Source: Streptomyces sp. LS1784 | Lineage (GTDB): Bacteria > Actinomycetota > Actinomycetes > Streptomycetales > Streptomycetaceae | Length of the DNA stretch: 55,795 bases | Assembly: GCF_020103755.1 (NCBI RefSeq) | Contig: NZ_JAHSQD010000005.1 | Span: 1-55,795 of the forward strand | Reading direction: 5' to 3' | Part shown: positions 1 through 55,795 of the stretch, in pieces | How positions within the stretch are numbered: position 1 is the first letter of the stretch | Layout of the letters: the number at the start of each line of letters is the position of its first letter | The notes under the pieces: generated by a model | What the model was told of the DNA's origin: nothing | The model's input: the letters and a program-made list of their open reading frames with translations, nothing else | Databases searched by the model: none | Program-made: the position numbers and the translations under genes

Positions 1-1220
1 GCACCGGAGCCGCCGCGCCCGTGGAGCTCCGGGCGTCCGGGCCCGCGAGCCGGCCGGCCGTCGACCCGGCCCAGGTGGCCGCCACCGCGACCGCCACCGA
101 CGCCTTCGGCCTGGACCTCCTGCACGCCCTGACCACCCAGCCGGACGCCGCCGGGAGCAACCTCGTGGTCTCCCCGTCGGGTCTGGCCACCCTGCTCGCC
201 ATGCTGCTGCCCGGCGCCCGCGGCACCACCGCCGACGAACTGGCCAAGGCCCTGCACACCGGGCTCGGCCCCCAGCAGTACGCGTTCGCCACCGGCGCGC
301 TGAACCGGCCGGTCCCGGCCACCGACAAGCTCACCCTGCGCCGCAGCGATGACGTCTGGACGCAGCAGGGCCTGGCCGTCGCACCGGACTACCTGGCCAC
401 CCTCGCCGCCGCCTTCGACACCGGCGTGCACCAAGCCGACTTCGCCAAGGACCCGGACGGGGCCCGCAGGACCGTCAACGCGGCCGTGGAGAAGGCCACC
501 GACGGCCGGATCAAGGACCTGTTCGGCCGGGACGCGATCACCCCGAACACCCGGCTGGTGCTCACCGACGCGCTCTACCTCAAAGCCGCGTGGGCCTCCG
601 CCTTCAAGCCCTCGCACACCGCCGACCGCCCGTTCCACAAGCTCGACGGCTCCGCACCGGCCGTCCCCACGATGGCGCAGACCGGGGACTTCAAGTACGC
701 CGACGGCTCCGGCGGGATCGTCGGCGAGCCCTGGCAGGCCGTCGAACTGCCGTACGCGGACGGCGGGTTGGTGATGGACCTGATCGTCCCCGCGCAGGGC
801 GGCTTCGCCGCCTTCGCCAAGGGCCTGGACCAGCCCCAGCTCGACCGGATCCTCGGCGCCCTCGCCGAGCGGCCGGTCGACCTCCAGCTGCCGCGCTTCC
901 ACTTCGGCACCTCGAAGGAGCTCACCCCCGCGCTGCGCGCGCTCGGCGTGCAGGCGGCCTTCGACCAGGCCGACTTCGGCGGCATCGCCAAGGAACCGCT
1001 GGTCGTCGGCACGGTGGTGCAGAAGGCCACCATCGAGGTCGGCGAGGACGGTACGGTCGCGGCGGCCGGCAGTGGTGCCGGGCTGGAAGCGGCGGCGGCG
1101 CCGAACGCCGACCGGCCGGTCCAGGTGCACCTCGACCGGCCGTTCCTGTTCCTGATCCGGGACGCCCGGGGCGGAGCGCCGCTGTTCCTCGGCCAGGTCA
1201 CCGATCCGCAGGCCCGGTAG
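1..1220 (+). CDS. Serpin-family serine protease inhibitor, 5' end cut by window edge
   Basis: A serpin is a suicide inhibitor that traps a protease through its reactive-centre loop. The fold is recognisable along the whole length: the NLVVSPSGLATLLAMLLPGA helix region about 55 residues in, the hinge KATIEVGEDGTVAAAG near residue 335, and the C-terminal RPFLFLIRD and LFLGQV strands. From the GTG at 21 it gives 399 aa, a normal serpin length. The frame stays open to the window edge and reads TGAAAP before that GTG, which looks like the end of a secretion leader or lipoprotein linker, so the true start is probably upstream. Counting from the hinge, the P1–P1' bond falls in an Ala-rich stretch, suggesting an elastase- or subtilisin-like target (inference). 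It converges on the next gene. Confidence 0.9.
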   Translation, partial: TGAAAPVELRASGPASRPAVDPAQVAATATATDAFGLDLLHALTTQPDAAGSNLVVSPSGLATLLAMLLPGARGTTADELAKALHTGLGPQQYAFATGALNRPVPATDKLTLRRSDDVWTQQGLAVAPDYLATLAAAFDTGVHQADFAKDPDGARRTVNAAVEKATDGRIKDLFGRDAITPNTRLVLTDALYLKAAWASAFKPSHTADRPFHKLDGSAPAVPTMAQTGDFKYADGSGGIVGEPWQAVELPYADGGLVMDLIVPAQGGFAAFAKGLDQPQLDRILGALAERPVDLQLPRFHFGTSKELTPALRALGVQAAFDQADFGGIAKEPLVVGTVVQKATIEVGEDGTVAAAGSGAGLEAAAAPNADRPVQVHLDRPFLFLIRDARGGAPLFLGQVTDPQAR

Positions 1221-1233
1221 GCGCGTGGCCCGG

Positions 1234-1255
1234 GCCGCCCACCGCAAGGGGCGGC
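1234..1255. terminator. Small GC hairpin between convergent genes
   Basis: Inverted repeat GCCGCCC (1234-1240) and GGGCGGC (1249-1255) around an 8-nt loop, lying between the serpin stop and the end of the convergent ADP-ribosylglycohydrolase gene. There is no T-tract on either side, so it is at best a weak two-way terminator. Confidence 0.4.
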
Positions 1256-1271
1256 TCGCCGGCCGGGCGGC

Positions 1272-2384
1272 TCACCAGGCCGGGTAGCGCCCGCCGAGTC
1301 CCGGATGCAGCGGGTCGCGGCTGCCGAACAGCACCAGCAGGTCGTCCGCGACCTGCCGCAGCTCCGTCCGGCCCTCGACCGCTCCGGCCCACTCGGCGGG
1401 CAGCGCGGCGGCGCCGTACGCGGCCCCGACCAGGTTGCCGCAGACCGCGCCCGTCGAGTCGCTGTCCCCGGAGTGGTTCACCGACAGCAGCAGCGCGGTG
1501 CGCACCGGGTCGGGGTCCAGAGTGGCCGCCAGCAGTGAGTACACCGCGATGGCCAGGCACTCCTCGGCGATCCAGCCGAGCCCGACCCGCTCCACCGTCT
1601 CCGCCGCCGGCTCGGCCTCCTGGGCGAGCCGCACCGCCCGGGCCAGCGCCTGGACGGTCTCCTTGGAACTCGGCAGCTCGCGGATCTGCTCCACCGTCTC
1701 GCCGACCGCCGCCCACGGCTCGGTGCCGCCCGCGAGCCGCTCGACCAGTGCCGCGAAGGCGCCCGCCGCGAGGTAGCCGGTCGGGTGGCCGTGGGTGAGC
1801 TGGGCGCACTGGACCGCCAGCCCGAAGGACTGCTCGACACCCAGCCGGGCCAGCCCGAACGGCGCCGAGCGCATCACCGTGCCGCAGCCCTTGGAGCCAG
1901 GGTTGATCGGCCCGTTCAGCCCGATCGCGGACGGCGCCTCGAACACCGGGTGCTCGGACACCCCGCTCAGGCATGCGTTGCCCGGCGCCCGCCGCGCGTA
2001 CAGGAAGGGCCGGCTCAGCAGCCAGCCGTCGTAGGGGCGGGGCTGCGGCTCGGCGTCCGGCGAGGACTGGTACTGGGTCAGCAGCCAGCGCCGGTAGGCG
2101 CCGTGCACGGCCTCCGGCACCGAGCCGCCGCCGCCCGTCCAGCCGCGGACGAAGCCGCGGATCAGGCCCTCGGCGGTGAACAGCGTCATCTGGGTGTCGT
2201 CGGTGACCTCGACCGGCCCGGGCCCGGCCGGCAGCCCGGTCACGCCCTGCGGTCCGTACCGGTCCTGGATCTGGTGGAGCTGCTGGAACTCCACCGGCCA
2301 GCCCAGCGCATCGCCGATCGCTCCGCCGAGCAGCGCTCCGCGCACCCGGTCCCGGTACCCCGACTCCGCCGCCGGTTCCGTCAC
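1272..2384 (-). CDS. ADP-ribosylglycohydrolase (DraG/ARH-like) family protein
   Basis: Family members use a pair of Mg ions to remove ADP-ribose from proteins or small molecules; the substrate here cannot be told. The 370-aa protein has the N-terminal GALLGGAIGDALG motif (residues 16-28), the metal-ligand motif TDDTQM (61-66) and the C-terminal NHSGDSDSTGAVCGNLVG signature that completes the binuclear metal site, so all key acidic residues are present. The start is GTG at 2384, preceded by a GGGGGA ribosome-binding sequence. No signal peptide is visible, so it should be cytoplasmic. It follows the DUF2786 gene on the same strand after about 60 bp. I see no toxin or ADP-ribosyltransferase partner nearby. 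Confidence 0.9.
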   Translation of the reverse strand: MTEPAAESGYRDRVRGALLGGAIGDALGWPVEFQQLHQIQDRYGPQGVTGLPAGPGPVEVTDDTQMTLFTAEGLIRGFVRGWTGGGGSVPEAVHGAYRRWLLTQYQSSPDAEPQPRPYDGWLLSRPFLYARRAPGNACLSGVSEHPVFEAPSAIGLNGPINPGSKGCGTVMRSAPFGLARLGVEQSFGLAVQCAQLTHGHPTGYLAAGAFAALVERLAGGTEPWAAVGETVEQIRELPSSKETVQALARAVRLAQEAEPAAETVERVGLGWIAEECLAIAVYSLLAATLDPDPVRTALLLSVNHSGDSDSTGAVCGNLVGAAYGAAALPAEWAGAVEGRTELRQVADDLLVLFGSRDPLHPGLGGRYPAW

Positions 2385-2443
2385 GTCGAATCCCCCTTCG
2401 TTCGTGGCGGACTACGTTCTATCAGGTCGCTCCGGGACCCGCC

Positions 2444-3715
2444 CTACCGGCGGATCGCCCCGGCGCGCCCGTGCAGCGCGGCCCGGTCGGCGGCGGCGCG
2501 TCCGGCCGCCCAGCCCACGCCGTCGCTGACCCGCACCCGCTGCGAGACCAGCTTCGGGAACAGCCGGCCGACCTCCTCGTCCACCGCCTCGGAGCGGGCG
2601 GCGAGCGCGGGCAGCAGCCGCTCGTCGGGCAGCAGCTGCTCCTCGGTGCCGTCCTCGCGCAGGTGCCGCCCGGCCGCGGCGGCGCTGGTGGCGCGCTCGG
2701 TCGCGGCGGTCAGCCGCTCGCGGATCCGCGCCGCGTACGCGACCAGGAAGGACTGCCGGAACGCCTTGCTGCGCGAGTCCTTGCGGGAGCCCGCCTTGTT
2801 GAGCGCGTGGGTGGCCTGCACCAGCAGCGAGGTGTACAGCAGGTCGACGCCGTCCAGGTCGCCGTCGAAGCCGACCACGGTGCAGAAGCCGAACTCCTTC
2901 GCCCACACCACCCGGCACCGGTTGGCCGCCGCGACCGCGTCCAGCAGCATCGTCTTGGGGCCCTCGTACGGGTTGTCCACCCCGATCCGCAGCGCCGCCG
3001 GGGTGTCGCGGTCGGCGCCGGCCGCGGCCAGCAGCGCCTCGTCGATGCTGTGCTGGGCCATCAGCTGCTGGGCCTTGGCGGTCAGCGCCTCGGCCTCCTC
3101 CGGGAACTCGGTGGACTCGGCCTTGGCCAGCAGCGCCCGGATCCGCGCGAGCATCCGCGGCTCGCCGGTCACCGGCGCCGAGCGCTGCGGCCGCACGGTC
3201 TGCCCGGGGGCGGGCCCCACCGGGGCGATCGGCGGCAGCCGGCCCCAGGTGCGCAGCAGCTCCAGGACGGCGGTGGCGAGCGCGAAGCGGTCCAGCCGGT
3301 GCCGGTGGGCGAAGGCGCCGAGGTACTCCTCGTCGCCGGGCCACCACACCTCGGTCTCCAGCTCGCGCAGCTGCTCCCGCCAGCGCCGGTCCAGGGCGGC
3401 CGCGGGGTGGCGGCGGCCCTCGGCGGCGATCAGGTCCACCGCGAGGGCCAGGTGGGCGGGCTTCAGCTCGCGCCGCACCACCCGGGCCAGGTCGGCGGGC
3501 CGCCATCCGGCGGACCAGCAGCGGCCGACGGCGGTGTCCGCGTGGCCGAGCAGCGCCCGGCTGACCTCCGGCCACTGCCCGGCCGAGGCGGCCAGCAGCG
3601 AGGCCCCGGTGTCCAGGGCGAGGTCCAGTGCGTCCTCCGGGGCCGTCAGCACCGACCGCACCGCCTGCTCCAGCAGCGGCCCGGCGGTCCCGGTCTGCTG
3701 CGCGCGCTTGCCCAC
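2444..3715 (-). CDS. DUF2786 domain-containing protein
   Basis: Cytoplasmic protein of unknown function, 423 aa from the GTG at 3715. The recognisable part is the DUF2786 motif in the middle (RIRALLAKAESTEFPEEAEA followed by LTAKAQQLMAQHSIDEALL), a short helical domain common in actinobacterial proteins of unknown role. The N-terminal half is alpha-helical and rich in Leu and Ala; the C-terminal half carries a conserved-looking KTMLLDAVAAANRCRVVW segment. An ATG 14 codons upstream (3757) is also in frame, but the GTG has the better AGGGA-type ribosome site. The frame stays open far upstream through the neighbouring permease gene, which is a high-GC artefact and not a fusion. It has the same orientation as its flanking genes. 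Confidence 0.75.
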   Translation of the reverse strand: MGKRAQQTGTAGPLLEQAVRSVLTAPEDALDLALDTGASLLAASAGQWPEVSRALLGHADTAVGRCWSAGWRPADLARVVRRELKPAHLALAVDLIAAEGRRHPAAALDRRWREQLRELETEVWWPGDEEYLGAFAHRHRLDRFALATAVLELLRTWGRLPPIAPVGPAPGQTVRPQRSAPVTGEPRMLARIRALLAKAESTEFPEEAEALTAKAQQLMAQHSIDEALLAAAGADRDTPAALRIGVDNPYEGPKTMLLDAVAAANRCRVVWAKEFGFCTVVGFDGDLDGVDLLYTSLLVQATHALNKAGSRKDSRSKAFRQSFLVAYAARIRERLTAATERATSAAAAGRHLREDGTEEQLLPDERLLPALAARSEAVDEEVGRLFPKLVSQRVRVSDGVGWAAGRAAADRAALHGRAGAIRR

Positions 3716-3804
3716 GGTGTGTCCCTGCTCTCCTCGACGGTCCGGCCTCCTGCCCATGATGCCGGAGCCGCGGCGGGAACCGTTCGGCTCGGCGGCGACT
3801 CGGC

Positions 3805-5418
3805 TCAGCGCTCGATGGCCTTGGCCAGGATCTCCGGCGTGCGCTCCAGCAGCCGGCCCGCCGCCAGCCGCACGCCCAGCGTCGCGACCAGGGCGCCGTA
3901 CAGCGGGCCGATCAGCAGCACCGGCCAGCTCGGCCCGTCCGAGATCAGCGCCCAGGCGAGGTAGCCGCCGACCGGCAGCGCCAGCACCGCGACGCCGAGC
4001 ATCGAGCCGAACTGGTTGAGCAGGATCAGCCCGCCCTGCCCGGGGGCGGCGTTGCGCATCGGGTTGCTGTCGGCCGGCATGGTGTACGGCGCCAGCACGC
4101 TGAACATCGAGCCCAGCGCGATCCCGCAGCCGAGCATCGTCAGCGCCAGGCCGAGCGCGGACGGCAGCTCGCTCCACCGGCCGGTGACGGCCGCCAGCAC
4201 CAGTCCGAGCACCATCGTCACCGGGACGGCGTACGACAGCACCGCGTACGCCCGGCCGCGCAGCTCGGACCGGGCGTCGGCCGGGGTGCGCAGGGTGGCG
4301 GCGACCATCCAGAACGCCGAGCCGTCCATGCCGAACAGGTTGAGCATCTGCAGCCCGAGGAACACCCCGGTCATCGCCAGCAGGTAGACGCTCGCCCAGC
4401 CCTGGACCATCGACAGCACGCAGATCACCAGCGTCATCCCGATGCTGGTGAACAGCGCCGCCTTGGCCCGCGGTTCGCGCCAGGCGTACCGCAGGTGGCG
4501 CTGCATCACCGCGCCGGTCCGGCCCTGGGGCAGGAAGCCCCAGCCGCGCGCCTTCTGCACCCCGCGGGCCACCTCCAGGGTGGAGGAGTCGGCGGTGACC
4601 ATCAGCTCCTGCAGGCTCCGCCGCCACCAGCGCAGCAGCAGCGCCAGCAGCACGGCGGCCGCGGCGAGCTGGAGCAGCGCCGCCCCGTACCGGCCCTCGC
4701 CGACGGTGCGCGGCGCGTCCGCCGCGCTGATCGGCGGGATCCAGCGCAGCACCGAGGCGATCGGCTTCAGCGGGCTGAGGTCGATCGGCCCGCCCCGGCG
4801 GCCGAGGATGCTCTGCGAGCCGACGTTGGCGACCTGCACCAGCAGTGCGAAGGCCAGCCCGCCGAAGATCGCGAAGTCCTTGCCGCGCCGGCTGGAGAGC
4901 ATCCGGGCGTTGCCCGCCGCGACCGCCCGGGAGAGCGTGACCAGACAGAGCACCGCGAGCGGCACGCCGAGCACCGCGACCGCGGCCGAGGCGCCGCCGG
5001 CCGCGACGGCCAGCACCGCGCCGGTCACCAGCACCAGGCTGATCAGCGGCCCCGGCCCGATCAGCGCGGCCAGCAGCGAGCCGCGCAGCAGCGGGCCGGG
5101 CCGCAGCGGCAGCATGGTCAGCCGGGTCGGGTCGGCGCTCTCGTCACTGGAGAAGAGGAACAGCGGCAGCGCGGCCCAGCCCAGGGTCAGCACGCCGAGC
5201 AGCATCACCCCGGCGTCCCCGGACCCTTCGTGCCGCCCGTTCAGCGCGGTCATGCCGACGGCGATGCCGGCCGCGAAGGCCAGGCCCACCATGCCGCCGA
5301 TCACGTAGACGGCGGTCCGGCCGGGGCTGCGCCGCAGCCCGTTGCGCAGCAGCCGCAGCTTGAGCGCCACCAGGGCGCGGACGACCGTCCGCCCGTCGGG
5401 CACCGAGGCCGTACTCAC
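3805..5418 (-). CDS. ABC-2 type exporter permease
   Basis: Membrane subunit of an ABC exporter, 537 aa from the GTG at 5418. About a dozen hydrophobic segments are visible, for example TAVYVIGGMVGLAFAAGIAV near the N-terminus and a set near the C-terminus ending in ALVATLGVRLAAGRLLERTP. Its start overlaps the stop of the upstream ATPase gene in the four-base arrangement GTGA, so the two are translationally coupled and should form one transporter. Members of this actinobacterial family are usually annotated only as ABC transporter permeases and the cargo is unknown. Nothing in the neighbourhood names a substrate. Confidence 0.85.
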   Translation of the reverse strand: MSTASVPDGRTVVRALVALKLRLLRNGLRRSPGRTAVYVIGGMVGLAFAAGIAVGMTALNGRHEGSGDAGVMLLGVLTLGWAALPLFLFSSDESADPTRLTMLPLRPGPLLRGSLLAALIGPGPLISLVLVTGAVLAVAAGGASAAVAVLGVPLAVLCLVTLSRAVAAGNARMLSSRRGKDFAIFGGLAFALLVQVANVGSQSILGRRGGPIDLSPLKPIASVLRWIPPISAADAPRTVGEGRYGAALLQLAAAAVLLALLLRWWRRSLQELMVTADSSTLEVARGVQKARGWGFLPQGRTGAVMQRHLRYAWREPRAKAALFTSIGMTLVICVLSMVQGWASVYLLAMTGVFLGLQMLNLFGMDGSAFWMVAATLRTPADARSELRGRAYAVLSYAVPVTMVLGLVLAAVTGRWSELPSALGLALTMLGCGIALGSMFSVLAPYTMPADSNPMRNAAPGQGGLILLNQFGSMLGVAVLALPVGGYLAWALISDGPSWPVLLIGPLYGALVATLGVRLAAGRLLERTPEILAKAIER

Positions 5419-6236
5419 CGTGCGCCCCCGGTCTGTCCGCCGCCGAGCCAGCCGAGCGCCTGCCCGTCGTCCTCGCGCACGCCGATCAGGCCCAGGAAGG
5501 CCTCGTGCAGGCTGCGCCCGCCCCGTACGGAGTCCAGCGGACCCTGGGCTATCACCCGGCCGGCGTTGACCACCGCTACCCAGTCGCAGAGCTGCTCGAC
5601 CAGCTCCATCACGTGACTGGAGAAGACCACCGTGGAACCGGCCGCCGCGTACCGCTTGAGCACGCCGCGGATGGTCTGGGCGGAGACCGGGTCGACGCCC
5701 TCGAAGGGCTCGTCCAGGAACAGCACGTCGGGATTGTGCAGCAGCGCGGCGGCCAGACCGATCTTCTTGCGCATGCCGGTGGAGTAGTCGGCGACCAGCT
5801 TGTCGGCGTCCCGGCCGAGGTCCAGGACGGCCAGCAGCTCCTCGGCCCGCCGGTCCACCTCGGCGCCGGGCAGGCCGCGCAGCCGCCCGGTGTACTGGAG
5901 CAGCTCGCGCCCGCTGAGCCGCTCGAACATCCGCAGGCCCTCGGGCAGGATGCCGATCCGGGCCTTGACCGTGACCGGATCCGCCCACACGTCGGTGCCG
6001 TGCACCAGGACGGTGCCCTGGTCGGGCCGGAGCAGCCCGGTGACCATCGACAGCGTGGTCGTCTTGCCGGCGCCGTTCGGCCCGACCAGGCCGATGAACG
6101 ACCCGGCCGGCAGCTCCAGGCTCAGCCCGGCCACGGCGGCTTGGGCGCCGAAGTGCTTCCAGAGCCCCTGGATGCTGACGGCGGACGGGGTTCCCGGCCC
6201 GGGGAGGTCGGAGGACGGCGGCGCTGACGCCTGCAT
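5415..6236 (-). CDS. ABC transporter ATP-binding protein
   Basis: Energising subunit for the permease encoded immediately downstream. The 273-aa protein has Walker A GPNGAGKTT (residues 52-60), the signature YSTGMRKKIGLA, Walker B VLFLDEPFEGVDP and the switch histidine in SSHVMEL, so it should be catalytically competent. It belongs to the CcmA/NatA-like class that pairs with ABC-2 permeases. The ATG at 6236 is chosen because the conserved domain begins shortly after it and a GAAGG ribosome site precedes it; the frame is open much further upstream only because of base composition. The 260 bp upstream separates it from the divergent DUF1707 gene and must hold both promoters. Confidence 0.92.
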   Translation of the reverse strand: MQASAPPSSDLPGPGTPSAVSIQGLWKHFGAQAAVAGLSLELPAGSFIGLVGPNGAGKTTTLSMVTGLLRPDQGTVLVHGTDVWADPVTVKARIGILPEGLRMFERLSGRELLQYTGRLRGLPGAEVDRRAEELLAVLDLGRDADKLVADYSTGMRKKIGLAAALLHNPDVLFLDEPFEGVDPVSAQTIRGVLKRYAAAGSTVVFSSHVMELVEQLCDWVAVVNAGRVIAQGPLDSVRGGRSLHEAFLGLIGVREDDGQALGWLGGGQTGGAR

Positions 6237-6497
6237 GGCGGCCTTCTCTGCTCTCGTCGTGGTGAAAAGTCGTGGTGGAGGGTTTCTCGGGGCCCAGCCT
6301 GTCACTGCTCGAACAGGCTGTCGCCCGAGTTGAGCATCCCCTGAGTGTGCCCGCCGAACGGGTGAGGCACGCCGGGCCGGAATCCGCATCCCGGCGGCTA
6401 CTGGCCCGATTTGGCAACTACTCAGCTCGGCTGTTCGTCCTGCACCATGAGGAAGCAGTGACGTGCGCGGGGATGCCGCGCTACCGGGAGGTGGCGG
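6237..6497. promoter_or_regulatory. Divergent intergenic region, ABC exporter / DUF1707 gene
   Basis: 261 bp between the ATPase start (minus strand) and the DUF1707 start (plus strand). It must carry two promoters, but I could not pick convincing -35/-10 pairs. The DUF1707 gene has a GGGAGGTGG ribosome site just before its ATG. No coding potential was judged real here. Confidence 0.4.
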
Positions 6498-7067
6498 ATG
6501 TCCGTACAACCATGGGGCGAGCCCGGTTCCGGCAATCCGCCCGGCAAGCGGCCGGCGGGGCAATGGCAGCCCGTGCCCGCGCCCGCGGGGGCGTCGCAGG
6601 CCGCGATGCGGGCGGGCCACGCGGACCGGGACCGGACGATCGACGTGCTCAAGGCCGCGTTCGCCGAGGGACGGCTCTCCGTCCAGGAGTACGAGCAGCG
6701 CCACGAGGCGGTGGCCGCTTCGCAGACCTACGGCCAGCTGGCCGCGCTGGTGGCCGACCTGCCCTCCGGGCCGATGGCGGTGCCGCCGGTCGCCGTGCCG
6801 TCCGTCCCCGCGACCTTCCTCCCGCCTCCTCCGCCTGCGCCCCGCCCCACCAATGTGCTCGCGGTCACGTCGCTGGCGCTCGGCGTCTTCGGCTTCTCCC
6901 TGCCCGCCGTGATCACCGGCCACATCGCCCGGTCACAGATCCGCCGCCGCGACATGAACGGTGACTGGGCGGCCGTCGCCGGTCTGGTCGTCGGCTATGC
7001 GGGCACTGCGCTCTGGACCTTGATGATCCTGCTGGGTACCGTCGCCGCCGTCGGCGGAGCGCGCTGA
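6498..7067 (+). CDS. DUF1707 and DUF4190 domain membrane protein
   Basis: 189-aa protein of unknown function typical of actinobacteria. A Pro/Gly-rich start is followed by a DUF1707 domain (about residues 37-92: MRAGHADRDRTIDVLKAAF then EGRLSVQEYEQRHEAVAA), a Pro-rich linker, and a DUF4190 region with two hydrophobic segments, VLAVTSLALGVFGFSLPAVI and VAGLVVGYAGTALWTLMILL. The topology suggests a cytoplasmic N-domain on a two-helix membrane anchor. The ATG at 6498 has a strong GGGAGG ribosome site. It is divergent from the ABC exporter genes and may share control with them, but no function can be assigned. Confidence 0.85.
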   Translation: MSVQPWGEPGSGNPPGKRPAGQWQPVPAPAGASQAAMRAGHADRDRTIDVLKAAFAEGRLSVQEYEQRHEAVAASQTYGQLAALVADLPSGPMAVPPVAVPSVPATFLPPPPPAPRPTNVLAVTSLALGVFGFSLPAVITGHIARSQIRRRDMNGDWAAVAGLVVGYAGTALWTLMILLGTVAAVGGAR

Positions 7068-7250
7068 ACCCGCCCGACTCACGGACCGTCATCGGGAGGG
7101 CGCCATTAGTCCCTCGGGGCTCCGTTCGGTACGGTCTTCTCGTCCATGGCTGACGCTGCCTGTTGCATCTCGTCGACGCGAGCACCCACCACGCCCCGGC
7201 CATGGGTGCCGCACGCCGAGTTCGGACCGACCCCGAAGGCCCATTTCCAG

Positions 7251-8861
7251 ATGATGATCACTGCCGTCAAGAGCATCGCCGAGCGGCTCGCGTCTTCGCC
7301 CCGGCGGTTGTGGGCGGTCGCGTTCGCGATCCTGTTCGCGCTGAGTGCGTCCTGGTCGCTGGCGACTCCGATCGGCGGCGCGCCGGACGAACCCGCGCAC
7401 CTCATCCGGGCGGCCGCGGTCGCGCGGGGCCAGGTCAACGGCACCGAGGTCATGGTCCCGCACGAGGTCGGCGGGATCAAAGGCCACTGGGCCGAGAGCG
7501 GGGTCGTGCTCCCGCGGATCTACGAGGACCTGGCGGAGACCCATCTCTGCTACGCCTTCAAGCCCTGGCAGTCGGCCGACTGCGCACCCGCGCTCAAGCA
7601 CAGCTCCGGGACGGCCGAGGTGACCACGTCGGCGGGCCGCTACCACCCGGCGTACTACTTCGCCGTCGGCTGGCCCAGCCTGCTGCTCCCGGGCAAGACG
7701 GCCTTCTACCTGATGCGCCTGATGTCGGCCGCGATCTGCTCCGCCCTGGTGGCGAGTGCGGTGGTCTCGGCGGCGGAGTGGCGTCGGCGTTCCTTCACCA
7801 TGCTCGGGGTGGTGGCGGCCACCACCCCGATGTCACTGTTCATGTTCGGTGTGGTCAACCCGAACGGCCCGGAGATCGCCGCGAGCATCCTGGTCTGGAG
7901 CGCTGCCCTGGCGCTGCTGAGGAGCCCGGACCCCGAACTCCTGAACCGCCGCCTCGCCCGGCTCGGCATCGGTGCGGTGGTGCTGATCAGCATCCGGCCG
8001 TTGGGCCTGATCTGGCTGCCCGGGGCGGTCTTCTTCGCCCTGCTGCTCGGAAGCAAGGACGCGCTGCGCGCGGTCCTGCGGCACCGGGCGACCTGGGTCT
8101 GGGGCGGTCTGACCCTGGTCACGACCGTCCTGGCCCTCCTCTGGTCCTCGACCCACCCGGACCACTCGGTCATCAACACCCCGAGGGGTCTCACCCCGCT
8201 GGCCGCGGCTCGTAAGACCTTCGACAACGGTCTGACGTACATCAAGCAGATGATCGGTTACTTCGGCTGGCTGGACGCCGAGCCGCCGGCCGCGACGCTG
8301 CTGCTGTGGTGCGCCGTGGTGGTCGCCCTGGTGCTGCTCGCGCTCTGCTACGCGCGGCTTCGGGACGCACTGGCCGTCCTGGGGGTCCTTGCCGGGATCG
8401 TGGTCATACCGCTGGTGGCCCAGGCCATGCAGGCGCGGGAGCTCGGCATGATCTGGCAGGGCCGCTACCTGCTGCCGTTCGCCGTCGGGCTGCCGATCGT
8501 GTGCGCCGTGATCTGCCACGAGCGGCTGCCGGGCGGTTTCGCCTGGCGCCGGCTGCTGATGCTCTGTTCCGGCGCGCTCGCCGTGGCCGACTTCGCGGGG
8601 TTCGTCTGGGCGCTGCGCCGCATCACGGTCGGCAACGGTGGGTCGTTCTTCATCAGCCCGGCCCACTGGGCGCCGCCGGTGGGCTGGCAGCCCTGCGTGG
8701 CGCTGTACGCGGTGGCCGTGGTGGCGCTGGGGCTGCTCGTCGCCGTGCCGGACAGGCAGGGGGCGGACCGGCAGCAGGACGCGTCGTCCTCGTCCGAGCC
8801 GTCCGGGGGCGATGCCGACGGGGGGGACACCCGGCTCGCCGCCGTCCACGCACAGGCGTAA
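7251..8861 (+). CDS. DUF2142 family polytopic membrane protein (GT-C-like)
   Basis: 536-aa integral membrane protein. After the first membrane helix it shows the DUF2142 hallmark GGAPDEPAHLIRAAAVARG, followed by about ten more hydrophobic segments. An acidic pair in the first outer loop after helix 1 is what GT-C glycosyltransferases use, so an outward-facing sugar transferase is plausible, but this is inferred from architecture. The ATG at 7251 sits just before the first helix; an in-frame ATG at 7146 would add 35 low-complexity residues and has no better ribosome site. It lies alone between the DUF1707 gene and rpsL and could serve the glycan genes beyond tuf. Confidence 0.75.
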   Translation: MMITAVKSIAERLASSPRRLWAVAFAILFALSASWSLATPIGGAPDEPAHLIRAAAVARGQVNGTEVMVPHEVGGIKGHWAESGVVLPRIYEDLAETHLCYAFKPWQSADCAPALKHSSGTAEVTTSAGRYHPAYYFAVGWPSLLLPGKTAFYLMRLMSAAICSALVASAVVSAAEWRRRSFTMLGVVAATTPMSLFMFGVVNPNGPEIAASILVWSAALALLRSPDPELLNRRLARLGIGAVVLISIRPLGLIWLPGAVFFALLLGSKDALRAVLRHRATWVWGGLTLVTTVLALLWSSTHPDHSVINTPRGLTPLAAARKTFDNGLTYIKQMIGYFGWLDAEPPAATLLLWCAVVVALVLLALCYARLRDALAVLGVLAGIVVIPLVAQAMQARELGMIWQGRYLLPFAVGLPIVCAVICHERLPGGFAWRRLLMLCSGALAVADFAGFVWALRRITVGNGGSFFISPAHWAPPVGWQPCVALYAVAVVALGLLVAVPDRQGADRQQDASSSSEPSGGDADGGDTRLAAVHAQA

Positions 8862-8966
8862 GGTTTCGCCGTGCGGGGGGTTCTCGGCCATGGTATGGGC
8901 GCCGCCCGCGTCGGTTCCCGTCCCGTTTCGAGTCCAAGCCCCGCGACCTGCGGCGTTGCATTTGTT

Positions 8967-8995
8967 TTGACCGCGCCCGATGCGCTAGGTACGCT
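8967..8995 (+). promoter_or_regulatory. Promoter of the str operon (housekeeping sigma type)
   Basis: TTGACC (8967-8972), 17-nt spacer, TACGCT (8990-8995). This fits the streptomycete HrdB pattern well and predicts initiation near 9002-9004, about 235 nt before rpsL. The spacer contains TAGGTA overlapping the -10 box. Confidence 0.7.
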
Positions 8996-9003
8996 CTGAC
9001 CTT

Positions 9004-9090
9004 GTGCCTGGGGTGTCCCCGGGTCCTTGTGCGTGCATGCACACCGGTCGCCGCGCCGAGCCGGAGCGCTTCCCAGCGCGCCGCGCGTAG
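9004..9090 (+). other. Possible leaderless 28-codon upstream ORF in rpsL leader
   Basis: GTG at 9004 lies 8 nt past the predicted -10 box, where transcription should begin, and opens a 28-codon frame ending in TAG at 9088-9090. The peptide begins VPGVSPGPCACMHTG and has two Cys and several Arg. It has no ribosome site, so it would be translated as a leaderless start. It may be chance; see findings. Confidence 0.2.
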
Positions 9091-9238
9091 AGCGCCGTCG
9101 CTGTACATCAGCTCATGGGATTCCGTGTCGTAACAAGCCCAACACACCCGACCGCGTGGGTCGACCACGGGGCCGTGTGCGAGGGAGACATCGCAGGTTA
9201 GTTCCACCAAGCCTTGGCACACAGAAAACGGAGAAACG

Positions 9239-9610
9239 GTGCCTACGATCCAGCAGCTGGTCCGAAAGGGCCGGCAGGACAAGGTCGAGAAGAACAAGAC
9301 TCCCGCGCTGAAGGGCTCCCCGCAGCGCCGTGGGGTCTGCACGCGTGTGTACACGACCACCCCGAAGAAGCCGAACTCGGCTCTCCGCAAGGTCGCCCGT
9401 GTGCGCCTCACCAGCGGGATCGAGGTCACCGCTTACATCCCGGGCGAGGGCCACAACCTGCAGGAGCACTCCATCGTGCTGGTGCGCGGTGGTCGTGTGA
9501 AGGACCTTCCTGGTGTCCGCTACAAGATCATCCGCGGTTCGCTTGACACCCAGGGTGTCAAGAACCGCAAGCAGGCCCGCAGCCGCTACGGCGCCAAGAA
9601 GGAGAAGTAA
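9239..9610 (+). CDS. rpsL: 30S ribosomal protein S12
   Basis: S12 sits at the decoding centre of the small subunit. The 123-aa protein is full length with the [16 protein letters not shown] loop and [14 protein letters not shown] loop. Lys43 and Lys88, the positions at which streptomycin-resistance changes classically arise, are both the wild-type Lys, as is Pro91, so the sequence predicts ordinary sensitivity at this target. The start is GTG at 9239, giving the conserved [12 protein letters not shown]. It is the first gene of the str operon, two bases ahead of rpsG, behind a promoter and a leader of about 235 nt. Confidence 0.98.
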
Positions 9611-9612
9611 GA

Positions 9613-10083
9613 ATGCCTCGTAAGGGCCCCGCCCCGAAGCGCCCGGTCATCATCGACCCGGTTTACGGCTCCCCGGTCGTCACCCAGCTGGTCAACAAGA
9701 TCCTGCTGCACGGCAAGCGCTCCACCGCCGAGCGGATCGTCTACGGCGCCCTCGAGGGCGTCCGCGACAAGACCGGCTCGGACCCGGTCGTCACGCTGAA
9801 GCGCGCGCTGGAGAACGTCAAGCCGGCCCTCGAGGTCAAGTCCCGCCGTGTCGGTGGCGCGACCTACCAGGTTCCGGTCGAGGTCCGTCCGGGCCGCGCC
9901 AGCACCCTGGCGCTGCGCTGGATGGTCGGTTACTCCCGCGCCCGTCGCGAGAAGACCATGACCGAGCGCCTGATGAACGAGATCCTCGACGCCAGCAACG
10001 GCCTGGGCGCTTCCGTGAAGCGTCGCGAGGACACCCACAAGATGGCCGAGTCCAACAAGGCCTTCGCGCACTACCGCTGGTAG
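9613..10083 (+). CDS. rpsG: 30S ribosomal protein S7
   Basis: S7 nucleates assembly of the 3' domain of 16S rRNA and contacts the E-site tRNA. The 156-aa product starts [11 protein letters not shown] and carries the S7 signature [20 protein letters not shown] near residue 15, ending [11 protein letters not shown]. It is separated by only two bases from rpsL (stop TAA, then AG, then ATG), so the two are co-translated. In E. coli S7 is the autoregulator of the str operon; nothing in this short spacer lets me claim the same here. A 39-bp gap leads to fusA. Confidence 0.98.
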
Positions 10084-10122
10084 TCCGTACCCCGTCACTA
10101 GACAGAGAGAGAACGAGCCACC

Positions 10123-12228
<2,106 letters not shown>

Positions 12229-12308
12229 CGTCCCGATATTCGGGACGATAGCGAAGCCTTTAGGCTATTAGGAGGCAACCCGGGAGGATCCGGTCGGATT
12301 CTCCCGGG
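12229..12308 (+). promoter_or_regulatory. Structured fusA–tuf spacer with two strong hairpins
   Basis: Immediately after the fusA stop lies hairpin CGTCCCG (12229-12235) / CGGGACG (12241-12247). A second, much stronger hairpin uses arms 12279-12291 and 12296-12308: 13 pairs including one G·U, closing a GGTC loop. Neither is followed by a T-tract. Between them is a free TTAGGAGG sequence resembling a ribosome site with no gene behind it. The spacer may process, attenuate or protect the mRNA. Streptomycetes are known to have a separate tuf1 promoter in this gap, but I could not identify clear boxes. Confidence 0.55.
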
Positions 12309-12428
12309 GCCTCCGGCCCCCCCTACCAGCGGGACGGCACGGGGTGTCCTGCGGACAACCCGCACCAAAACCGATCAAGACCAACTGACGTCACCACGGC
12401 GTACAGGAACTGTCCTCAGGAGGACTCA

Positions 12429-13622
<1,194 letters not shown>

Positions 13623-13659
13623 TTGATGCTCTGACCTGCCTGCCTCGTACAGGCTCAGT

Positions 13660-13699
13660 CCGAAGGGCTCCGCACACCCCGGTGCGCGGGGCCCTTCGG
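13660..13699 (+). terminator. Terminator of the str operon
   Basis: CCGAAGGGC (13660-13668) pairs with GCCCTTCGG (13691-13699), with a further GCAC/GTGC pairing inside. It lies 37 bp after the tuf stop. There is no long T-tract, as is usual in streptomycetes. Confidence 0.75.
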
Positions 13700-13910
13700 C
13701 GTGTCGGGATATCGAATCGACGGCGATCAGGTAACAGGCCCGTGGAGAGTGGGGCTGGACCGGACTGCTATCCTGCCGCTCATTGGCTCTTCCTCGCTGC
13801 CGCCCGCGATGCTCCGGGTGCGGAGGGAGAAGGATTCCGGCCGGTGGGGTCTACCCGGCGGTCCATGCCTTCCGACCGCTTTCGGATCACATGGGGACAG
13901 GCGAAGAAGG

Positions 13911-14927
13911 ATGCTCAACGCAGGAGATCAGGGAGTTGCGTCGGCCGGGGAGCCGGCGCCGCTGTTGTCGGTCGTCATGCCGATCTACAACGAGCAGGAG
14001 GCACTGCCGCTGACCGTGCAGCGCCTGCGCCCGATCCTCGACGGGCTGGGGATCACGTACGAAGTGGTCGGCATCGACGACGGAAGCACGGATGCCACCC
14101 CGGTCCTGATGCAGAAGATCCACCAGGACTGGCCGGAGTTCCGGATCGTCCGCTTCGCCCGCAACTCCGGGCACCAGGCCGCGCTCACCGCCGGCATCCA
14201 CCGCGCCTTCGGCGACTACGTCGTCTCCATCGACGCCGACCTCCAGGACCCGCCGGAGAAGATCCCCGAGATGCTCTCGCTCGCGCGGGAGCGGGGCCTC
14301 GACATCGTCTACGGCGTGCGCGGCGACCGCGGCACCGACACGATCTTCAAGCGCCGCACCGCGGGCGCCTACTACTGGCTGATGCGCAGGCTCGTCGGCA
14401 AGAAGATGCCGAACCAGGCCGGAGACTTCCGTCTGCTCAGCCGTGCCGCGGTGGACGCGCTCAAGGCGCTGCCCGAGCACCAGCCGGTCTACCGGCTGCT
14501 GGTGCCGTGGCTCGGCTTCCCCAGCGGCGAGGTCGTCTACGTGCGCGAGGAGCGGGTCGCCGGTTCGACCCACTACCCGCTGTCCAAGATGCTCCGCCTC
14601 GCCGTCGACAGCGTCACCAACTTCTCCGCGAGCCCGCTGCGGCTCGCCACCTGGCTCGGCCTGCTGAGCTTCGTGCTCTGCTTCGCCCTCGGTGTCTACA
14701 CCGTGATCGAGTACGCGTTCGGCAAGACCGTCCCCGGCTGGTCCTCGCTGTTCATGGGCATGCTGTTCCTCGGCGCCGTCCAGCTGGTCTGCATGGGTCT
14801 GTTGGGCGAGTACGTCGGCCGCATCTACTCGGCGGCGCAGGCCCGGCCGGCCTACTTCGTCGGCTACGACTCGGCGGAGGGGCCCGACCCCGCGACGGCT
14901 CGCCGCAGCGCCTCCTACGCGGGCTGA
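13911..14927 (+). CDS. GtrB-like polyprenyl-phosphate glycosyltransferase (GT2)
   Basis: Likely transfers a sugar from a nucleotide donor to polyprenyl phosphate on the inner membrane face. The 338-aa protein has the GT2 fold: SVVMPIYNEQEALP, nucleotide-binding DDGSTD, the DADLQDPP catalytic motif typical of DPM1/GtrB enzymes, then two C-terminal membrane helices (WLGLLSFVLCFALGVYTVI and LFMGMLFLGAVQLVCMGLLG) and a cytoplasmic tail. The start is uncertain: the ATG at 13911 fits the domain boundary, but its GAAGG sequence is too close, and in-frame codons upstream would add only low-complexity residues. It heads a plus-strand set with a large membrane protein and GtrA, the usual partners of such enzymes. 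Confidence 0.85.
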   Translation: MLNAGDQGVASAGEPAPLLSVVMPIYNEQEALPLTVQRLRPILDGLGITYEVVGIDDGSTDATPVLMQKIHQDWPEFRIVRFARNSGHQAALTAGIHRAFGDYVVSIDADLQDPPEKIPEMLSLARERGLDIVYGVRGDRGTDTIFKRRTAGAYYWLMRRLVGKKMPNQAGDFRLLSRAAVDALKALPEHQPVYRLLVPWLGFPSGEVVYVREERVAGSTHYPLSKMLRLAVDSVTNFSASPLRLATWLGLLSFVLCFALGVYTVIEYAFGKTVPGWSSLFMGMLFLGAVQLVCMGLLGEYVGRIYSAAQARPAYFVGYDSAEGPDPATARRSASYAG

Positions 14928-15025
14928 CCCGGAGTCCTTCCGACGCCGGTCGGCGGACCGCCGCCGCCGGCCTCCGCCAGGCTGCCGTGCTGCGAGCTGT
15001 GAGCTCGGACGAGAGAACGGACACC

Positions 15026-17446
15026 ATGCAAACGAACAGCACCGCCACCGGATCGGCGCCGGCCACCGGAGGACGTCCGGGAGTCCCGGCGCCGTCCGGC
15101 GGGCCGTCCGGCGGCGCGGCGGACGCGGGATCCAGGGCCCACGCCTTCTGGCGGTTCCTGCCCGCGGTCTCGGCGTACCTGCTCCTGGTGGGGTTGCTGC
15201 TGGCCGCGGACACCAGGGTCGGCGACATCGCCCGGTACACCTTCTACGTGGCCTGGGGCGTGGTGCTTCCGGGCACCCTGGTCTTCCGGGCCCTGCGCAG
15301 GCGTCCGCACACCCTGGTGGAGGACCTGGCCTTCGGCGCGGTGACCGGGCTGGTGCTGGAACTGGGGGCCTGGGCGATCCTCGTCCGTTCGGGCCTCCAG
15401 TCGGTAGCCGTCGCCTGGCCGCTCGTGGTGGTGGTCCCGTTCGCGCTCGTCCCCGGCCTGCGCCGGCACTGGCGCTCCGGCGGTTACCGGCGGCCGTCCC
15501 TCGCCTGGTCCTGGTCGCTGGCCGCGGTGGTGGGCCTGACCAGCCTGTACTACTTCCAGGTCTTCCTGTCGAAGTTCCCGGTCCTGGCGGTCGACGAGAA
15601 CTCGCGGCTGTTCGGCGACATGCCGTACATGCTGTCGTTGGCGGCCAACGCCAAGCAGCACGTGCCGCTGACCGTGCCGCAGGTGGCGGGGGAACCGCTC
15701 CACTACCACTGGTTCACGTTCGCCCACATGGCGATGACCGACATGGTCGGTCACATCGACCTGCCGGTGGTCGAGACCAGGCTGCTCGTTCCCGCGTTCG
15801 CCGCGCTCGGTGTGCTGATCATGGCGGTGGTGGCCCACCGGATCACCGGTCGGGCGTGGGCCGGCCCGCTGGCCGCGCTGCTGCTCTTCGCGGTCGGCGA
15901 GTTCACCGCGATCTACCCGAACAACGTGGTGAGCTGGACCTTCGGTGCGCCGGCCGTCCGGCTGATGTCCTGGTCGAGCATGTCGCTGGCCTACAGCCAG
16001 CCGCTGCTGATCGCGTTGGTCGGCGCGGTCGCCGACGGGCTCCGCCGGGTCGGCGGCCCGGGCGACGCGGACGGGAGGTCGCGGGCGCCGGGCTTCGGGC
16101 GGGGCGTCTTCGTCCTGACGGCGATGTTCGCGACCGCCTCCAGCGCCGCCAAGGCGAGCACCCTCCCGGTGGCCCTCGCGGGCCTGGCCGTCGCCGGCCT
16201 GGCGGTCCTGATCAGGACCCGGCGCATCCCCTGGACGATCGTCGGGCTGGGGGCGGTCATCGCGGGCGCCCAGCTCTTCGCGACGGCGGCGATCTTCGAC
16301 TTCGAGAGCTACGGCCTGGAAGTCATTCCCTTCGGCAACGTCGAGAAGTACTGGGCCGAACCTCTGGACGGCAGGCCCGTGCTGCTCCAGAGCGGCGTGG
16401 TCGTGGCAGTCCTGATCGCCTTCTTCCTGAACCACCAGATCAAGTTGTTGGGCGCCGTGCCGCTGCTGTGGCGGCGTCGGCTCCGACTGGAACCGGCGCA
16501 GTGGTTCCTGCTCGGCGCGGTGGTCGCCGGTCCGGCGGCCTACCTGATGGTCAACGGCTACAACGCCAGTTACTTCACCATCTCCGCGATGCCCTTCGGG
16601 GTGGTGCTGTCCGCCTGGGGGTACTGCGAGGCCTTCGAACGCGCCGCGCTGCCCAGGGCCGGCAAGGCCGCCCTGGCCGTCGGCGCGGCGGCCCTGACCG
16701 GGCTGTTCATCTGGCTCTCGTACCGGTACTCGGCGGACCTGGCGACCTTCCTGGCCGAGCACACCGGGGACGGCACGGGTACCGAGCCGTACACGCCACT
16801 GCTGCCGGCGCTGAGCGTGGCGGCCGCGTTCGCGGTGCTGGCGGGCCTCCTGGGGCTGCTCTGGTGGCTGTTCTCCCGGCCGGCGCGCGGCCTGCGGCGC
16901 CGGGGCGGGATCGTCCTGCTCACCGCCGGACTGACGCTCGGCACCCCGAGCCTCGCCCTCGACGCCCTCCAGTCCCAGGAGGTCCCGTGGGAGGGCAGCT
17001 GGGTGATGCCGGCGAGCCAGGTGAACGCCGCACGCTGGATCCGCTCGCACAGCGCTCCCTCGGACATCCTGGCGACGAACAGCCACTGCTGGGAGTTCAA
17101 CAACTACGTGTACGGTGCGGCGTGCGACAACTACCGTTCGCACTGGCTCAGCGGCTATTCGGAGCGCTCGGTCCTCATCGAGGGCTGGGCGTACGCACCG
17201 AGGCTGATGGCCACCGCGAACGGGGCGGCGGCCTCCGTGGCGCCGTTCTGGGACACCGAGCTGTTCAACCTCAACGAGGCCGCGTTCTACGCGCCGACGC
17301 CGGACATCCTGCGTCGGCTGCACCACGACCACAAGGTCCGCTACCTGGTGGTCCAGCGGATGGCGGGCGCCGAGTCGCCACAGCTCAGGAACCTCGCCAA
17401 GCCGGTGTTCGACAACGGCCGGGTGGCCGTCTACGAGCTCTCCTGA
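15026..17446 (+). CDS. Large polytopic membrane protein, probable GT-C glycosyltransferase
   Basis: 806-aa integral membrane protein. The first ~45 residues are a disordered Gly/Ala/Pro tail, followed by about twelve or more hydrophobic segments. The outer loop carries VDENSRLFGDMPYMLSLAAN and GEPLHYHWFTFAHMA, an acidic pair plus the Tyr-His-Trp pattern common in bacterial GT-C-type proteins of unknown specificity. A soluble C-terminal domain (about residues 660-806: ASQVNAARWIRSHSAPSDIL and so on) should face outside. Its place between a GtrB-like enzyme and GtrA suggests it is the outward-facing transferase that uses the flipped lipid-linked sugar; this is inferred from context. The ATG at 15026 is the first good start; the frame is open far upstream by composition only. 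Confidence 0.75.
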   Translation: MQTNSTATGSAPATGGRPGVPAPSGGPSGGAADAGSRAHAFWRFLPAVSAYLLLVGLLLAADTRVGDIARYTFYVAWGVVLPGTLVFRALRRRPHTLVEDLAFGAVTGLVLELGAWAILVRSGLQSVAVAWPLVVVVPFALVPGLRRHWRSGGYRRPSLAWSWSLAAVVGLTSLYYFQVFLSKFPVLAVDENSRLFGDMPYMLSLAANAKQHVPLTVPQVAGEPLHYHWFTFAHMAMTDMVGHIDLPVVETRLLVPAFAALGVLIMAVVAHRITGRAWAGPLAALLLFAVGEFTAIYPNNVVSWTFGAPAVRLMSWSSMSLAYSQPLLIALVGAVADGLRRVGGPGDADGRSRAPGFGRGVFVLTAMFATASSAAKASTLPVALAGLAVAGLAVLIRTRRIPWTIVGLGAVIAGAQLFATAAIFDFESYGLEVIPFGNVEKYWAEPLDGRPVLLQSGVVVAVLIAFFLNHQIKLLGAVPLLWRRRLRLEPAQWFLLGAVVAGPAAYLMVNGYNASYFTISAMPFGVVLSAWGYCEAFERAALPRAGKAALAVGAAALTGLFIWLSYRYSADLATFLAEHTGDGTGTEPYTPLLPALSVAAAFAVLAGLLGLLWWLFSRPARGLRRRGGIVLLTAGLTLGTPSLALDALQSQEVPWEGSWVMPASQVNAARWIRSHSAPSDILATNSHCWEFNNYVYGAACDNYRSHWLSGYSERSVLIEGWAYAPRLMATANGAAASVAPFWDTELFNLNEAAFYAPTPDILRRLHHDHKVRYLVVQRMAGAESPQLRNLAKPVFDNGRVAVYELS

Positions 17447-17473
17447 CCCGACGAACGAAGCAGTGGGCAAACC

Positions 17474-17926
17474 ATGGTCTCCACCGACAACGCGCCGGTA
17501 CCGGCACCCGACGGCCGGGTGGCTTCCCCGGCCGGCACCGCCAAGCGGCAGCTCCCGTCGTTCCTGGTCATCGGCGTGCTCAGTACGCTCTTCTACCTCG
17601 GCCTGTACGTGGTGGCCCGCCAGGTCGTCGACCAGCAGGCGGCCAACCTGATCGCCCTGGCGGTGAGCGCGGTCGCCAACACCGCCGCCAACCGGCGCTT
17701 CACCTTCGGCATCACCGGCTCGGAGGGTGCGGTGCGCCACCAGCTGCAGGGCGCCGTCGCCTTCCTGATCGGTCTGGGCCTGAGCAGCGGCGCGCTCGCC
17801 CTGCTCGCCCTGCTCGCGCCGAACGCTTCGCGGGTGGTCGAGGTCGCCGGCCTGGTCGTGGCCAACGGCCTCGCGACGGTGGCCCGGTTCGTCCTCCTCA
17901 AGGTGTGGGTCTTCAGGACCCACTGA
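17474..17926 (+). CDS. GtrA family membrane protein (putative polyprenyl-P-sugar flippase)
   Basis: 150-aa protein with four membrane helices (for example LPSFLVIGVLSTLFYLGLYV, LIALAVSAVANTAANRRFTF, LIGLGLSSGALALLALLAP) and the conserved NTAANRRFTFG loop of the GtrA family. In the Gtr systems of enteric phages, GtrA is thought to move undecaprenyl-phosphate-glucose across the membrane. Here it lies 27 bp after the large membrane protein and 2.5 kb after a GtrB-like enzyme, so all three parts of a Gtr system are together. The ATG at 17474 has only a weak ribosome site and may rely on coupling. It ends 42 bp from the convergent acyltransferase gene. Confidence 0.88.
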   Translation: MVSTDNAPVPAPDGRVASPAGTAKRQLPSFLVIGVLSTLFYLGLYVVARQVVDQQAANLIALAVSAVANTAANRRFTFGITGSEGAVRHQLQGAVAFLIGLGLSSGALALLALLAPNASRVVEVAGLVVANGLATVARFVLLKVWVFRTH

Positions 17927-17968
17927 GGACGAACCGGGCCACCGTGTGCCGGGCCGGGCGCCGCGTGA

Positions 17969-19252
17969 TCAGGGTGCGGGGACCGCGGTCCTCGCGGGTT
18001 CCCCGACCGGCTCGGCCGCCCCGGGGACCGCGACCCGGCGGGCCCGGCGCTCGGCCAGCGCGCGTACCGGTCGAGGCGTCCAGTCCTTCGCCTTCAGCGC
18101 GGGCTTCTCGACCAGGTACCAGGAGAGCGCGGCGAGGACGACCGTTCCGGCGAGCGACAGCGGGAGGTAGACCCGCATGCCGTGTGCGTTGTAACCGAGT
18201 GCGGCGACGACCTGTTCGACGGTGAAGCCGTAGATGTAGATGCCGTACGAGAGGTCCCGCTTGACGCCGATCCGCTGGAACGGCACGGGCAGCCGGACCG
18301 CCAGCCAGAAGAGCAGGTAGGCGAAGGCCGGGTAGCCGAACGCGAAGAGCCCGCCGTAGTGCAGGCTGGCGACGAGCACGGCGGCCGACAGCAGCGCGAG
18401 CCCGGCGTTCATCGGGATCCGGTCCTTGTACAGCTGCACCGTGGCGCCGACCAGGAAGACGAACCCCAGGTAGACCAGGTACTGCACGTAGATCGGGCCG
18501 AAGACCGGCACGTGGAGGAAGTGGCCCATGCTGTTGGGGATGTTGACGGAGCCGGGGGTCGTCCGCCAGTCCTCGACGATCAGGATCCAGAGGACCAGGG
18601 TCAGCAGCGGCACCGCCTTCCTCGCGCGCAGCAGCACGCCGCCGGCGGCCAGCAGGCCCATCACGATGTAGCAGAGCATCTCGTAGTCGAGCGACCAGAG
18701 GGAGCCGTTGATCCCGGGGTCGTGGTTGGTGCCGGCCGCGACGCCGTCGGCGACCACGTTCGAGATGTCCCACCCGTTGGCGAACGAGGCGTTCCAGGCA
18801 CCCGCCAGGTAGTGCAGCGGCCCGGCCGGGTGCGACCAGTAACCGGTGAGCGAGTGGTGGGTCCGGTAGTACAGCGCGGGCGCCACCACCAGGACGCTGA
18901 CCAGGAGCGAGACCCAGAGCCCGGGCAGGATGCGCAGGGCGCGGTGCCAGGAGTACCGACCGATCGTGCTGCGCATCGCACTGCCGGTGATCATGAACCC
19001 GGAGAGCGCGAAGAAGCCGACCACCGCGAGCCGGCCGAGGTCGATCTGGCCGCCGCTGAACTGGGAGAGCGGAGCGGGCCGGCCCCACCCGAGCGGATAG
19101 GCGTGGGAGTAGACGACGGCTACCGCGAGGGCCGTCCGGATCGCGCCGAAGCTGTTCTGGCGGCCGGACAGACTGCCTCCCCTCAGCCACGCGGGGCGCC
19201 GGGTGTCGGCGCCTTCGCGTATGCCGCGTGAGGGTCCCGCTTGGTGGGTCAT
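17969..19252 (-). CDS. Acyltransferase 3 family protein (OafA/YrhL-like)
   Basis: Membrane enzyme that typically acetylates sugars of surface polysaccharides on the outer side of the membrane. The 427-aa protein has about ten membrane helices and the family's early motif IRTALAVAVVYSHAYPLGWG with its conserved His, then VGFFALSGFMITGSAMRS and WHRALRILPGLWVSLLVSVL, matching the F-x-L-S-G and R-x-x-R regions of OafA. It lacks the C-terminal SGNH domain that some members carry. It is on the minus strand, convergent with GtrA. Its natural substrate is likely the glycan made by this island, which is inferred from position. Confidence 0.88.
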   Translation of the reverse strand: MTHQAGPSRGIREGADTRRPAWLRGGSLSGRQNSFGAIRTALAVAVVYSHAYPLGWGRPAPLSQFSGGQIDLGRLAVVGFFALSGFMITGSAMRSTIGRYSWHRALRILPGLWVSLLVSVLVVAPALYYRTHHSLTGYWSHPAGPLHYLAGAWNASFANGWDISNVVADGVAAGTNHDPGINGSLWSLDYEMLCYIVMGLLAAGGVLLRARKAVPLLTLVLWILIVEDWRTTPGSVNIPNSMGHFLHVPVFGPIYVQYLVYLGFVFLVGATVQLYKDRIPMNAGLALLSAAVLVASLHYGGLFAFGYPAFAYLLFWLAVRLPVPFQRIGVKRDLSYGIYIYGFTVEQVVAALGYNAHGMRVYLPLSLAGTVVLAALSWYLVEKPALKAKDWTPRPVRALAERRARRVAVPGAAEPVGEPARTAVPAP

Positions 19253-19318
19253 GGTCCGTCCGATCCGGCCGGCTGGGAGCGGCCTGAGAAGGGGCCTGGG
19301 AAGTGGCAGGAAGTATGA

Positions 19319-19356
19319 CTGAGGGGACGTGTGCGCCTGCGCGCACGTCCCCTCAG
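19319..19356 (-). terminator. Terminator downstream of rmlC
   Basis: Hairpin on the minus strand between rmlC and the acyltransferase. Outer arms 19319-19328 / 19347-19356 and inner arms 19331-19336 / 19341-19346 enclose a CTGC loop, with a two-base bulge. It begins 14 bp after the rmlC stop. Confidence 0.75.
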
Positions 19357-19370
19357 CCGGCCTCGCGTGG

Positions 19371-19970
19371 CTACTGCTGCTTGAGCGAGTCCGCGTAGGC
19401 CTTGCAGGCCTGGTAGTCCGGCAGCAGGCCGGTGGCGAGGGCCTCCGAGAGGGAGGGCGCCACCGCGTCGCGGGCCGAGAGCTGCGGGGCGTCGGTCGGC
19501 CATTCGATGCCGAGCTCCGGGTCCAGCGGGTGCACGCCGTGCTCGCCGGTCGGGTTGTACGTCGCCGAGCAGAGGTAGGTCAGCGTGGCGTCGTCGGTGA
19601 GGGCGCAGAAGCCGTGGCCGAGACCCTCGGGGATGTAGACGGCCTTGCGCTCGGTGTCGTCCAGTCGGACGAACTCCCACGTGCCGAAGCCGGGCGAGCC
19701 GACGCGCAGGTCCACGATCACGTCCAGCACCGCGCCGCGGGTGCAGGCCACGTACTTGGCCTGGCCGGGCGGGACGTCGGCGAAGTGGATGCCGCGGACG
19801 ACGTCCTTGGCGGAGAGCGACAGGTTGGCCTGGGCCAGGTTCAGCGGGTGGCCGACGACCTCGGCGAGGCGGTCGAAGCGGTACCACTCGGTGAAGTGGC
19901 CGCGGGCGTCGCCGTGCACCTGCGGGGTGATCTCGAAGGCGCCCTCGATGGAGAGCTCACGGAACTTCAC
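19371..19970 (-). CDS. rmlC: dTDP-4-dehydrorhamnose 3,5-epimerase
   Basis: Third step of dTDP-L-rhamnose synthesis: epimerises dTDP-4-keto-6-deoxy-glucose at C3 and C5. The 199-aa cupin protein has the RmlC pattern: [18 protein letters not shown] with catalytic His62, the Tyr132 acid in [12 protein letters not shown], and IPEGLGHGF. It begins with GTG at 19970, overlapping the rmlA stop by GTGA, so the two minus-strand genes are coupled. The C-terminal tail ([15 protein letters not shown]) extends a little beyond the core fold. Together with rmlA here and rmlB-rmlD on the other strand, the whole pathway is present. Confidence 0.95.
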
Positions 19971-20842
19971 TTGGCGGCCGCCTCGTCGAGCAGGTCCAGC
20001 AGGTACTGGCCGTAGCCGCTCTTCAGCAGCGGCTCGGCGAGCTCGCGCAGCTGGGCGTCGTCGATCAGCCCGGCCCGCCAGACGGCCTCCTCGATGCAGC
20101 CGATCTTGAAGCCCTGGCGCTCCTCGATGACCCGGACGAACTCCGAGGCCTGGACCATCGACACGAAGGTGCCGGTGTCCAGCCAGGCGGTGCCGCGGTC
20201 GAGGGTCGTCACGTGCAGGTCGCCGGTGCGCAGGTAGGCGTCGTTGACGGCGGTGATCTCCAGCTCGCCGCGGGCGCTCGGCTCCAGGGTGCGGGCGATC
20301 TCCACGACCCGGTTGTCGTAGAAGTACAGCCCGGGGACGGCGTAACGGGACTTGGGCTCGGCCGGCTTCTCCTCGATGGAGATGACCTGGCCGGTCTCGT
20401 CGAACTCGACCACGCCGTACGCGGTCGGGTCGGCCACCGGGTAGGCGAAGACCCGGCCGCCCTTGATGTCGGAGTGCTCGGTGAGCGAGGTGCCCAGGCC
20501 GCTGCCGTGGAAGATGTTGTCGCCGAGGATCAGGGCCACCGACTCGTCGCCGATGAAGTCCGCGCCGAGCACGAAGGCCTGGGCGATGCCCTCGGGCTTC
20601 TCCTGGACGGCGTACTGGAGCTTCAGGCCGAACTGCGAACCGTCGCCCAGCAGGCGCTCGAACTGGTCCCGGTCGTTCGGGGTGGTGATGATCAGGATTT
20701 CGCTCATCCCGGCCATCACGAGGGTCGAGAGGGGGTAGTAGATCATCGGCTTGTCGAAGACCGGCAGGAGCTGCTTCGACACCGCACGGGTCAGGGGCCA
20801 CAGCCGCGAGCCGGTGCCGCCGGCCAGGAGGATTCCACGCAT
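19967..20842 (-). CDS. rmlA: Glucose-1-phosphate thymidylyltransferase
   Basis: First step of the pathway: joins dTTP and glucose-1-phosphate to give dTDP-glucose. The 291-aa protein has the nucleotidyl-transferase signature [20 protein letters not shown] (residues 5-24), [11 protein letters not shown] and the metal-site [13 protein letters not shown]. Length and motifs match RmlA. The ATG at 20842 has no ribosome site; a TAGGGT box ends six bases upstream, so the mRNA probably starts at or beside the ATG and is leaderless. It is divergent from rmlB across 81 bp, with a 10-bp palindrome touching its start. Confidence 0.97.
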
Positions 20843-20923
20843 GGGTGCACCCTATTCGAGATCGGTGGACGCGGGAGGGGCCGGGTCGGGAGGGTGTTCG
20901 GGCGACGGTAGACTACGCGCATT
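20843..20923. promoter_or_regulatory. Divergent rmlA/rmlB promoter region, both starts leaderless-like
   Basis: 81 bp. On the minus strand TAGGGT (20849-20854) lies 6 nt before the rmlA ATG; on the plus strand TAGACT (20909-20914) lies 9 nt before the rmlB ATG. Neither gene has a ribosome site, the actinobacterial pattern for leaderless mRNA. A perfect palindrome GGGTGCACCC (20843-20852) overlaps the rmlA -10 box and abuts its start codon, and could be an operator. No good -35 boxes were seen. Confidence 0.6.
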
Positions 20924-21901
20924 ATGCGCATCCTCGTGACCGGCGGCGCCGGATTCATCGGTTCGGAGTTCGTCCGTCAGCTCCTCGGAGCTGACGAGAA
21001 TGCCCGGATCACGGTCTTTGACAAGCTCACCTACTCGGGCGTCCTGGAGAACCTGGCCCCGGTGGCCGGCCACCAGGGCTACACCTTCGTCCAGGGCGAC
21101 ATCTGCGACGTGGACGCCGTCGACCAGGTCATGCCGGGCCATGACGTGGTGGTGCACTTCGCCGCCGAGTCCCACGTGGACCGCTCGATCGCCGGCGCGG
21201 GCCCGTTCGTGCTGACCAACGTCGTCGGCACCCAGGTCCTGCTCGACGCCGCCCGGAAGCACGGCGTCGGCCGCTTCGTGCACATCTCCACCGACGAGGT
21301 CTACGGCTCGATCAGCGAGGGCTCCTGGACCGAGACCTGGCCGCTGGTGCCGAACTCCCCGTACTCGGCCTCCAAGGCGTCCTCCGACCTGCTGGCGCTG
21401 GCCTACCACCGCACCCACGGCATGGACGTCGTGGTGACCCGCTGCTCCAACAACTACGGGCACTACCAGTTCCCGGAGAAGGTCATCCCGCTGTTCACCA
21501 CCAACCTGATCGACGGCAAGAAGGTGCCGCTGTACGGCGACGGTGGCAACGTCCGCGACTGGCTGCACGTCTCGGACCACTGCCGGGGCATCGAACTGGT
21601 CATGCGCGGCGGCCGCGCGGGTGAGGTCTACAACATCGGCGGCGGCACCGAGGCCACCAACAAGGAGCTGACCGGGCTGCTGCTGGAGGCCGCGGGCGCC
21701 GGCTGGGACATGGTCGAGCACGTCGAGGACCGCAAGGGCCACGACCTCCGCTACTCGATCGACATCAGCAAGATCCGCGAGGAGCTCGGCTACGAGCCGC
21801 AGGTCCGCTTCGAGGACGGCCTCGCCGCGACCATCGCCTGGTACCGCGAGAACCGTGCCTGGTGGGAGCCGCTGAAGCAGAAGGCGGCCCTGGCCAAGTG
21901 A
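20924..21901 (+). CDS. rmlB: dTDP-glucose 4,6-dehydratase
   Basis: Second step of dTDP-rhamnose synthesis, NAD-dependent conversion of dTDP-glucose to the 4-keto-6-deoxy sugar. The 325-aa SDR protein has the NAD-binding GGAGFIG (residues 7-13), the active-site Thr-Asp-Glu (123-125) in STDEVYG, and YSASK with Tyr147 and Lys151. RCSNNYGHYQFPEKVIP is also typical of RmlB. It opens a tight operon: its TGA overlaps the rmlD GTG. A TAGACT box 9 nt upstream and no ribosome site point to a leaderless start. The same 4-keto intermediate could feed other deoxysugars, but the adjacent rmlC and rmlD indicate rhamnose. Confidence 0.97.
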   Translation: MRILVTGGAGFIGSEFVRQLLGADENARITVFDKLTYSGVLENLAPVAGHQGYTFVQGDICDVDAVDQVMPGHDVVVHFAAESHVDRSIAGAGPFVLTNVVGTQVLLDAARKHGVGRFVHISTDEVYGSISEGSWTETWPLVPNSPYSASKASSDLLALAYHRTHGMDVVVTRCSNNYGHYQFPEKVIPLFTTNLIDGKKVPLYGDGGNVRDWLHVSDHCRGIELVMRGGRAGEVYNIGGGTEATNKELTGLLLEAAGAGWDMVEHVEDRKGHDLRYSIDISKIREELGYEPQVRFEDGLAATIAWYRENRAWWEPLKQKAALAK

Positions 21902-22833
21902 CCGCGAACGCCGCCGCGCCCGTGCGCTGGCTGGTCACCGGCGCGGCCGGGATGCTCGGGCAGGACCTGCTGTCGGTGCTGGGCGCCGACGCGACCGCCG
22001 AGATCACCGCGCTGCGCCGGGCGGACCTCGACATCACCGACGCGGCGGCCGTCCAGGCCGCCGTCGAGGGCCACGACATCGTGGTCAACTGCGCCGCGTG
22101 GACGAACGTCGACGCCGCGGAGACCGAGGAGGACGCCGCCACCGCCGTCAACGGCACCGGCGTGCGCCACCTGGCCGCGGCCTGCGCCAAGAGCGGTGCG
22201 CGGCTGTTGCAGGTCTCCACCGACTACGTCCTGCCGGGCGACGCCACCGAGCCCTGCCCGGAGGACGCCCCGACCGCGCCGGTGAACGCGTACGGCCGCA
22301 GCAAGCTGGTGGGGGAGCGGGCGGTCGCCGAACTGCTCCCCGAGCACGGCTACGTGGTGCGCACCGCCTGGCTGTACGGCGAGCACGGCCCGAACTTCGT
22401 GGCCACCATGCTCAAGCTCGCCGCCCAACGGGACACCCTCGACGTGGTGGACGACCAGCACGGCCAGCCGACCTGGTCGTACGCGCTGGCCGGCCGCCTG
22501 GTCGAGCTCGGCCGGGCCGCGCTCGCCGGGCAGGCCCCGGCCGGGGTCTACCACGGCACCGCGAGCGGCCGGACCACCTGGTGCGGACTGGCCCGCGAGA
22601 CCTACGCACTGAGCGGGCTGGACCCGGAGCGGATCCGTCCGACCACCTCGGAGGCCTTCGTCCGCCCGGCCGTCCGCCCGGCCTTCAGCGTGCTGGCCCA
22701 CGACCGCTGGGCCGCCGCCGGGCTGGCGCCGCTGCCCGAGTGGCGGGCCATGCTGGCCGAGGCCCTGACCAAGCCCGTCTTCGCCGAACTGGCCGCCACG
22801 GCCCGGAGCACCGAGAGCGACAGACCTCAGTGA
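21898..22833 (+). CDS. rmlD: dTDP-4-dehydrorhamnose reductase
   Basis: Last step: NAD(P)H reduction to dTDP-L-rhamnose. The 311-aa SDR protein begins with GTG at 21898, four bases inside the rmlB end. It has the Rossmann motif LVTGAAGMLGQ, the NCAAWTNVDAAE region, STDYVLPGD and the catalytic YGRSK, all characteristic of RmlD/RfbD. LPGD replaces the more usual F-x-G-x at the STDYVF site, a mild variation. Its stop overlaps the GTG start of the flippase gene, so rmlB, rmlD and the flippase are translated as a chain. Confidence 0.95.
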   Translation: MTANAAAPVRWLVTGAAGMLGQDLLSVLGADATAEITALRRADLDITDAAAVQAAVEGHDIVVNCAAWTNVDAAETEEDAATAVNGTGVRHLAAACAKSGARLLQVSTDYVLPGDATEPCPEDAPTAPVNAYGRSKLVGERAVAELLPEHGYVVRTAWLYGEHGPNFVATMLKLAAQRDTLDVVDDQHGQPTWSYALAGRLVELGRAALAGQAPAGVYHGTASGRTTWCGLARETYALSGLDPERIRPTTSEAFVRPAVRPAFSVLAHDRWAAAGLAPLPEWRAMLAEALTKPVFAELAATARSTESDRPQ

Positions 22834-24167
22834 AGAACCCGCTGACGAAGGTGGCTGCCGCGCTACCGCCAGGAACCCTGGCGGTGGCCGGCGGCACCGT
22901 CGTACTGGGCGCCGCCTCCTACATCCACCTCGGGGTGGCGGGCCACAGCCTGTCCGTCGACGACATGGCGAACGTCTCGCTGCTGTGGACGATCGTGATG
23001 TCCGTCGGCATCGGCGTCTTCTTCCCGATCGAGCAGGAGCTCACCCGGATCGTCGCGGCGCGGGCGGCGCTCGGCCACGGCGCCGCGCCGGTGCTGCGCC
23101 GGGCGACCCTGCTCACCGGTGGGATCCTCGCGGCGACCCTGGCCGTCCTCGGTGCCGCCTCCGGCCCGATCGCCCGGGCGATGTTCCACGGCGACCGCTC
23201 GCTGGTGCTGGCCCTCGGCGGCGCCTTCACCGGCATGGCCGTCTGCTACCTCACCCGCGGCGTGCTGGCCGGCCTCGGACGCTTCGGCGCGTACGGCACC
23301 CAGCTCGGCCTGGACGGCGGCCTGCGGATCGGCCTGGCCTTCGCCTGCGGCGTGGCCGGGGTGCACTCGGCGCTCGCGTTCAGCCTGATCCTGGCCGTCG
23401 CGCCGATCCTCGCCACGATCGCCACGCTGCCCCCGCTGCTGCGCGCGGTCAAACCCGGCGAGCAGGTCGGCTGGTCCGAACTCTGCTCCGGGCTCGGCCT
23501 GTTGATCTGCTCGACGCTGCTCTCGCAGGTCGTGGTGAACGCGGCCGTGGTGAGCACCAAGCTGCTCGCGCCCTCCGACTCCGCGCTGATCGCCGCCCTG
23601 CTCAACGCGCTGGTGCTGGCCCGGGTGCCGCTGTTCGTCTTCGGTTCGCTCCAGGCCTCGCTGCTGAACGGCCTCTCCGCCGCGATCGCGGTCGGGGACC
23701 GGGCCGCCTTCACCGGGATGCTCAAGAAGATCGGCGTCGTGGTGGGCGCGCTCGGCCTGCTCGGCGGTATCCCGGCGGTCGCCCTCGGCCCGTGGCTGAT
23801 CCAGGTGCTGTTCGGCGCCAAGCCGGTGCTCGGCTGCCTCGACTTCTTCTGGTTGTCCGCCGGAACCGTCGCGTACATGTTCGCGATGGTGCTCGGACAG
23901 GCGTTGATGGTATTCAAGCGGCACAACCTTCAGCTGCTCTGCTGGGCGGTCGGCACCGCGGTCCTCGCCGGGGTGACCTTCCTGCCGGGTGAGGTGTCCA
24001 CCCGCGTGATCCTTGCGTATACGGCGGGTTCCGTGGCCACCGTCCTCGGTATGCTGGCGGTTCTGAGGCAGAGTTTCGCCCGTTCGGCGACGAATTCCGC
24101 CGGTCTCGCCCAGCAGTCGGGGGACCCGAACGCCGGGGTGTTGAGCAGTCGGACGGCCGGTGACTGA
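22830..24167 (+). CDS. Polysaccharide flippase-like membrane protein (MOP/Wzx-MurJ type)
   Basis: 445-aa protein with about twelve membrane helices and few charged loops, for example LSVDDMANVSLLWTIVMSVG, FPIEQELTRIVAARA and VYLTRG-like segments in the Wzx pattern. It should move a lipid-linked oligosaccharide across the membrane, though families of this kind are too divergent to name the cargo. The GTG start at 22830 overlaps the rmlD stop by four bases, so it is part of the rhamnose operon. The C-terminal ~30 residues are soluble and Ser/Gly-rich. Placement right after rmlD supports export of a rhamnose-containing glycan (inference). Confidence 0.8.
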   Translation: MKNPLTKVAAALPPGTLAVAGGTVVLGAASYIHLGVAGHSLSVDDMANVSLLWTIVMSVGIGVFFPIEQELTRIVAARAALGHGAAPVLRRATLLTGGILAATLAVLGAASGPIARAMFHGDRSLVLALGGAFTGMAVCYLTRGVLAGLGRFGAYGTQLGLDGGLRIGLAFACGVAGVHSALAFSLILAVAPILATIATLPPLLRAVKPGEQVGWSELCSGLGLLICSTLLSQVVVNAAVVSTKLLAPSDSALIAALLNALVLARVPLFVFGSLQASLLNGLSAAIAVGDRAAFTGMLKKIGVVVGALGLLGGIPAVALGPWLIQVLFGAKPVLGCLDFFWLSAGTVAYMFAMVLGQALMVFKRHNLQLLCWAVGTAVLAGVTFLPGEVSTRVILAYTAGSVATVLGMLAVLRQSFARSATNSAGLAQQSGDPNAGVLSSRTAGD

Positions 24168-24235
24168 CCGTGTCCGCCCCTCATCTTCAGATCGCCGCGC
24201 AGCAGCGCGGGCCAGACCCCATTCATGGAGCCTCC

Positions 24236-24925
24236 GTGTCCCAGTACGACGATGTTTGGCTGGTGATCCCGGCCTACAACGAGGGCCAGGTGATCGCCGA
24301 CGTTGTGGAGGGGGCGCGAAAGACGTTCCCGAACATCGTGGTGGTCGATGACGGCAGCGGCGACGACTCGGCCAAGCACATCATGCAGACGGGCGCGCAC
24401 CTGGTGCGCCACCCGGTCAACCTCGGCCAGGGTGCCGCCCTCCAGACCGGCCTCGCCTACGCCCTGGCCCAGCCGGGCGCCAAGTACTTCGCCACCTTCG
24501 ACGCCGACGGCCAGCACCAGACCGCCGACGTCGAGAAGATGGTCGCCCTGCTGCGGGAGGGCGACGTGGACGTCGTCCTCGGCTCGCGCTTCATCGAGCA
24601 GAACGGGCAGGTGCCGTGGATCAAGCGGGTCGTCCTGCGCACCGCGGCGACCGTCAGCCCGACCGCGCGCAAGCTCAAGCTGACCGACGCCCACAACGGC
24701 CTGCGCGTACTGAACCGCGAGGCCGCCGGTCGGCTGCGGATCACCATGAACGGCATGGCACACGCGTCGGAGATCGTCAGCTTCCTCGCCGGCTCGGACC
24801 TGCGGGTCGCCGAGCTCCCGGTGGACATCCTGTACACCGAGTACTCACGCGCCAAGGGTCAGTCCCTGATCAACGGCGTCAACATCATCTTCGACATCTC
24901 GCTGCGGGAGCGTAGCCGCCGATGA
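24236..24925 (+). CDS. Glycosyltransferase family 2 (DPM1/GtrB-like, paired with DUF2304)
   Basis: 229-aa GT2 enzyme with WLVIPAYNEGQVIADVV, VVVDDGSGDDS, the FDADGQHQ metal-binding motif and DAHNGLRVLN. It has no membrane helix of its own. Small soluble GT2 enzymes of this type often transfer a sugar to polyprenyl phosphate and are encoded beside a DUF2304 membrane protein, as here, with an ATGA overlap at 24922. I chose GTG at 24236 because GGAG lies five bases before it; GTG at 24170 would add 22 residues and has no ribosome site. It follows the flippase by 68 bp in the same operon. Confidence 0.85.
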   Translation: MSQYDDVWLVIPAYNEGQVIADVVEGARKTFPNIVVVDDGSGDDSAKHIMQTGAHLVRHPVNLGQGAALQTGLAYALAQPGAKYFATFDADGQHQTADVEKMVALLREGDVDVVLGSRFIEQNGQVPWIKRVVLRTAATVSPTARKLKLTDAHNGLRVLNREAAGRLRITMNGMAHASEIVSFLAGSDLRVAELPVDILYTEYSRAKGQSLINGVNIIFDISLRERSRR

Positions 24926-25320
24926 AATTCTTCTGGATCCAGCTGGTTCTCATTCTCGGCTCGGTCGCTCTCGCCTTCATGTTCATCCGGCGCTGGGACC
25001 GTGCCAACACCCGCGCCTGGAAGCGGATCGCGTTCTCGGTCTTCGTGATCGTGAACATCTACGCGGTGCTGCGTCCCACCGACGTGACCTGGCTGGCCCA
25101 CCAGCTCGGCGTCGGCCGCGGTACCGACCTGGTGCTGTACGTGATGGTGCTGGCGATGGGCTTCCTGACCCTGAACACCTTCCTGCGCTTCCGCTCGCTG
25201 GAGAAGAAGCTCACCGACCTGGCGCGCACCGTGGCGATCAACGAGGGCGCCCGCCTGAACGAGGAGCGCTTCGACCTGGACCTGCCGGTCTCGGCGCCGG
25301 TCGACCGCAGCAAGGCCTGA
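24922..25320 (+). CDS. DUF2304 membrane protein
   Basis: 132-aa protein with three hydrophobic segments (WIQLVLILGSVALAFMFIRR, WKRIAFSVFVIVNIYAVLRP, DLVLYVMVLAMGFLTLNTFL) and a cytoplasmic helical tail LEKKLTDLARTVAINEGA, the usual DUF2304 layout. Its function is not established. Consistent pairing with small GT2 enzymes suggests it anchors or regulates a polyprenyl-phosphate glycosyltransferase. Its ATG overlaps the stop of the GT2 gene by four bases, which makes equal, coupled synthesis likely. The next glycosyltransferase starts four bases after its stop. Confidence 0.85.
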   Translation: MKFFWIQLVLILGSVALAFMFIRRWDRANTRAWKRIAFSVFVIVNIYAVLRPTDVTWLAHQLGVGRGTDLVLYVMVLAMGFLTLNTFLRFRSLEKKLTDLARTVAINEGARLNEERFDLDLPVSAPVDRSKA

Positions 25321-25324
25321 TCCC

Positions 25325-26230
25325 ATGGCGACCTTCGAGTTCATGCTGCCGTACTACGGCGACGTGGCGTTGATGCAGGCCGCGGTGCGGAGCATCCTCG
25401 CGCAGACCGACCGGGACTTCCGGCTGACCGTCATCGACGACGGCAAGGAGCCGGACGTCCCGGGCTGGTTCGCCTCGCTCGGCGACGACCGGGTGAGCTA
25501 CCTGCGCAACGAGCAGAACCTCGGCATCACCAAGAACTTCCAGAAGTGCGTGGAGCTGTCCACGGCCGACCACGTGGTCATCATGGGCTGCGACGACCTG
25601 CTGCACCCGCACTACCTGGAGACCGTCCGGGCGATAGTCAAGGACAACCCGGACCTCGGCATGGTGCAGCCGGGCGTCGAGGTCATCGACGGCAACGGCG
25701 AGGTCAGCCGTTCGGGCCTGGCGGACAACGTCAAGGAGAAGATCTACGCGCCGACCGTCAAGGGCCGGCGACTGATGGGCGGCGAGGAGCTGGCCGCCAG
25801 CGTGCTGCGCGGCAACTGGCTCTACTTCCCGTCGATCTGCTGGCGCGGCGAGGCGCTGCGCGCGGTCAACTTCCGTGACGAGTACTCGGTGATCCAGGAC
25901 CTGGCCCTGGTCGTGGACCTGCTGGAGCTCGGCGAGCAGATGCTGGTGGACAACACCACCGTCGTCTTCCAGTACCGTCGGCACGCCGTCAGCGAGTCCT
26001 CGGTGCAGGCCTTCTCCGGCACCCGGTTCACCGAGGCGGAGCGGTACTTCAACGCGGTGGCCGAGCGGATGGACGCCCGCGGCTGGCCGAAGGCCGCCCG
26101 TGCGGCCCGGTTCCGCAGCGCCTCCCGCCTGCACGCGCTGACCATGCTGCCGGGCGCGCTGAAGCGTGGCCACCGGGCCGGCGCCAAGGTCCTGGTCCGC
26201 CACGCGCTGACCGGCGGAGATCGGCACTGA
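25325..26230 (+). CDS. Glycosyltransferase family 2 (glycan-chain type)
   Basis: 301-aa GT-A enzyme: FEFMLPYYGDVALMQAAVRS, VIDDGKEPDV and the acidic metal motif VIMGCDDLLHPHYLE, followed by a helical C-terminal region without membrane helices. It resembles the rhamnosyl-, galactosyl- or galactofuranosyl-transferases of wall polysaccharide loci, which use a nucleotide sugar in the cytoplasm. Because dTDP-rhamnose is made by this same operon, a rhamnosyltransferase is the simplest guess, but the donor cannot be read from the sequence. It is the last gene of the rmlB operon and ends 19 bp before a very strong hairpin. Confidence 0.85.
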   Translation: MATFEFMLPYYGDVALMQAAVRSILAQTDRDFRLTVIDDGKEPDVPGWFASLGDDRVSYLRNEQNLGITKNFQKCVELSTADHVVIMGCDDLLHPHYLETVRAIVKDNPDLGMVQPGVEVIDGNGEVSRSGLADNVKEKIYAPTVKGRRLMGGEELAASVLRGNWLYFPSICWRGEALRAVNFRDEYSVIQDLALVVDLLELGEQMLVDNTTVVFQYRRHAVSESSVQAFSGTRFTEAERYFNAVAERMDARGWPKAARAARFRSASRLHALTMLPGALKRGHRAGAKVLVRHALTGGDRH

Positions 26231-26249
26231 CGCCTCGCAAGCCCTGATG

Positions 26250-26296
26250 CGGCACTGGGCCGGCAGTCCGGACTCCGGACTGCCGGCCCAGTGCCG
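26250..26296 (+). terminator. Very long perfect inverted repeat, end of rmlB operon
   Basis: Arms 26250-26272 and 26274-26296 are perfectly complementary over 23 bases around a single central base, giving about 21 stable pairs in RNA. It lies 19 bp after the last glycosyltransferase stop. No T-tract follows, but the stem is strong enough to act as a terminator or mRNA 3' barrier. Confidence 0.85.
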
Positions 26297-26525
26297 TTCG
26301 CGTTCCCGGTGCGGGCTGTCACCCGGCCGAGGGGAATCCAGCAAGGGCCGAACCGCCGTTCCCGAGCGGGCCGTTGTCGTCCGTGGGGGAGGAGCGCGTT
26401 GGCTCCGGCCGATCGCCGCGTGGCACACTGCCGATGCGCTTCGACGCGTGGTGGCGGAAACCGTGGCGCCGCCCGGAGCCGGTCATGACGAGATCGTCAA
26501 CTCACACAAGTAGGGAAGTGTCTCG
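26297..26525 (+). promoter_or_regulatory. Upstream region of the GT39-like gene
   Basis: 229 bp between the operon terminator and the next gene. A possible promoter is TTGGCT (26399-26404), 19 nt, CACACT (26424-26429), which would give a leader of about 90 nt; the match is modest. A TAGGGAAG ribosome site lies just before the GTG at 26526. Nothing else recognisable. Confidence 0.3.
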
Positions 26526-28331
26526 GTGCAGCCGCTGATCGACTCTGCCCGCACGTCCGACGGGCCGGACCGGGGTGAGGACGGCGGCACGAACGCGCCC
26601 GGCACCCCGGCCGTGCCGGCCCGGCTGCGGGCGCTGGCCGCCCACCGCTGGTTCTGGCCGGTGGCCCTGCTGCTCGGGTACGGCGGACAGGTGGCGTTCC
26701 GCCTGGTGCTGTCGATCCACAACTACTTCCCGTCGGTGCACGCCGACGAGGACTCCTACCTGGTGATAGCGCGGGTGCTGGCCGGCCGGCCGACGACCGA
26801 GATGCCGGTCGGGGTGGTGATCCCCGGCGGGTACCCGCTGCTGATCTCGCCGGCGCTGCGGATCGCCGACAACCCGGCCACCGCGTACCACCTGGTCATG
26901 GTCATCAACGCGGTGCTCAACGCGCTGGTGTTCCCGCTCGCCGTGGCGGCGGCGCGCCGGGTGGGCCTCTCCCGGCCGCAGGCGTACCTGGTGGGCACCG
27001 CCGTGGCCCTGGTGCCGCCGGTGATCTTCTACTCCCAGTTCGCCATGTCGGACACCGTGCTCCCGGTGCTCCTGCTGGCCTGGCTGATCGCGATGCACGG
27101 CTGGCTCTCGCCCGGTTCGACGCGCCGCCGCGCGCTGTACGCGGCGGGGACGGGCCTGGCGGCGGGCTACACGTTGGCCACCCACGACCGCGGCGGCGTG
27201 GTCGTGGTGCTGACCGCGCTGGTCCTGGTCGTGGTGCTGGTCCTCGGCTGGGCGCCGCGGCTCGCCTCGCTGGCCGGCGTCGGTGCGCTCGGGGCGTCGT
27301 ACCTGGGCGCGAAGCTGCTGGCCGGCTTCGTCGAGAGCCAGTTCAAGGACGTGCCGCCGAGCGACGTCGGCAACAAGGTCTTCGAGAACCTTGAGGACAG
27401 CAAGTACATCGGCACGATCATCGCCCGCACCTTCGGGCAGCTGTGGTACTTCATGACCTCCACGTACGGCTTCGGGGCGATCGCCCTGGTGCTGTGCGTG
27501 GTGGTCGTGTTCCGGCGCCGGTACCCGGTGGCCGAGCGGGTGGTGGCCTTCACCATGGTGGCCATGCTGTTCGGCACCGCGCTGGCCTCCGCGGCCGGCC
27601 TGGCGGACAACAACCGGACCGACAACTGGGTGTACGCCCGGTACTGCGCGGTGCTGGTGCCGCTGTTCCTGGTGGTCGGCCTGGCCGCGCTGTTCCGGGC
27701 CGGGGTCCGTGCGCTGCTGTGGATGGCGCTGGTCGGCACGGTGGTGATCGGCGTCATCCAGGTGTCGGTCGGGTCGTACGCGGGTGCCGAGCTCAAGCTC
27801 TGGGTCAGTCCGTGGACGGTGCCGGACGCCATGTTCCTGGCTTCGAGCTGGGAGGGCCTGCACATGGTCCGTACGAGCTTCGGCGCGCTGGCGGTGCTGG
27901 CCGCCTGCCTGCTGCTGCGGGTGGCCGGCGGGCGCCGGGTGGTCGCCGCGCTGGTGGCCTGCGTGGCGCTGTTCGCCGCCTACGCGACGATCGCCGTCAC
28001 CGACAACGTCTCCGGACCGCATGCCAAGGAGCGCAAGTACCAGGCGGTCGGAGTGGCCAAGGAGGCGGGCCTGCGCAAGGGCGACAACGTCGTCCTGGAC
28101 ATGGACCTCGACTGGGACGCCCGGATGGCGATGGCCTACGAGGTCTACTGGGGCCGGGTCTGGTCGGACGACCTGAAGGACGGCTCCAACCCGCCGGAGA
28201 AGGCCACCGCGTACCTGGCCGGCTGGTACAAGGGTGCCCTGCCGCAGGACAGCTGGCCGGACCCGAGGCCCGGCTGGCACATCGCGAAGTACAACAAGGA
28301 CCGCAACTGGGTGCTCTGGCGCAAGGACTGA
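26526..28331 (+). CDS. GT39/ArnT-like membrane glycosyltransferase
   Basis: 601-aa polytopic membrane protein. After the first helix comes HADEDSYLVIARVLAGRP, the acidic motif in the first outer loop that GT-C enzymes use for catalysis, then roughly eleven more helices and an outer soluble C-terminal domain with Trp- and Tyr-rich repeats such as AYEVYWGRVWSDDLKDG. Such enzymes take the sugar from a polyprenyl-phosphate donor outside the cell. The donor could come from the GT2–DUF2304 pair just upstream (inference). The GTG at 26526 has a good AGGGAAG site. It is separated from the rmlB operon by a strong hairpin and so is probably its own transcript. Confidence 0.8.
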   Translation: MQPLIDSARTSDGPDRGEDGGTNAPGTPAVPARLRALAAHRWFWPVALLLGYGGQVAFRLVLSIHNYFPSVHADEDSYLVIARVLAGRPTTEMPVGVVIPGGYPLLISPALRIADNPATAYHLVMVINAVLNALVFPLAVAAARRVGLSRPQAYLVGTAVALVPPVIFYSQFAMSDTVLPVLLLAWLIAMHGWLSPGSTRRRALYAAGTGLAAGYTLATHDRGGVVVVLTALVLVVVLVLGWAPRLASLAGVGALGASYLGAKLLAGFVESQFKDVPPSDVGNKVFENLEDSKYIGTIIARTFGQLWYFMTSTYGFGAIALVLCVVVVFRRRYPVAERVVAFTMVAMLFGTALASAAGLADNNRTDNWVYARYCAVLVPLFLVVGLAALFRAGVRALLWMALVGTVVIGVIQVSVGSYAGAELKLWVSPWTVPDAMFLASSWEGLHMVRTSFGALAVLAACLLLRVAGGRRVVAALVACVALFAAYATIAVTDNVSGPHAKERKYQAVGVAKEAGLRKGDNVVLDMDLDWDARMAMAYEVYWGRVWSDDLKDGSNPPEKATAYLAGWYKGALPQDSWPDPRPGWHIAKYNKDRNWVLWRKD

Positions 28332-28347
28332 CCGGGGTCGTCACCCC

Positions 28348-28383
28348 ATCGGGGCCGGTGAGGAACGCCTCACCGGCCCCGAT
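28348..28383 (+). terminator. Terminator after the GT39-like gene
   Basis: Perfect 16-bp stem, arms 28348-28363 and 28368-28383, with an AACG loop, starting 16 bp after the stop codon. It separates the glycan island from the ribosomal operon. Confidence 0.88.
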
Positions 28384-28724
28384 TGGCATCCGGGCTGCTC
28401 CATGTGGCAGTATGTCCAAGTTGCTCGGTTGAGTGCCGATGCTGCGCGCCTCCCGCCGGGAGGACCGGAAGCGAGTCCCATGTACTCGTCGTTCCCGTGA
28501 TGGCCGTCAAGCGTGAGTTCTACGCCACGGCAGCTGCGGGGCGAAAGTACGGGAATCTTCCGGGAAGCGTATGCGGGGCCTCGGCCCGGCGCCCCCCACC
28601 CCGAAAGTTCGAAACCGACGAAGTGCTTCGCCGGTTTTTTGCAAGCGCGAGTGCGACACGCCCGAGCGCGGGGGTCGGAGGGGGAGTCGTGCAGTGACTA
28701 AGGACAAAGGACTACTGAGTAGCC
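28384..28724 (+). promoter_or_regulatory. Leader/promoter region of the S10 operon
   Basis: 341 bp without a gene I can support. TTGGCA (28383-28388) and CAGTAT (28408-28413), 19 nt apart, form a possible promoter. A small perfect inverted repeat lies at 28449-28463 (CCTCCCG/CGGGAGG), and a terminator-like hairpin with six T lies at 28612-28640. The layout could be a long regulated leader of about 300 nt, or an upstream transcript ending at the hairpin with a second promoter after it that I did not find. Confidence 0.45.
28612..28640 (+). terminator. Terminator- or attenuator-like hairpin upstream of rpsJ
   Basis: Arms 28612-28623 and 28626-28637 form 11 pairs with one A·C mismatch, followed by an unbroken T run to 28640. 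True T-tract terminators are uncommon in this window; this one lies about 85 nt before the rpsJ ATG, where it could attenuate the S10 operon. Confidence 0.6.
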
Positions 28725-29033
28725 ATGGCGGGACAGAAGATCCGCATCCGGCTCAAGGCCTACGACCACGAGGTCATCGACTCCTCGGCGAAGAAGATCG
28801 TCGAGACGGTGATCCGTACTGGTGCGCAGGTCGCGGGCCCGGTGCCGCTGCCCACTGAGAAGAACGTGTACTGCGTCATCCGCTCGCCGCACAAGTACAA
28901 GGACTCGCGCGAGCACTTCGAGATGCGTACTCACAAGCGTCTGATCGACATCCTCGACCCCACGCCGAAGACGGTTGACTCGCTCATGCGTCTCGACCTG
29001 CCGGCGGGCGTCGACATCGAGATCAAGCTCTGA
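28725..29033 (+). CDS. rpsJ: 30S ribosomal protein S10
   Basis: S10 is a component of the 30S head and, as NusE, a partner of NusB/NusG in transcription antitermination. The 102-aa protein starts [19 protein letters not shown] and includes [20 protein letters not shown] and [15 protein letters not shown], all standard. The ATG at 28725 follows a leader containing a terminator-like hairpin. It is first in the S10 cluster; the next gene, rplC, begins 14 bp later. In E. coli this operon is regulated by L4 acting on the leader; the leader here has no obvious similarity to that element. Confidence 0.98.
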
Positions 29034-29047
29034 GAGGCGCACCGAAG

Positions 29048-29695
29048 ATGGCTAAGCAGATTAAGGGCATCCTGGGCGAGAAGCTCGGCATGACCCAGGT
29101 CTGGGACGAGAACAACCGGGTCGTCCCGGTGACCGTCGTCAAGGCCGGGCCGAATGTCGTGACCCAGGTCCACACCGCCGACAGCGCGGCCGGCTACAGC
29201 GCCGTCCAGCTCGGCTTCGGCGAGATCGACCCCCGCAAGGTGAACAAGCCCCTCGCGGGCCACTTCGCCAAGGCCGGTGTCACCCCGCGCCGCCACCTGG
29301 TCGAGATCCGTACCTCGGACGCGTCCGAGTACACCCTGGGCCAGGAGATCACCGCCGAGCTGTTCGAGGCGGGTGTCAAGGTCGACGTGACCGGCACCTC
29401 CAAGGGCAAGGGCTTCGCCGGTGTCATGAAGCGTCACAACTTCAAGGGTCTCGGCGCCGGTCACGGCACCCAGCGCAAGCACCGCTCGCCCGGTTCCATC
29501 GGTGGCTGCGCCACCCCGGGCCGTGTGTTCAAGGGCCTGCGCATGGCTGGTCGGATGGGCCACGAGCGTGTGACCACCCAGAACCTGACCGTGCACGCGG
29601 TCGACGCGGAGAAGGGTCTGCTGCTCATCAAGGGCGCCGTCCCGGGCCCGAACGGCGGCCTCGTCCTCGTCCGCACCGCGGCGAAGGGGCTGTGA
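29048..29695 (+). CDS. rplC: 50S ribosomal protein L3
   Basis: Early-assembly 50S protein whose loop approaches the peptidyl-transferase centre. The 215-aa product begins [20 protein letters not shown], a standard L3 start, and carries the central loop [17 protein letters not shown] followed by [13 protein letters not shown]. There is no truncation or insertion. It follows rpsJ by 14 bp. Its TGA overlaps a GTG that could start rplD, although I prefer the ATG six bases further on. Ribosome site AGGCGCACCGAAG is weak, as is common inside these operons. Confidence 0.98.
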
Positions 29696-29700
29696 AGGAT

Positions 29701-30378
29701 ATGAGCACCATTGACATCCTGTCGCCGGCTGGCGACAAGACCGGCAGCGTCGAGCTGCCGGCCGAGATCTTCGACGCGAAGGTCAGCGTTCCGCTGATGC
29801 ACCAGGTCGTTGTGGCGCAGCTCGCTGCGGCCCGTCAGGGCACCCACAAGACCAAGACTCGCGGCGAGGTTCGTGGCGGCGGCAAGAAGCCGTACCGCCA
29901 GAAGGGCACCGGCCGCGCCCGTCAGGGCTCGACCCGTGCGCCGCAGTTCGCCGGCGGTGGCGTCGTGCACGGTCCCGTGCCGCGCGACTACTCGCAGCGG
30001 ACCCCGAAGAAGATGATCGCCGCCGCCCTGCGCGGTGCGCTCACCGACCGGGCCCGCCACAACCGCATTCACGTCGTCACCGGCGTGACCGCGACCGAGG
30101 CGCCGTCGACCAAGGCCGCCAAGGGCCTGTTCGGCAAGATCACCGACCGCAAGAACGTCCTCCTGGTCGTCGAGCGCGAGGACGAGCTGGGCCTGAAGTC
30201 CGCTCGCAACCTGCCGAACGTGCACATCCTGGACGCCGGTCAGCTGAACACCTACGACGTGCTCGTCTCCGACGATGTGGTCTTCACCCAGGCCGCCTTC
30301 GAGCGTTTCGTGGCCGGTCCGGCCGCGTCCGCCAAGGCCGTTGCCGCTGAGGGCGAGCTCGAAGGGAGCGCCGCCTGA
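29701..30378 (+). CDS. rplD: 50S ribosomal protein L4
   Basis: L4 lines the peptide exit tunnel with its long loop. The 225-aa product starts [15 protein letters not shown] and has the tunnel loop [20 protein letters not shown]. An alternative GTG at 29692 overlaps the rplC stop and would add three residues (MKD); both are possible, and the GTG would have AAGGGG at better spacing. The last ~15 residues are an Ala/Glu-rich tail. The stop TGA shares its last base with the rplW ATG, so translation is coupled. Confidence 0.95.
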
Positions 30379-30695
30379 TGAGCGACGTTACGAGCAAGAC
30401 GTTCACGGACCCCCGTGACGTCCTGGTGAAGCCGGTCATCTCGGAGAAGAGCTACTCGCTCCTCGACGAGAACAAGTACACGTTCATCGTGTCGCCGGGC
30501 GCCAACAAGACCCAGATCAAGCAGGCCGTCGAGGCGGTCTTCTCGGTCAAGGTCGAGGCTGTCAACACGATCAACCGTCAGGGCAAGCGCAAGCGCTCCA
30601 AGACGGGCTTTGGCAAGCGCAAGGACACCAAGCGCGCCATCGTGACGCTGGCCGAGGGCAACCGCATCGACATCTTCGGTGGTCCGGTCTCCTGA
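30378..30695 (+). CDS. rplW: 50S ribosomal protein L23
   Basis: L23 sits at the tunnel exit and is the docking site for trigger factor and SRP. The 105-aa product shows the [20 protein letters not shown] start region and [20 protein letters not shown], the basic loop that contacts 23S rRNA. Its ATG overlaps the rplD stop by one base. It is followed after 46 bp by rplB. Nothing unusual in length or composition. Confidence 0.97.
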
Positions 30696-30741
30696 ATCAG
30701 GAGATCGTGATCGTCGATTAGGACGAGGACGAGAGAGCCAA

Positions 30742-31578
30742 ATGGGCATCCGCAAGTACAAGCCGACTACGCCGGGCCGTCGTGGCTCCAGCGTGGCCGA
30801 CTTCGTAGAAATCACGCGGTCCACCCCGGAGAAGTCGCTGGTTCGCCCCCTGCACAGCAAGGGCGGCCGCAACAACGCCGGTCGTGTCACCGCTCGCCAC
30901 CAGGGTGGCGGTCACAAGCGCGCCTACCGCGTGATCGACTTCCGTCGTCACGACAAGGACGGCGTGCCGGCCAAGGTCGCGCACATCGAGTACGACCCGA
31001 ACCGCACCGCGCGCATCGCGCTCCTGCACTACGCGGACGGCGAGAAGCGCTACATCATCGCGCCGCGCGGCATCGCGCAGGGTGACCGGATCGAGAACGG
31101 CGCTGGCGCCGACATCAAGCCGGGCAACAACCTGCCGCTGCGCAACATCCCGGTCGGTACCACCATCCACGCGGTGGAGCTGCGTCCCGGTGGCGGTGCC
31201 AAGCTGGCCCGCTCGGCCGGCTCCGGCATCCAGCTGCTGGCGCGTGAGGGCAAGATGGCGCACCTGCGCATGCCCTCCGGTGAGATCCGCCTGGTCGACG
31301 CGCGCTGCCGCGCCACCGTCGGCGAGGTCGGCAACGCCGAGCAGTCGAACATCAACTGGGGCAAGGCCGGCCGTATGCGCTGGAAGGGCGTCCGCCCGAC
31401 CGTGCGTGGTGTGGCCATGAACCCGATCGACCACCCGCACGGTGGTGGTGAGGGTAAGACCTCCGGTGGTCGCCACCCGGTCTCGCCGTGGGGTAAGCCC
31501 GAGGGCCGTACCCGTCGCCCGAACAAGGCGTCGGACAAGCTCATCGTGCGCCGCCGCAAGACCAACAAGAAGCGCTAG
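30742..31578 (+). CDS. rplB: 50S ribosomal protein L2
   Basis: Core 50S protein needed for subunit joining and peptidyl transferase activity. The 278-aa product starts [20 protein letters not shown] and has the C-terminal signature [16 protein letters not shown] with the conserved His residues near the active centre. The ATG at 30742 follows a GAGAGAG-type ribosome site; the frame is open 21 codons further upstream, but those residues are not L2-like. It lies in the S10 operon, 11 bp before rpsS. Confidence 0.98.
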
Positions 31579-31589
31579 GAGCAGGTCAG

Positions 31590-31871
31590 ATGCCGCGCAG
31601 TCTCAAGAAGGGCCCCTTCATCGACGGCCACCTCATCAAGAAGGTGGACGTTCAGAACGAGGCGGGTACCCAGAACGTCATCAAGACCTGGTCCCGTCGT
31701 TCCGTGATCTCGCCGAGCATGCTCGGTCACACGATCGCGGTTCACGATGGCCGTAAGCACGTCCCGGTGTTCGTCACCGAGTCGATGGTCGGCCACAAGC
31801 TCGGCGAGTTCGCTCCGACCCGCACCTTCCGTGGCCACGTGAAGGAAGACCGGAAGTCGAAGCGTCGCTAA
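31590..31871 (+). CDS. rpsS: 30S ribosomal protein S19
   Basis: S19 forms a complex with S13 in the 30S head near the A and P sites. The 93-aa protein is standard: [40 protein letters not shown] and a basic tail. A GGAGCAGG ribosome site precedes the ATG. A 55-bp gap follows before rplV; within it, another in-frame ATG of rplV (31900) exists but is not preferred. Confidence 0.98.
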
Positions 31872-31926
31872 GCCTGAGCTTGCGCGCCAAAAAGACTCAA
31901 TGACTTACTCCATTAAGGGGACAACC

Positions 31927-32274
31927 ATGGAAGCCAGGGCACAGGCGCGGTACATCCGCGTGACGCCCATGAAGGCCCGCCGCGTGGTGGACCTCATCCG
32001 TGGCATGAATGCCACGGAGGCCCAGGCCGTCCTGCGTTTCGCTCCGCAGGCCGCCACCGTGCCGGTCGGCAAGGTGCTCGACAGCGCCATTGCCAACGCC
32101 GCGCACAACTACAACCACTCCAACGTGGACGACCTCTACATCTCCGAGGCGTACGTTGACGAGGGCCCGACCCTGAAGCGGTTCCGTCCGCGTGCCCAGG
32201 GCCGCGCCTACCGGATCCGCAAGCGGACCAGCCACATCACCGTGGTCGTCAGCAGCAAGGAAGGGACCCGGTAA
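31927..32274 (+). CDS. rplV: 50S ribosomal protein L22
   Basis: L22 spans the 50S body and its hairpin narrows the exit tunnel, a site of macrolide resistance changes. The 115-aa product from ATG 31927 begins [20 protein letters not shown], the usual L22 start, with AAGGGG ribosome site before it; an upstream ATG at 31900 would add nine residues not found in typical L22. The tunnel hairpin region [20 protein letters not shown] is intact. Its TAA shares one base with the rpsC ATG. Confidence 0.96.
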
Positions 32275-33098
32275 TGGGCCAGAAGGTTAACCCGCACGGG
32301 TTCCGCCTCGGCATCAGCACGGACTTCAAGTCCCGCTGGTACGCCGACAAGCTGTACAAGGACTACGTCAAGGAAGACGTTGCCATTCGTCGCATGATGA
32401 CGAAGGGCATGGAGCGCGCCGGCATCTCCAAGGTCGAGATCGAGCGCACCCGCGACCGCGTCCGCGTCGACATCCACACCGCCCGCCCCGGCATCGTCAT
32501 CGGTCGCCGTGGCACCGAGGCCGACCGCATCCGCGGCGACCTCGAGAAGCTGACCGGCAAGCAGGTCCAGCTGAACATCCTCGAGGTCAAGAACCCCGAG
32601 CTGGACGCCCAGCTCGTGGCTCAGGGCGTCGCGGAGCAGCTGTCCTCCCGCGTCTCCTTCCGCCGTGCCATGCGCAAGTCGATGCAGGGCACCATGAAGT
32701 CCGGCGCCAAGGGCATCAAGGTTCAGTGCTCCGGTCGTCTCGGCGGCGCCGAGATGAGCCGTTCGGAGTTCTACCGCGAGGGTCGCGTGCCGCTGCACAC
32801 CCTGCGTGCGAACGTCGACTACGGCTTCTTCGAGGCCAAGACCACCTTCGGCCGCATCGGCGTGAAGGTCTGGATCTACAAGGGCGACGTCAAGAACATC
32901 GCCGAGGTCCGCGCTGAGAACGCCGCTGCCCGCTCGGGCAACCGCCCGGCCCGTCCCGAGGGTGGTCGTCCCGCCCGCGGTGGCGAGCGTCGTGGTGGCG
33001 AGCGCGGTGGCCGTGGCCGTCGTCCCGCCGCTGCCGAGGCCCCCGCGGCCCCGGCCGTCGAGGCTCCGGCTGCCGAGAACACCGGAACGGAGGCCTGA
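32274..33098 (+). CDS. rpsC: 30S ribosomal protein S3 with Arg/Gly-rich tail
   Basis: S3 lies at the mRNA entry tunnel and takes part in mRNA unwinding. The 274-aa protein contains the KH motif region [16 protein letters not shown] and the C-domain ending [12 protein letters not shown]. Beyond that is a tail of about 60 residues rich in Arg-Gly and then Ala-Pro-Glu (for example [19 protein letters not shown]), longer than the E. coli protein (233 aa) but common in actinobacteria. The tail is probably disordered and RNA-binding. The ATG overlaps the rplV stop by one base. Confidence 0.98.
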
Positions 33099-33103
33099 CC
33101 CCA

Positions 33104-33523
33104 ATGCTGATCCCCCGTAGGGTCAAGCACCGCAAGCAGCACCACCCGAAGCGTCGTGGCGCTGCCAAGGGTGGCACCGAGCTGGCGTTCGGCCAGTTCG
33201 GCATCCAGGCCGTCACCCCGGCCTACGTGACGAACCGTCAGATCGAGTCGGCTCGTATCGCGATCACCCGTCACATCCGCCGTGGCGGCAAGGTCTGGAT
33301 CAACATCTACCCGGACCGCCCGCTCACCAAGAAGCCGGCCGAGACCCGCATGGGTTCCGGTAAGGGTTCGCCGGAGTGGTGGATCGCGAACGTGCACCCG
33401 GGTCGGGTCATGTTCGAGCTGTCGTACCCGAACGAGAAGATTGCGCGCGAGGCGCTCACCCGTGCCGCGCACAAGCTTCCGATGAAGTGCCGGATCGTCC
33501 GGCGCGAGGACGGTGAAAGCTGA
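33104..33523 (+). CDS. rplP: 50S ribosomal protein L16
   Basis: Late-assembly 50S protein that positions A-site tRNA. The 139-aa product starts [19 protein letters not shown] and contains [20 protein letters not shown], fully standard. It begins five bases after rpsC, and its stop shares one base with the rpmC ATG (TGATG). The Arg near position 81, which is hydroxylated in E. coli, falls in the [19 protein letters not shown] region, but no modification can be inferred here. Confidence 0.98.
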
Positions 33524-33747
33524 TGTCGGCCGCTACCAAGGCTGCTGAGCTTCGTCAGCTGGACAACGAGGCCCTCGTTGCCAAGCTTCGCGAGGCCAAG
33601 GAGGAGCTGTTCAACCTCCGCTTCCAGGCGGCGACCGGGCAGCTCGACAACCACGGACGGCTGAAGCTCGTCCGTAAGGACATCGCGCGGATCTACACCC
33701 TGATGCGCGAGCGCGAGCTGGGCATCGAGACGGTGGAGAACGCCTGA
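33523..33747 (+). CDS. rpmC: 50S ribosomal protein L29
   Basis: Small helical protein at the tunnel exit beside L23. The 74-aa product starts [19 protein letters not shown] and carries [20 protein letters not shown], the L29 signature. Both ends overlap neighbours by one base (TGATG with rplP and rpsQ), so rplP, rpmC and rpsQ are translated in series. Nothing unusual is visible. Confidence 0.97.
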
Positions 33748-34019
33748 TGACTGAGAACACCAACGAGACGCGCGGTTTCCGCAAGACCCGTGAGGGTCTC
33801 GTCGTCAGCGACAAGATGGACAAGACCGTCGTCGTCGCCGTCGAGGACCGCGTCAAGCACGCTCTGTACGGCAAGGTCATCCGCCGTACGAACAAGCTGA
33901 AGGCGCACGACGAGCAGAACGCGTGCGGCGTGGGCGACCGGGTCCTCCTGGCGGAGACCCGCCCGCTGTCCGCGACGAAGCGCTGGCGCGTCGTCGAGAT
34001 CCTCGAGAAGGCCAAGTAA
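33747..34019 (+). CDS. rpsQ: 30S ribosomal protein S17
   Basis: S17 binds the 5' domain of 16S rRNA early in assembly. The 90-aa protein has an actinobacterial N-terminal extension ([17 protein letters not shown]) before the OB-fold core [20 protein letters not shown] and ends [12 protein letters not shown]. It overlaps rpmC by one base. A 102-bp gap follows before rplN; this is the largest break within the S10–rplN stretch and contains a short GTCCC/GGGAC hairpin at 34054-34066. Confidence 0.97.
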
Positions 34020-34121
34020 CGAAGCCGATGTGGTACGGCCGTATGTGCAGCGGGTCCCTGCGGGACGCCGGTGTGAGCAGCGGCCGGCCCGTCGACTCTC
34101 GTTGACGATCAGGAGAAAGCT

Positions 34122-34493
34122 GTGATCCAGCAGGAGTCGCGACTGCGTGTTGCCGACAACACTGGTGCCAAGGAGATCCTTTGCATCCGTGTTCTCGGTG
34201 GCTCCGGTCGCCGCTACGCCGGAATCGGGGACGTCATCGTCGCGACCGTCAAGGACGCGATCCCCGGTGGCTCGGTGAAGAAGGGTGACGTCGTCAAGTG
34301 CGTCGTCGTCCGTACCGTCAAGGAGCGTCGTCGTCCGGATGGCTCGTACATCCGCTTCGACGAGAACGCCGCTGTCGTGCTCAAGAACACTGAGGGTGAC
34401 CCCCGTGGCACCCGCATCTTCGGCCCGGTCGGCCGCGAGCTGCGCGACAAGAAGTTCATGAAGATCATCTCGCTGGCGCCGGAGGTGCTCTAA
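34122..34493 (+). CDS. rplN: 50S ribosomal protein L14
   Basis: L14 forms bridge B8 between the subunits. The 123-aa product begins with a GTG at 34122, giving [20 protein letters not shown], and contains the L14 signature [20 protein letters not shown]. An AGGAGAAAG ribosome site precedes it. In many bacteria rplN opens the spc operon; the 102-bp gap upstream is consistent with an internal regulatory or processing point, but I found no clear promoter. rplX follows after three bases. Confidence 0.97.
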
Positions 34494-34496
34494 CCC

Positions 34497-34820
34497 ATGG
34501 CGAACAGCATGAAGATCAAGAAGGGTGACCTGGTCCAGGTCATCACCGGCAAGGACAAGGGCAAGCAGGGCAAGGTCATCCAGGCCATGCCGGCTGAGAA
34601 CAAGGTCCTCGTCGAGGGTGTCAACCGGGTCAAGAAGCACACCAAGCCGGGTCCGGGTACCCAGGGTGGCATCGTGACCGTCGAGGCCCCGGTGCACGTC
34701 TCCAACGTCCAGCTGGTCGTGGAGAAGGACGGCAAGAAGGTCGTCACCCGCGTCGGCTACCGCTTCGACGACCAGGGCAACAAGATCCGCGTTGCCAAGC
34801 GAACCGGTGAGGACATCTGA
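34497..34820 (+). CDS. rplX: 50S ribosomal protein L24
   Basis: Assembly-initiating protein of the 50S subunit. The 107-aa product has the KOW motif near the start ([20 protein letters not shown]) and the typical [12 protein letters not shown] segment. It starts three bases after rplN, and its stop shares one base with the rplE ATG. Length and sequence are ordinary. Confidence 0.97.
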
Positions 34821-35389
34821 TGTCTGAGACGACTGTTGAGAAGGTGGCCCCCCGCCTCAAGGAGCGTTACAACTCCGAGATCAAGGGCCAGCTGAACGAG
34901 CAGTTCAAGTACGAGAACGTCATGCTGATCCCCGGCCTGGTCAAGGTCGTGGTCAACATGGGTGTCGGCGAGGCTGCCCGTGACAGCAAGCTGATCGAGG
35001 GCGCGATCCGCGACCTGACCGCCATCACCGGTCAGAAGCCGGCCGTGACCAAGGCTCGCAAGTCCATCGCGCAGTTCAAGCTGCGCGAGGGCCAGCCGAT
35101 CGGCACGCACGTCACCCTCCGTGGTGACCGCATGTGGGAGTTCCTGGACCGTCTGGTGTCGCTGGCTCTGCCGCGTATCCGCGACTTCCGTGGTCTCTCC
35201 CCGAAGCAGTTCGACGGCCGTGGCAACTACACCTTCGGTCTGACCGAGCAGGTTATGTTCCACGAGATCGACCAGGACAAGGTCGACCGTCAGCGCGGTA
35301 TGGACATCACCGTCGTGACCACCGCTCAGACCGACGACGAGGGCCGGGCGCTCCTGCGCGCTCTGGGCTTCCCGTTCAAGGAGGCGTGA
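34820..35389 (+). CDS. rplE: 50S ribosomal protein L5
   Basis: L5 binds 5S rRNA and contacts P-site tRNA. The 189-aa product starts [18 protein letters not shown] and includes [40 protein letters not shown] and the C-terminal [20 protein letters not shown]. Its ATG overlaps the rplX stop by one base, and rpsN starts four bases after its own stop. It is typical in length for actinobacteria. Confidence 0.98.
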
Positions 35390-35393
35390 GCCA

Positions 35394-35579
35394 ATGGCGA
35401 AGAAGTCCCTCATCGCGAAGTCCGAGCGCAAGCCGAAGTTCGGCGTCCGGGCCTACACCCGGTGCCAGCGCTGCGGCCGTCCGCACTCGGTGTACCGCAA
35501 GTTCGGCCTGTGCCGTGTCTGCCTCCGTGAGATGGCGCACCGCGGCGAGCTGCCGGGCGTGACCAAGAGCTCCTGGTAA
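35394..35579 (+). CDS. rpsN: 30S ribosomal protein S14, zinc-binding type Z
   Basis: The 61-aa short form of S14 with an intact zinc ribbon: CQRC and CRVC (Cys-X2-Cys-X12-Cys-X2-Cys) followed by [17 protein letters not shown]. Actinobacteria usually also have a longer zinc-independent S14 elsewhere that is switched on by zinc starvation; that gene is not in this window. It starts four bases after rplE and is followed by an unusually long 268-bp spacer before rpsH. Confidence 0.97.
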
Positions 35580-35847
35580 TCCGGGCGCTTTAGGCACACA
35601 GCGACGCAGAGGTGCCCGATCCCACACCGGCCCGTTTTGGGCCTGCCGTACGGGTTCCCGTAAGGTAGTGGGGTCGGGCCCCCTGCCGCGGCTTCCCCAT
35701 GGATGTCCGTGGTCCTCTTCTGGGAGGGCTCGCACCCAGTCTTACTACGTCGTAGGTCCCCTGCGCTTGTGCCCCTGACGGACTCGGAAGAGTGCGGAAG
35801 GGGGACCTGGTGCGGAGAAACCACGGCGAGAGAGGCCTGAGGCCATC
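35580..35847 (+). promoter_or_regulatory. Long rpsN–rpsH spacer with candidate promoter and stem-loop
   Basis: 268 bp inside the spc cluster, where other spacers are mostly under 50 bp. TTGGGC (35637-35642), an 18-nt spacer and TAAGGT (35661-35666) form a good housekeeping-type promoter; TACGGG/CCCGTA (35649-35662) overlaps its spacer and -10. Further on, GGTCCCC (35755-35761) can pair with GGGGACC just upstream of 35811, enclosing a large loop. Together these suggest a separate rpsH transcript with a structured leader of about 175 nt, possibly a feedback site for S8. Confidence 0.5.
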
Positions 35848-36255
35848 ATGACCATGACCGACCCCATCGCAGACATGCTCACGCGTCTGCGTAACGCGAA
35901 CTCGGCGTACCACGACACCGTGGCGATGCCGGCCAGCAAGATCAAGGCGCACGTCGCCCAGATCCTGCAGCAGGAGGGGTACATCTCCTCCTACAAGGTT
36001 GAGGAGCCCGTTGAGGGCGAGGTCGGCAAGAAGCTGACCATCGAGCTCAAGTTCGGCCCCAACCGTGAGCGCTCCATCGCCGGCATCAAGCGCATCAGCA
36101 AGCCGGGTCTGCGCGTTTACGCAAAGTCCACCAACCTGCCGAAGGTTCTCGGCGGCCTGGGCGTGGCGATCATCTCCACGTCGTCCGGCCTCCTGACCGA
36201 CAAGCAGGCCGCCAAGAAGGGCGTAGGCGGAGAAGTTCTCGCCTACGTCTGGTAA
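35848..36255 (+). CDS. rpsH: 30S ribosomal protein S8
   Basis: S8 binds the central domain of 16S rRNA and in E. coli represses the spc operon. The 135-aa product starts [20 protein letters not shown] and ends with the signature [26 protein letters not shown]. The ATG at 35848 is favoured over the Met two codons later because it matches actinobacterial S8. It stands behind the longest internal spacer of the spc cluster, which carries a candidate promoter. Confidence 0.97.
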
Positions 36256-36277
36256 TTCGGGAAACGGAGGTACAGCA

Positions 36278-36817
36278 ATGTCGCGCATTGGACGGCTGCC
36301 CATCCAGGTCCCCGCTGGCGTGGACGTCACCATCGATGGCCAGGCGGTCTCGGTGAAGGGCCCCAAGGGCTCGCTCACCCACGTCGTCGCCGAGCCGATC
36401 GAGATCGGCAAGGGCGAGGACGGCACCGTGCTCGTCTCCCGCCCGAACGACGAGCGTCGCTCGAAGGCCCTGCACGGCCTGACCCGCACGCTGGTGGCGA
36501 ACATGATCACCGGCGTGACCGCGGGCTACCGCAAGTCGCTGGAGATCAGCGGTGTTGGTTACCGAGTCACGGCGAAGGGCTCCGACATGGAGTTCGCGCT
36601 GGGCTACAGCCACCCGATCCTGATCACCGCGCCGGAGGGCATCTCCTTCGTCGTCGAGTCGCCCACCAAGTTCCACGTGGACGGCATCGACAAGCAGAAG
36701 GTCGGCGAGGTCGCCGCGAACATCCGCAAGCTGCGCAAGCCCGACCCGTACAAGGCCAAGGGCGTCAAGTACGCGGGCGAGGTCATCCGCCGCAAGGTCG
36801 GAAAGAGTGGTAAGTAA
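36278..36817 (+). CDS. rplF: 50S ribosomal protein L6
   Basis: L6 lies at the base of the L7/L12 stalk near the factor-binding site. The 179-aa product starts [20 protein letters not shown] and ends with the signature [26 protein letters not shown] ribosome site precedes the ATG. rplR follows after three bases. It is a normal two-domain L6. Confidence 0.98.
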
Positions 36818-36820
36818 GCG

Positions 36821-37204
36821 ATGAGCGTCTCTGTCAAGATCGGCAAGGGCAACGCCTACAAGAGCGCCGCTCGCAAGCGCCGCGCGATCCGCGTTCGCAA
36901 GCGCGTCGTCGGCACCGAGGTGCGTCCGCGTCTCGTCGTGACGCGCTCGAACCGTCACATGGTCGCCCAGGTCATCGACGACGCCAAGGGTCACACCCTG
37001 GCGTCGGCGTCCACCCTCGATGTGTCCATCAAGGGCGCCGAGGGCGACAAGACCGAGCTGGCCAAGAAGGTCGGGAGCCTGGTCGCCGAGCGCGCCAAGG
37101 CCGCCGGCATCGAGTCGGTCGTCTTCGACCGCGCGGGCAACCGGTACGCCGGCCGCATCGCCGCCCTGGCGGACGCGGCTCGCGAGGCCGGGCTCGACTT
37201 CTAA
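36821..37204 (+). CDS. rplR: 50S ribosomal protein L18
   Basis: 5S rRNA-binding protein of the central protuberance. The 127-aa product begins [20 protein letters not shown] and includes [20 protein letters not shown] and the C-terminal [20 protein letters not shown], the usual L18 pattern. It starts three bases after rplF; rpsE begins 48 bp later with its own GAGAGAGG ribosome site. Confidence 0.97.
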
Positions 37205-37252
37205 GCCGCTCGTCGACTCTGTCGGCGGACGTAAACGAGAGAGGTAATTCCA

Positions 37253-37873
37253 ATGGCTGGACCCCAGCGCCGCGGTAGCGGCGCCGGTGGCGGCACCGGT
37301 GGCGAGCGGCGCGACCGTAAGCGTGACGACCGGGGCAACGCCCCCGCCGTCGAGAAGACCGCTTACGTCGAGCGTGTCGTCGCGATCAACCGTGTCGCCA
37401 AGGTTGTCAAGGGTGGTCGTCGCTTCAGCTTCACCGCGCTGGTCGTGGTGGGCGACGGTGACGGCACCGTGGGTGTCGGTTACGGCAAGGCGAAGGAGGT
37501 TCCGGCCGCCATCGCCAAGGGTGTTGAGGAGGCCAAGAAGAACTTCTTCAAGGTCCCCCGTATCCAGGGCACCATCCCGCACCCCATCCAGGGTGAGAAG
37601 GCCGCCGGCGTCGTGCTGCTGAAGCCCGCCGCCCCCGGTACCGGTGTTATCGCCGGTGGCCCGGTGCGCGCCGTCCTGGAGTGCGCCGGCATCCACGACA
37701 TCCTGTCGAAGTCGCTCGGCTCGGACAACGCGATCAACATCGTGCACGCCACCGTGGCTGCTCTGAAGGGCCTCGTGCGCCCCGAGGAGATCGCCGCCCG
37801 CCGTGGCCTGCCGCTGGAGGACGTGGCCCCCGCCGCTCTGCTGCGGGCGCGTGCTGCCGGGGTGAGCGCCTGA
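37253..37873 (+). CDS. rpsE: 30S ribosomal protein S5
   Basis: S5 affects decoding accuracy and is the classical spectinomycin-resistance site. The 206-aa product has a ~35-residue Gly/Arg/Asp-rich N-terminal extension typical of actinobacteria, then the signature [20 protein letters not shown] and [20 protein letters not shown]. The loop containing Lys and Gly residues targeted by spectinomycin mutations (VVKGGRRF) looks wild type. Its stop overlaps the rpmD ATG by one base. Confidence 0.98.
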
Positions 37874-38055
37874 TGGCTCGCCTGAAGATCACGCAGACCA
37901 AGTCGTACATCGGCAGCAAGCAGAACCACCGTGACACCCTGCGTTCGCTTGGTCTCAAGCGCATGCACGACGTCGTGGTGAAGGAGGACCGTCCCGAGAT
38001 CCGCGGGATGGCCCACACGGTCCGTCACCTGGTGACGGTTGAGGAGGTGGACTGA
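37873..38055 (+). CDS. rpmD: 50S ribosomal protein L30
   Basis: 60-aa L30: [20 protein letters not shown], then [20 protein letters not shown], matching the family over its full length. It overlaps rpsE by one base, and rplO starts two bases after its stop, so the three are tightly coupled. Because it is so short it is easily lost in automatic ORF lists, but the match is unmistakable. Confidence 0.97.
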
Positions 38056-38057
38056 TC

Positions 38058-38510
38058 ATGGGCGACAACCCGATCAAGATCCACAACCTGCGTCCCGCCC
38101 CGGGTGCCAAGACCGACAAGATCCGCGTGGGTCGTGGTGAGGGCTCCAAGGGTAAGACTGCCGGTCGTGGTACCAAGGGCACCAAGGCCCGCTACCAGGT
38201 TCCGCAGCGCTTCGAGGGTGGCCAGATGCCGCTCCACATGCGCCTGCCGAAGCTGAAGGGTTTCAAGAACCCGTTCAAGATCACCTTCCAGGTTGTCAAC
38301 CTCGACAAGCTGGCCGAGCTCTACCCGCAGGGTGGCGAGGTCACGGTCGAGGACCTGGTCGCCAAGGGCGCGGTTCGCAAGAACTCGCTCGTCAAGGTGC
38401 TCGGCACCGGCGAGGTCTCGGTCGCCCTCCAGGTGACGGTGGACGCCGTCTCCGGTTCGGCCGCCGAGAAGATCAAGGCCGCCGGCGGTACGGTCACCGA
38501 GCTCGTCTGA
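38058..38510 (+). CDS. rplO: 50S ribosomal protein L15
   Basis: Late-assembly 50S protein. The 150-aa product has the Gly/Lys-rich N-terminal part [20 protein letters not shown] and the C-terminal [20 protein letters not shown] signature. It is the last gene of the spc ribosomal set here: a strong terminator begins 19 bp after its stop, and secY has its own upstream region, unlike E. coli, where secY is co-transcribed. Confidence 0.98.
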
Positions 38511-38529
38511 GCCCGCTGACTCCGTCGTA

Positions 38530-38565
38530 CGAGCCCCGCACCTCCTTCGGGAGGTGCGGGGCTCG
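38530..38565 (+). terminator. Terminator after rplO
   Basis: Perfect 16-bp stem, arms 38530-38545 and 38550-38565, closed by a stable TTCG tetraloop. It ends the S10/spc transcript. Confidence 0.9.
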
Positions 38566-38819
38566 CGCCGTTCCCGGGGAGATCCGGCCGGACGGCGCTC
38601 GTTCTTTTGTGTGGCAAAACCGGGCATCCCGTACCCCGTGAGTGGGGGAGCGGCCGTACGCGCTTCTTCCGAGTGGCCGCGCACTGTTAGAGTCCGTGGA
38701 GTTCCCTTGTAGGCTGCGCGTAGGCTCGCCTGTGCCGTCTGTACGGGAGCCCGAACCGCAAACTCCCCATTCAGGACCGACCCTCCCGCCGACGACGCGC
38801 GGGAGGCGCAGGAGGCACC
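38566..38819 (+). promoter_or_regulatory. secY promoter region
   Basis: 254 bp between the rplO terminator and secY, with no gene. Possible -10 boxes are TAGAGT (38688-38693, with TTCTTC at 38664-38669) and two TAGGCT copies (38710-38715 and 38721-38726), none with a perfect -35. CTCCCGCC and GGGAGG near 38784-38813 can pair around the ribosome site GCAGGAGG. So secY is probably transcribed separately from rplO. Confidence 0.45.
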
Positions 38820-40130
38820 GTGCTCAGTGCGTTCGCGCGGGCGTTCCAGACGCCCGACCTGCGCAAGAAGCTGCTGTTCACGCTGGGCATCATGGTGCTG
38901 TTCCGCCTGGGCTCGCACATTCCGATGCCGGGCGTGAGCTTCACGGCCGTGAACGAGTGCGTGAAGGACACCAAGAACAGCGGCCTCTTCGGACTCGTCA
39001 ACCTGTTCAGCGGTGGCGCGCTCCTCCAGCTGACGATCTTCGCCCTCGGCATCATGCCGTACATCACGGCGAGCATCATCCTCCAGCTCCTCACCGTCGT
39101 GATCCCGCGACTGGAGATGCTGAAGAAGGAGGGGCAGGCCGGCCAGGCGAAGATCACCCAGTACACCCGTTACCTGACCATCGCGCTCGCGGTACTCCAG
39201 GGCACCGGCATCGTGGCGACGGCCTCCAGCGGCGCGCTGTTCTCCGGCTGCCCGCTGGCCAACGAGATCGTCCCGGACACCAGCGTGTTCCGGATCGCCG
39301 TCATGGTGCTCACCATGACCGCCGGCACCACGGTCATCATGTGGCTCGGTGAGCTGATCACCGACCGCGGCATCGGCAACGGCATGTCGCTGCTGATCTT
39401 CACCTCGATCGCGGCCCAGTTCCCGTCCTCCATGTGGAACATCAAGACCACCGGCACGATCGGCGGCGGCTGGGTCGAGTTCCTCTCGGTGGTCGCGGTC
39501 GGCATCATCGTCGTGATGCTGGTCATCTTCGTCGAGCAGGCCCAGCGCAGGATCCCGGTCCAGTACGCGAAGCGGATGATCGGCCGCCGGGCGTTCGGGG
39601 GGACCTCGACCTACATCCCGCTCAAGGTGAACCAGGCCGGTGTCATCCCGGTCATCTTCGCCTCCTCGCTGCTGTACATCCCCGCCCTGGTGGTCCAGCT
39701 GACCAACAGCCAAGCGGGCTGGGCCACGTGGATCCGGACGAACTTCGTCAAGGGTGACCACCCGATCTACATGGCCACCTACTTCCTGCTGATCGTCTTC
39801 TTCGCCTTCTTCTACGTCGCCATCTCCTTCAACCCCGAAGAAGTTGCCGACAACATGAAGAAGTATGGTGGGTTCATCCCGGGTATCCGGGCCGGCCGAC
39901 CGACGGCCGAGTACCTGAACTACGTGCTGACCCGAATCACGTGGCCGGGTTCGCTCTACCTGGGCCTGATCGCGTTGATCCCGATGATCGCCCTGGTCGC
40001 CTTCGGACAGCAGACCAACTTCCCGTTCGGCGGCACCAGCGTGCTCATCGTCGTCGGCGTCGGACTCGAAACTGTGAAGCAGATCGAGAGCCAGCTCCAG
40101 CAGCGCAATTACGAAGGGTTCCTCCGCTGA
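38820..40130 (+). CDS. secY: Protein translocase subunit SecY
   Basis: Central pore of the Sec translocon. The 436-aa protein has ten membrane helices and the SecY motifs FRLGSHIPMPGV and MPYITASIILQLLTVVIPRL in the early part, GMSLLIFTSIAAQFP, and the C-terminal ETVKQIESQLQQRNYEGFLR, which is the last conserved SecY tail. The start is GTG at 38820 with an AGGAGG site. Its stop overlaps the adk ATG by one base, giving the common secY-adk-map group. SecE and SecG are not in this window. Confidence 0.98.
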   Translation: MLSAFARAFQTPDLRKKLLFTLGIMVLFRLGSHIPMPGVSFTAVNECVKDTKNSGLFGLVNLFSGGALLQLTIFALGIMPYITASIILQLLTVVIPRLEMLKKEGQAGQAKITQYTRYLTIALAVLQGTGIVATASSGALFSGCPLANEIVPDTSVFRIAVMVLTMTAGTTVIMWLGELITDRGIGNGMSLLIFTSIAAQFPSSMWNIKTTGTIGGGWVEFLSVVAVGIIVVMLVIFVEQAQRRIPVQYAKRMIGRRAFGGTSTYIPLKVNQAGVIPVIFASSLLYIPALVVQLTNSQAGWATWIRTNFVKGDHPIYMATYFLLIVFFAFFYVAISFNPEEVADNMKKYGGFIPGIRAGRPTAEYLNYVLTRITWPGSLYLGLIALIPMIALVAFGQQTNFPFGGTSVLIVVGVGLETVKQIESQLQQRNYEGFLR

Positions 40131-40783
40131 TGCGTATCGTCCTCGTTGGTCCTCCCGGGGCCGGGAAGGGTACTCAGGCGCACCTGCTCGCCAAGACCCT
40201 GTCCATTCCCCACATCTCCACCGGCGACCTGTTCCGTGCGAACATCAGCCAGGGCACCCCGTTGGGGCTCGAGGCCAAGAGCTACATGGACGCGGGACAC
40301 CTGGTGCCGGACGAGGTCACCATCGGGATGGCCAAGGACCGGATGCTCCAGGAGGACGCCGCCAACGGCTTCCTGCTCGACGGCTTCCCCCGCAACCTCG
40401 GGCAGGCCAAGGCGCTGGACGAGTTCCTCGCCGAGCAGGGCATCAAGCTGGACGGCGTGCTGGACCTGGAGGTCCCCGAGGACGAGGTCGTCCGCCGGAT
40501 CGCCGGCCGCCGCCTGTGCCGCAACGACGGTGGCCACGTCTTCCACGTGGACTACAACCCGCCGAAGGCCGAGGGCGTCTGCGACGAGTGCGGCGGCGAG
40601 CTGTACCAGCGCTCGGACGACACCGAGGACAAGGTGCGCACGCGCCTGGAGGTCTACCACACGGAGACCGAGCCGATCATCGACTACTACGTCCAGCAGG
40701 GCCTGGTGGCGACCATCTCGGCCCTCGGCAAGGTGGACGAGGTCACCGCCCGCTCGATCGAGGCGCTGAAGCAGGACAGCTGA
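40130..40783 (+). CDS. adk: Adenylate kinase
   Basis: Interconverts ATP + AMP and 2 ADP. The 217-aa long-type enzyme has the P-loop GPPGAGKGT (residues 7-15), the DGFPRNLGQAKALD motif and a LID with Cys-rich segments CRND and CDEC. That is three Cys plus probably one Asp as zinc ligand, rather than four Cys; many actinobacteria show this. The ATG shares one base with the secY stop. A hairpin follows its stop before map. Confidence 0.97.
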   Translation: MRIVLVGPPGAGKGTQAHLLAKTLSIPHISTGDLFRANISQGTPLGLEAKSYMDAGHLVPDEVTIGMAKDRMLQEDAANGFLLDGFPRNLGQAKALDEFLAEQGIKLDGVLDLEVPEDEVVRRIAGRRLCRNDGGHVFHVDYNPPKAEGVCDECGGELYQRSDDTEDKVRTRLEVYHTETEPIIDYYVQQGLVATISALGKVDEVTARSIEALKQDS

Positions 40784-40807
40784 GTCTCTCGGCGAACGTA
40801 CGACGGT

Positions 40808-40846
40808 ACGGCCGGGTCGCCCGCCCAGCGCGGGAGGCCCGGCCGT
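40808..40846 (+). terminator. Hairpin between adk and map
   Basis: ACGGCCGGG (40808-40816) pairs with CCCGGCCGT (40838-40846), with an inner CCCGC/GCGGG pairing, followed by TTT. It lies 24 bp after adk and may end or attenuate the secY-adk transcript. Confidence 0.65.
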
Positions 40847-40900
40847 TTCGGCGTCGTACGGTGGTACCAGTGGTAATCCGGACTTGGAAGGCGTGACCAG

Positions 40901-41740
40901 ATGGTGGAGATCAAGACCCCCGAGCAGATCGCGAAGATGCGAGCGGCCGGGCTGGTCGTCGCCGAGGCCCTGAAGGCCTGCCGCGAGGCGGTCGTCCCCG
41001 GGGTGACCACCCAGGAGCTCAACGACATCGCGGACAAGGTCATCACCGGCCACGGCGCCACCTCGAACTTCCGCGCCCACCACGGCGGGCTCTGGTTCCC
41101 GGGCGTGATCTGCGCGTCGGTGAACAACGAGGTCGTGCACGGCATCCCGGGCGAGCGGGTGCTCCAGGAGGGCGACGTCATCTCGATCGACTGCGGCGCC
41201 ATCCTGGACGGCTGGCACGGCGACTCGGCCATCACGGTGGCGGTCGGCGAGGTCCGCCCGGAGGTCGAGATGCTGAGCCGCGTCACCGAGGGCTCGATGT
41301 GGGCCGGCATCGCCCAGATGAAGAAGAACAACCGCCTGGTGGACGTCTCCAAGGCGATCGAGGGCTACATCCGCCGCCAGCCGCTGCCGCCGAAGGGCAA
41401 GTGGGGCATCACCGAGGGCTACGGCGGCCACGGCATCGGCACCGCGATGCACATGGAGCCGCACGTGCTGAACTACGTCGAGCGCGGCCGCGGCAAGGGC
41501 CCGAAGCTGGTCCCCGGCACCGTGCTGGCGATCGAGCCGATGGTCTCGCTCGGCACCCCGCACACCACCGTGCTGGACGACGAGTGGACGGTCGTCACCA
41601 ACGACGGCACCTGGGCCTCGCACTGGGAGCACTCGGTGGCCGTCACCGAGCAGGGCCCGCTGGTGCTGACGGCCTTCGACGGCGGCAAGGCGGAACTGGC
41701 CAAGCTGGGCATCACCGCAGCTCCGGACCCCCTCGCGTAG
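40901..41740 (+). CDS. map: Methionine aminopeptidase, type I
   Basis: Removes the initiator Met from nascent proteins. The 279-aa protein has all five metal ligands in order: Asp97 (ISIDCG), Asp108 (HGDSA), His177 (GHGIG), Glu212 (AIEPM) and Glu243 (HWEHS). The start MVEIKTPEQIAKMRAAGLVV is standard. It is separated from adk by 117 bp with a hairpin, so it may have its own promoter, but the secY-adk-map order is conserved. A T-rich terminator follows. Confidence 0.97.
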   Translation: MVEIKTPEQIAKMRAAGLVVAEALKACREAVVPGVTTQELNDIADKVITGHGATSNFRAHHGGLWFPGVICASVNNEVVHGIPGERVLQEGDVISIDCGAILDGWHGDSAITVAVGEVRPEVEMLSRVTEGSMWAGIAQMKKNNRLVDVSKAIEGYIRRQPLPPKGKWGITEGYGGHGIGTAMHMEPHVLNYVERGRGKGPKLVPGTVLAIEPMVSLGTPHTTVLDDEWTVVTNDGTWASHWEHSVAVTEQGPLVLTAFDGGKAELAKLGITAAPDPLA

Positions 41741-41778
41741 TCGTGGCGGCATCCGACTGCCGCTGCTGACAAGGGATC

Positions 41779-41811
41779 AAAGCCCTGGAGGTTTGGACCT
41801 CCAGGGCTTTT
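41779..41811 (+). terminator. Intrinsic terminator after map
   Basis: Perfect 14-bp stem, arms 41779-41792 and 41797-41810, TTGG loop, followed by T-rich sequence. The A-rich 5' side makes it work for either strand. Confidence 0.9.
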
Positions 41812-41882
41812 GTCCTATTTTTATCCGCTGGCAGTGGTCCGCTGCGGCCTGACTGGTTTACGAGCGATGCAGGAGAGAGCAC

Positions 41883-42308
41883 GTGCTCAAGGGATTCCGC
41901 GACTTCATGATGCGCGGCAACGTCGTCGACATGGCGGTCGGTGTGGTCATCGGTGCCGCGTTCACCGCGGTGGTGACCGGTTTCGTGTCCGCCTTCCTCA
42001 CCCCGCTGGTGGGTGTGGTGGTCGGCGCGGCCGGCGACTTCAGCTCGTACAAGGCGCACATCGCCGGAGTGACCTTCCCGTACGGGCAGTTCCTCAACGT
42101 GCTGATCGCGTTCTTCATGACCGCCGCGGTGCTGTACTTCTGCGTGGTGCTGCCGATCACCAAGGCGACCGCGCGCTACATGCCGAAGAAGCCGAAGGCG
42201 CCGAAGCGCCCCTGCCCCGAGTGCCTGACCGAGATCCCCCAGGCCGCCCGCCGCTGCTCGGCCTGCACCGCGCACGTCGAGCCGATGGCGACCGCCACCG
42301 GCGTCTGA
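41883..42308 (+). CDS. mscL: Large-conductance mechanosensitive channel with C-terminal zinc ribbon
   Basis: Emergency osmotic-release channel. The 141-aa protein starts with GTG at 41883 behind GCAGGAGAG and has the MscL pattern: LKGFRDFMMRGNVVDMAVGV followed by the first pore helix, a periplasmic loop, and a second helix FLNVLIAFFMTAAVLYFCVV. Its C-terminal cytoplasmic part is unusual compared with E. coli: CPEC and CSAC separated by ten residues form a zinc-ribbon-like motif. It stands alone between the map terminator and the infA promoter. Confidence 0.94.
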   Translation: MLKGFRDFMMRGNVVDMAVGVVIGAAFTAVVTGFVSAFLTPLVGVVVGAAGDFSSYKAHIAGVTFPYGQFLNVLIAFFMTAAVLYFCVVLPITKATARYMPKKPKAPKRPCPECLTEIPQAARRCSACTAHVEPMATATGV

Positions 42309-42349
42309 CGTAGCGGGTGTGACGGCGACCGCTTTCAGGGGCCCCCGTT

Positions 42350-42378
42350 TTGGTCCATCGCACGCGCTGGCGTAGGAT
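42350..42378 (+). promoter_or_regulatory. Promoter of the infA–rpmJ operon
   Basis: TTGGTC (42350-42355), 17 nt, TAGGAT (42373-42378). A very good housekeeping-type match; it predicts a leader of about 118 nt before infA. Confidence 0.75.
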
Positions 42379-42502
42379 GGACCGTCGGCTCACTCGTAGC
42401 GTGCTCCAGCACGCCCTCTTCCCCTCGGGGGCGGGGTGAACCCAGGTTCGCACGAGCGTTCCGCATACGGTAGCCGGTCCCGGAAGGTGGATCTCGCAGT
42501 TC

Positions 42503-42724
42503 ATGGCTAAGAAGCAAGGCGCCATTGAGATCGAGGGCACCGTGATCGAGTCTCTTCCGAACGCGATGTTCAAGGTCGAGCTGCAGAACGGTCACAAGGT
42601 CCTCGCGCACATCAGTGGCAAGATGCGCATGCACTACATCCGCATCCTGCCGGACGACCGGGTCGTCGTGGAGCTCAGCCCCTACGACCTCACGCGCGGG
42701 CGGATCGTCTACCGCTACAAGTAA
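42503..42724 (+). CDS. infA: Translation initiation factor IF-1
   Basis: Small OB-fold factor that occupies the A site during initiation. The 73-aa protein starts [20 protein letters not shown] and contains [20 protein letters not shown], fully standard. A clear promoter lies about 120 bp upstream. rpmJ follows after 33 bp, so the two are in one operon, leading into the rpsM-rpsK-rpoA set. Confidence 0.98.
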
Positions 42725-42757
42725 GAACGTCAGATCTAGACCCGGAGAACCTGAAAC

Positions 42758-42871
42758 ATGAAGGTCAAGCCGAGCGTCAAGAAGATCTGCGACAAGTGCA
42801 AGGTGATCCGCCGCCACGGCCGGGTCATGGTGATCTGCGACAACCTGCGCCACAAGCAGCGCCAGGGCTGA
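42758..42871 (+). CDS. rpmJ: 50S ribosomal protein L36, zinc-binding form
   Basis: 37-aa protein [20 protein letters not shown] and so on, ending RHKQRQG. Cys11, Cys14, Cys27 and His32 form the intact C-C-C-H zinc site, so it is the zinc-containing form. It lies 33 bp after infA and 176 bp before rpsM. It is too short for most ORF lists but unmistakable. As with S14, a zinc-independent paralogue may exist elsewhere. Confidence 0.97.
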
Positions 42872-43047
42872 TCTCTCCCCAGCATTTCTCGTAGTACTTC
42901 GCGCGACGCGAAAACGTCATGAGCGGGCTACCCGATCCGATCCGCGAGGAACGGACTGCCGCCCCCGGTCAGAGGCCGGGGCTCCCTCACCGTGAGGTGT
43001 CGGAGTAGGTAGCACGCAAGACCTCTGAAGAACCACAGGAGCCTTGA

Positions 43048-43428
43048 ATGGCACGCCTCGCCGGCGTTGATCTCCCCCGTGAGAAGCGGATCGAGATCGC
43101 CCTCACCTACGTGTACGGCATCGGCCGTACCCGCGCCCAGCAGACCCTCGCCGAGACCGGTGTCAACCCGGATGTCCGCGTTCGCGACATCTCCGAGGAG
43201 GACCTGGTCAAGCTGAGCCAGTACATCGACGCCAACTACACGGTCGAGGGTGACCTCCGCCGTGAGGTGGCCGCCGACATCCGCCGCAAGGTCGAGATCG
43301 GCTGCTACGAGGGTCTGCGTCACCGCCGTGGCCTGCCGGTCCGCGGTCAGCGCACCCACACCAACGCGCGTACCCGCAAGGGCCCGCGTCGCGCGATCGC
43401 CGGCAAGAAGAAGCCGGGCAAGAAGTAG
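43048..43428 (+). CDS. rpsM: 30S ribosomal protein S13
   Basis: S13 contacts P-site tRNA and bridges to L5. The 126-aa product starts [20 protein letters not shown] and includes the signature [20 protein letters not shown], ending KKKPGKK. A CAGGAG ribosome site precedes it. It follows rpmJ by 176 bp, a spacer in which I found no convincing promoter. rpsK starts 72 bp later. Confidence 0.98.
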
Positions 43429-43500
43429 TCCGTCCCGTAACCGGACATCCCTCCGGCCCGCGGGTCAGCGGACCGACCACCTCAGTAGGAGAACAGACTT

Positions 43501-43908
43501 ATGCCCCCCAAGGGTCGTCAGGCTGCCGGCGCGAAGAAGATCCGCCGCAAGGAAAAGAAGAACGTCGCTCACGGCCACGCGCACATCAAGAGCACGTTCA
43601 ACAACACCATCGTCTCGATCACGGACCCGTCCGGCAACGTGATCTCCTGGGCCTCCGCCGGCCACGTCGGCTTCAAGGGCTCGCGCAAGTCCACCCCGTT
43701 CGCCGCGCAGATGGCCGCCGAGGCCGCTGCCCGTCGCGCGCAGGAGCACGGCATGCGCAAGGTTGACGTCTTCGTGAAGGGTCCGGGCTCCGGCCGCGAG
43801 ACCGCGATCCGTTCGCTCCAGGCCACCGGCCTGGAGGTCGGCTCGATCCAGGACGTCACCCCCACCCCGCACAACGGCTGCCGTCCGCCGAAGCGCCGCC
43901 GCGTCTGA
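43501..43908 (+). CDS. rpsK: 30S ribosomal protein S11
   Basis: S11 lines the mRNA path on the 30S platform. The 135-aa product starts [20 protein letters not shown] and carries the signature [25 protein letters not shown] lies before the ATG. In many bacteria rpsD follows directly; here the next gene is rpoA, after a long hairpin. That agrees with the streptomycete pattern in which S4 is encoded elsewhere. Confidence 0.98.
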
Positions 43909-43947
43909 CGCAGCGCCTTCGGGCACGCTGGGTTCTGCTTTAAACCT

Positions 43948-44001
43948 CGTACGGGCTCCCACACAGTTGATTGAGAAACTGTCCTCGGGAGCCCGTACGC
44001 T
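43948..44001 (+). promoter_or_regulatory. Long hairpin overlapping a candidate rpoA promoter
   Basis: CGTACGGGCTCCC (43948-43960) pairs with 43987-43999, and ACAGTT (43963-43968) with AACTGT (43977-43982), making a two-part stem of about 19 pairs. Inside it TTGAGA (43971-43976), 19 nt and TACGCT (43996-44001) form a possible promoter. It could end rpsK transcription and start rpoA transcription at nearly the same place. Confidence 0.55.
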
Positions 44002-44075
44002 TGGCGTGAGGCCACCGCCTCACGGCCATTCGTTCGGCGTCAAATAGTGGGCGCCGAAGACTGGAGGATCAAAAC

Positions 44076-45098
44076 ATGCTCATCGCTCAGCGTCCCTCGC
44101 TGACCGAAGAGGTCGTCGACGAGTTCCGCTCGCGGTTCGTGATCGAGCCGCTGGAGCCGGGCTTCGGCTACACCCTCGGCAACTCCCTGCGCCGCACGCT
44201 CCTGTCGTCGATCCCGGGTGCCGCTGTCACCAGCATCCGCATCGACGGCGTCCTGCACGAGTTCACCACCGTGCCGGGCGTCAAGGAGGACGTGACCGAC
44301 CTCATCCTCAACATCAAGCAGCTGGTCGTCTCCTCGGAGCACGACGAGCCGGTCGTGATGTACCTGCGCAAGCAGGGCCCGGGTGTCGTCACCGCCGCCG
44401 ACATCGCCCCGCCGGCGGGTGTCGAGGTGCACAACCCCGAGCTGGTCCTCGCCACCCTGAACGGCAAGGGCAAGCTGGAGATGGAGCTGACCGTCGAGCG
44501 CGGTCGCGGCTACGTCTCCGCCGTCCAGAACAAGGCCTCCGGCCAGGAGATCGGCCGCATCCCGGTCGACTCGATCTACAGCCCGGTGCTGAAGGTCACC
44601 TACAAGGTCGAGGCCACCCGTGTCGAGCAGCGGACCGACTTCGACAAGCTGATCGTCGACGTCGAGACCAAGCCCGCCATGCGTCCGCGCGACGCCATGG
44701 CCTCGGCCGGCAAGACCCTGGTGGAGCTGTTCGGCCTCGCCCGCGAGCTGAACATCGACGCCGAGGGCATCGACATGGGCCCGTCCCCGACGGACGCCGC
44801 CCTGGCCGCCGACCTGGCGCTGCCGATCGAGGAGCTGGAGCTCACCGTCCGCTCCTACAACTGCCTCAAGCGCGAGGGCATCCACACCGTGGGTGAGCTC
44901 GTCGCCCGCTCCGAGGCCGACCTGCTCGACATCCGCAACTTCGGTGCGAAGTCGATCGACGAGGTCAAGGCGAAGCTGGCCGGCATGGGCCTGGCCCTCA
45001 AGGACAGCCCGCCCGGGTTCGACCCGACCGCTGCCGCCGACGCCTTCGGCGCCGACGACCTCGACGACTCGCACTTCGCCGAGACCGAGCAGTACTAA
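44076..45098 (+). CDS. rpoA: RNA polymerase alpha subunit
   Basis: Assembly scaffold of RNA polymerase. The 340-aa protein has the N-domain motifs [20 protein letters not shown] and [18 protein letters not shown], and the C-terminal domain [20 protein letters not shown] with the helix-hairpin-helix region for activators and UP elements. The last ~20 residues are acidic (for example [19 protein letters not shown]), common in actinobacteria. Ribosome site GGAGG. It is preceded by a hairpin/promoter candidate and followed by two hairpins before rplQ. Confidence 0.99.
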
Positions 45099-45110
45099 GA
45101 GATTTGGCCG

Positions 45111-45174
45111 CGGGGGCGGTTCCACGGAGCCGCCCCCGTCGTCATGAAAGCCGTACGGGCACAGTGCCCGTACG
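45111..45174 (+). terminator. Two tandem hairpins between rpoA and rplQ
   Basis: First stem: arms 45111-45123 and 45126-45138 (13 pairs with one G·U). Second stem: arms 45152-45161 and 45165-45174 (10 perfect pairs, CAG loop). No T-tract. They may reduce read-through so that rplQ is made at a different level from rpoA, or stabilise 3' ends. Confidence 0.6.
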
Positions 45175-45225
45175 CCCGCTGCGGTACCTGGTACGGCCGC
45201 AGTCGGAGATTCAAGGAGTAATTCC

Positions 45226-45705
45226 ATGCCGCGTCCCACCAAGGGTGCCCGCCTGGGCGGTGGCCCGCACCACGAGCCGCTGCTGCTCGCCGGTCTGGCC
45301 CGTGAGCTGTTCCAGTACGGTCGCATCACCACCACCGAGGCCAAGGCCCGCCGCCTGCGCCCGCTGGCGGAGAAGCTGATCACCAAGGCGAAGAAGGGCG
45401 ACATCCACAACCGTCGCCTGGTGCGCAAGACGATCACCGACATCGCCGTGCTGCACACCCTCTTCACCGAGATCGCGCCGCGCTACGAGAACCGCCCGGG
45501 TGGCTACACCCGCATCACCAAGATCGGTCCCCGTCGTGGCGACAACGCCCCGATGGCCGTGATCGAGCTGGTCGAGGCGCTGACCGTCGCGCAGACCGCC
45601 GTCGGCGAGGCCGAGGCCGCCACCAAGCGCGCCGTCAAGGAGGCCGAGGAGGCCAAGGTCGAGGAGACCAAGGCCGACGAGGCTGCCGAGGCCGAGCAGG
45701 CCTGA
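45226..45705 (+). CDS. rplQ: 50S ribosomal protein L17
   Basis: L17 lies near the tunnel exit. The 159-aa product starts [20 protein letters not shown] and contains the core REQ-like region [20 protein letters not shown]. After about residue 120 there is an acidic Ala/Glu/Lys tail ([20 protein letters not shown], then an [19 protein letters not shown] run), typical of actinobacteria. AAGGAG ribosome site. It ends at a hairpin before truA. Confidence 0.98.
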
Positions 45706-45721
45706 CACCTCCAGGTGTTCG

Positions 45722-45757
45722 CGGGCCCGCTTCCCCAGCGATGGGGGAGCGGGCCCG
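45722..45757 (+). terminator. Hairpin between rplQ and truA
   Basis: 15-bp stem, arms 45722-45736 and 45743-45757, one G·U pair, AGCGAT loop, followed by TTC. truA may therefore be expressed by read-through or from a weak promoter downstream. Confidence 0.75.
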
Positions 45758-45802
45758 TTCCCGTCCATTGGCCGATCAGAGCAGTCCGGGAGTTGAGAAG
45801 CA

Positions 45803-46714
45803 GTGGTCAACGATTGCGCCGAGCAGCCGCCGGTGAAGGACGGCCCGGCCGACGGGTACGTCCGGGTTCGGCTCGACCTCGCCTACCAGGGCGCCGAGTT
45901 CTCCGGCTGGGCCCGCCAGAAGGGCGGCCGCCGGACGGTCCAGGAGGAGATCGAGAGCGCGCTCCAGATCGTCACCCGCAGCCCGGAGCTGTTCCCGCTG
46001 ACCGTGGCCGGCCGCACCGACGCCGGGGTGCACGCCCGCGGCCAGGTCGCCCACGTCGACCTGCCGGCCGAGCTGTGGGCGGCGCACCGGGAGAAGCTGC
46101 TGCGTCGGCTGGCCGGCCGGCTCCCCGGGGACGTCCGGATCTACCGGGTCGGCGAGGCGCCGCCCGGGTTCGACGCCCGCTTCTCGGCGATCTGGCGCCG
46201 GTACGCCTACCGGGTCGCCGACCACCCCGGCGGGGTGGACCCGCTGCTGCGCGGCCACGTGCTCTGGCACGACCGGCCGCTGGACATCGACAGGATGAAC
46301 GCGGCCGCGCAACTGCTGCTCGGCGAGCACGACTTCGCCGCGTACTGCAAGAAGCGCGAGGGCGCCACCACCATCCGCACCCTGCTGGAGCTGCACTGGG
46401 ACCGTGTCCCGGTGGACTCCTACGCCGCCCAGGAGGGCTCGCTCGCGGTCGCCACCATCCGGGCCGACGCCTTCTGCCACAACATGGTCCGGGCGCTGGT
46501 CGGCGCGATGCTGCTGGTCGGTGACGGGCACCGGCCGGTGGAGTTCCCCGGCGAGGTGCTGGCCGGCGGGGTGCGCAACTCCGCCGTCAACGTGATCCGG
46601 CCGTACGGGCTCACGCTGGAGGAGGTCGGCTACCCGCCGGACGACCAGCTGGCCGAGCGCAACCGGCTGGCCCGGCGGATGCGCACCCTGCCCGGGCAGG
46701 CCGCTCCCGCATAA
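45803..46714 (+). CDS. truA: tRNA pseudouridine(38-40) synthase TruA
   Basis: Makes pseudouridine at tRNA positions 38-40. The 303-aa protein has the catalytic Asp in [17 protein letters not shown], plus [19 protein letters not shown] and the C-terminal [19 protein letters not shown]. The GTG at 45803 is the likely start; the conserved part begins about 20 residues later. The link rplQ-truA is widespread, though here a strong hairpin lies between them. The next gene, an ABC-F ATPase, starts 41 bp downstream. Confidence 0.95.
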
Positions 46715-46755
46715 TCCGTTTTGGCCGGAGGCGTCCGCTTGCGAGAATCGTCCGC

Positions 46756-48414
46756 ATGGGACACGTCGAGATTTCGCACCTGGAGTACTACCTGCCGGAC
46801 GGGCGGGTGCTGTTCGACGACGCGTCCTTCCGGGTCGGCGAGGGCGCCGCGGTCGCCCTGGTCGGTGCCAACGGGGCCGGCAAGACCACCCTGCTGCGGA
46901 TGATCGCGGGGGACATCCAGCCGCACGGCGGCTCGGTGACGATCAGCGGCGGGCTCGGCGTGATGCGCCAGTTCGTCGGCACCACCGGCCGTGAGGACCA
47001 GCAGTCCACCCCTGGCGCCCTGCCGGCCGACGCCTCGGTGCGCGACCTGCTGGTGTCGGTCGCCCCGGAGCGGATCGCCAAGGCGGCCCGCGCGGTGGAC
47101 GCCGCAGAGCTGGCGATGATCGCCCAGGACGACGAGAAGACGCAGATGGCCTATGCCCAGGCGCTCTCCGACTGGGCCGACGTCGGCGGTTACGACTACG
47201 AGACCGACTGGGACGTCTGCACCATGGCGGCCCTCGGCATGCCCTTCGACAAGGCCCAGTGGCGCGGCCTGAACACCCTCTCCGGCGGCGAGCAGAAGCG
47301 GCTCGTCCTGGAGGCGCTGCTGCGCGGCCCGGAGGAGGTGCTCCTGCTCGACGAGCCCGACAACTACCTGGACGTCCCGGCGAAGCGCTGGTTGGAGGAG
47401 GCCATCAAGGCCACCCAGAAGACGGTCCTGTTCATCTCGCACGACCGCGAGCTGCTCTCCAGGACCGCCGACAAGATCATCAGTGTCGAGTCCGGAGCGG
47501 CCGGCAGCAGCGTCTGGGTGCACGGCGGCGGCTTCGAGACCTTCCACGAGGCCCGCAAGGCCCGCTTCGAGCGCTTCGAGGAGCTGCGCCGCCGCTGGGA
47601 CGAGGAGCACGCCAAGCTCAAGAAGCTGGTCGTCACCCTGCGTCAGGCCGCCTCCGTCAGCCACGACATGGCCTCCCGCTACTCCGCCGCGCAGACCCGG
47701 CTGAAGAAGTTCGAGGACGCTGGCCCGCCGGAGGCGCCGCCGCGCGAGCAGTCCATCACCATGCGGCTCAAGGGCGGGCGCACCGGCGTGCGCGCCTTCA
47801 CCATGGAGCAGCTGGAGCTCACCGGACTGATGCAGCCCTTCGACCTGGAGGTCTTCTACGGCGAGCGGGTCGCGGTGCTGGGTGCCAACGGCGCCGGCAA
47901 GTCGCACCTCCTGCGGCTGCTGGCCGGTGACGGGACGGTCGCGCACACCGGCGAGTGGAAGCTCGGCGCCCGGGTCGTCCCCGGCCACTTCCGGCAGACC
48001 CACGCCCACCCGGAGCTGTTCGGCCGCACGGTGCGGTCGATCGTCGAGGAGGAGCACGCGCTCAGCCGCGGCGCCGCGATGGGGGCGCTGCGCCGGTACG
48101 AGCTGGACCGCCAGGAGGAGCAGAAGTTCGAGTCGCTGTCCGGCGGGCAGCAGGCCCGGCTGATGATCCTCAAGCTCGAACTCTCCGGCGTGACGGCCCT
48201 GTTGCTCGACGAGCCGACCGACAACCTGGACCTGGAGAGCGCCGAGGCCCTGCAGGCCGGCCTGGAGGCCTTCGACGGCACCGTGCTGTGCGTCACCCAC
48301 GACCGCTGGTTCGCCAAGACCTTCGACCGCTTCCTGGTGTTCGGCGCGGACGGCCGGGTGTACGAGTCGTCGGAGCCGGTCTGGGACGTGACCCGGGTGG
48401 AGCGCGAACGCTGA
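46756..48414 (+). CDS. ABC-F family ATPase (ribosome-associated type)
   Basis: 552-aa soluble protein with two ABC domains and no membrane part. Domain 1: GANGAGKTTLLRM, LSGGEQKRLVLEALL, VLLLDEPDNYLD. Domain 2: GANGAGKSHLLRL, LSGGQQARLMILKL, ALLLDEPTDNLD. Between them is a charged helical linker (FERFEELRRRWDEEHAKLKK and on). ABC-F proteins act on the ribosome, some as antibiotic-protection factors; linker length does not settle which. The first Walker B reads DEPDNYLD rather than the usual DEPTNHLD. No ribosome site precedes the ATG, and a GAGAAT box lies 7 nt upstream, so the mRNA may be leaderless. Confidence 0.9.
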   Translation: MGHVEISHLEYYLPDGRVLFDDASFRVGEGAAVALVGANGAGKTTLLRMIAGDIQPHGGSVTISGGLGVMRQFVGTTGREDQQSTPGALPADASVRDLLVSVAPERIAKAARAVDAAELAMIAQDDEKTQMAYAQALSDWADVGGYDYETDWDVCTMAALGMPFDKAQWRGLNTLSGGEQKRLVLEALLRGPEEVLLLDEPDNYLDVPAKRWLEEAIKATQKTVLFISHDRELLSRTADKIISVESGAAGSSVWVHGGGFETFHEARKARFERFEELRRRWDEEHAKLKKLVVTLRQAASVSHDMASRYSAAQTRLKKFEDAGPPEAPPREQSITMRLKGGRTGVRAFTMEQLELTGLMQPFDLEVFYGERVAVLGANGAGKSHLLRLLAGDGTVAHTGEWKLGARVVPGHFRQTHAHPELFGRTVRSIVEEEHALSRGAAMGALRRYELDRQEEQKFESLSGGQQARLMILKLELSGVTALLLDEPTDNLDLESAEALQAGLEAFDGTVLCVTHDRWFAKTFDRFLVFGADGRVYESSEPVWDVTRVERER

Positions 48415-48455
48415 GTGACGGCCGCGCCTCCGGCGGGGAGGGGTCCGGGCGAGTT

Positions 48456-48484
48456 TTGACCCGTCCCGGCCGTGCCGGTAACCT
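48456..48484 (+). promoter_or_regulatory. Promoter of rplM–rpsI
   Basis: TTGACC (48456-48461), 17 nt, TAACCT (48479-48484). Strong housekeeping-type match; start predicted near 48491. Confidence 0.75.
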
Positions 48485-48490
48485 GGACGC

Positions 48491-48658
48491 TTGATGTGCG
48501 TATTGGCTCGCTCTATCTCACGTGAGAGGTCGGTACGCCGGAGACATCAGGTCGTCGACCAGCGGTCCCCCTTGAATTGCGTCCAAGGATGGCCAGGCTG
48601 CTCTTCCGTCCGGGTGCTCCTGTCAGGACTCACTCACTGAAAAGCGAAGGCTACGACC
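48491..48658 (+). promoter_or_regulatory. Long rplM leader, possible autoregulatory element
   Basis: Predicted untranslated leader of about 168 nt. It contains a perfect palindrome CTCACGTGAG (about 48518-48527) and ends AAAGCGAAGG just before the GTG. Leaders of rplM bind L13 for feedback in other bacteria; whether this folds the same way is untested. Confidence 0.4.
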
Positions 48659-49102
48659 GTGCGTACGTACAGCCCCAAGCCCGGCGACGTCCAGCGTCAG
48701 TGGCACGTCATCGACGCGACCGACGTCGTGCTCGGCCGCCTGGCTTCCCAGGCCGCCAACCTCCTCCGGGGCAAGCACAAGGCGATCTACGCGCCGCACG
48801 TTGACACTGGTGACTTCGTCATCATCATCAACGCCGACAAGGTGCACCTGTCCGGTAACAAGAAGACCCAGAAGCTGGCCTACCGCCACTCGGGCTTCCC
48901 GGGCGGTCTGCGCTCGGTGCGCTACGACGACCTCCTGGACAAGAACCCGGAGAAGGCCGTCGAGAAGGCCATCAAGGGCATGATCCCCAAGAACAGCCTG
49001 GGCCGCCAGATGCTCTCGAAGCTGAAGGTCTACTCGGGCGACCAGCACCCGCACGCTGCCCAGCAGCCGGTGCCGTTCGAGATCACCCAGGTCGCGCAGT
49101 AA
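48659..49102 (+). CDS. rplM: 50S ribosomal protein L13
   Basis: L13 initiates assembly of the 5' domain of 23S rRNA. The 147-aa product begins with GTG at 48659, [20 protein letters not shown], and shows [20 protein letters not shown] and the signature [20 protein letters not shown]. The leader of about 168 nt and the clear promoter indicate that rplM-rpsI is an independent operon. rpsI follows after 45 bp. Confidence 0.98.
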
Positions 49103-49147
49103 TTCGGCCACCAAGCCCCCCAACACTGAAAAGAGCTGAGGAACACC

Positions 49148-49651
49148 GTGGCCGAGACCACTGAAACCCTTGAGGTCGACTTCGACGAGACCGTCGTCGA
49201 GGGCGAGTACACCTCCGAGGAGAGCTACACCTCCGAGTCCCTGGCCGGCCGCTTCGGCGAGGCCGTCCCGGGCGCTGGCCTTGGCCGCCGCAAGGAGGCG
49301 ATCGCCCGCGTGCGCATCGTCCCCGGCACCGGCCAGTGGAAGATCAACGGTCGCACCCTTGAGGGCTACTTCCCCAACAAGGTGCACCAGCAGACCGTGA
49401 ACGAGCCCTTCAAGCTCCTGGAGCTGGACGGCCGTTACGACGTCGTCGCCCGCATCAGCGGTGGCGGCGTCTCCGGCCAGGCCTACGCGCTGCGCCTCGG
49501 CGTTGCCCGTGCCCTGAACGAGGCCGACGTGGACAACAACCGCGGCGCGCTGAAGAAGGCCGGCTTCCTGACCCGTGACGCCCGCGCCGTCGAGCGCAAG
49601 AAGGCCGGTCTGAAGAAGGCCCGCAAGGCGCCGCAGTACAGCAAGCGCTAA
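49148..49651 (+). CDS. rpsI: 30S ribosomal protein S9 with acidic N-terminal extension
   Basis: The C-terminal end of S9 touches P-site tRNA. The 167-aa product has an acidic Glu/Thr/Ser-rich extension of about 40 residues ([20 protein letters not shown] and on), then the standard core from [20 protein letters not shown] to the basic tail [12 protein letters not shown]. The extension is usual in actinobacteria. It starts with GTG at 49148; the ribosome site GAGCTGAGG is good. Two hairpins lie between it and glmM. Confidence 0.98.
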
Positions 49652-49661
49652 TCGCCTCCCC

Positions 49662-49744
49662 GGGGGTGCGGTCCGCCCTGGCGGCGCACCCCCTGGTTGC
49701 GCGAAACCGTCGCCCCGGAGTACCCCGTGTACTCCGGGGCGACG
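49662..49744 (+). terminator. Two tandem hairpins after rpsI
   Basis: First: GGGGGTGCG (49662-49670) with CGCACCCCC (49685-49693) plus an inner CCGCC/GGCGG pair. Second: a perfect 16-bp stem, arms 49708-49723 and 49729-49744, CCCGT loop. Together they form a strong end to the rplM-rpsI transcript. Confidence 0.8.
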
Positions 49745-49816
49745 TGTTCCCCGGCTATGGTGCGGCGGCCGGGATCATCGGTTGGGTTCCGAGCAGTGGT
49801 GATGGAGGACGGGACA

Positions 49817-51181
49817 GTGGGACGACTCTTCGGTACGGACGGCGTACGCGGGGTGGCCAACGAGGGCCTGACGGCGGAGCTGGCGCTCGGCCTGTCGGTC
49901 GCGGCGGCCCATGTGCTCGGCGAGGCCGGAGCCTTCGACGGCCACCGGCCGGTCGCGGTGGTCGGCCGTGACCCGCGTGCCTCGGGCGAGTTCCTGGAGG
50001 CCGCCGTCATCGCCGGTCTGGCGAGCGCCGGCGTCGACGTCCTGCGGGTCGGCGTCCTGCCCACCCCGGCCGTGGCGTACCTCACCGGCGCGCTCGGCGC
50101 CGACTTCGGCGTGATGCTGTCCGCCAGCCACAACGCCATGCCGGACAACGGCATCAAGTTCCTCGCCCGCGGCGGCCACAAGCTGGACGACCGGATCGAG
50201 GACGCGATCGAGGCCCACTACCGCAAGCACACGCTCGGCGACGAGGACTGGAACCGTCCGACCGGCGCGGCCGTCGGCCGGGTGCGCGAGTACACCGAGG
50301 GCTTCGACAGGTACGTCGCCCACCTGATCGGCGTGCTGCCCAACCGCCTGGACGGCATCAAGGTCGTCATCGACGGCGCCCACGGCGCGGCCGCCTACGT
50401 CGCCCCCGAGGCCTTCGCCCGGGCCGGCGCCGAGGTGGTCCACACCCTGGGGGCCGAGCCCACCGGCCTCAACATCAACGACGGCGTCGGCTCCACCCAC
50501 CTGGACCGGCTGCGCGCCGCGATGAAGGAGCACCGGGCGGACCTGGGCATCGCCCTGGACGGCGACGCCGACCGCTGCCTGGCCGCCGACGCCGAGGGCA
50601 ACGAGGTGGACGGCGACCAGATCATCGCCATCCTCGCGGTCGCCATGAAGGAGGCCGGCACCCTGCGCCGCAACACCGTGGTGGCCACCGTGATGTCCAA
50701 CCTCGGCTTCAAGCTGGCGATGGAGCGCGAGGGCGTCGAGCTGGTGGAGACCGCCGTCGGCGACCGCTACGTGCTGGAGGCGATGAAGGAGCACGGCTTC
50801 GCGCTGGGCGGCGAGCAGTCCGGCCACGTGATCCTGCTGGACCACGCCACCACCGGTGACGGCACCCTGACCGGCCTGATGCTGGGCGCCCGGCTGGCCG
50901 CCACCAAGCAGCCGCTGGCCGACCTGGCCGCCGTGATGACCCGGCTGCCGCAGGTGCTGATCAACGTCAAGGGCGTCGACAAGTCCCGGGTGAGGACCAG
51001 CACCGAGCTGGCCGCCGCGGTCGCCGCGGCCGAGGCCGAGCTGGGCTCCACCGGCCGGGTGCTGCTGCGCCCGTCGGGCACCGAGCCGCTGGTCCGGGTG
51101 ATGGTCGAGGCCGCCGACCCGGCGCAGGCCGAGACGGTCGCCCAGCGGCTGGCCGAGGCGGTGCGCACCCACCTGGGCTGA
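49817..51181 (+). CDS. glmM: Phosphoglucosamine mutase
   Basis: Converts glucosamine-6-phosphate to glucosamine-1-phosphate for UDP-GlcNAc and peptidoglycan synthesis. The 454-aa protein starts [20 protein letters not shown]; the phosphorylated Ser104 lies in [15 protein letters not shown], the metal loop is DGDADRC, and the sugar- and phosphate-binding motifs are [10 protein letters not shown] and [12 protein letters not shown]. The GTG at 49817 is preferred over the ATG five codons upstream because GGAGG stands eight bases before it. It comes after the rpsI terminators and converges with coaA. Confidence 0.96.
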
Positions 51182-51189
51182 GCCCCGGA

Positions 51190-51230
51190 CACGTCGAAGG
51201 GCCCCCGCGCCGCGGGGGCCCTTCGACGTG
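51190..51230. terminator. Bidirectional terminator between glmM and coaA
   Basis: Perfect 20-base inverted repeat, arms 51190-51209 and 51211-51230, around one central base, between two convergent stops (51181 and 51234). It can serve both strands. Confidence 0.9.
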
Positions 51231-51233
51231 CGC

Positions 51234-52229
51234 TCAGAGCTTGCGCAGCAGCGCCCGGCGGACCTTGTGGTCCGGGCCCTTCTGGAGGACCAGGGTGGCC
51301 CGGCCGCGGGTCGGCAGCACGTTCTCCAGCAGGTTGGGCTTGTTGATGGTGCGCCAGACCTGCCGGCCGTACTCCATCGCCTCCTCCTCCGGCACCTCGG
51401 TGAAGCGGCGGAAGTAGGAGTTCGGGTCCTGGAAGGCGGTCTGCCGCAGCTTGCGGAAGCGGTCCAGGTACCAGTGCTCGATGTCGTCGGTCCGGGCGTC
51501 GACGTAGATCGAGAAGTCGAAGTAGTCGGCCACCGCGAGGCGGGTGCGGCCGTCGGTGCCGGGCAGGGCCGGCTGGAGCACGTTCAGGCCCTCGACGATC
51601 AGGATGTCCGGGCGCTCCACGGTCAGCCGCTCGTCCGGCACGATGTCGTACACCAGGTGCGAGTAGACCGGCGCGCTGACCCGCTCCTTGCCCGCCTTCA
51701 CGTCCGCGACGAAGCGCATCAGCGCCCGGCGGTCGTACGACTCGGGGAAGCCCTTGCGGGCCATCAGGCCGCGGCGGCGCAGTTCCGCGTTGGGCAGCAG
51801 GAAGCCGTCGGTGGTGACCAGTTCGACCCGCGGGTGCTCGGGCCAGCGGGCGAGCAGCGCCTGGAGCAGGCGGGCGGTGGTGGACTTGCCGACGGCGACG
51901 GAGCCGGCCACGCCGATGATGAACGGGGTGCGGGTGCGCTCGGTGTCCGGGGTGTCCAGGAAGGTGCCCAGCGTGCCGCGCAGCTCGTGCGTGGCGTGGA
52001 TGTACAGGTTCAGCAGGCGCGACAGTGGCAGGTAGACGTCGCGGACCTCGTCCAGGTCGAGGGCGGTACCGAGGCCGCGCAGCCGTTCCACCTCCTCGGC
52101 GCTCAGCGGCAGCGGCGTACGCTCGCGCAGCGCGCTCCACTCGGCCCGGCTGAGGTCCACGTAGGGGGACGGTGACGGGCCGGGCGTGGCGGCGCCCCGC
52201 GTACAGAGTTCGGTCAGCACATGCTCCAT
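51234..52229 (-). CDS. coaA: Pantothenate kinase, type I
   Basis: First step of coenzyme A synthesis. The 331-aa protein has the P-loop [33 protein letters not shown] and the [12 protein letters not shown] motif of the prokaryotic type I enzyme, usually feedback-inhibited by CoA. The start ATG at 52229 has no ribosome site, so it may be leaderless. It is on the minus strand, divergent from glmS across 99 bp and convergent with glmM. Confidence 0.96.
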
Positions 52230-52328
52230 TGTGAGCCGTGGCGGCGTTCACGGTGGCTGTGGTGTCGGTCACGCAGCGTTCCCGCGCGGCGGGAATGCGG
52301 TCGCGGAACCGCCCTTATGCTGGCACGC
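52230..52328. promoter_or_regulatory. Divergent coaA/glmS promoter region
   Basis: 99 bp. For glmS, TATGCT (52316-52321) lies 7 nt before the ATG with no ribosome site, the leaderless spacing. No clear box was found for coaA, whose ATG also lacks a ribosome site. Confidence 0.5.
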
Positions 52329-54185
<1,857 letters not shown>

Positions 54186-54201
54186 TCCGCGCTCGTCGGC
54201 A

Positions 54202-54244
54202 ACGGCGCCCCTGCGGTGGCTGCGTCCTACCGCAGGGGCGCCGT
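54202..54244. terminator. Terminator shared by glmS and the convergent Uma2-family gene
   Basis: Perfect 16-bp stem, arms 54202-54217 and 54229-54244, 11-nt loop. The right arm overlaps the last codons of the minus-strand gene, whose stop is at 54227. Confidence 0.88.
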
Positions 54245-54784
54245 GTCGAGCGTGAAGGAGAACGGAGTGGGCAGGTCGATCGTCTTGCCGAACTCGACCT
54301 TGCTCTGGGTGATGTAGTCCCCGTCCTCAGGGTTGGTGAACAGCGTGACCGTGCCGTCGCTGCGGTCGATCAGTAGGTAGCACGGGATGCCGGCGGCGGC
54401 GTATCCCCTTCGCTTGGGCTCGCGGTCCTTGTGTGGATTGGTCGAGGTGACCTCGAAGACGAGGAGGACGTCGTCCGCCGGGGCCCAGGAATCCAGATGG
54501 TCGAAGTGGTCGGCCGGAACGACGGTGCCGTCGGGGATGAACCGGCCTCTGGGGGTGATCAGGCCCTTGACCCCTGCGATGTCCAAATCGATCGCGGCGT
54601 TCCGAAAGAACTGCTTGGCGAGTTTCGAGACCGCGCCCTCGTGTTGTCCATCCGGTGGCGGTGTCACGACGATCTCCCCTTCGATGAATTCGGCCTTGCT
54701 TCCCAGCGGGGTGTCCAGCTCCAGAAACGCCTGGAGGAGGCTGTCCTCGCCCAGCGGGTGCTCGACTGCCGGCATGGCGACCAT
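54227..54784 (-). CDS. Uma2 family (DUF820) putative restriction-fold nuclease
   Basis: 185-aa protein of the PD-(D/E)XK-like Uma2 family, frequent in actinobacteria and cyanobacteria; function not established. The core motif is visible: FIPDGTVVPADHFDHLDSWA with Asp, then DDVLLVFEVTSTNPHKDREP with Glu, and KRRGYAAAGIPCYLLIDRSD with Lys, so the catalytic triad seems intact. The ATG at 54784 is chosen over an upstream GTG (54841) because of the excellent GGAGGGAGAAGG ribosome site. It sits between two conserved housekeeping genes, glmS and nnrD, and has the look of a recent insertion, though base composition is close to the neighbours. Confidence 0.88.
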   Translation of the reverse strand: MVAMPAVEHPLGEDSLLQAFLELDTPLGSKAEFIEGEIVVTPPPDGQHEGAVSKLAKQFFRNAAIDLDIAGVKGLITPRGRFIPDGTVVPADHFDHLDSWAPADDVLLVFEVTSTNPHKDREPKRRGYAAAGIPCYLLIDRSDGTVTLFTNPEDGDYITQSKVEFGKTIDLPTPFSFTLDTAPLR

Positions 54785-54956
54785 GGCCCTTCTCCCTCCT
54801 GCTGGTTCGTACCGAGCCACAAGGTAGGTGCACGGACTCAAGCCGGTGGGGGATCGAAGTGGTTGTCACTCGAAAGTGTGCCGCAGGCCCGGCTCCCGTG
54901 GGGCGGGGGCGCGGGTTAGCGTCGGCGGTACGTCGACTGCTGAAGGAGCCCCTGCC
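54785..54956. promoter_or_regulatory. Divergent Uma2/nnrD upstream region
   Basis: 172 bp between two divergent starts. A possible -10 box TAGCGT lies near 54917 for nnrD, with the ribosome site GAAGGAG (about 54942-54948) before its ATG. No acpS-like frame is present here. Confidence 0.4.
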
Positions 54957-55795
54957 ATGCGTCATGCACACCGGGTGGAAGCCGTCCGGGCCGCCGAGGG
55001 CGAGCTGATGGCACGGCTGCCGGAGGGAACGTTGATGCAGCGGGCGGCCGCCGGACTGGCGGCGACCTGCGCCCGGCTGCTGACCCGGCGCCGGGGGAGG
55101 GTGTACGGCAGCCGGGTGACGGTGCTCGCGGGCAGCGGGGACAACGGGGGTGACGCCCTGTACGCCGGGGCCGCGCTGGCCCGGCGCGGGGCGCGGGTGA
55201 CGGCGGTGCTGCTGACGCCGGAGAAGGCGCACCCGGGCGGGCTGGCCGCGCTGCGGGCCGCCCGTGGGCGGGTGGCGGTGGAGCAGGAAGTCGGCCTGGC
55301 CGACTTCTCGCGTGCGGACCTGGTGCTGGACGGCATCGTCGGCATCGGCGGCCGGGGCGGGCTGCGCCCGGAGGCCCGGCCGTACGCGCAGGCCCGGCGG
55401 TCCGGGATCGTGGTGGCGGTGGACCTGCCGAGCGGGGTGGACGCCGACACCGGCGAGGTGCCGGGTGCGGCCCTGCGCGCGGACGTCACGGTCTGCTTCG
55501 GCACCTACAAGCCCGGGCTGCTGGTGGACCCGGGGGCCGAGTACGCGGGCGCCGTGCAGCTGGTCGGCATCGGACTGGAGCTGCCCGCCGCGGAGGTGAC
55601 GGCGCTCCAGCACGCGGACGTGGCGGCGCTGCTGCCGGTGCCGGGCGCGGAGAGCGACAAGTACCGGCGCGGCGTGGTCGGGGTGGCGGCCGGTTCGGCG
55701 ACCTACCCGGGGGCGGCGCTGCTGGCGGTGGCCGGGGCACTGCACGGCGGCGCGGGCGCCGTCCGGTACGTGGGCACCGCCGCCGAGGAGGTGGT
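54957..55795 (+). CDS. nnrD: Bifunctional NAD(P)H-hydrate epimerase/dehydratase, 3' end beyond window
   Basis: Repairs damaged NAD(P)H hydrates: the N-domain (YjeF_N) epimerises and the C-domain (carbohydrate-kinase fold) dehydrates with ADP or ATP. The 279 codons present cover the N-domain, with GSGDNGGDALYAG (about residues 58-70), GIVGIGGRGGL and DLPSGVDADTG, then the start of the C-domain, SDKYRRGVVGVAAGSATYPG and HGGAGAVRY. The ATG at 54957 has a GAAGGAG ribosome site. The fused two-domain layout is standard in bacteria. Because it runs off the edge, the ADP-binding GTGD part cannot be checked. Confidence 0.93.
   Translation, partial: MRHAHRVEAVRAAEGELMARLPEGTLMQRAAAGLAATCARLLTRRRGRVYGSRVTVLAGSGDNGGDALYAGAALARRGARVTAVLLTPEKAHPGGLAALRAARGRVAVEQEVGLADFSRADLVLDGIVGIGGRGGLRPEARPYAQARRSGIVVAVDLPSGVDADTGEVPGAALRADVTVCFGTYKPGLLVDPGAEYAGAVQLVGIGLELPAAEVTALQHADVAALLPVPGAESDKYRRGVVGVAAGSATYPGAALLAVAGALHGGAGAVRYVGTAAEEV

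What the first reader, a model, noticed from the sequence alone, without database searches (positions are those of the whole stretch)
13911..19252. Complete Gtr-like three-component glycosylation module plus an O-acyltransferase in a streptomycete
A GtrB-like GT2 enzyme with two C-terminal helices, an 806-aa GT-C-like membrane protein and GtrA are consecutive on one strand, followed by a convergent OafA-type acyltransferase. In enteric phages GtrA, GtrB and a third, specific membrane protein add a sugar to O-antigen outside the cell. Actinobacteria have no O-antigen, so the acceptor would be a wall polymer. The third component shows no family I can name and has a large outer C-terminal domain. 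This is the best candidate here for an under-described system.
Basis: partly seen in the sequence, partly recalled or inferred. Interest (0 to 1): 0.6.

Follow-up and report, generated by a model that had tools for sequence, protein, structure and literature searches.

The report
Swappable sugar-decorating gene set in Streptomyces
Next to its ribosome genes this streptomycete carries a small machine that very probably loads a sugar onto a membrane lipid, flips it outside and attaches it to a surface polymer; related strains keep the sugar-loading half but seem to exchange the attaching enzyme, much as gut bacteria change their surface antigens.

Summary
The genes are real and in the stated order: gtrB (13911-14927), an 806-aa membrane protein "P2" (15026-17446), gtrA (17474-17926) and a convergent PF01757 acyltransferase (17969-19252), between tuf and rml genes. 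P2 has no significant Pfam, NCBIfam, PHROG or PDB sequence match, but the first 46 of 50 listed VIA rows for its predicted structure are GT-C transferases or GPI-transamidase relatives (Z 13.6-7.2), then Z falls to 5.1. (1) The fixed unit is GtrB+P2 (20 of 20 Streptomycetaceae loci); gtrA adjoins 11 of 20, while an acyltransferase lies within 5 kb in 18 of 20, against 1 of 20 hand-picked GtrB loci without P2. (2) In 11 of 12 such loci at the tuf site gtrB-gtrA remains without P2; in 9 of the 12 another large membrane protein stands nearby. P2's scatter on a (weak) fusA tree and conflicting GtrB and P2 trees suggest exchange, as in Salmonella gtr clusters; that the substitutes are transferases is not shown. 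Sugar and acceptor are unknown. No phage carriage was found.

The parts
13911..14927 (+). gtrB: polyisoprenyl-phosphate glycosyltransferase (GT2 / GT-A, two C-terminal TM helices), 338 aa
   Evidence: PF00535; Synechocystis GtrB 5EKP E 1.4e-66; D108, D110, D172 conserved against it
15026..17446 (+). P2: 806-aa GT-C-fold membrane glycosyltransferase of a family without a Pfam/NCBIfam model
   Evidence: AF2 model pTM 0.70, pLDDT 64; Foldseek ArnT E 2.9e-5; VIA first 46 of 50 rows GT-C transferases or GPI-transamidase relatives, then Z 5.1
15569..15757 (+). P2 residues 182-244: first outer loop of the 13-helix core, with invariant D198 (candidate active-site Asp), E223, H228
   Evidence: invariant in 20 of 20 sequences; model confidence under 50 for residues 208-248; role inferred
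16979..17443 (+). P2 residues 652-806: outer alpha/beta C-terminal domain
   Evidence: pLDDT 80-89 for 751-806, but under 50 for 688-742; topology
17474..17926 (+). gtrA: GtrA-type lipid-linked-sugar flippase candidate, 150 aa
   Evidence: PF04138 50.9 bits, cut-off 26.1
17969..19252 (-). AT3 (PF01757) membrane O-acyltransferase, 427 aa; only the AT3 domain is recognised
   Evidence: PF01757 58.5 bits; PHROG O-acetyltransferase E 2.8e-34; an AT3 protein within 5 kb of P2 in 18 of 20 loci
19371..19973 (-). rmlC (dTDP-4-dehydrorhamnose 3,5-epimerase), context
   Evidence: PF00908; TIGR01221 153.2 bits, just under its cut-off 155.75
19967..20842 (-). rmlA, context
   Evidence: TIGR01207 above cut-off
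20924..21901 (+). rmlB, context
   Evidence: TIGR01181 above cut-off
21862..22833 (+). rmlD (start approximate), context
   Evidence: TIGR01214 above cut-off
22830..24167 (+). polytopic membrane protein, flippase-like by eye, context for the second lipid-linked-sugar set
   Evidence: no Pfam model over cut-off (22833-24167 scanned); start read; relatives have 10-13 TM by hydropathy; 'flippase-like' is my reading, untested
24170..24925 (+). PpgS-like GT2 (polyprenyl-phosphate sugar synthase), second set
   Evidence: NF058614 348.6 bits, cut-off 370
24922..25320 (+). DUF2304 small membrane protein (GacJ-like), second set
   Evidence: PF10066 101.1 bits
25325..26230 (+). GT2 glycosyltransferase, second set
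   Evidence: PF00535 56.7 bits
26526..28331 (+). 601-aa membrane protein, possible GT-C, second set
   Evidence: PMT 17.4 bits, under cut-off 22.7; weak

Best explanation
[quoted passage not shown] Step 1: GtrB moves a sugar from a nucleotide sugar to polyprenyl phosphate at the inner membrane face. Step 2: GtrA (here the adjacent one; in other strains one encoded elsewhere) carries the lipid-linked sugar to the outer face. [quoted passage not shown] Step 4: the AT3 protein O-acylates the added sugar or its neighbour. GtrB-GtrA is a stable donor supply at the tuf site; P2 with its acyltransferase is the exchangeable part that sets the final decoration. Shown here: gene content, fold match of P2, invariant outer-loop Asp, association of GtrB, P2 and acyltransferase, patchy P2 and conflicting trees. 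Inferred: all four chemical steps, the acceptor (most likely a wall teichoic/teichuronic-type polymer), the sugar (a UDP-hexose such as glucose is likeliest from the GtrB family, dTDP-rhamnose possible), exchange rather than repeated loss, and that the other membrane proteins at P2-lacking loci do the same job.
For: GtrB: closest solved relative is glucose-specific GtrB (PMC4728340). GtrA PF04138. P2: Foldseek top ArnT E 2.9e-5; of the 50 VIA rows listed (one per entry) the first 46 are STT3, ALG9/12, AglB, PglB, ArnT, EmbA/B/C, AftA/B/D, DPY19, PMT, PimE or GPI mannosyltransferase/transamidase chains, Z 13.6 to 7.2, then 5.1. Charges fit 4+13 helices: K/R 25 in 105 inner loop residues against 8 in 136 outer ones (loops under 70 residues, helix list condensed by hand from the model); D198 lies in an outer loop, invariant 20 of 20. 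Co-occurrence in 200 Streptomycetaceae (same handles in both calls): 16 have P2, 63 a GtrB match at E <= 1e-60, all 16 among the 63 (Fisher 2e-9). GtrB beside P2 in 20 of 20 loci; acyltransferase within 5 kb in 18 of 20 against 1 of 20 GtrB loci without P2 (Fisher 5.8e-8; relatedness ignored, so overstated); 12 of the 18 confirmed as PF01757, the other six by 46-85% identity to the window's. Exchange: gtrB-gtrA loci at the tuf site without P2; on the fusA tree P2 needs 6 changes, at least 3 by starred branches, and one clade is rejected; GtrB and P2 trees conflict.
Against: gtrA is not beside P2 in 9 of 20 loci. P2 has no literal DxD in the loop, only an invariant D198. The P2 model is of middling confidence (pLDDT 64), under 50 over residues 208-248 and 688-742, and three of the helices I counted are barely hydrophobic (mean KD 0.41, 0.67, 0.93). 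VIA warns that for mostly helical models Z under about 13 can be a common arrangement; the drop after rank 46 and the near-single-fold list argue against that here. The main alternative membrane protein at P2-lacking loci could not be shown to be GT-C (pLDDT 49.5, best VIA row AftA Z 7.9), and 3 of 12 such loci at the tuf site (L078-L080) show no large membrane protein beside gtrB-gtrA. The fusA tree is weakly resolved (5 of 19 inner branches starred) and cannot tell gain from loss. L019 and L022 have no acyltransferase found within 5 kb. AT3 proteins of Streptomyces also acylate antibiotics (PMC9558356 passages). No biochemistry; donor and acceptor unknown.
Confidence: 0.72

Rival explanations
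1. Protein glycosylation: GtrB and P2 act like the streptococcal Pgf system or Streptomyces Ppm1/Pmt, putting the sugar on secreted proteins rather than on a wall polymer.
For: Best NCBIfam hit of GtrB is PgfS (197.7 bits); top structural relatives of P2 include STT3/PglB/AglB oligosaccharyltransferases and PMT; Streptomyces is known to use a polyprenol-phosphate sugar for protein O-glycosylation (listing and abstract starts of PMC5882110, PMC6593405).
Against: PgfS score is far under its cut-off of 500; ArnT, AftA/B and Emb, which act on lipids and wall glycans, also match P2 well (Z 8.6-11.4, against 13.6 for the best STT3); the usual neighbour is an AT3 acyltransferase, which in many characterised cases modifies surface glycans, though in Streptomyces also antibiotics (PMC9558356 passages); at the tuf site most loci have dTDP-rhamnose genes next door.
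Confidence: 0.15
2. The donor is dTDP-L-rhamnose: GtrB makes polyprenyl-phosphate-rhamnose from the adjacent rmlABCD products and P2 is an outer rhamnosyltransferase.
For: rmlC, rmlA and rmlB hits follow in all 11 P2-bearing loci at the tuf site (for 10, for the window); distant P2 loci L050 and L051 also carry rmlA/rmlB-like genes and L050 a DegT aminotransferase.
Against: No rml match at E <= 1e-8 in the fetched stretch of the 9 P2 loci away from the tuf site; rml genes also follow gtrB without P2 in 10 of 12 fetched tuf-site loci, and are not seen in L082 and L084; characterised GtrB relatives use UDP-sugars (PMC4728340, PMC8035078).
Confidence: 0.2
3. The neighbours are unrelated genes that happen to sit together in a glycan island; P2 works with another lipid-linked donor, for example that of the PpgS-like set at 24170.
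For: Several lipid-linked-sugar genes share the island; gtrA is often not adjacent.
Against: GtrB-P2 pairing persists at other chromosomal sites (9 loci) where no other window gene of the island matched except an oafA-type gene in L017, and every P2-bearing genome of the 200 has GtrB.
Confidence: 0.05
4. P2 is a polymerising or block-transferring GT-C (oligosaccharyltransferase- or arabinosyltransferase-like) rather than a single-sugar side-chain transferase.
For: STT3 rows score highest (Z 13.6) and Emb/Aft rows about as high as ArnT.
Against: Its constant partner is a GtrB, whose characterised product is a single sugar on polyprenyl phosphate (PMC4728340).
Confidence: 0.15

Closest known systems
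Multi-component transmembrane glycosylation systems of Firmicutes (CsbB-GtcA-YfhO, GtlA-GtcA-GtlB, CsdAB-CflA; review PMC8035078)
   Same: Membrane GT-A, GtrA-type flippase, GT-C with very low sequence similarity between systems; one GtrA can serve several pairs (CflA), which would fit P2 loci without their own gtrA
   Different: P2 matches no PMT_2 or other Pfam GT-C model; 4 extra N-terminal helices; usual AT3 partner; streptomycete host; apparent exchange at one chromosomal site
Salmonella/Shigella gtrA-gtrB-gtrC serotype-conversion clusters (PMC3688519)
   Same: GtrA and GtrB well conserved, third component in families with very low similarity, trees of the components not congruent
   Different: No O-antigen in these monoderm bacteria (established knowledge); no phage carriage found here; gene order gtrB-P2-gtrA; the third component usually has an acyltransferase near
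Actinoplanes missouriensis gsf cluster (PMC13390465)
   Same: Actinomycete GtrA-dependent cluster with GT2s and an acyltransferase-3 protein; deletion of the whole cluster makes sporangia smaller
   Different: Authors state their candidate transmembrane transferase is not GT-C; other accessory genes
PpgS-Rv3632-Rv3779 arabinogalactan decoration in mycobacteria and its Corynebacterium counterpart (PMC9671496)
   Same: Lipid-linked sugar made inside and transferred outside in Actinobacteria; the window's second set (24170-25320) resembles PpgS plus a small membrane partner
   Different: Acceptor arabinogalactan is a Corynebacteriales polymer; GtrB belongs to another GT2 subfamily
ArnT, lipid A aminoarabinose transferase (5EZM, 5F15)
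   Same: Best Foldseek match to P2; 5F15 holds undecaprenyl phosphate
   Different: 13% identity; lipid A is absent from monoderm bacteria

Membership tests
Multi-component transmembrane glycosylation system (definition of PMC8035078) | Membrane-linked GT-A enzyme that charges polyprenyl phosphate | tested here: met
   PF00535 plus two C-terminal helices, alignment to GtrB over residues 18-317; activity not tested
Multi-component transmembrane glycosylation system (definition of PMC8035078) | Flippase, usually GtrA type | tested here: met
   PF04138 over cut-off at 17474-17926; elsewhere in the genome in strains without adjacent gtrA; transport not tested
Multi-component transmembrane glycosylation system (definition of PMC8035078) | Polytopic GT-C-fold transferase | tested here: met
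Multi-component transmembrane glycosylation system (definition of PMC8035078) | DxD or modified DxD in an extracellular loop | tested here: inconclusive
   D198 invariant 20 of 20 in an outer loop; residue 191, seven positions earlier, is E or D in 18 of 20; no literal DxD
Multi-component transmembrane glycosylation system (definition of PMC8035078) | Transfer of a sugar to a surface polymer | not testable with these tools
   needs glycan chemistry
gtr serotype-conversion cluster | Conserved GtrA/GtrB with a variable third component | tested here: inconclusive
   GtrB and GtrA conserved and P2 variable, but the substitutes were not shown to be transferases
gtr serotype-conversion cluster | Carried by phage or prophage-derived elements | tested here: not met
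   no P2 relative among viral contigs or 50,697 phage records; the site is next to tuf
gtr serotype-conversion cluster | O-antigen acceptor | not testable with these tools
   monoderm bacteria have no O-antigen (established knowledge)
PgfS equivalog (NF047588) | Score over the curated cut-off of 500 bits | tested here: not met
   197.7 bits
AT3 / Acyl_transf_3 (PF01757) | Score over the gathering cut-off | tested here: met
   58.5 bits against 31
PpgS equivalog (NF058614), second set | Score over the curated cut-off of 370 bits | tested here: not met
   348.6 bits
Known Pfam GT-C families (PMT, PMT_2 and others) for P2 | Match to a curated model | tested here: not met
   of 20 members none matches a Pfam glycosyltransferase model at E <= 1; two unrelated families have one member each at E 0.093 and 0.25

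The most novel reading that the evidence does not exclude
Streptomycetes have a chromosomal 'serotype' locus beside tuf, at the junction of the str and S10 ribosomal operons: a fixed GtrB-GtrA donor supply into which unrelated outer transferases (P2 with its acyltransferase, the 680-790-aa 'GTC2' family, perhaps DUF2142 proteins) are swapped by recombination, changing the wall-polymer decoration seen by phages, umbrella toxins and rivals.
Probability: 0.4. Interest if true: 0.72.

Novelty: new variant of a known kind. Interest (0 to 1): 0.52.

Why it matters
Surface glycans of Streptomyces help decide who can attack whom: variable teichuronic-type polymers are receptors for umbrella toxins, and the authors propose an arms race (PMC13274773, passages). 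A locus whose last-step transferase and acyltransferase are exchanged while the donor supply stays would give a concrete, gene-swappable cause for such diversity, testable in laboratory strains. It also adds a GT-C family that sequence libraries miss.

Tried and rejected
Sequence-only identification of P2 failed (Pfam, NCBIfam, PHROGs, PADLOC, phmmer and profile search of PDB; only chance-level hits). The idea that GTC2 and P2 are related by sequence: hhalign probability 0.1%. Showing GTC2 to be GT-C: model too poor (pLDDT 49.5, pTM 0.37); VIA best AftA Z 7.9, next unrelated proteins, ALG9 Z 6.2 at rank 8; Foldseek nothing under E 0.1: inconclusive. Phage carriage: 35 pattern stretches in viral contigs, none a relative (only two short patterns were used); phages none; plasmids one hit, an 11.85-Mb Nonomuraea record that by its size I take for a chromosome. 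The clustering joined P2 with acyltransferases; I take this for an artefact of over-long ORFs and did not use it. Three genomes without a large membrane protein next to gtrB-gtrA (L078-L080) fit a loss or a distant partner and are not explained.

Searches are taken to have drawn the same 200 genomes because the handles agree; one search scored only 5 candidates a genome, so a diverged P2 could be missed. gtrA absence at P2 loci rests on tblastn at E <= 1e-8, and for the six genomes held as G handles also on the PF04138 places. P2-lacking GtrB loci: 20 fetched of 47 such genomes (63 minus 16), chosen by hand with high scorers favoured, so proportions among them are not population estimates; 12 of the 20 lie at the tuf site. 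Acyltransferases were sought with four query proteins; 10 of 10 scanned later are PF01757. Trees: 43 GtrB rows (18 of 40 inner branches starred) and 22 P2 rows (12 of 19); L049 and L052 were left out of both. fusA tree: 22 tuf-site loci, L083 with a partial fusA; L032 left out because its fusA was not in the stretch. The L018+L030 clade test was chosen after the P2 tree was seen. The very small AU p-values should be read only as 'rejected'. In shuffles P2 is not clustered on that tree (77 of 500 as low).

Wider search: P2 relatives at 33-37% in 3 of 79 genomes of the class sample besides the window's own, and one weak partial match that a search of the fetched stretch did not repeat (L053); one further in Nonomuraea beside a GtrB-like ORF (26%).

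Papers, what I saw: PMC8035078 abstract and sections 8-9; passages only of PMC13390465, PMC11127046, PMC8327497, PMC9671496, PMC3485146, PMC13274773, PMC11481543, PMC9558356, PMC3688519, PMC4728340; PMC5882110, PMC6593405, PMC5982138 in the search listing with the start of the abstract. No paper on a Streptomyces GtrA system was found with the terms (one hit, on Actinoplanes); this covers that open-licence library only. Recalled, from no call: what PF04464 enzymes do, that GT-C enzymes have a catalytic Asp in their first outer loop and often 13 helices, that monoderm bacteria lack O-antigen and lipid A, that serpins are uncommon in bacteria.
Full report
What is there. Between tuf (12429-13622) and rpsJ (28725-29033) lies a glycan island. 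Its first four genes are those of the finding: gtrB, the 806-aa protein P2, gtrA and a convergent acyltransferase, followed by rmlC-rmlA (minus), rmlB-rmlD (plus), a polytopic membrane protein, a PpgS-like GT2, a DUF2304 protein, a further GT2 and a possible second GT-C.

GtrB. P0001 aligns to Synechocystis GtrB (sll0501) over residues 18-317 at E 1.4e-66 with its DXD (D108xD110) and the GDFRL aspartate (D172) kept. That enzyme makes undecaprenyl-phosphate-glucose and is a tetramer with two helices per chain (PMC4728340, passages). It is the only close GtrB in the window's genome; the next hit is 30% identical over part of the length. The genome holds three GtrA genes.

P2. No library of sequence models used here knows it. 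With 20 sequences AlphaFold2 gives pTM 0.70, mean pLDDT 64. Foldseek ranks ArnT first (E 2.9e-5), then DPY19. VIA, which re-aligns Foldseek's own matches, lists STT3, ALG9/12, AglB, PglB, ArnT, Emb, Aft, DPY19, PMT, PimE and GPI mannosyltransferase/transamidase rows from Z 13.6 to 7.2 at ranks 1-46, then unrelated proteins at 5.1 and below. Seventeen helices, condensed by hand from the model, alternate with the charges expected (25 K/R in 105 inner loop residues, 8 in 136 outer, loops under 70 residues), giving 4 extra helices, a 13-helix core and an outer C-terminal domain of 155 residues; three of the helices are only weakly hydrophobic. D198, invariant in 20 of 20, lies in the first outer loop of the core. 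I read D198 as the counterpart of the catalytic Asp of GT-C enzymes; that is inference.

Who goes with whom. Of 200 Streptomycetaceae genomes, 16 have P2 (2 of 17 genera) and 63 a GtrB match at E <= 1e-60, among them all 16 (Fisher 2e-9). In 20 distinct P2 loci gtrB is beside P2 in all (gap under 700 bp in 19; in L031 an acyltransferase lies between); an acyltransferase lies within 5 kb in 18 (not in L019 and L022); gtrA adjoins P2 in 11 of 11 at the tuf site and 0 of 9 elsewhere. Twelve of the 18 were confirmed as PF01757, six rest on 46-85% identity to the window's protein. Among 20 P2-lacking GtrB loci (of 47 such genomes, hand-picked) one, L087, has an acyltransferase within reach (Fisher 5.8e-8). 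At the tuf site alone: 11 of 11 against 1 of 12. These tests ignore relatedness and so overstate. GtrA genes exist in all 15 and all 4 P2-bearing genomes tested, so a shared GtrA, as with CflA of Lactococcus (PMC8035078), is possible where none is adjacent.

Apparent exchange. The 12 P2-lacking loci at the tuf site keep gtrB (83-90%) and, in 11, gtrA; nearby stand a 680-790-aa family without Pfam match ('GTC2', 7 loci), a DUF2142 protein (2) or no large membrane protein (3). GTC2 also occurs near P2 in L029 and L032. P2 and GTC2 show no sequence relation. GtrB rows of P2 loci fall among those of GTC2 and DUF2142 loci (L018 within a GTC2 group, 98/97; L025 and L030 within the DUF2142/none group, 98/88), while in the P2 tree L018 pairs with L030 (91/94) and L025 with L024/L026 (100/100). 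On a fusA tree, itself weak (5 of 19 inner branches starred), P2 needs six changes, at least three by starred branches, and one clade is rejected. Loss cannot be told from gain by these counts, but the conflict of trees favours exchange. This resembles Salmonella, where GtrA and GtrB families are 84% and 90% alike, GtrC families very unlike (two of them under 18% identical), and the trees incongruent (PMC3688519, passages). No phage or mobile-plasmid carriage was found.

Beyond Streptomycetaceae. P2 relatives at 33-37% occur in other Actinomycetia, with a 33%-identical GtrB and rml-type genes in the same stretch (L050, L051), GtrA in L050, and in L049 a second P2-like gene adjoining GtrA with a GT2 gene on its other side; and in Nonomuraea beside a GtrB-like ORF.

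Function. The parts fit the multi-component transmembrane glycosylation scheme of PMC8035078. Acceptor: the genome has three PF04464 genes (teichoic-acid-polymerase type, recalled), and Streptomyces walls carry teichulosonic (PMC11481543) and teichuronic-type and teichoic polymers (PMC13274773, passages); a wall polymer is likeliest, protein second. Acyltransferase: AT3 proteins acylate surface glycans, including serotype-determining O-antigen acetylation, and in Streptomyces also antibiotics (PMC9558356, passages). The donor sugar is open: rml genes lie next door at the tuf site but were not found at the nine other P2 loci.

Second set. The PpgS-like GT2 (348.6 bits, cut-off 370) followed by DUF2304 resembles GacI-GacJ (DUF2304 is typical of GacJ-like proteins, PMC8327497 passage) and PpgS-Rv3632 (PMC9671496 passage). 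The island thus seems to hold both architectures drawn in the review: membrane GT-A with GtrA, and soluble GT-A with a small membrane partner. The flippase and GT-C of the second set are guesses from weak evidence.

Verdict. New: a sequence-unassigned GT-C family, its tie to an acyltransferase, and its scatter over an otherwise conserved gtrB-gtrA site. Whether the substitutes are transferases with another specificity is the main open point.

Noticed in passing
window 22830-28331: Second lipid-linked-sugar gene set: flippase-like protein, PpgS-like GT2, DUF2304 (GacJ-like), GT2, possible GT-C; next to the GtrB-P2-GtrA set.
   Followed up: partly
window 7146-8861: DUF2142 membrane protein just upstream of rpsL; a DUF2142 protein stands directly after gtrA on the other strand in L077 and L081.
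   Followed up: partly
window 21-1220: A serpin (PF00079, 295.8 bits), uncommon in bacteria (recalled).
   Followed up: no
window 1272-2384 (-): ADP-ribosylglycohydrolase (PF03747).
   Followed up: no
L029 5721-7763 (-), L032 1785-4157 (+): Two genomes carry both P2 and the alternative GTC2 family near the same gtrB.
   Followed up: partly
L075 6949-8190, L074 6847-8238, L076 6982-8337: Relatives of the window's GtrA (54-61%) lie at the end of longer open frames that begin with a GT2-like sequence, as if GT2 and GtrA were fused; in L071 a PMT_2/YkcB-type protein follows.
   Followed up: no
L089-L095: GtrB relatives at 67-73% away from the P2-type site stand divergent from a 415-439-aa, 7-8-helix membrane protein; the one scanned (L089) has no Pfam match. 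In L094 rpsL-fusA-tuf lie downstream of gtrB instead of upstream.
   Followed up: no
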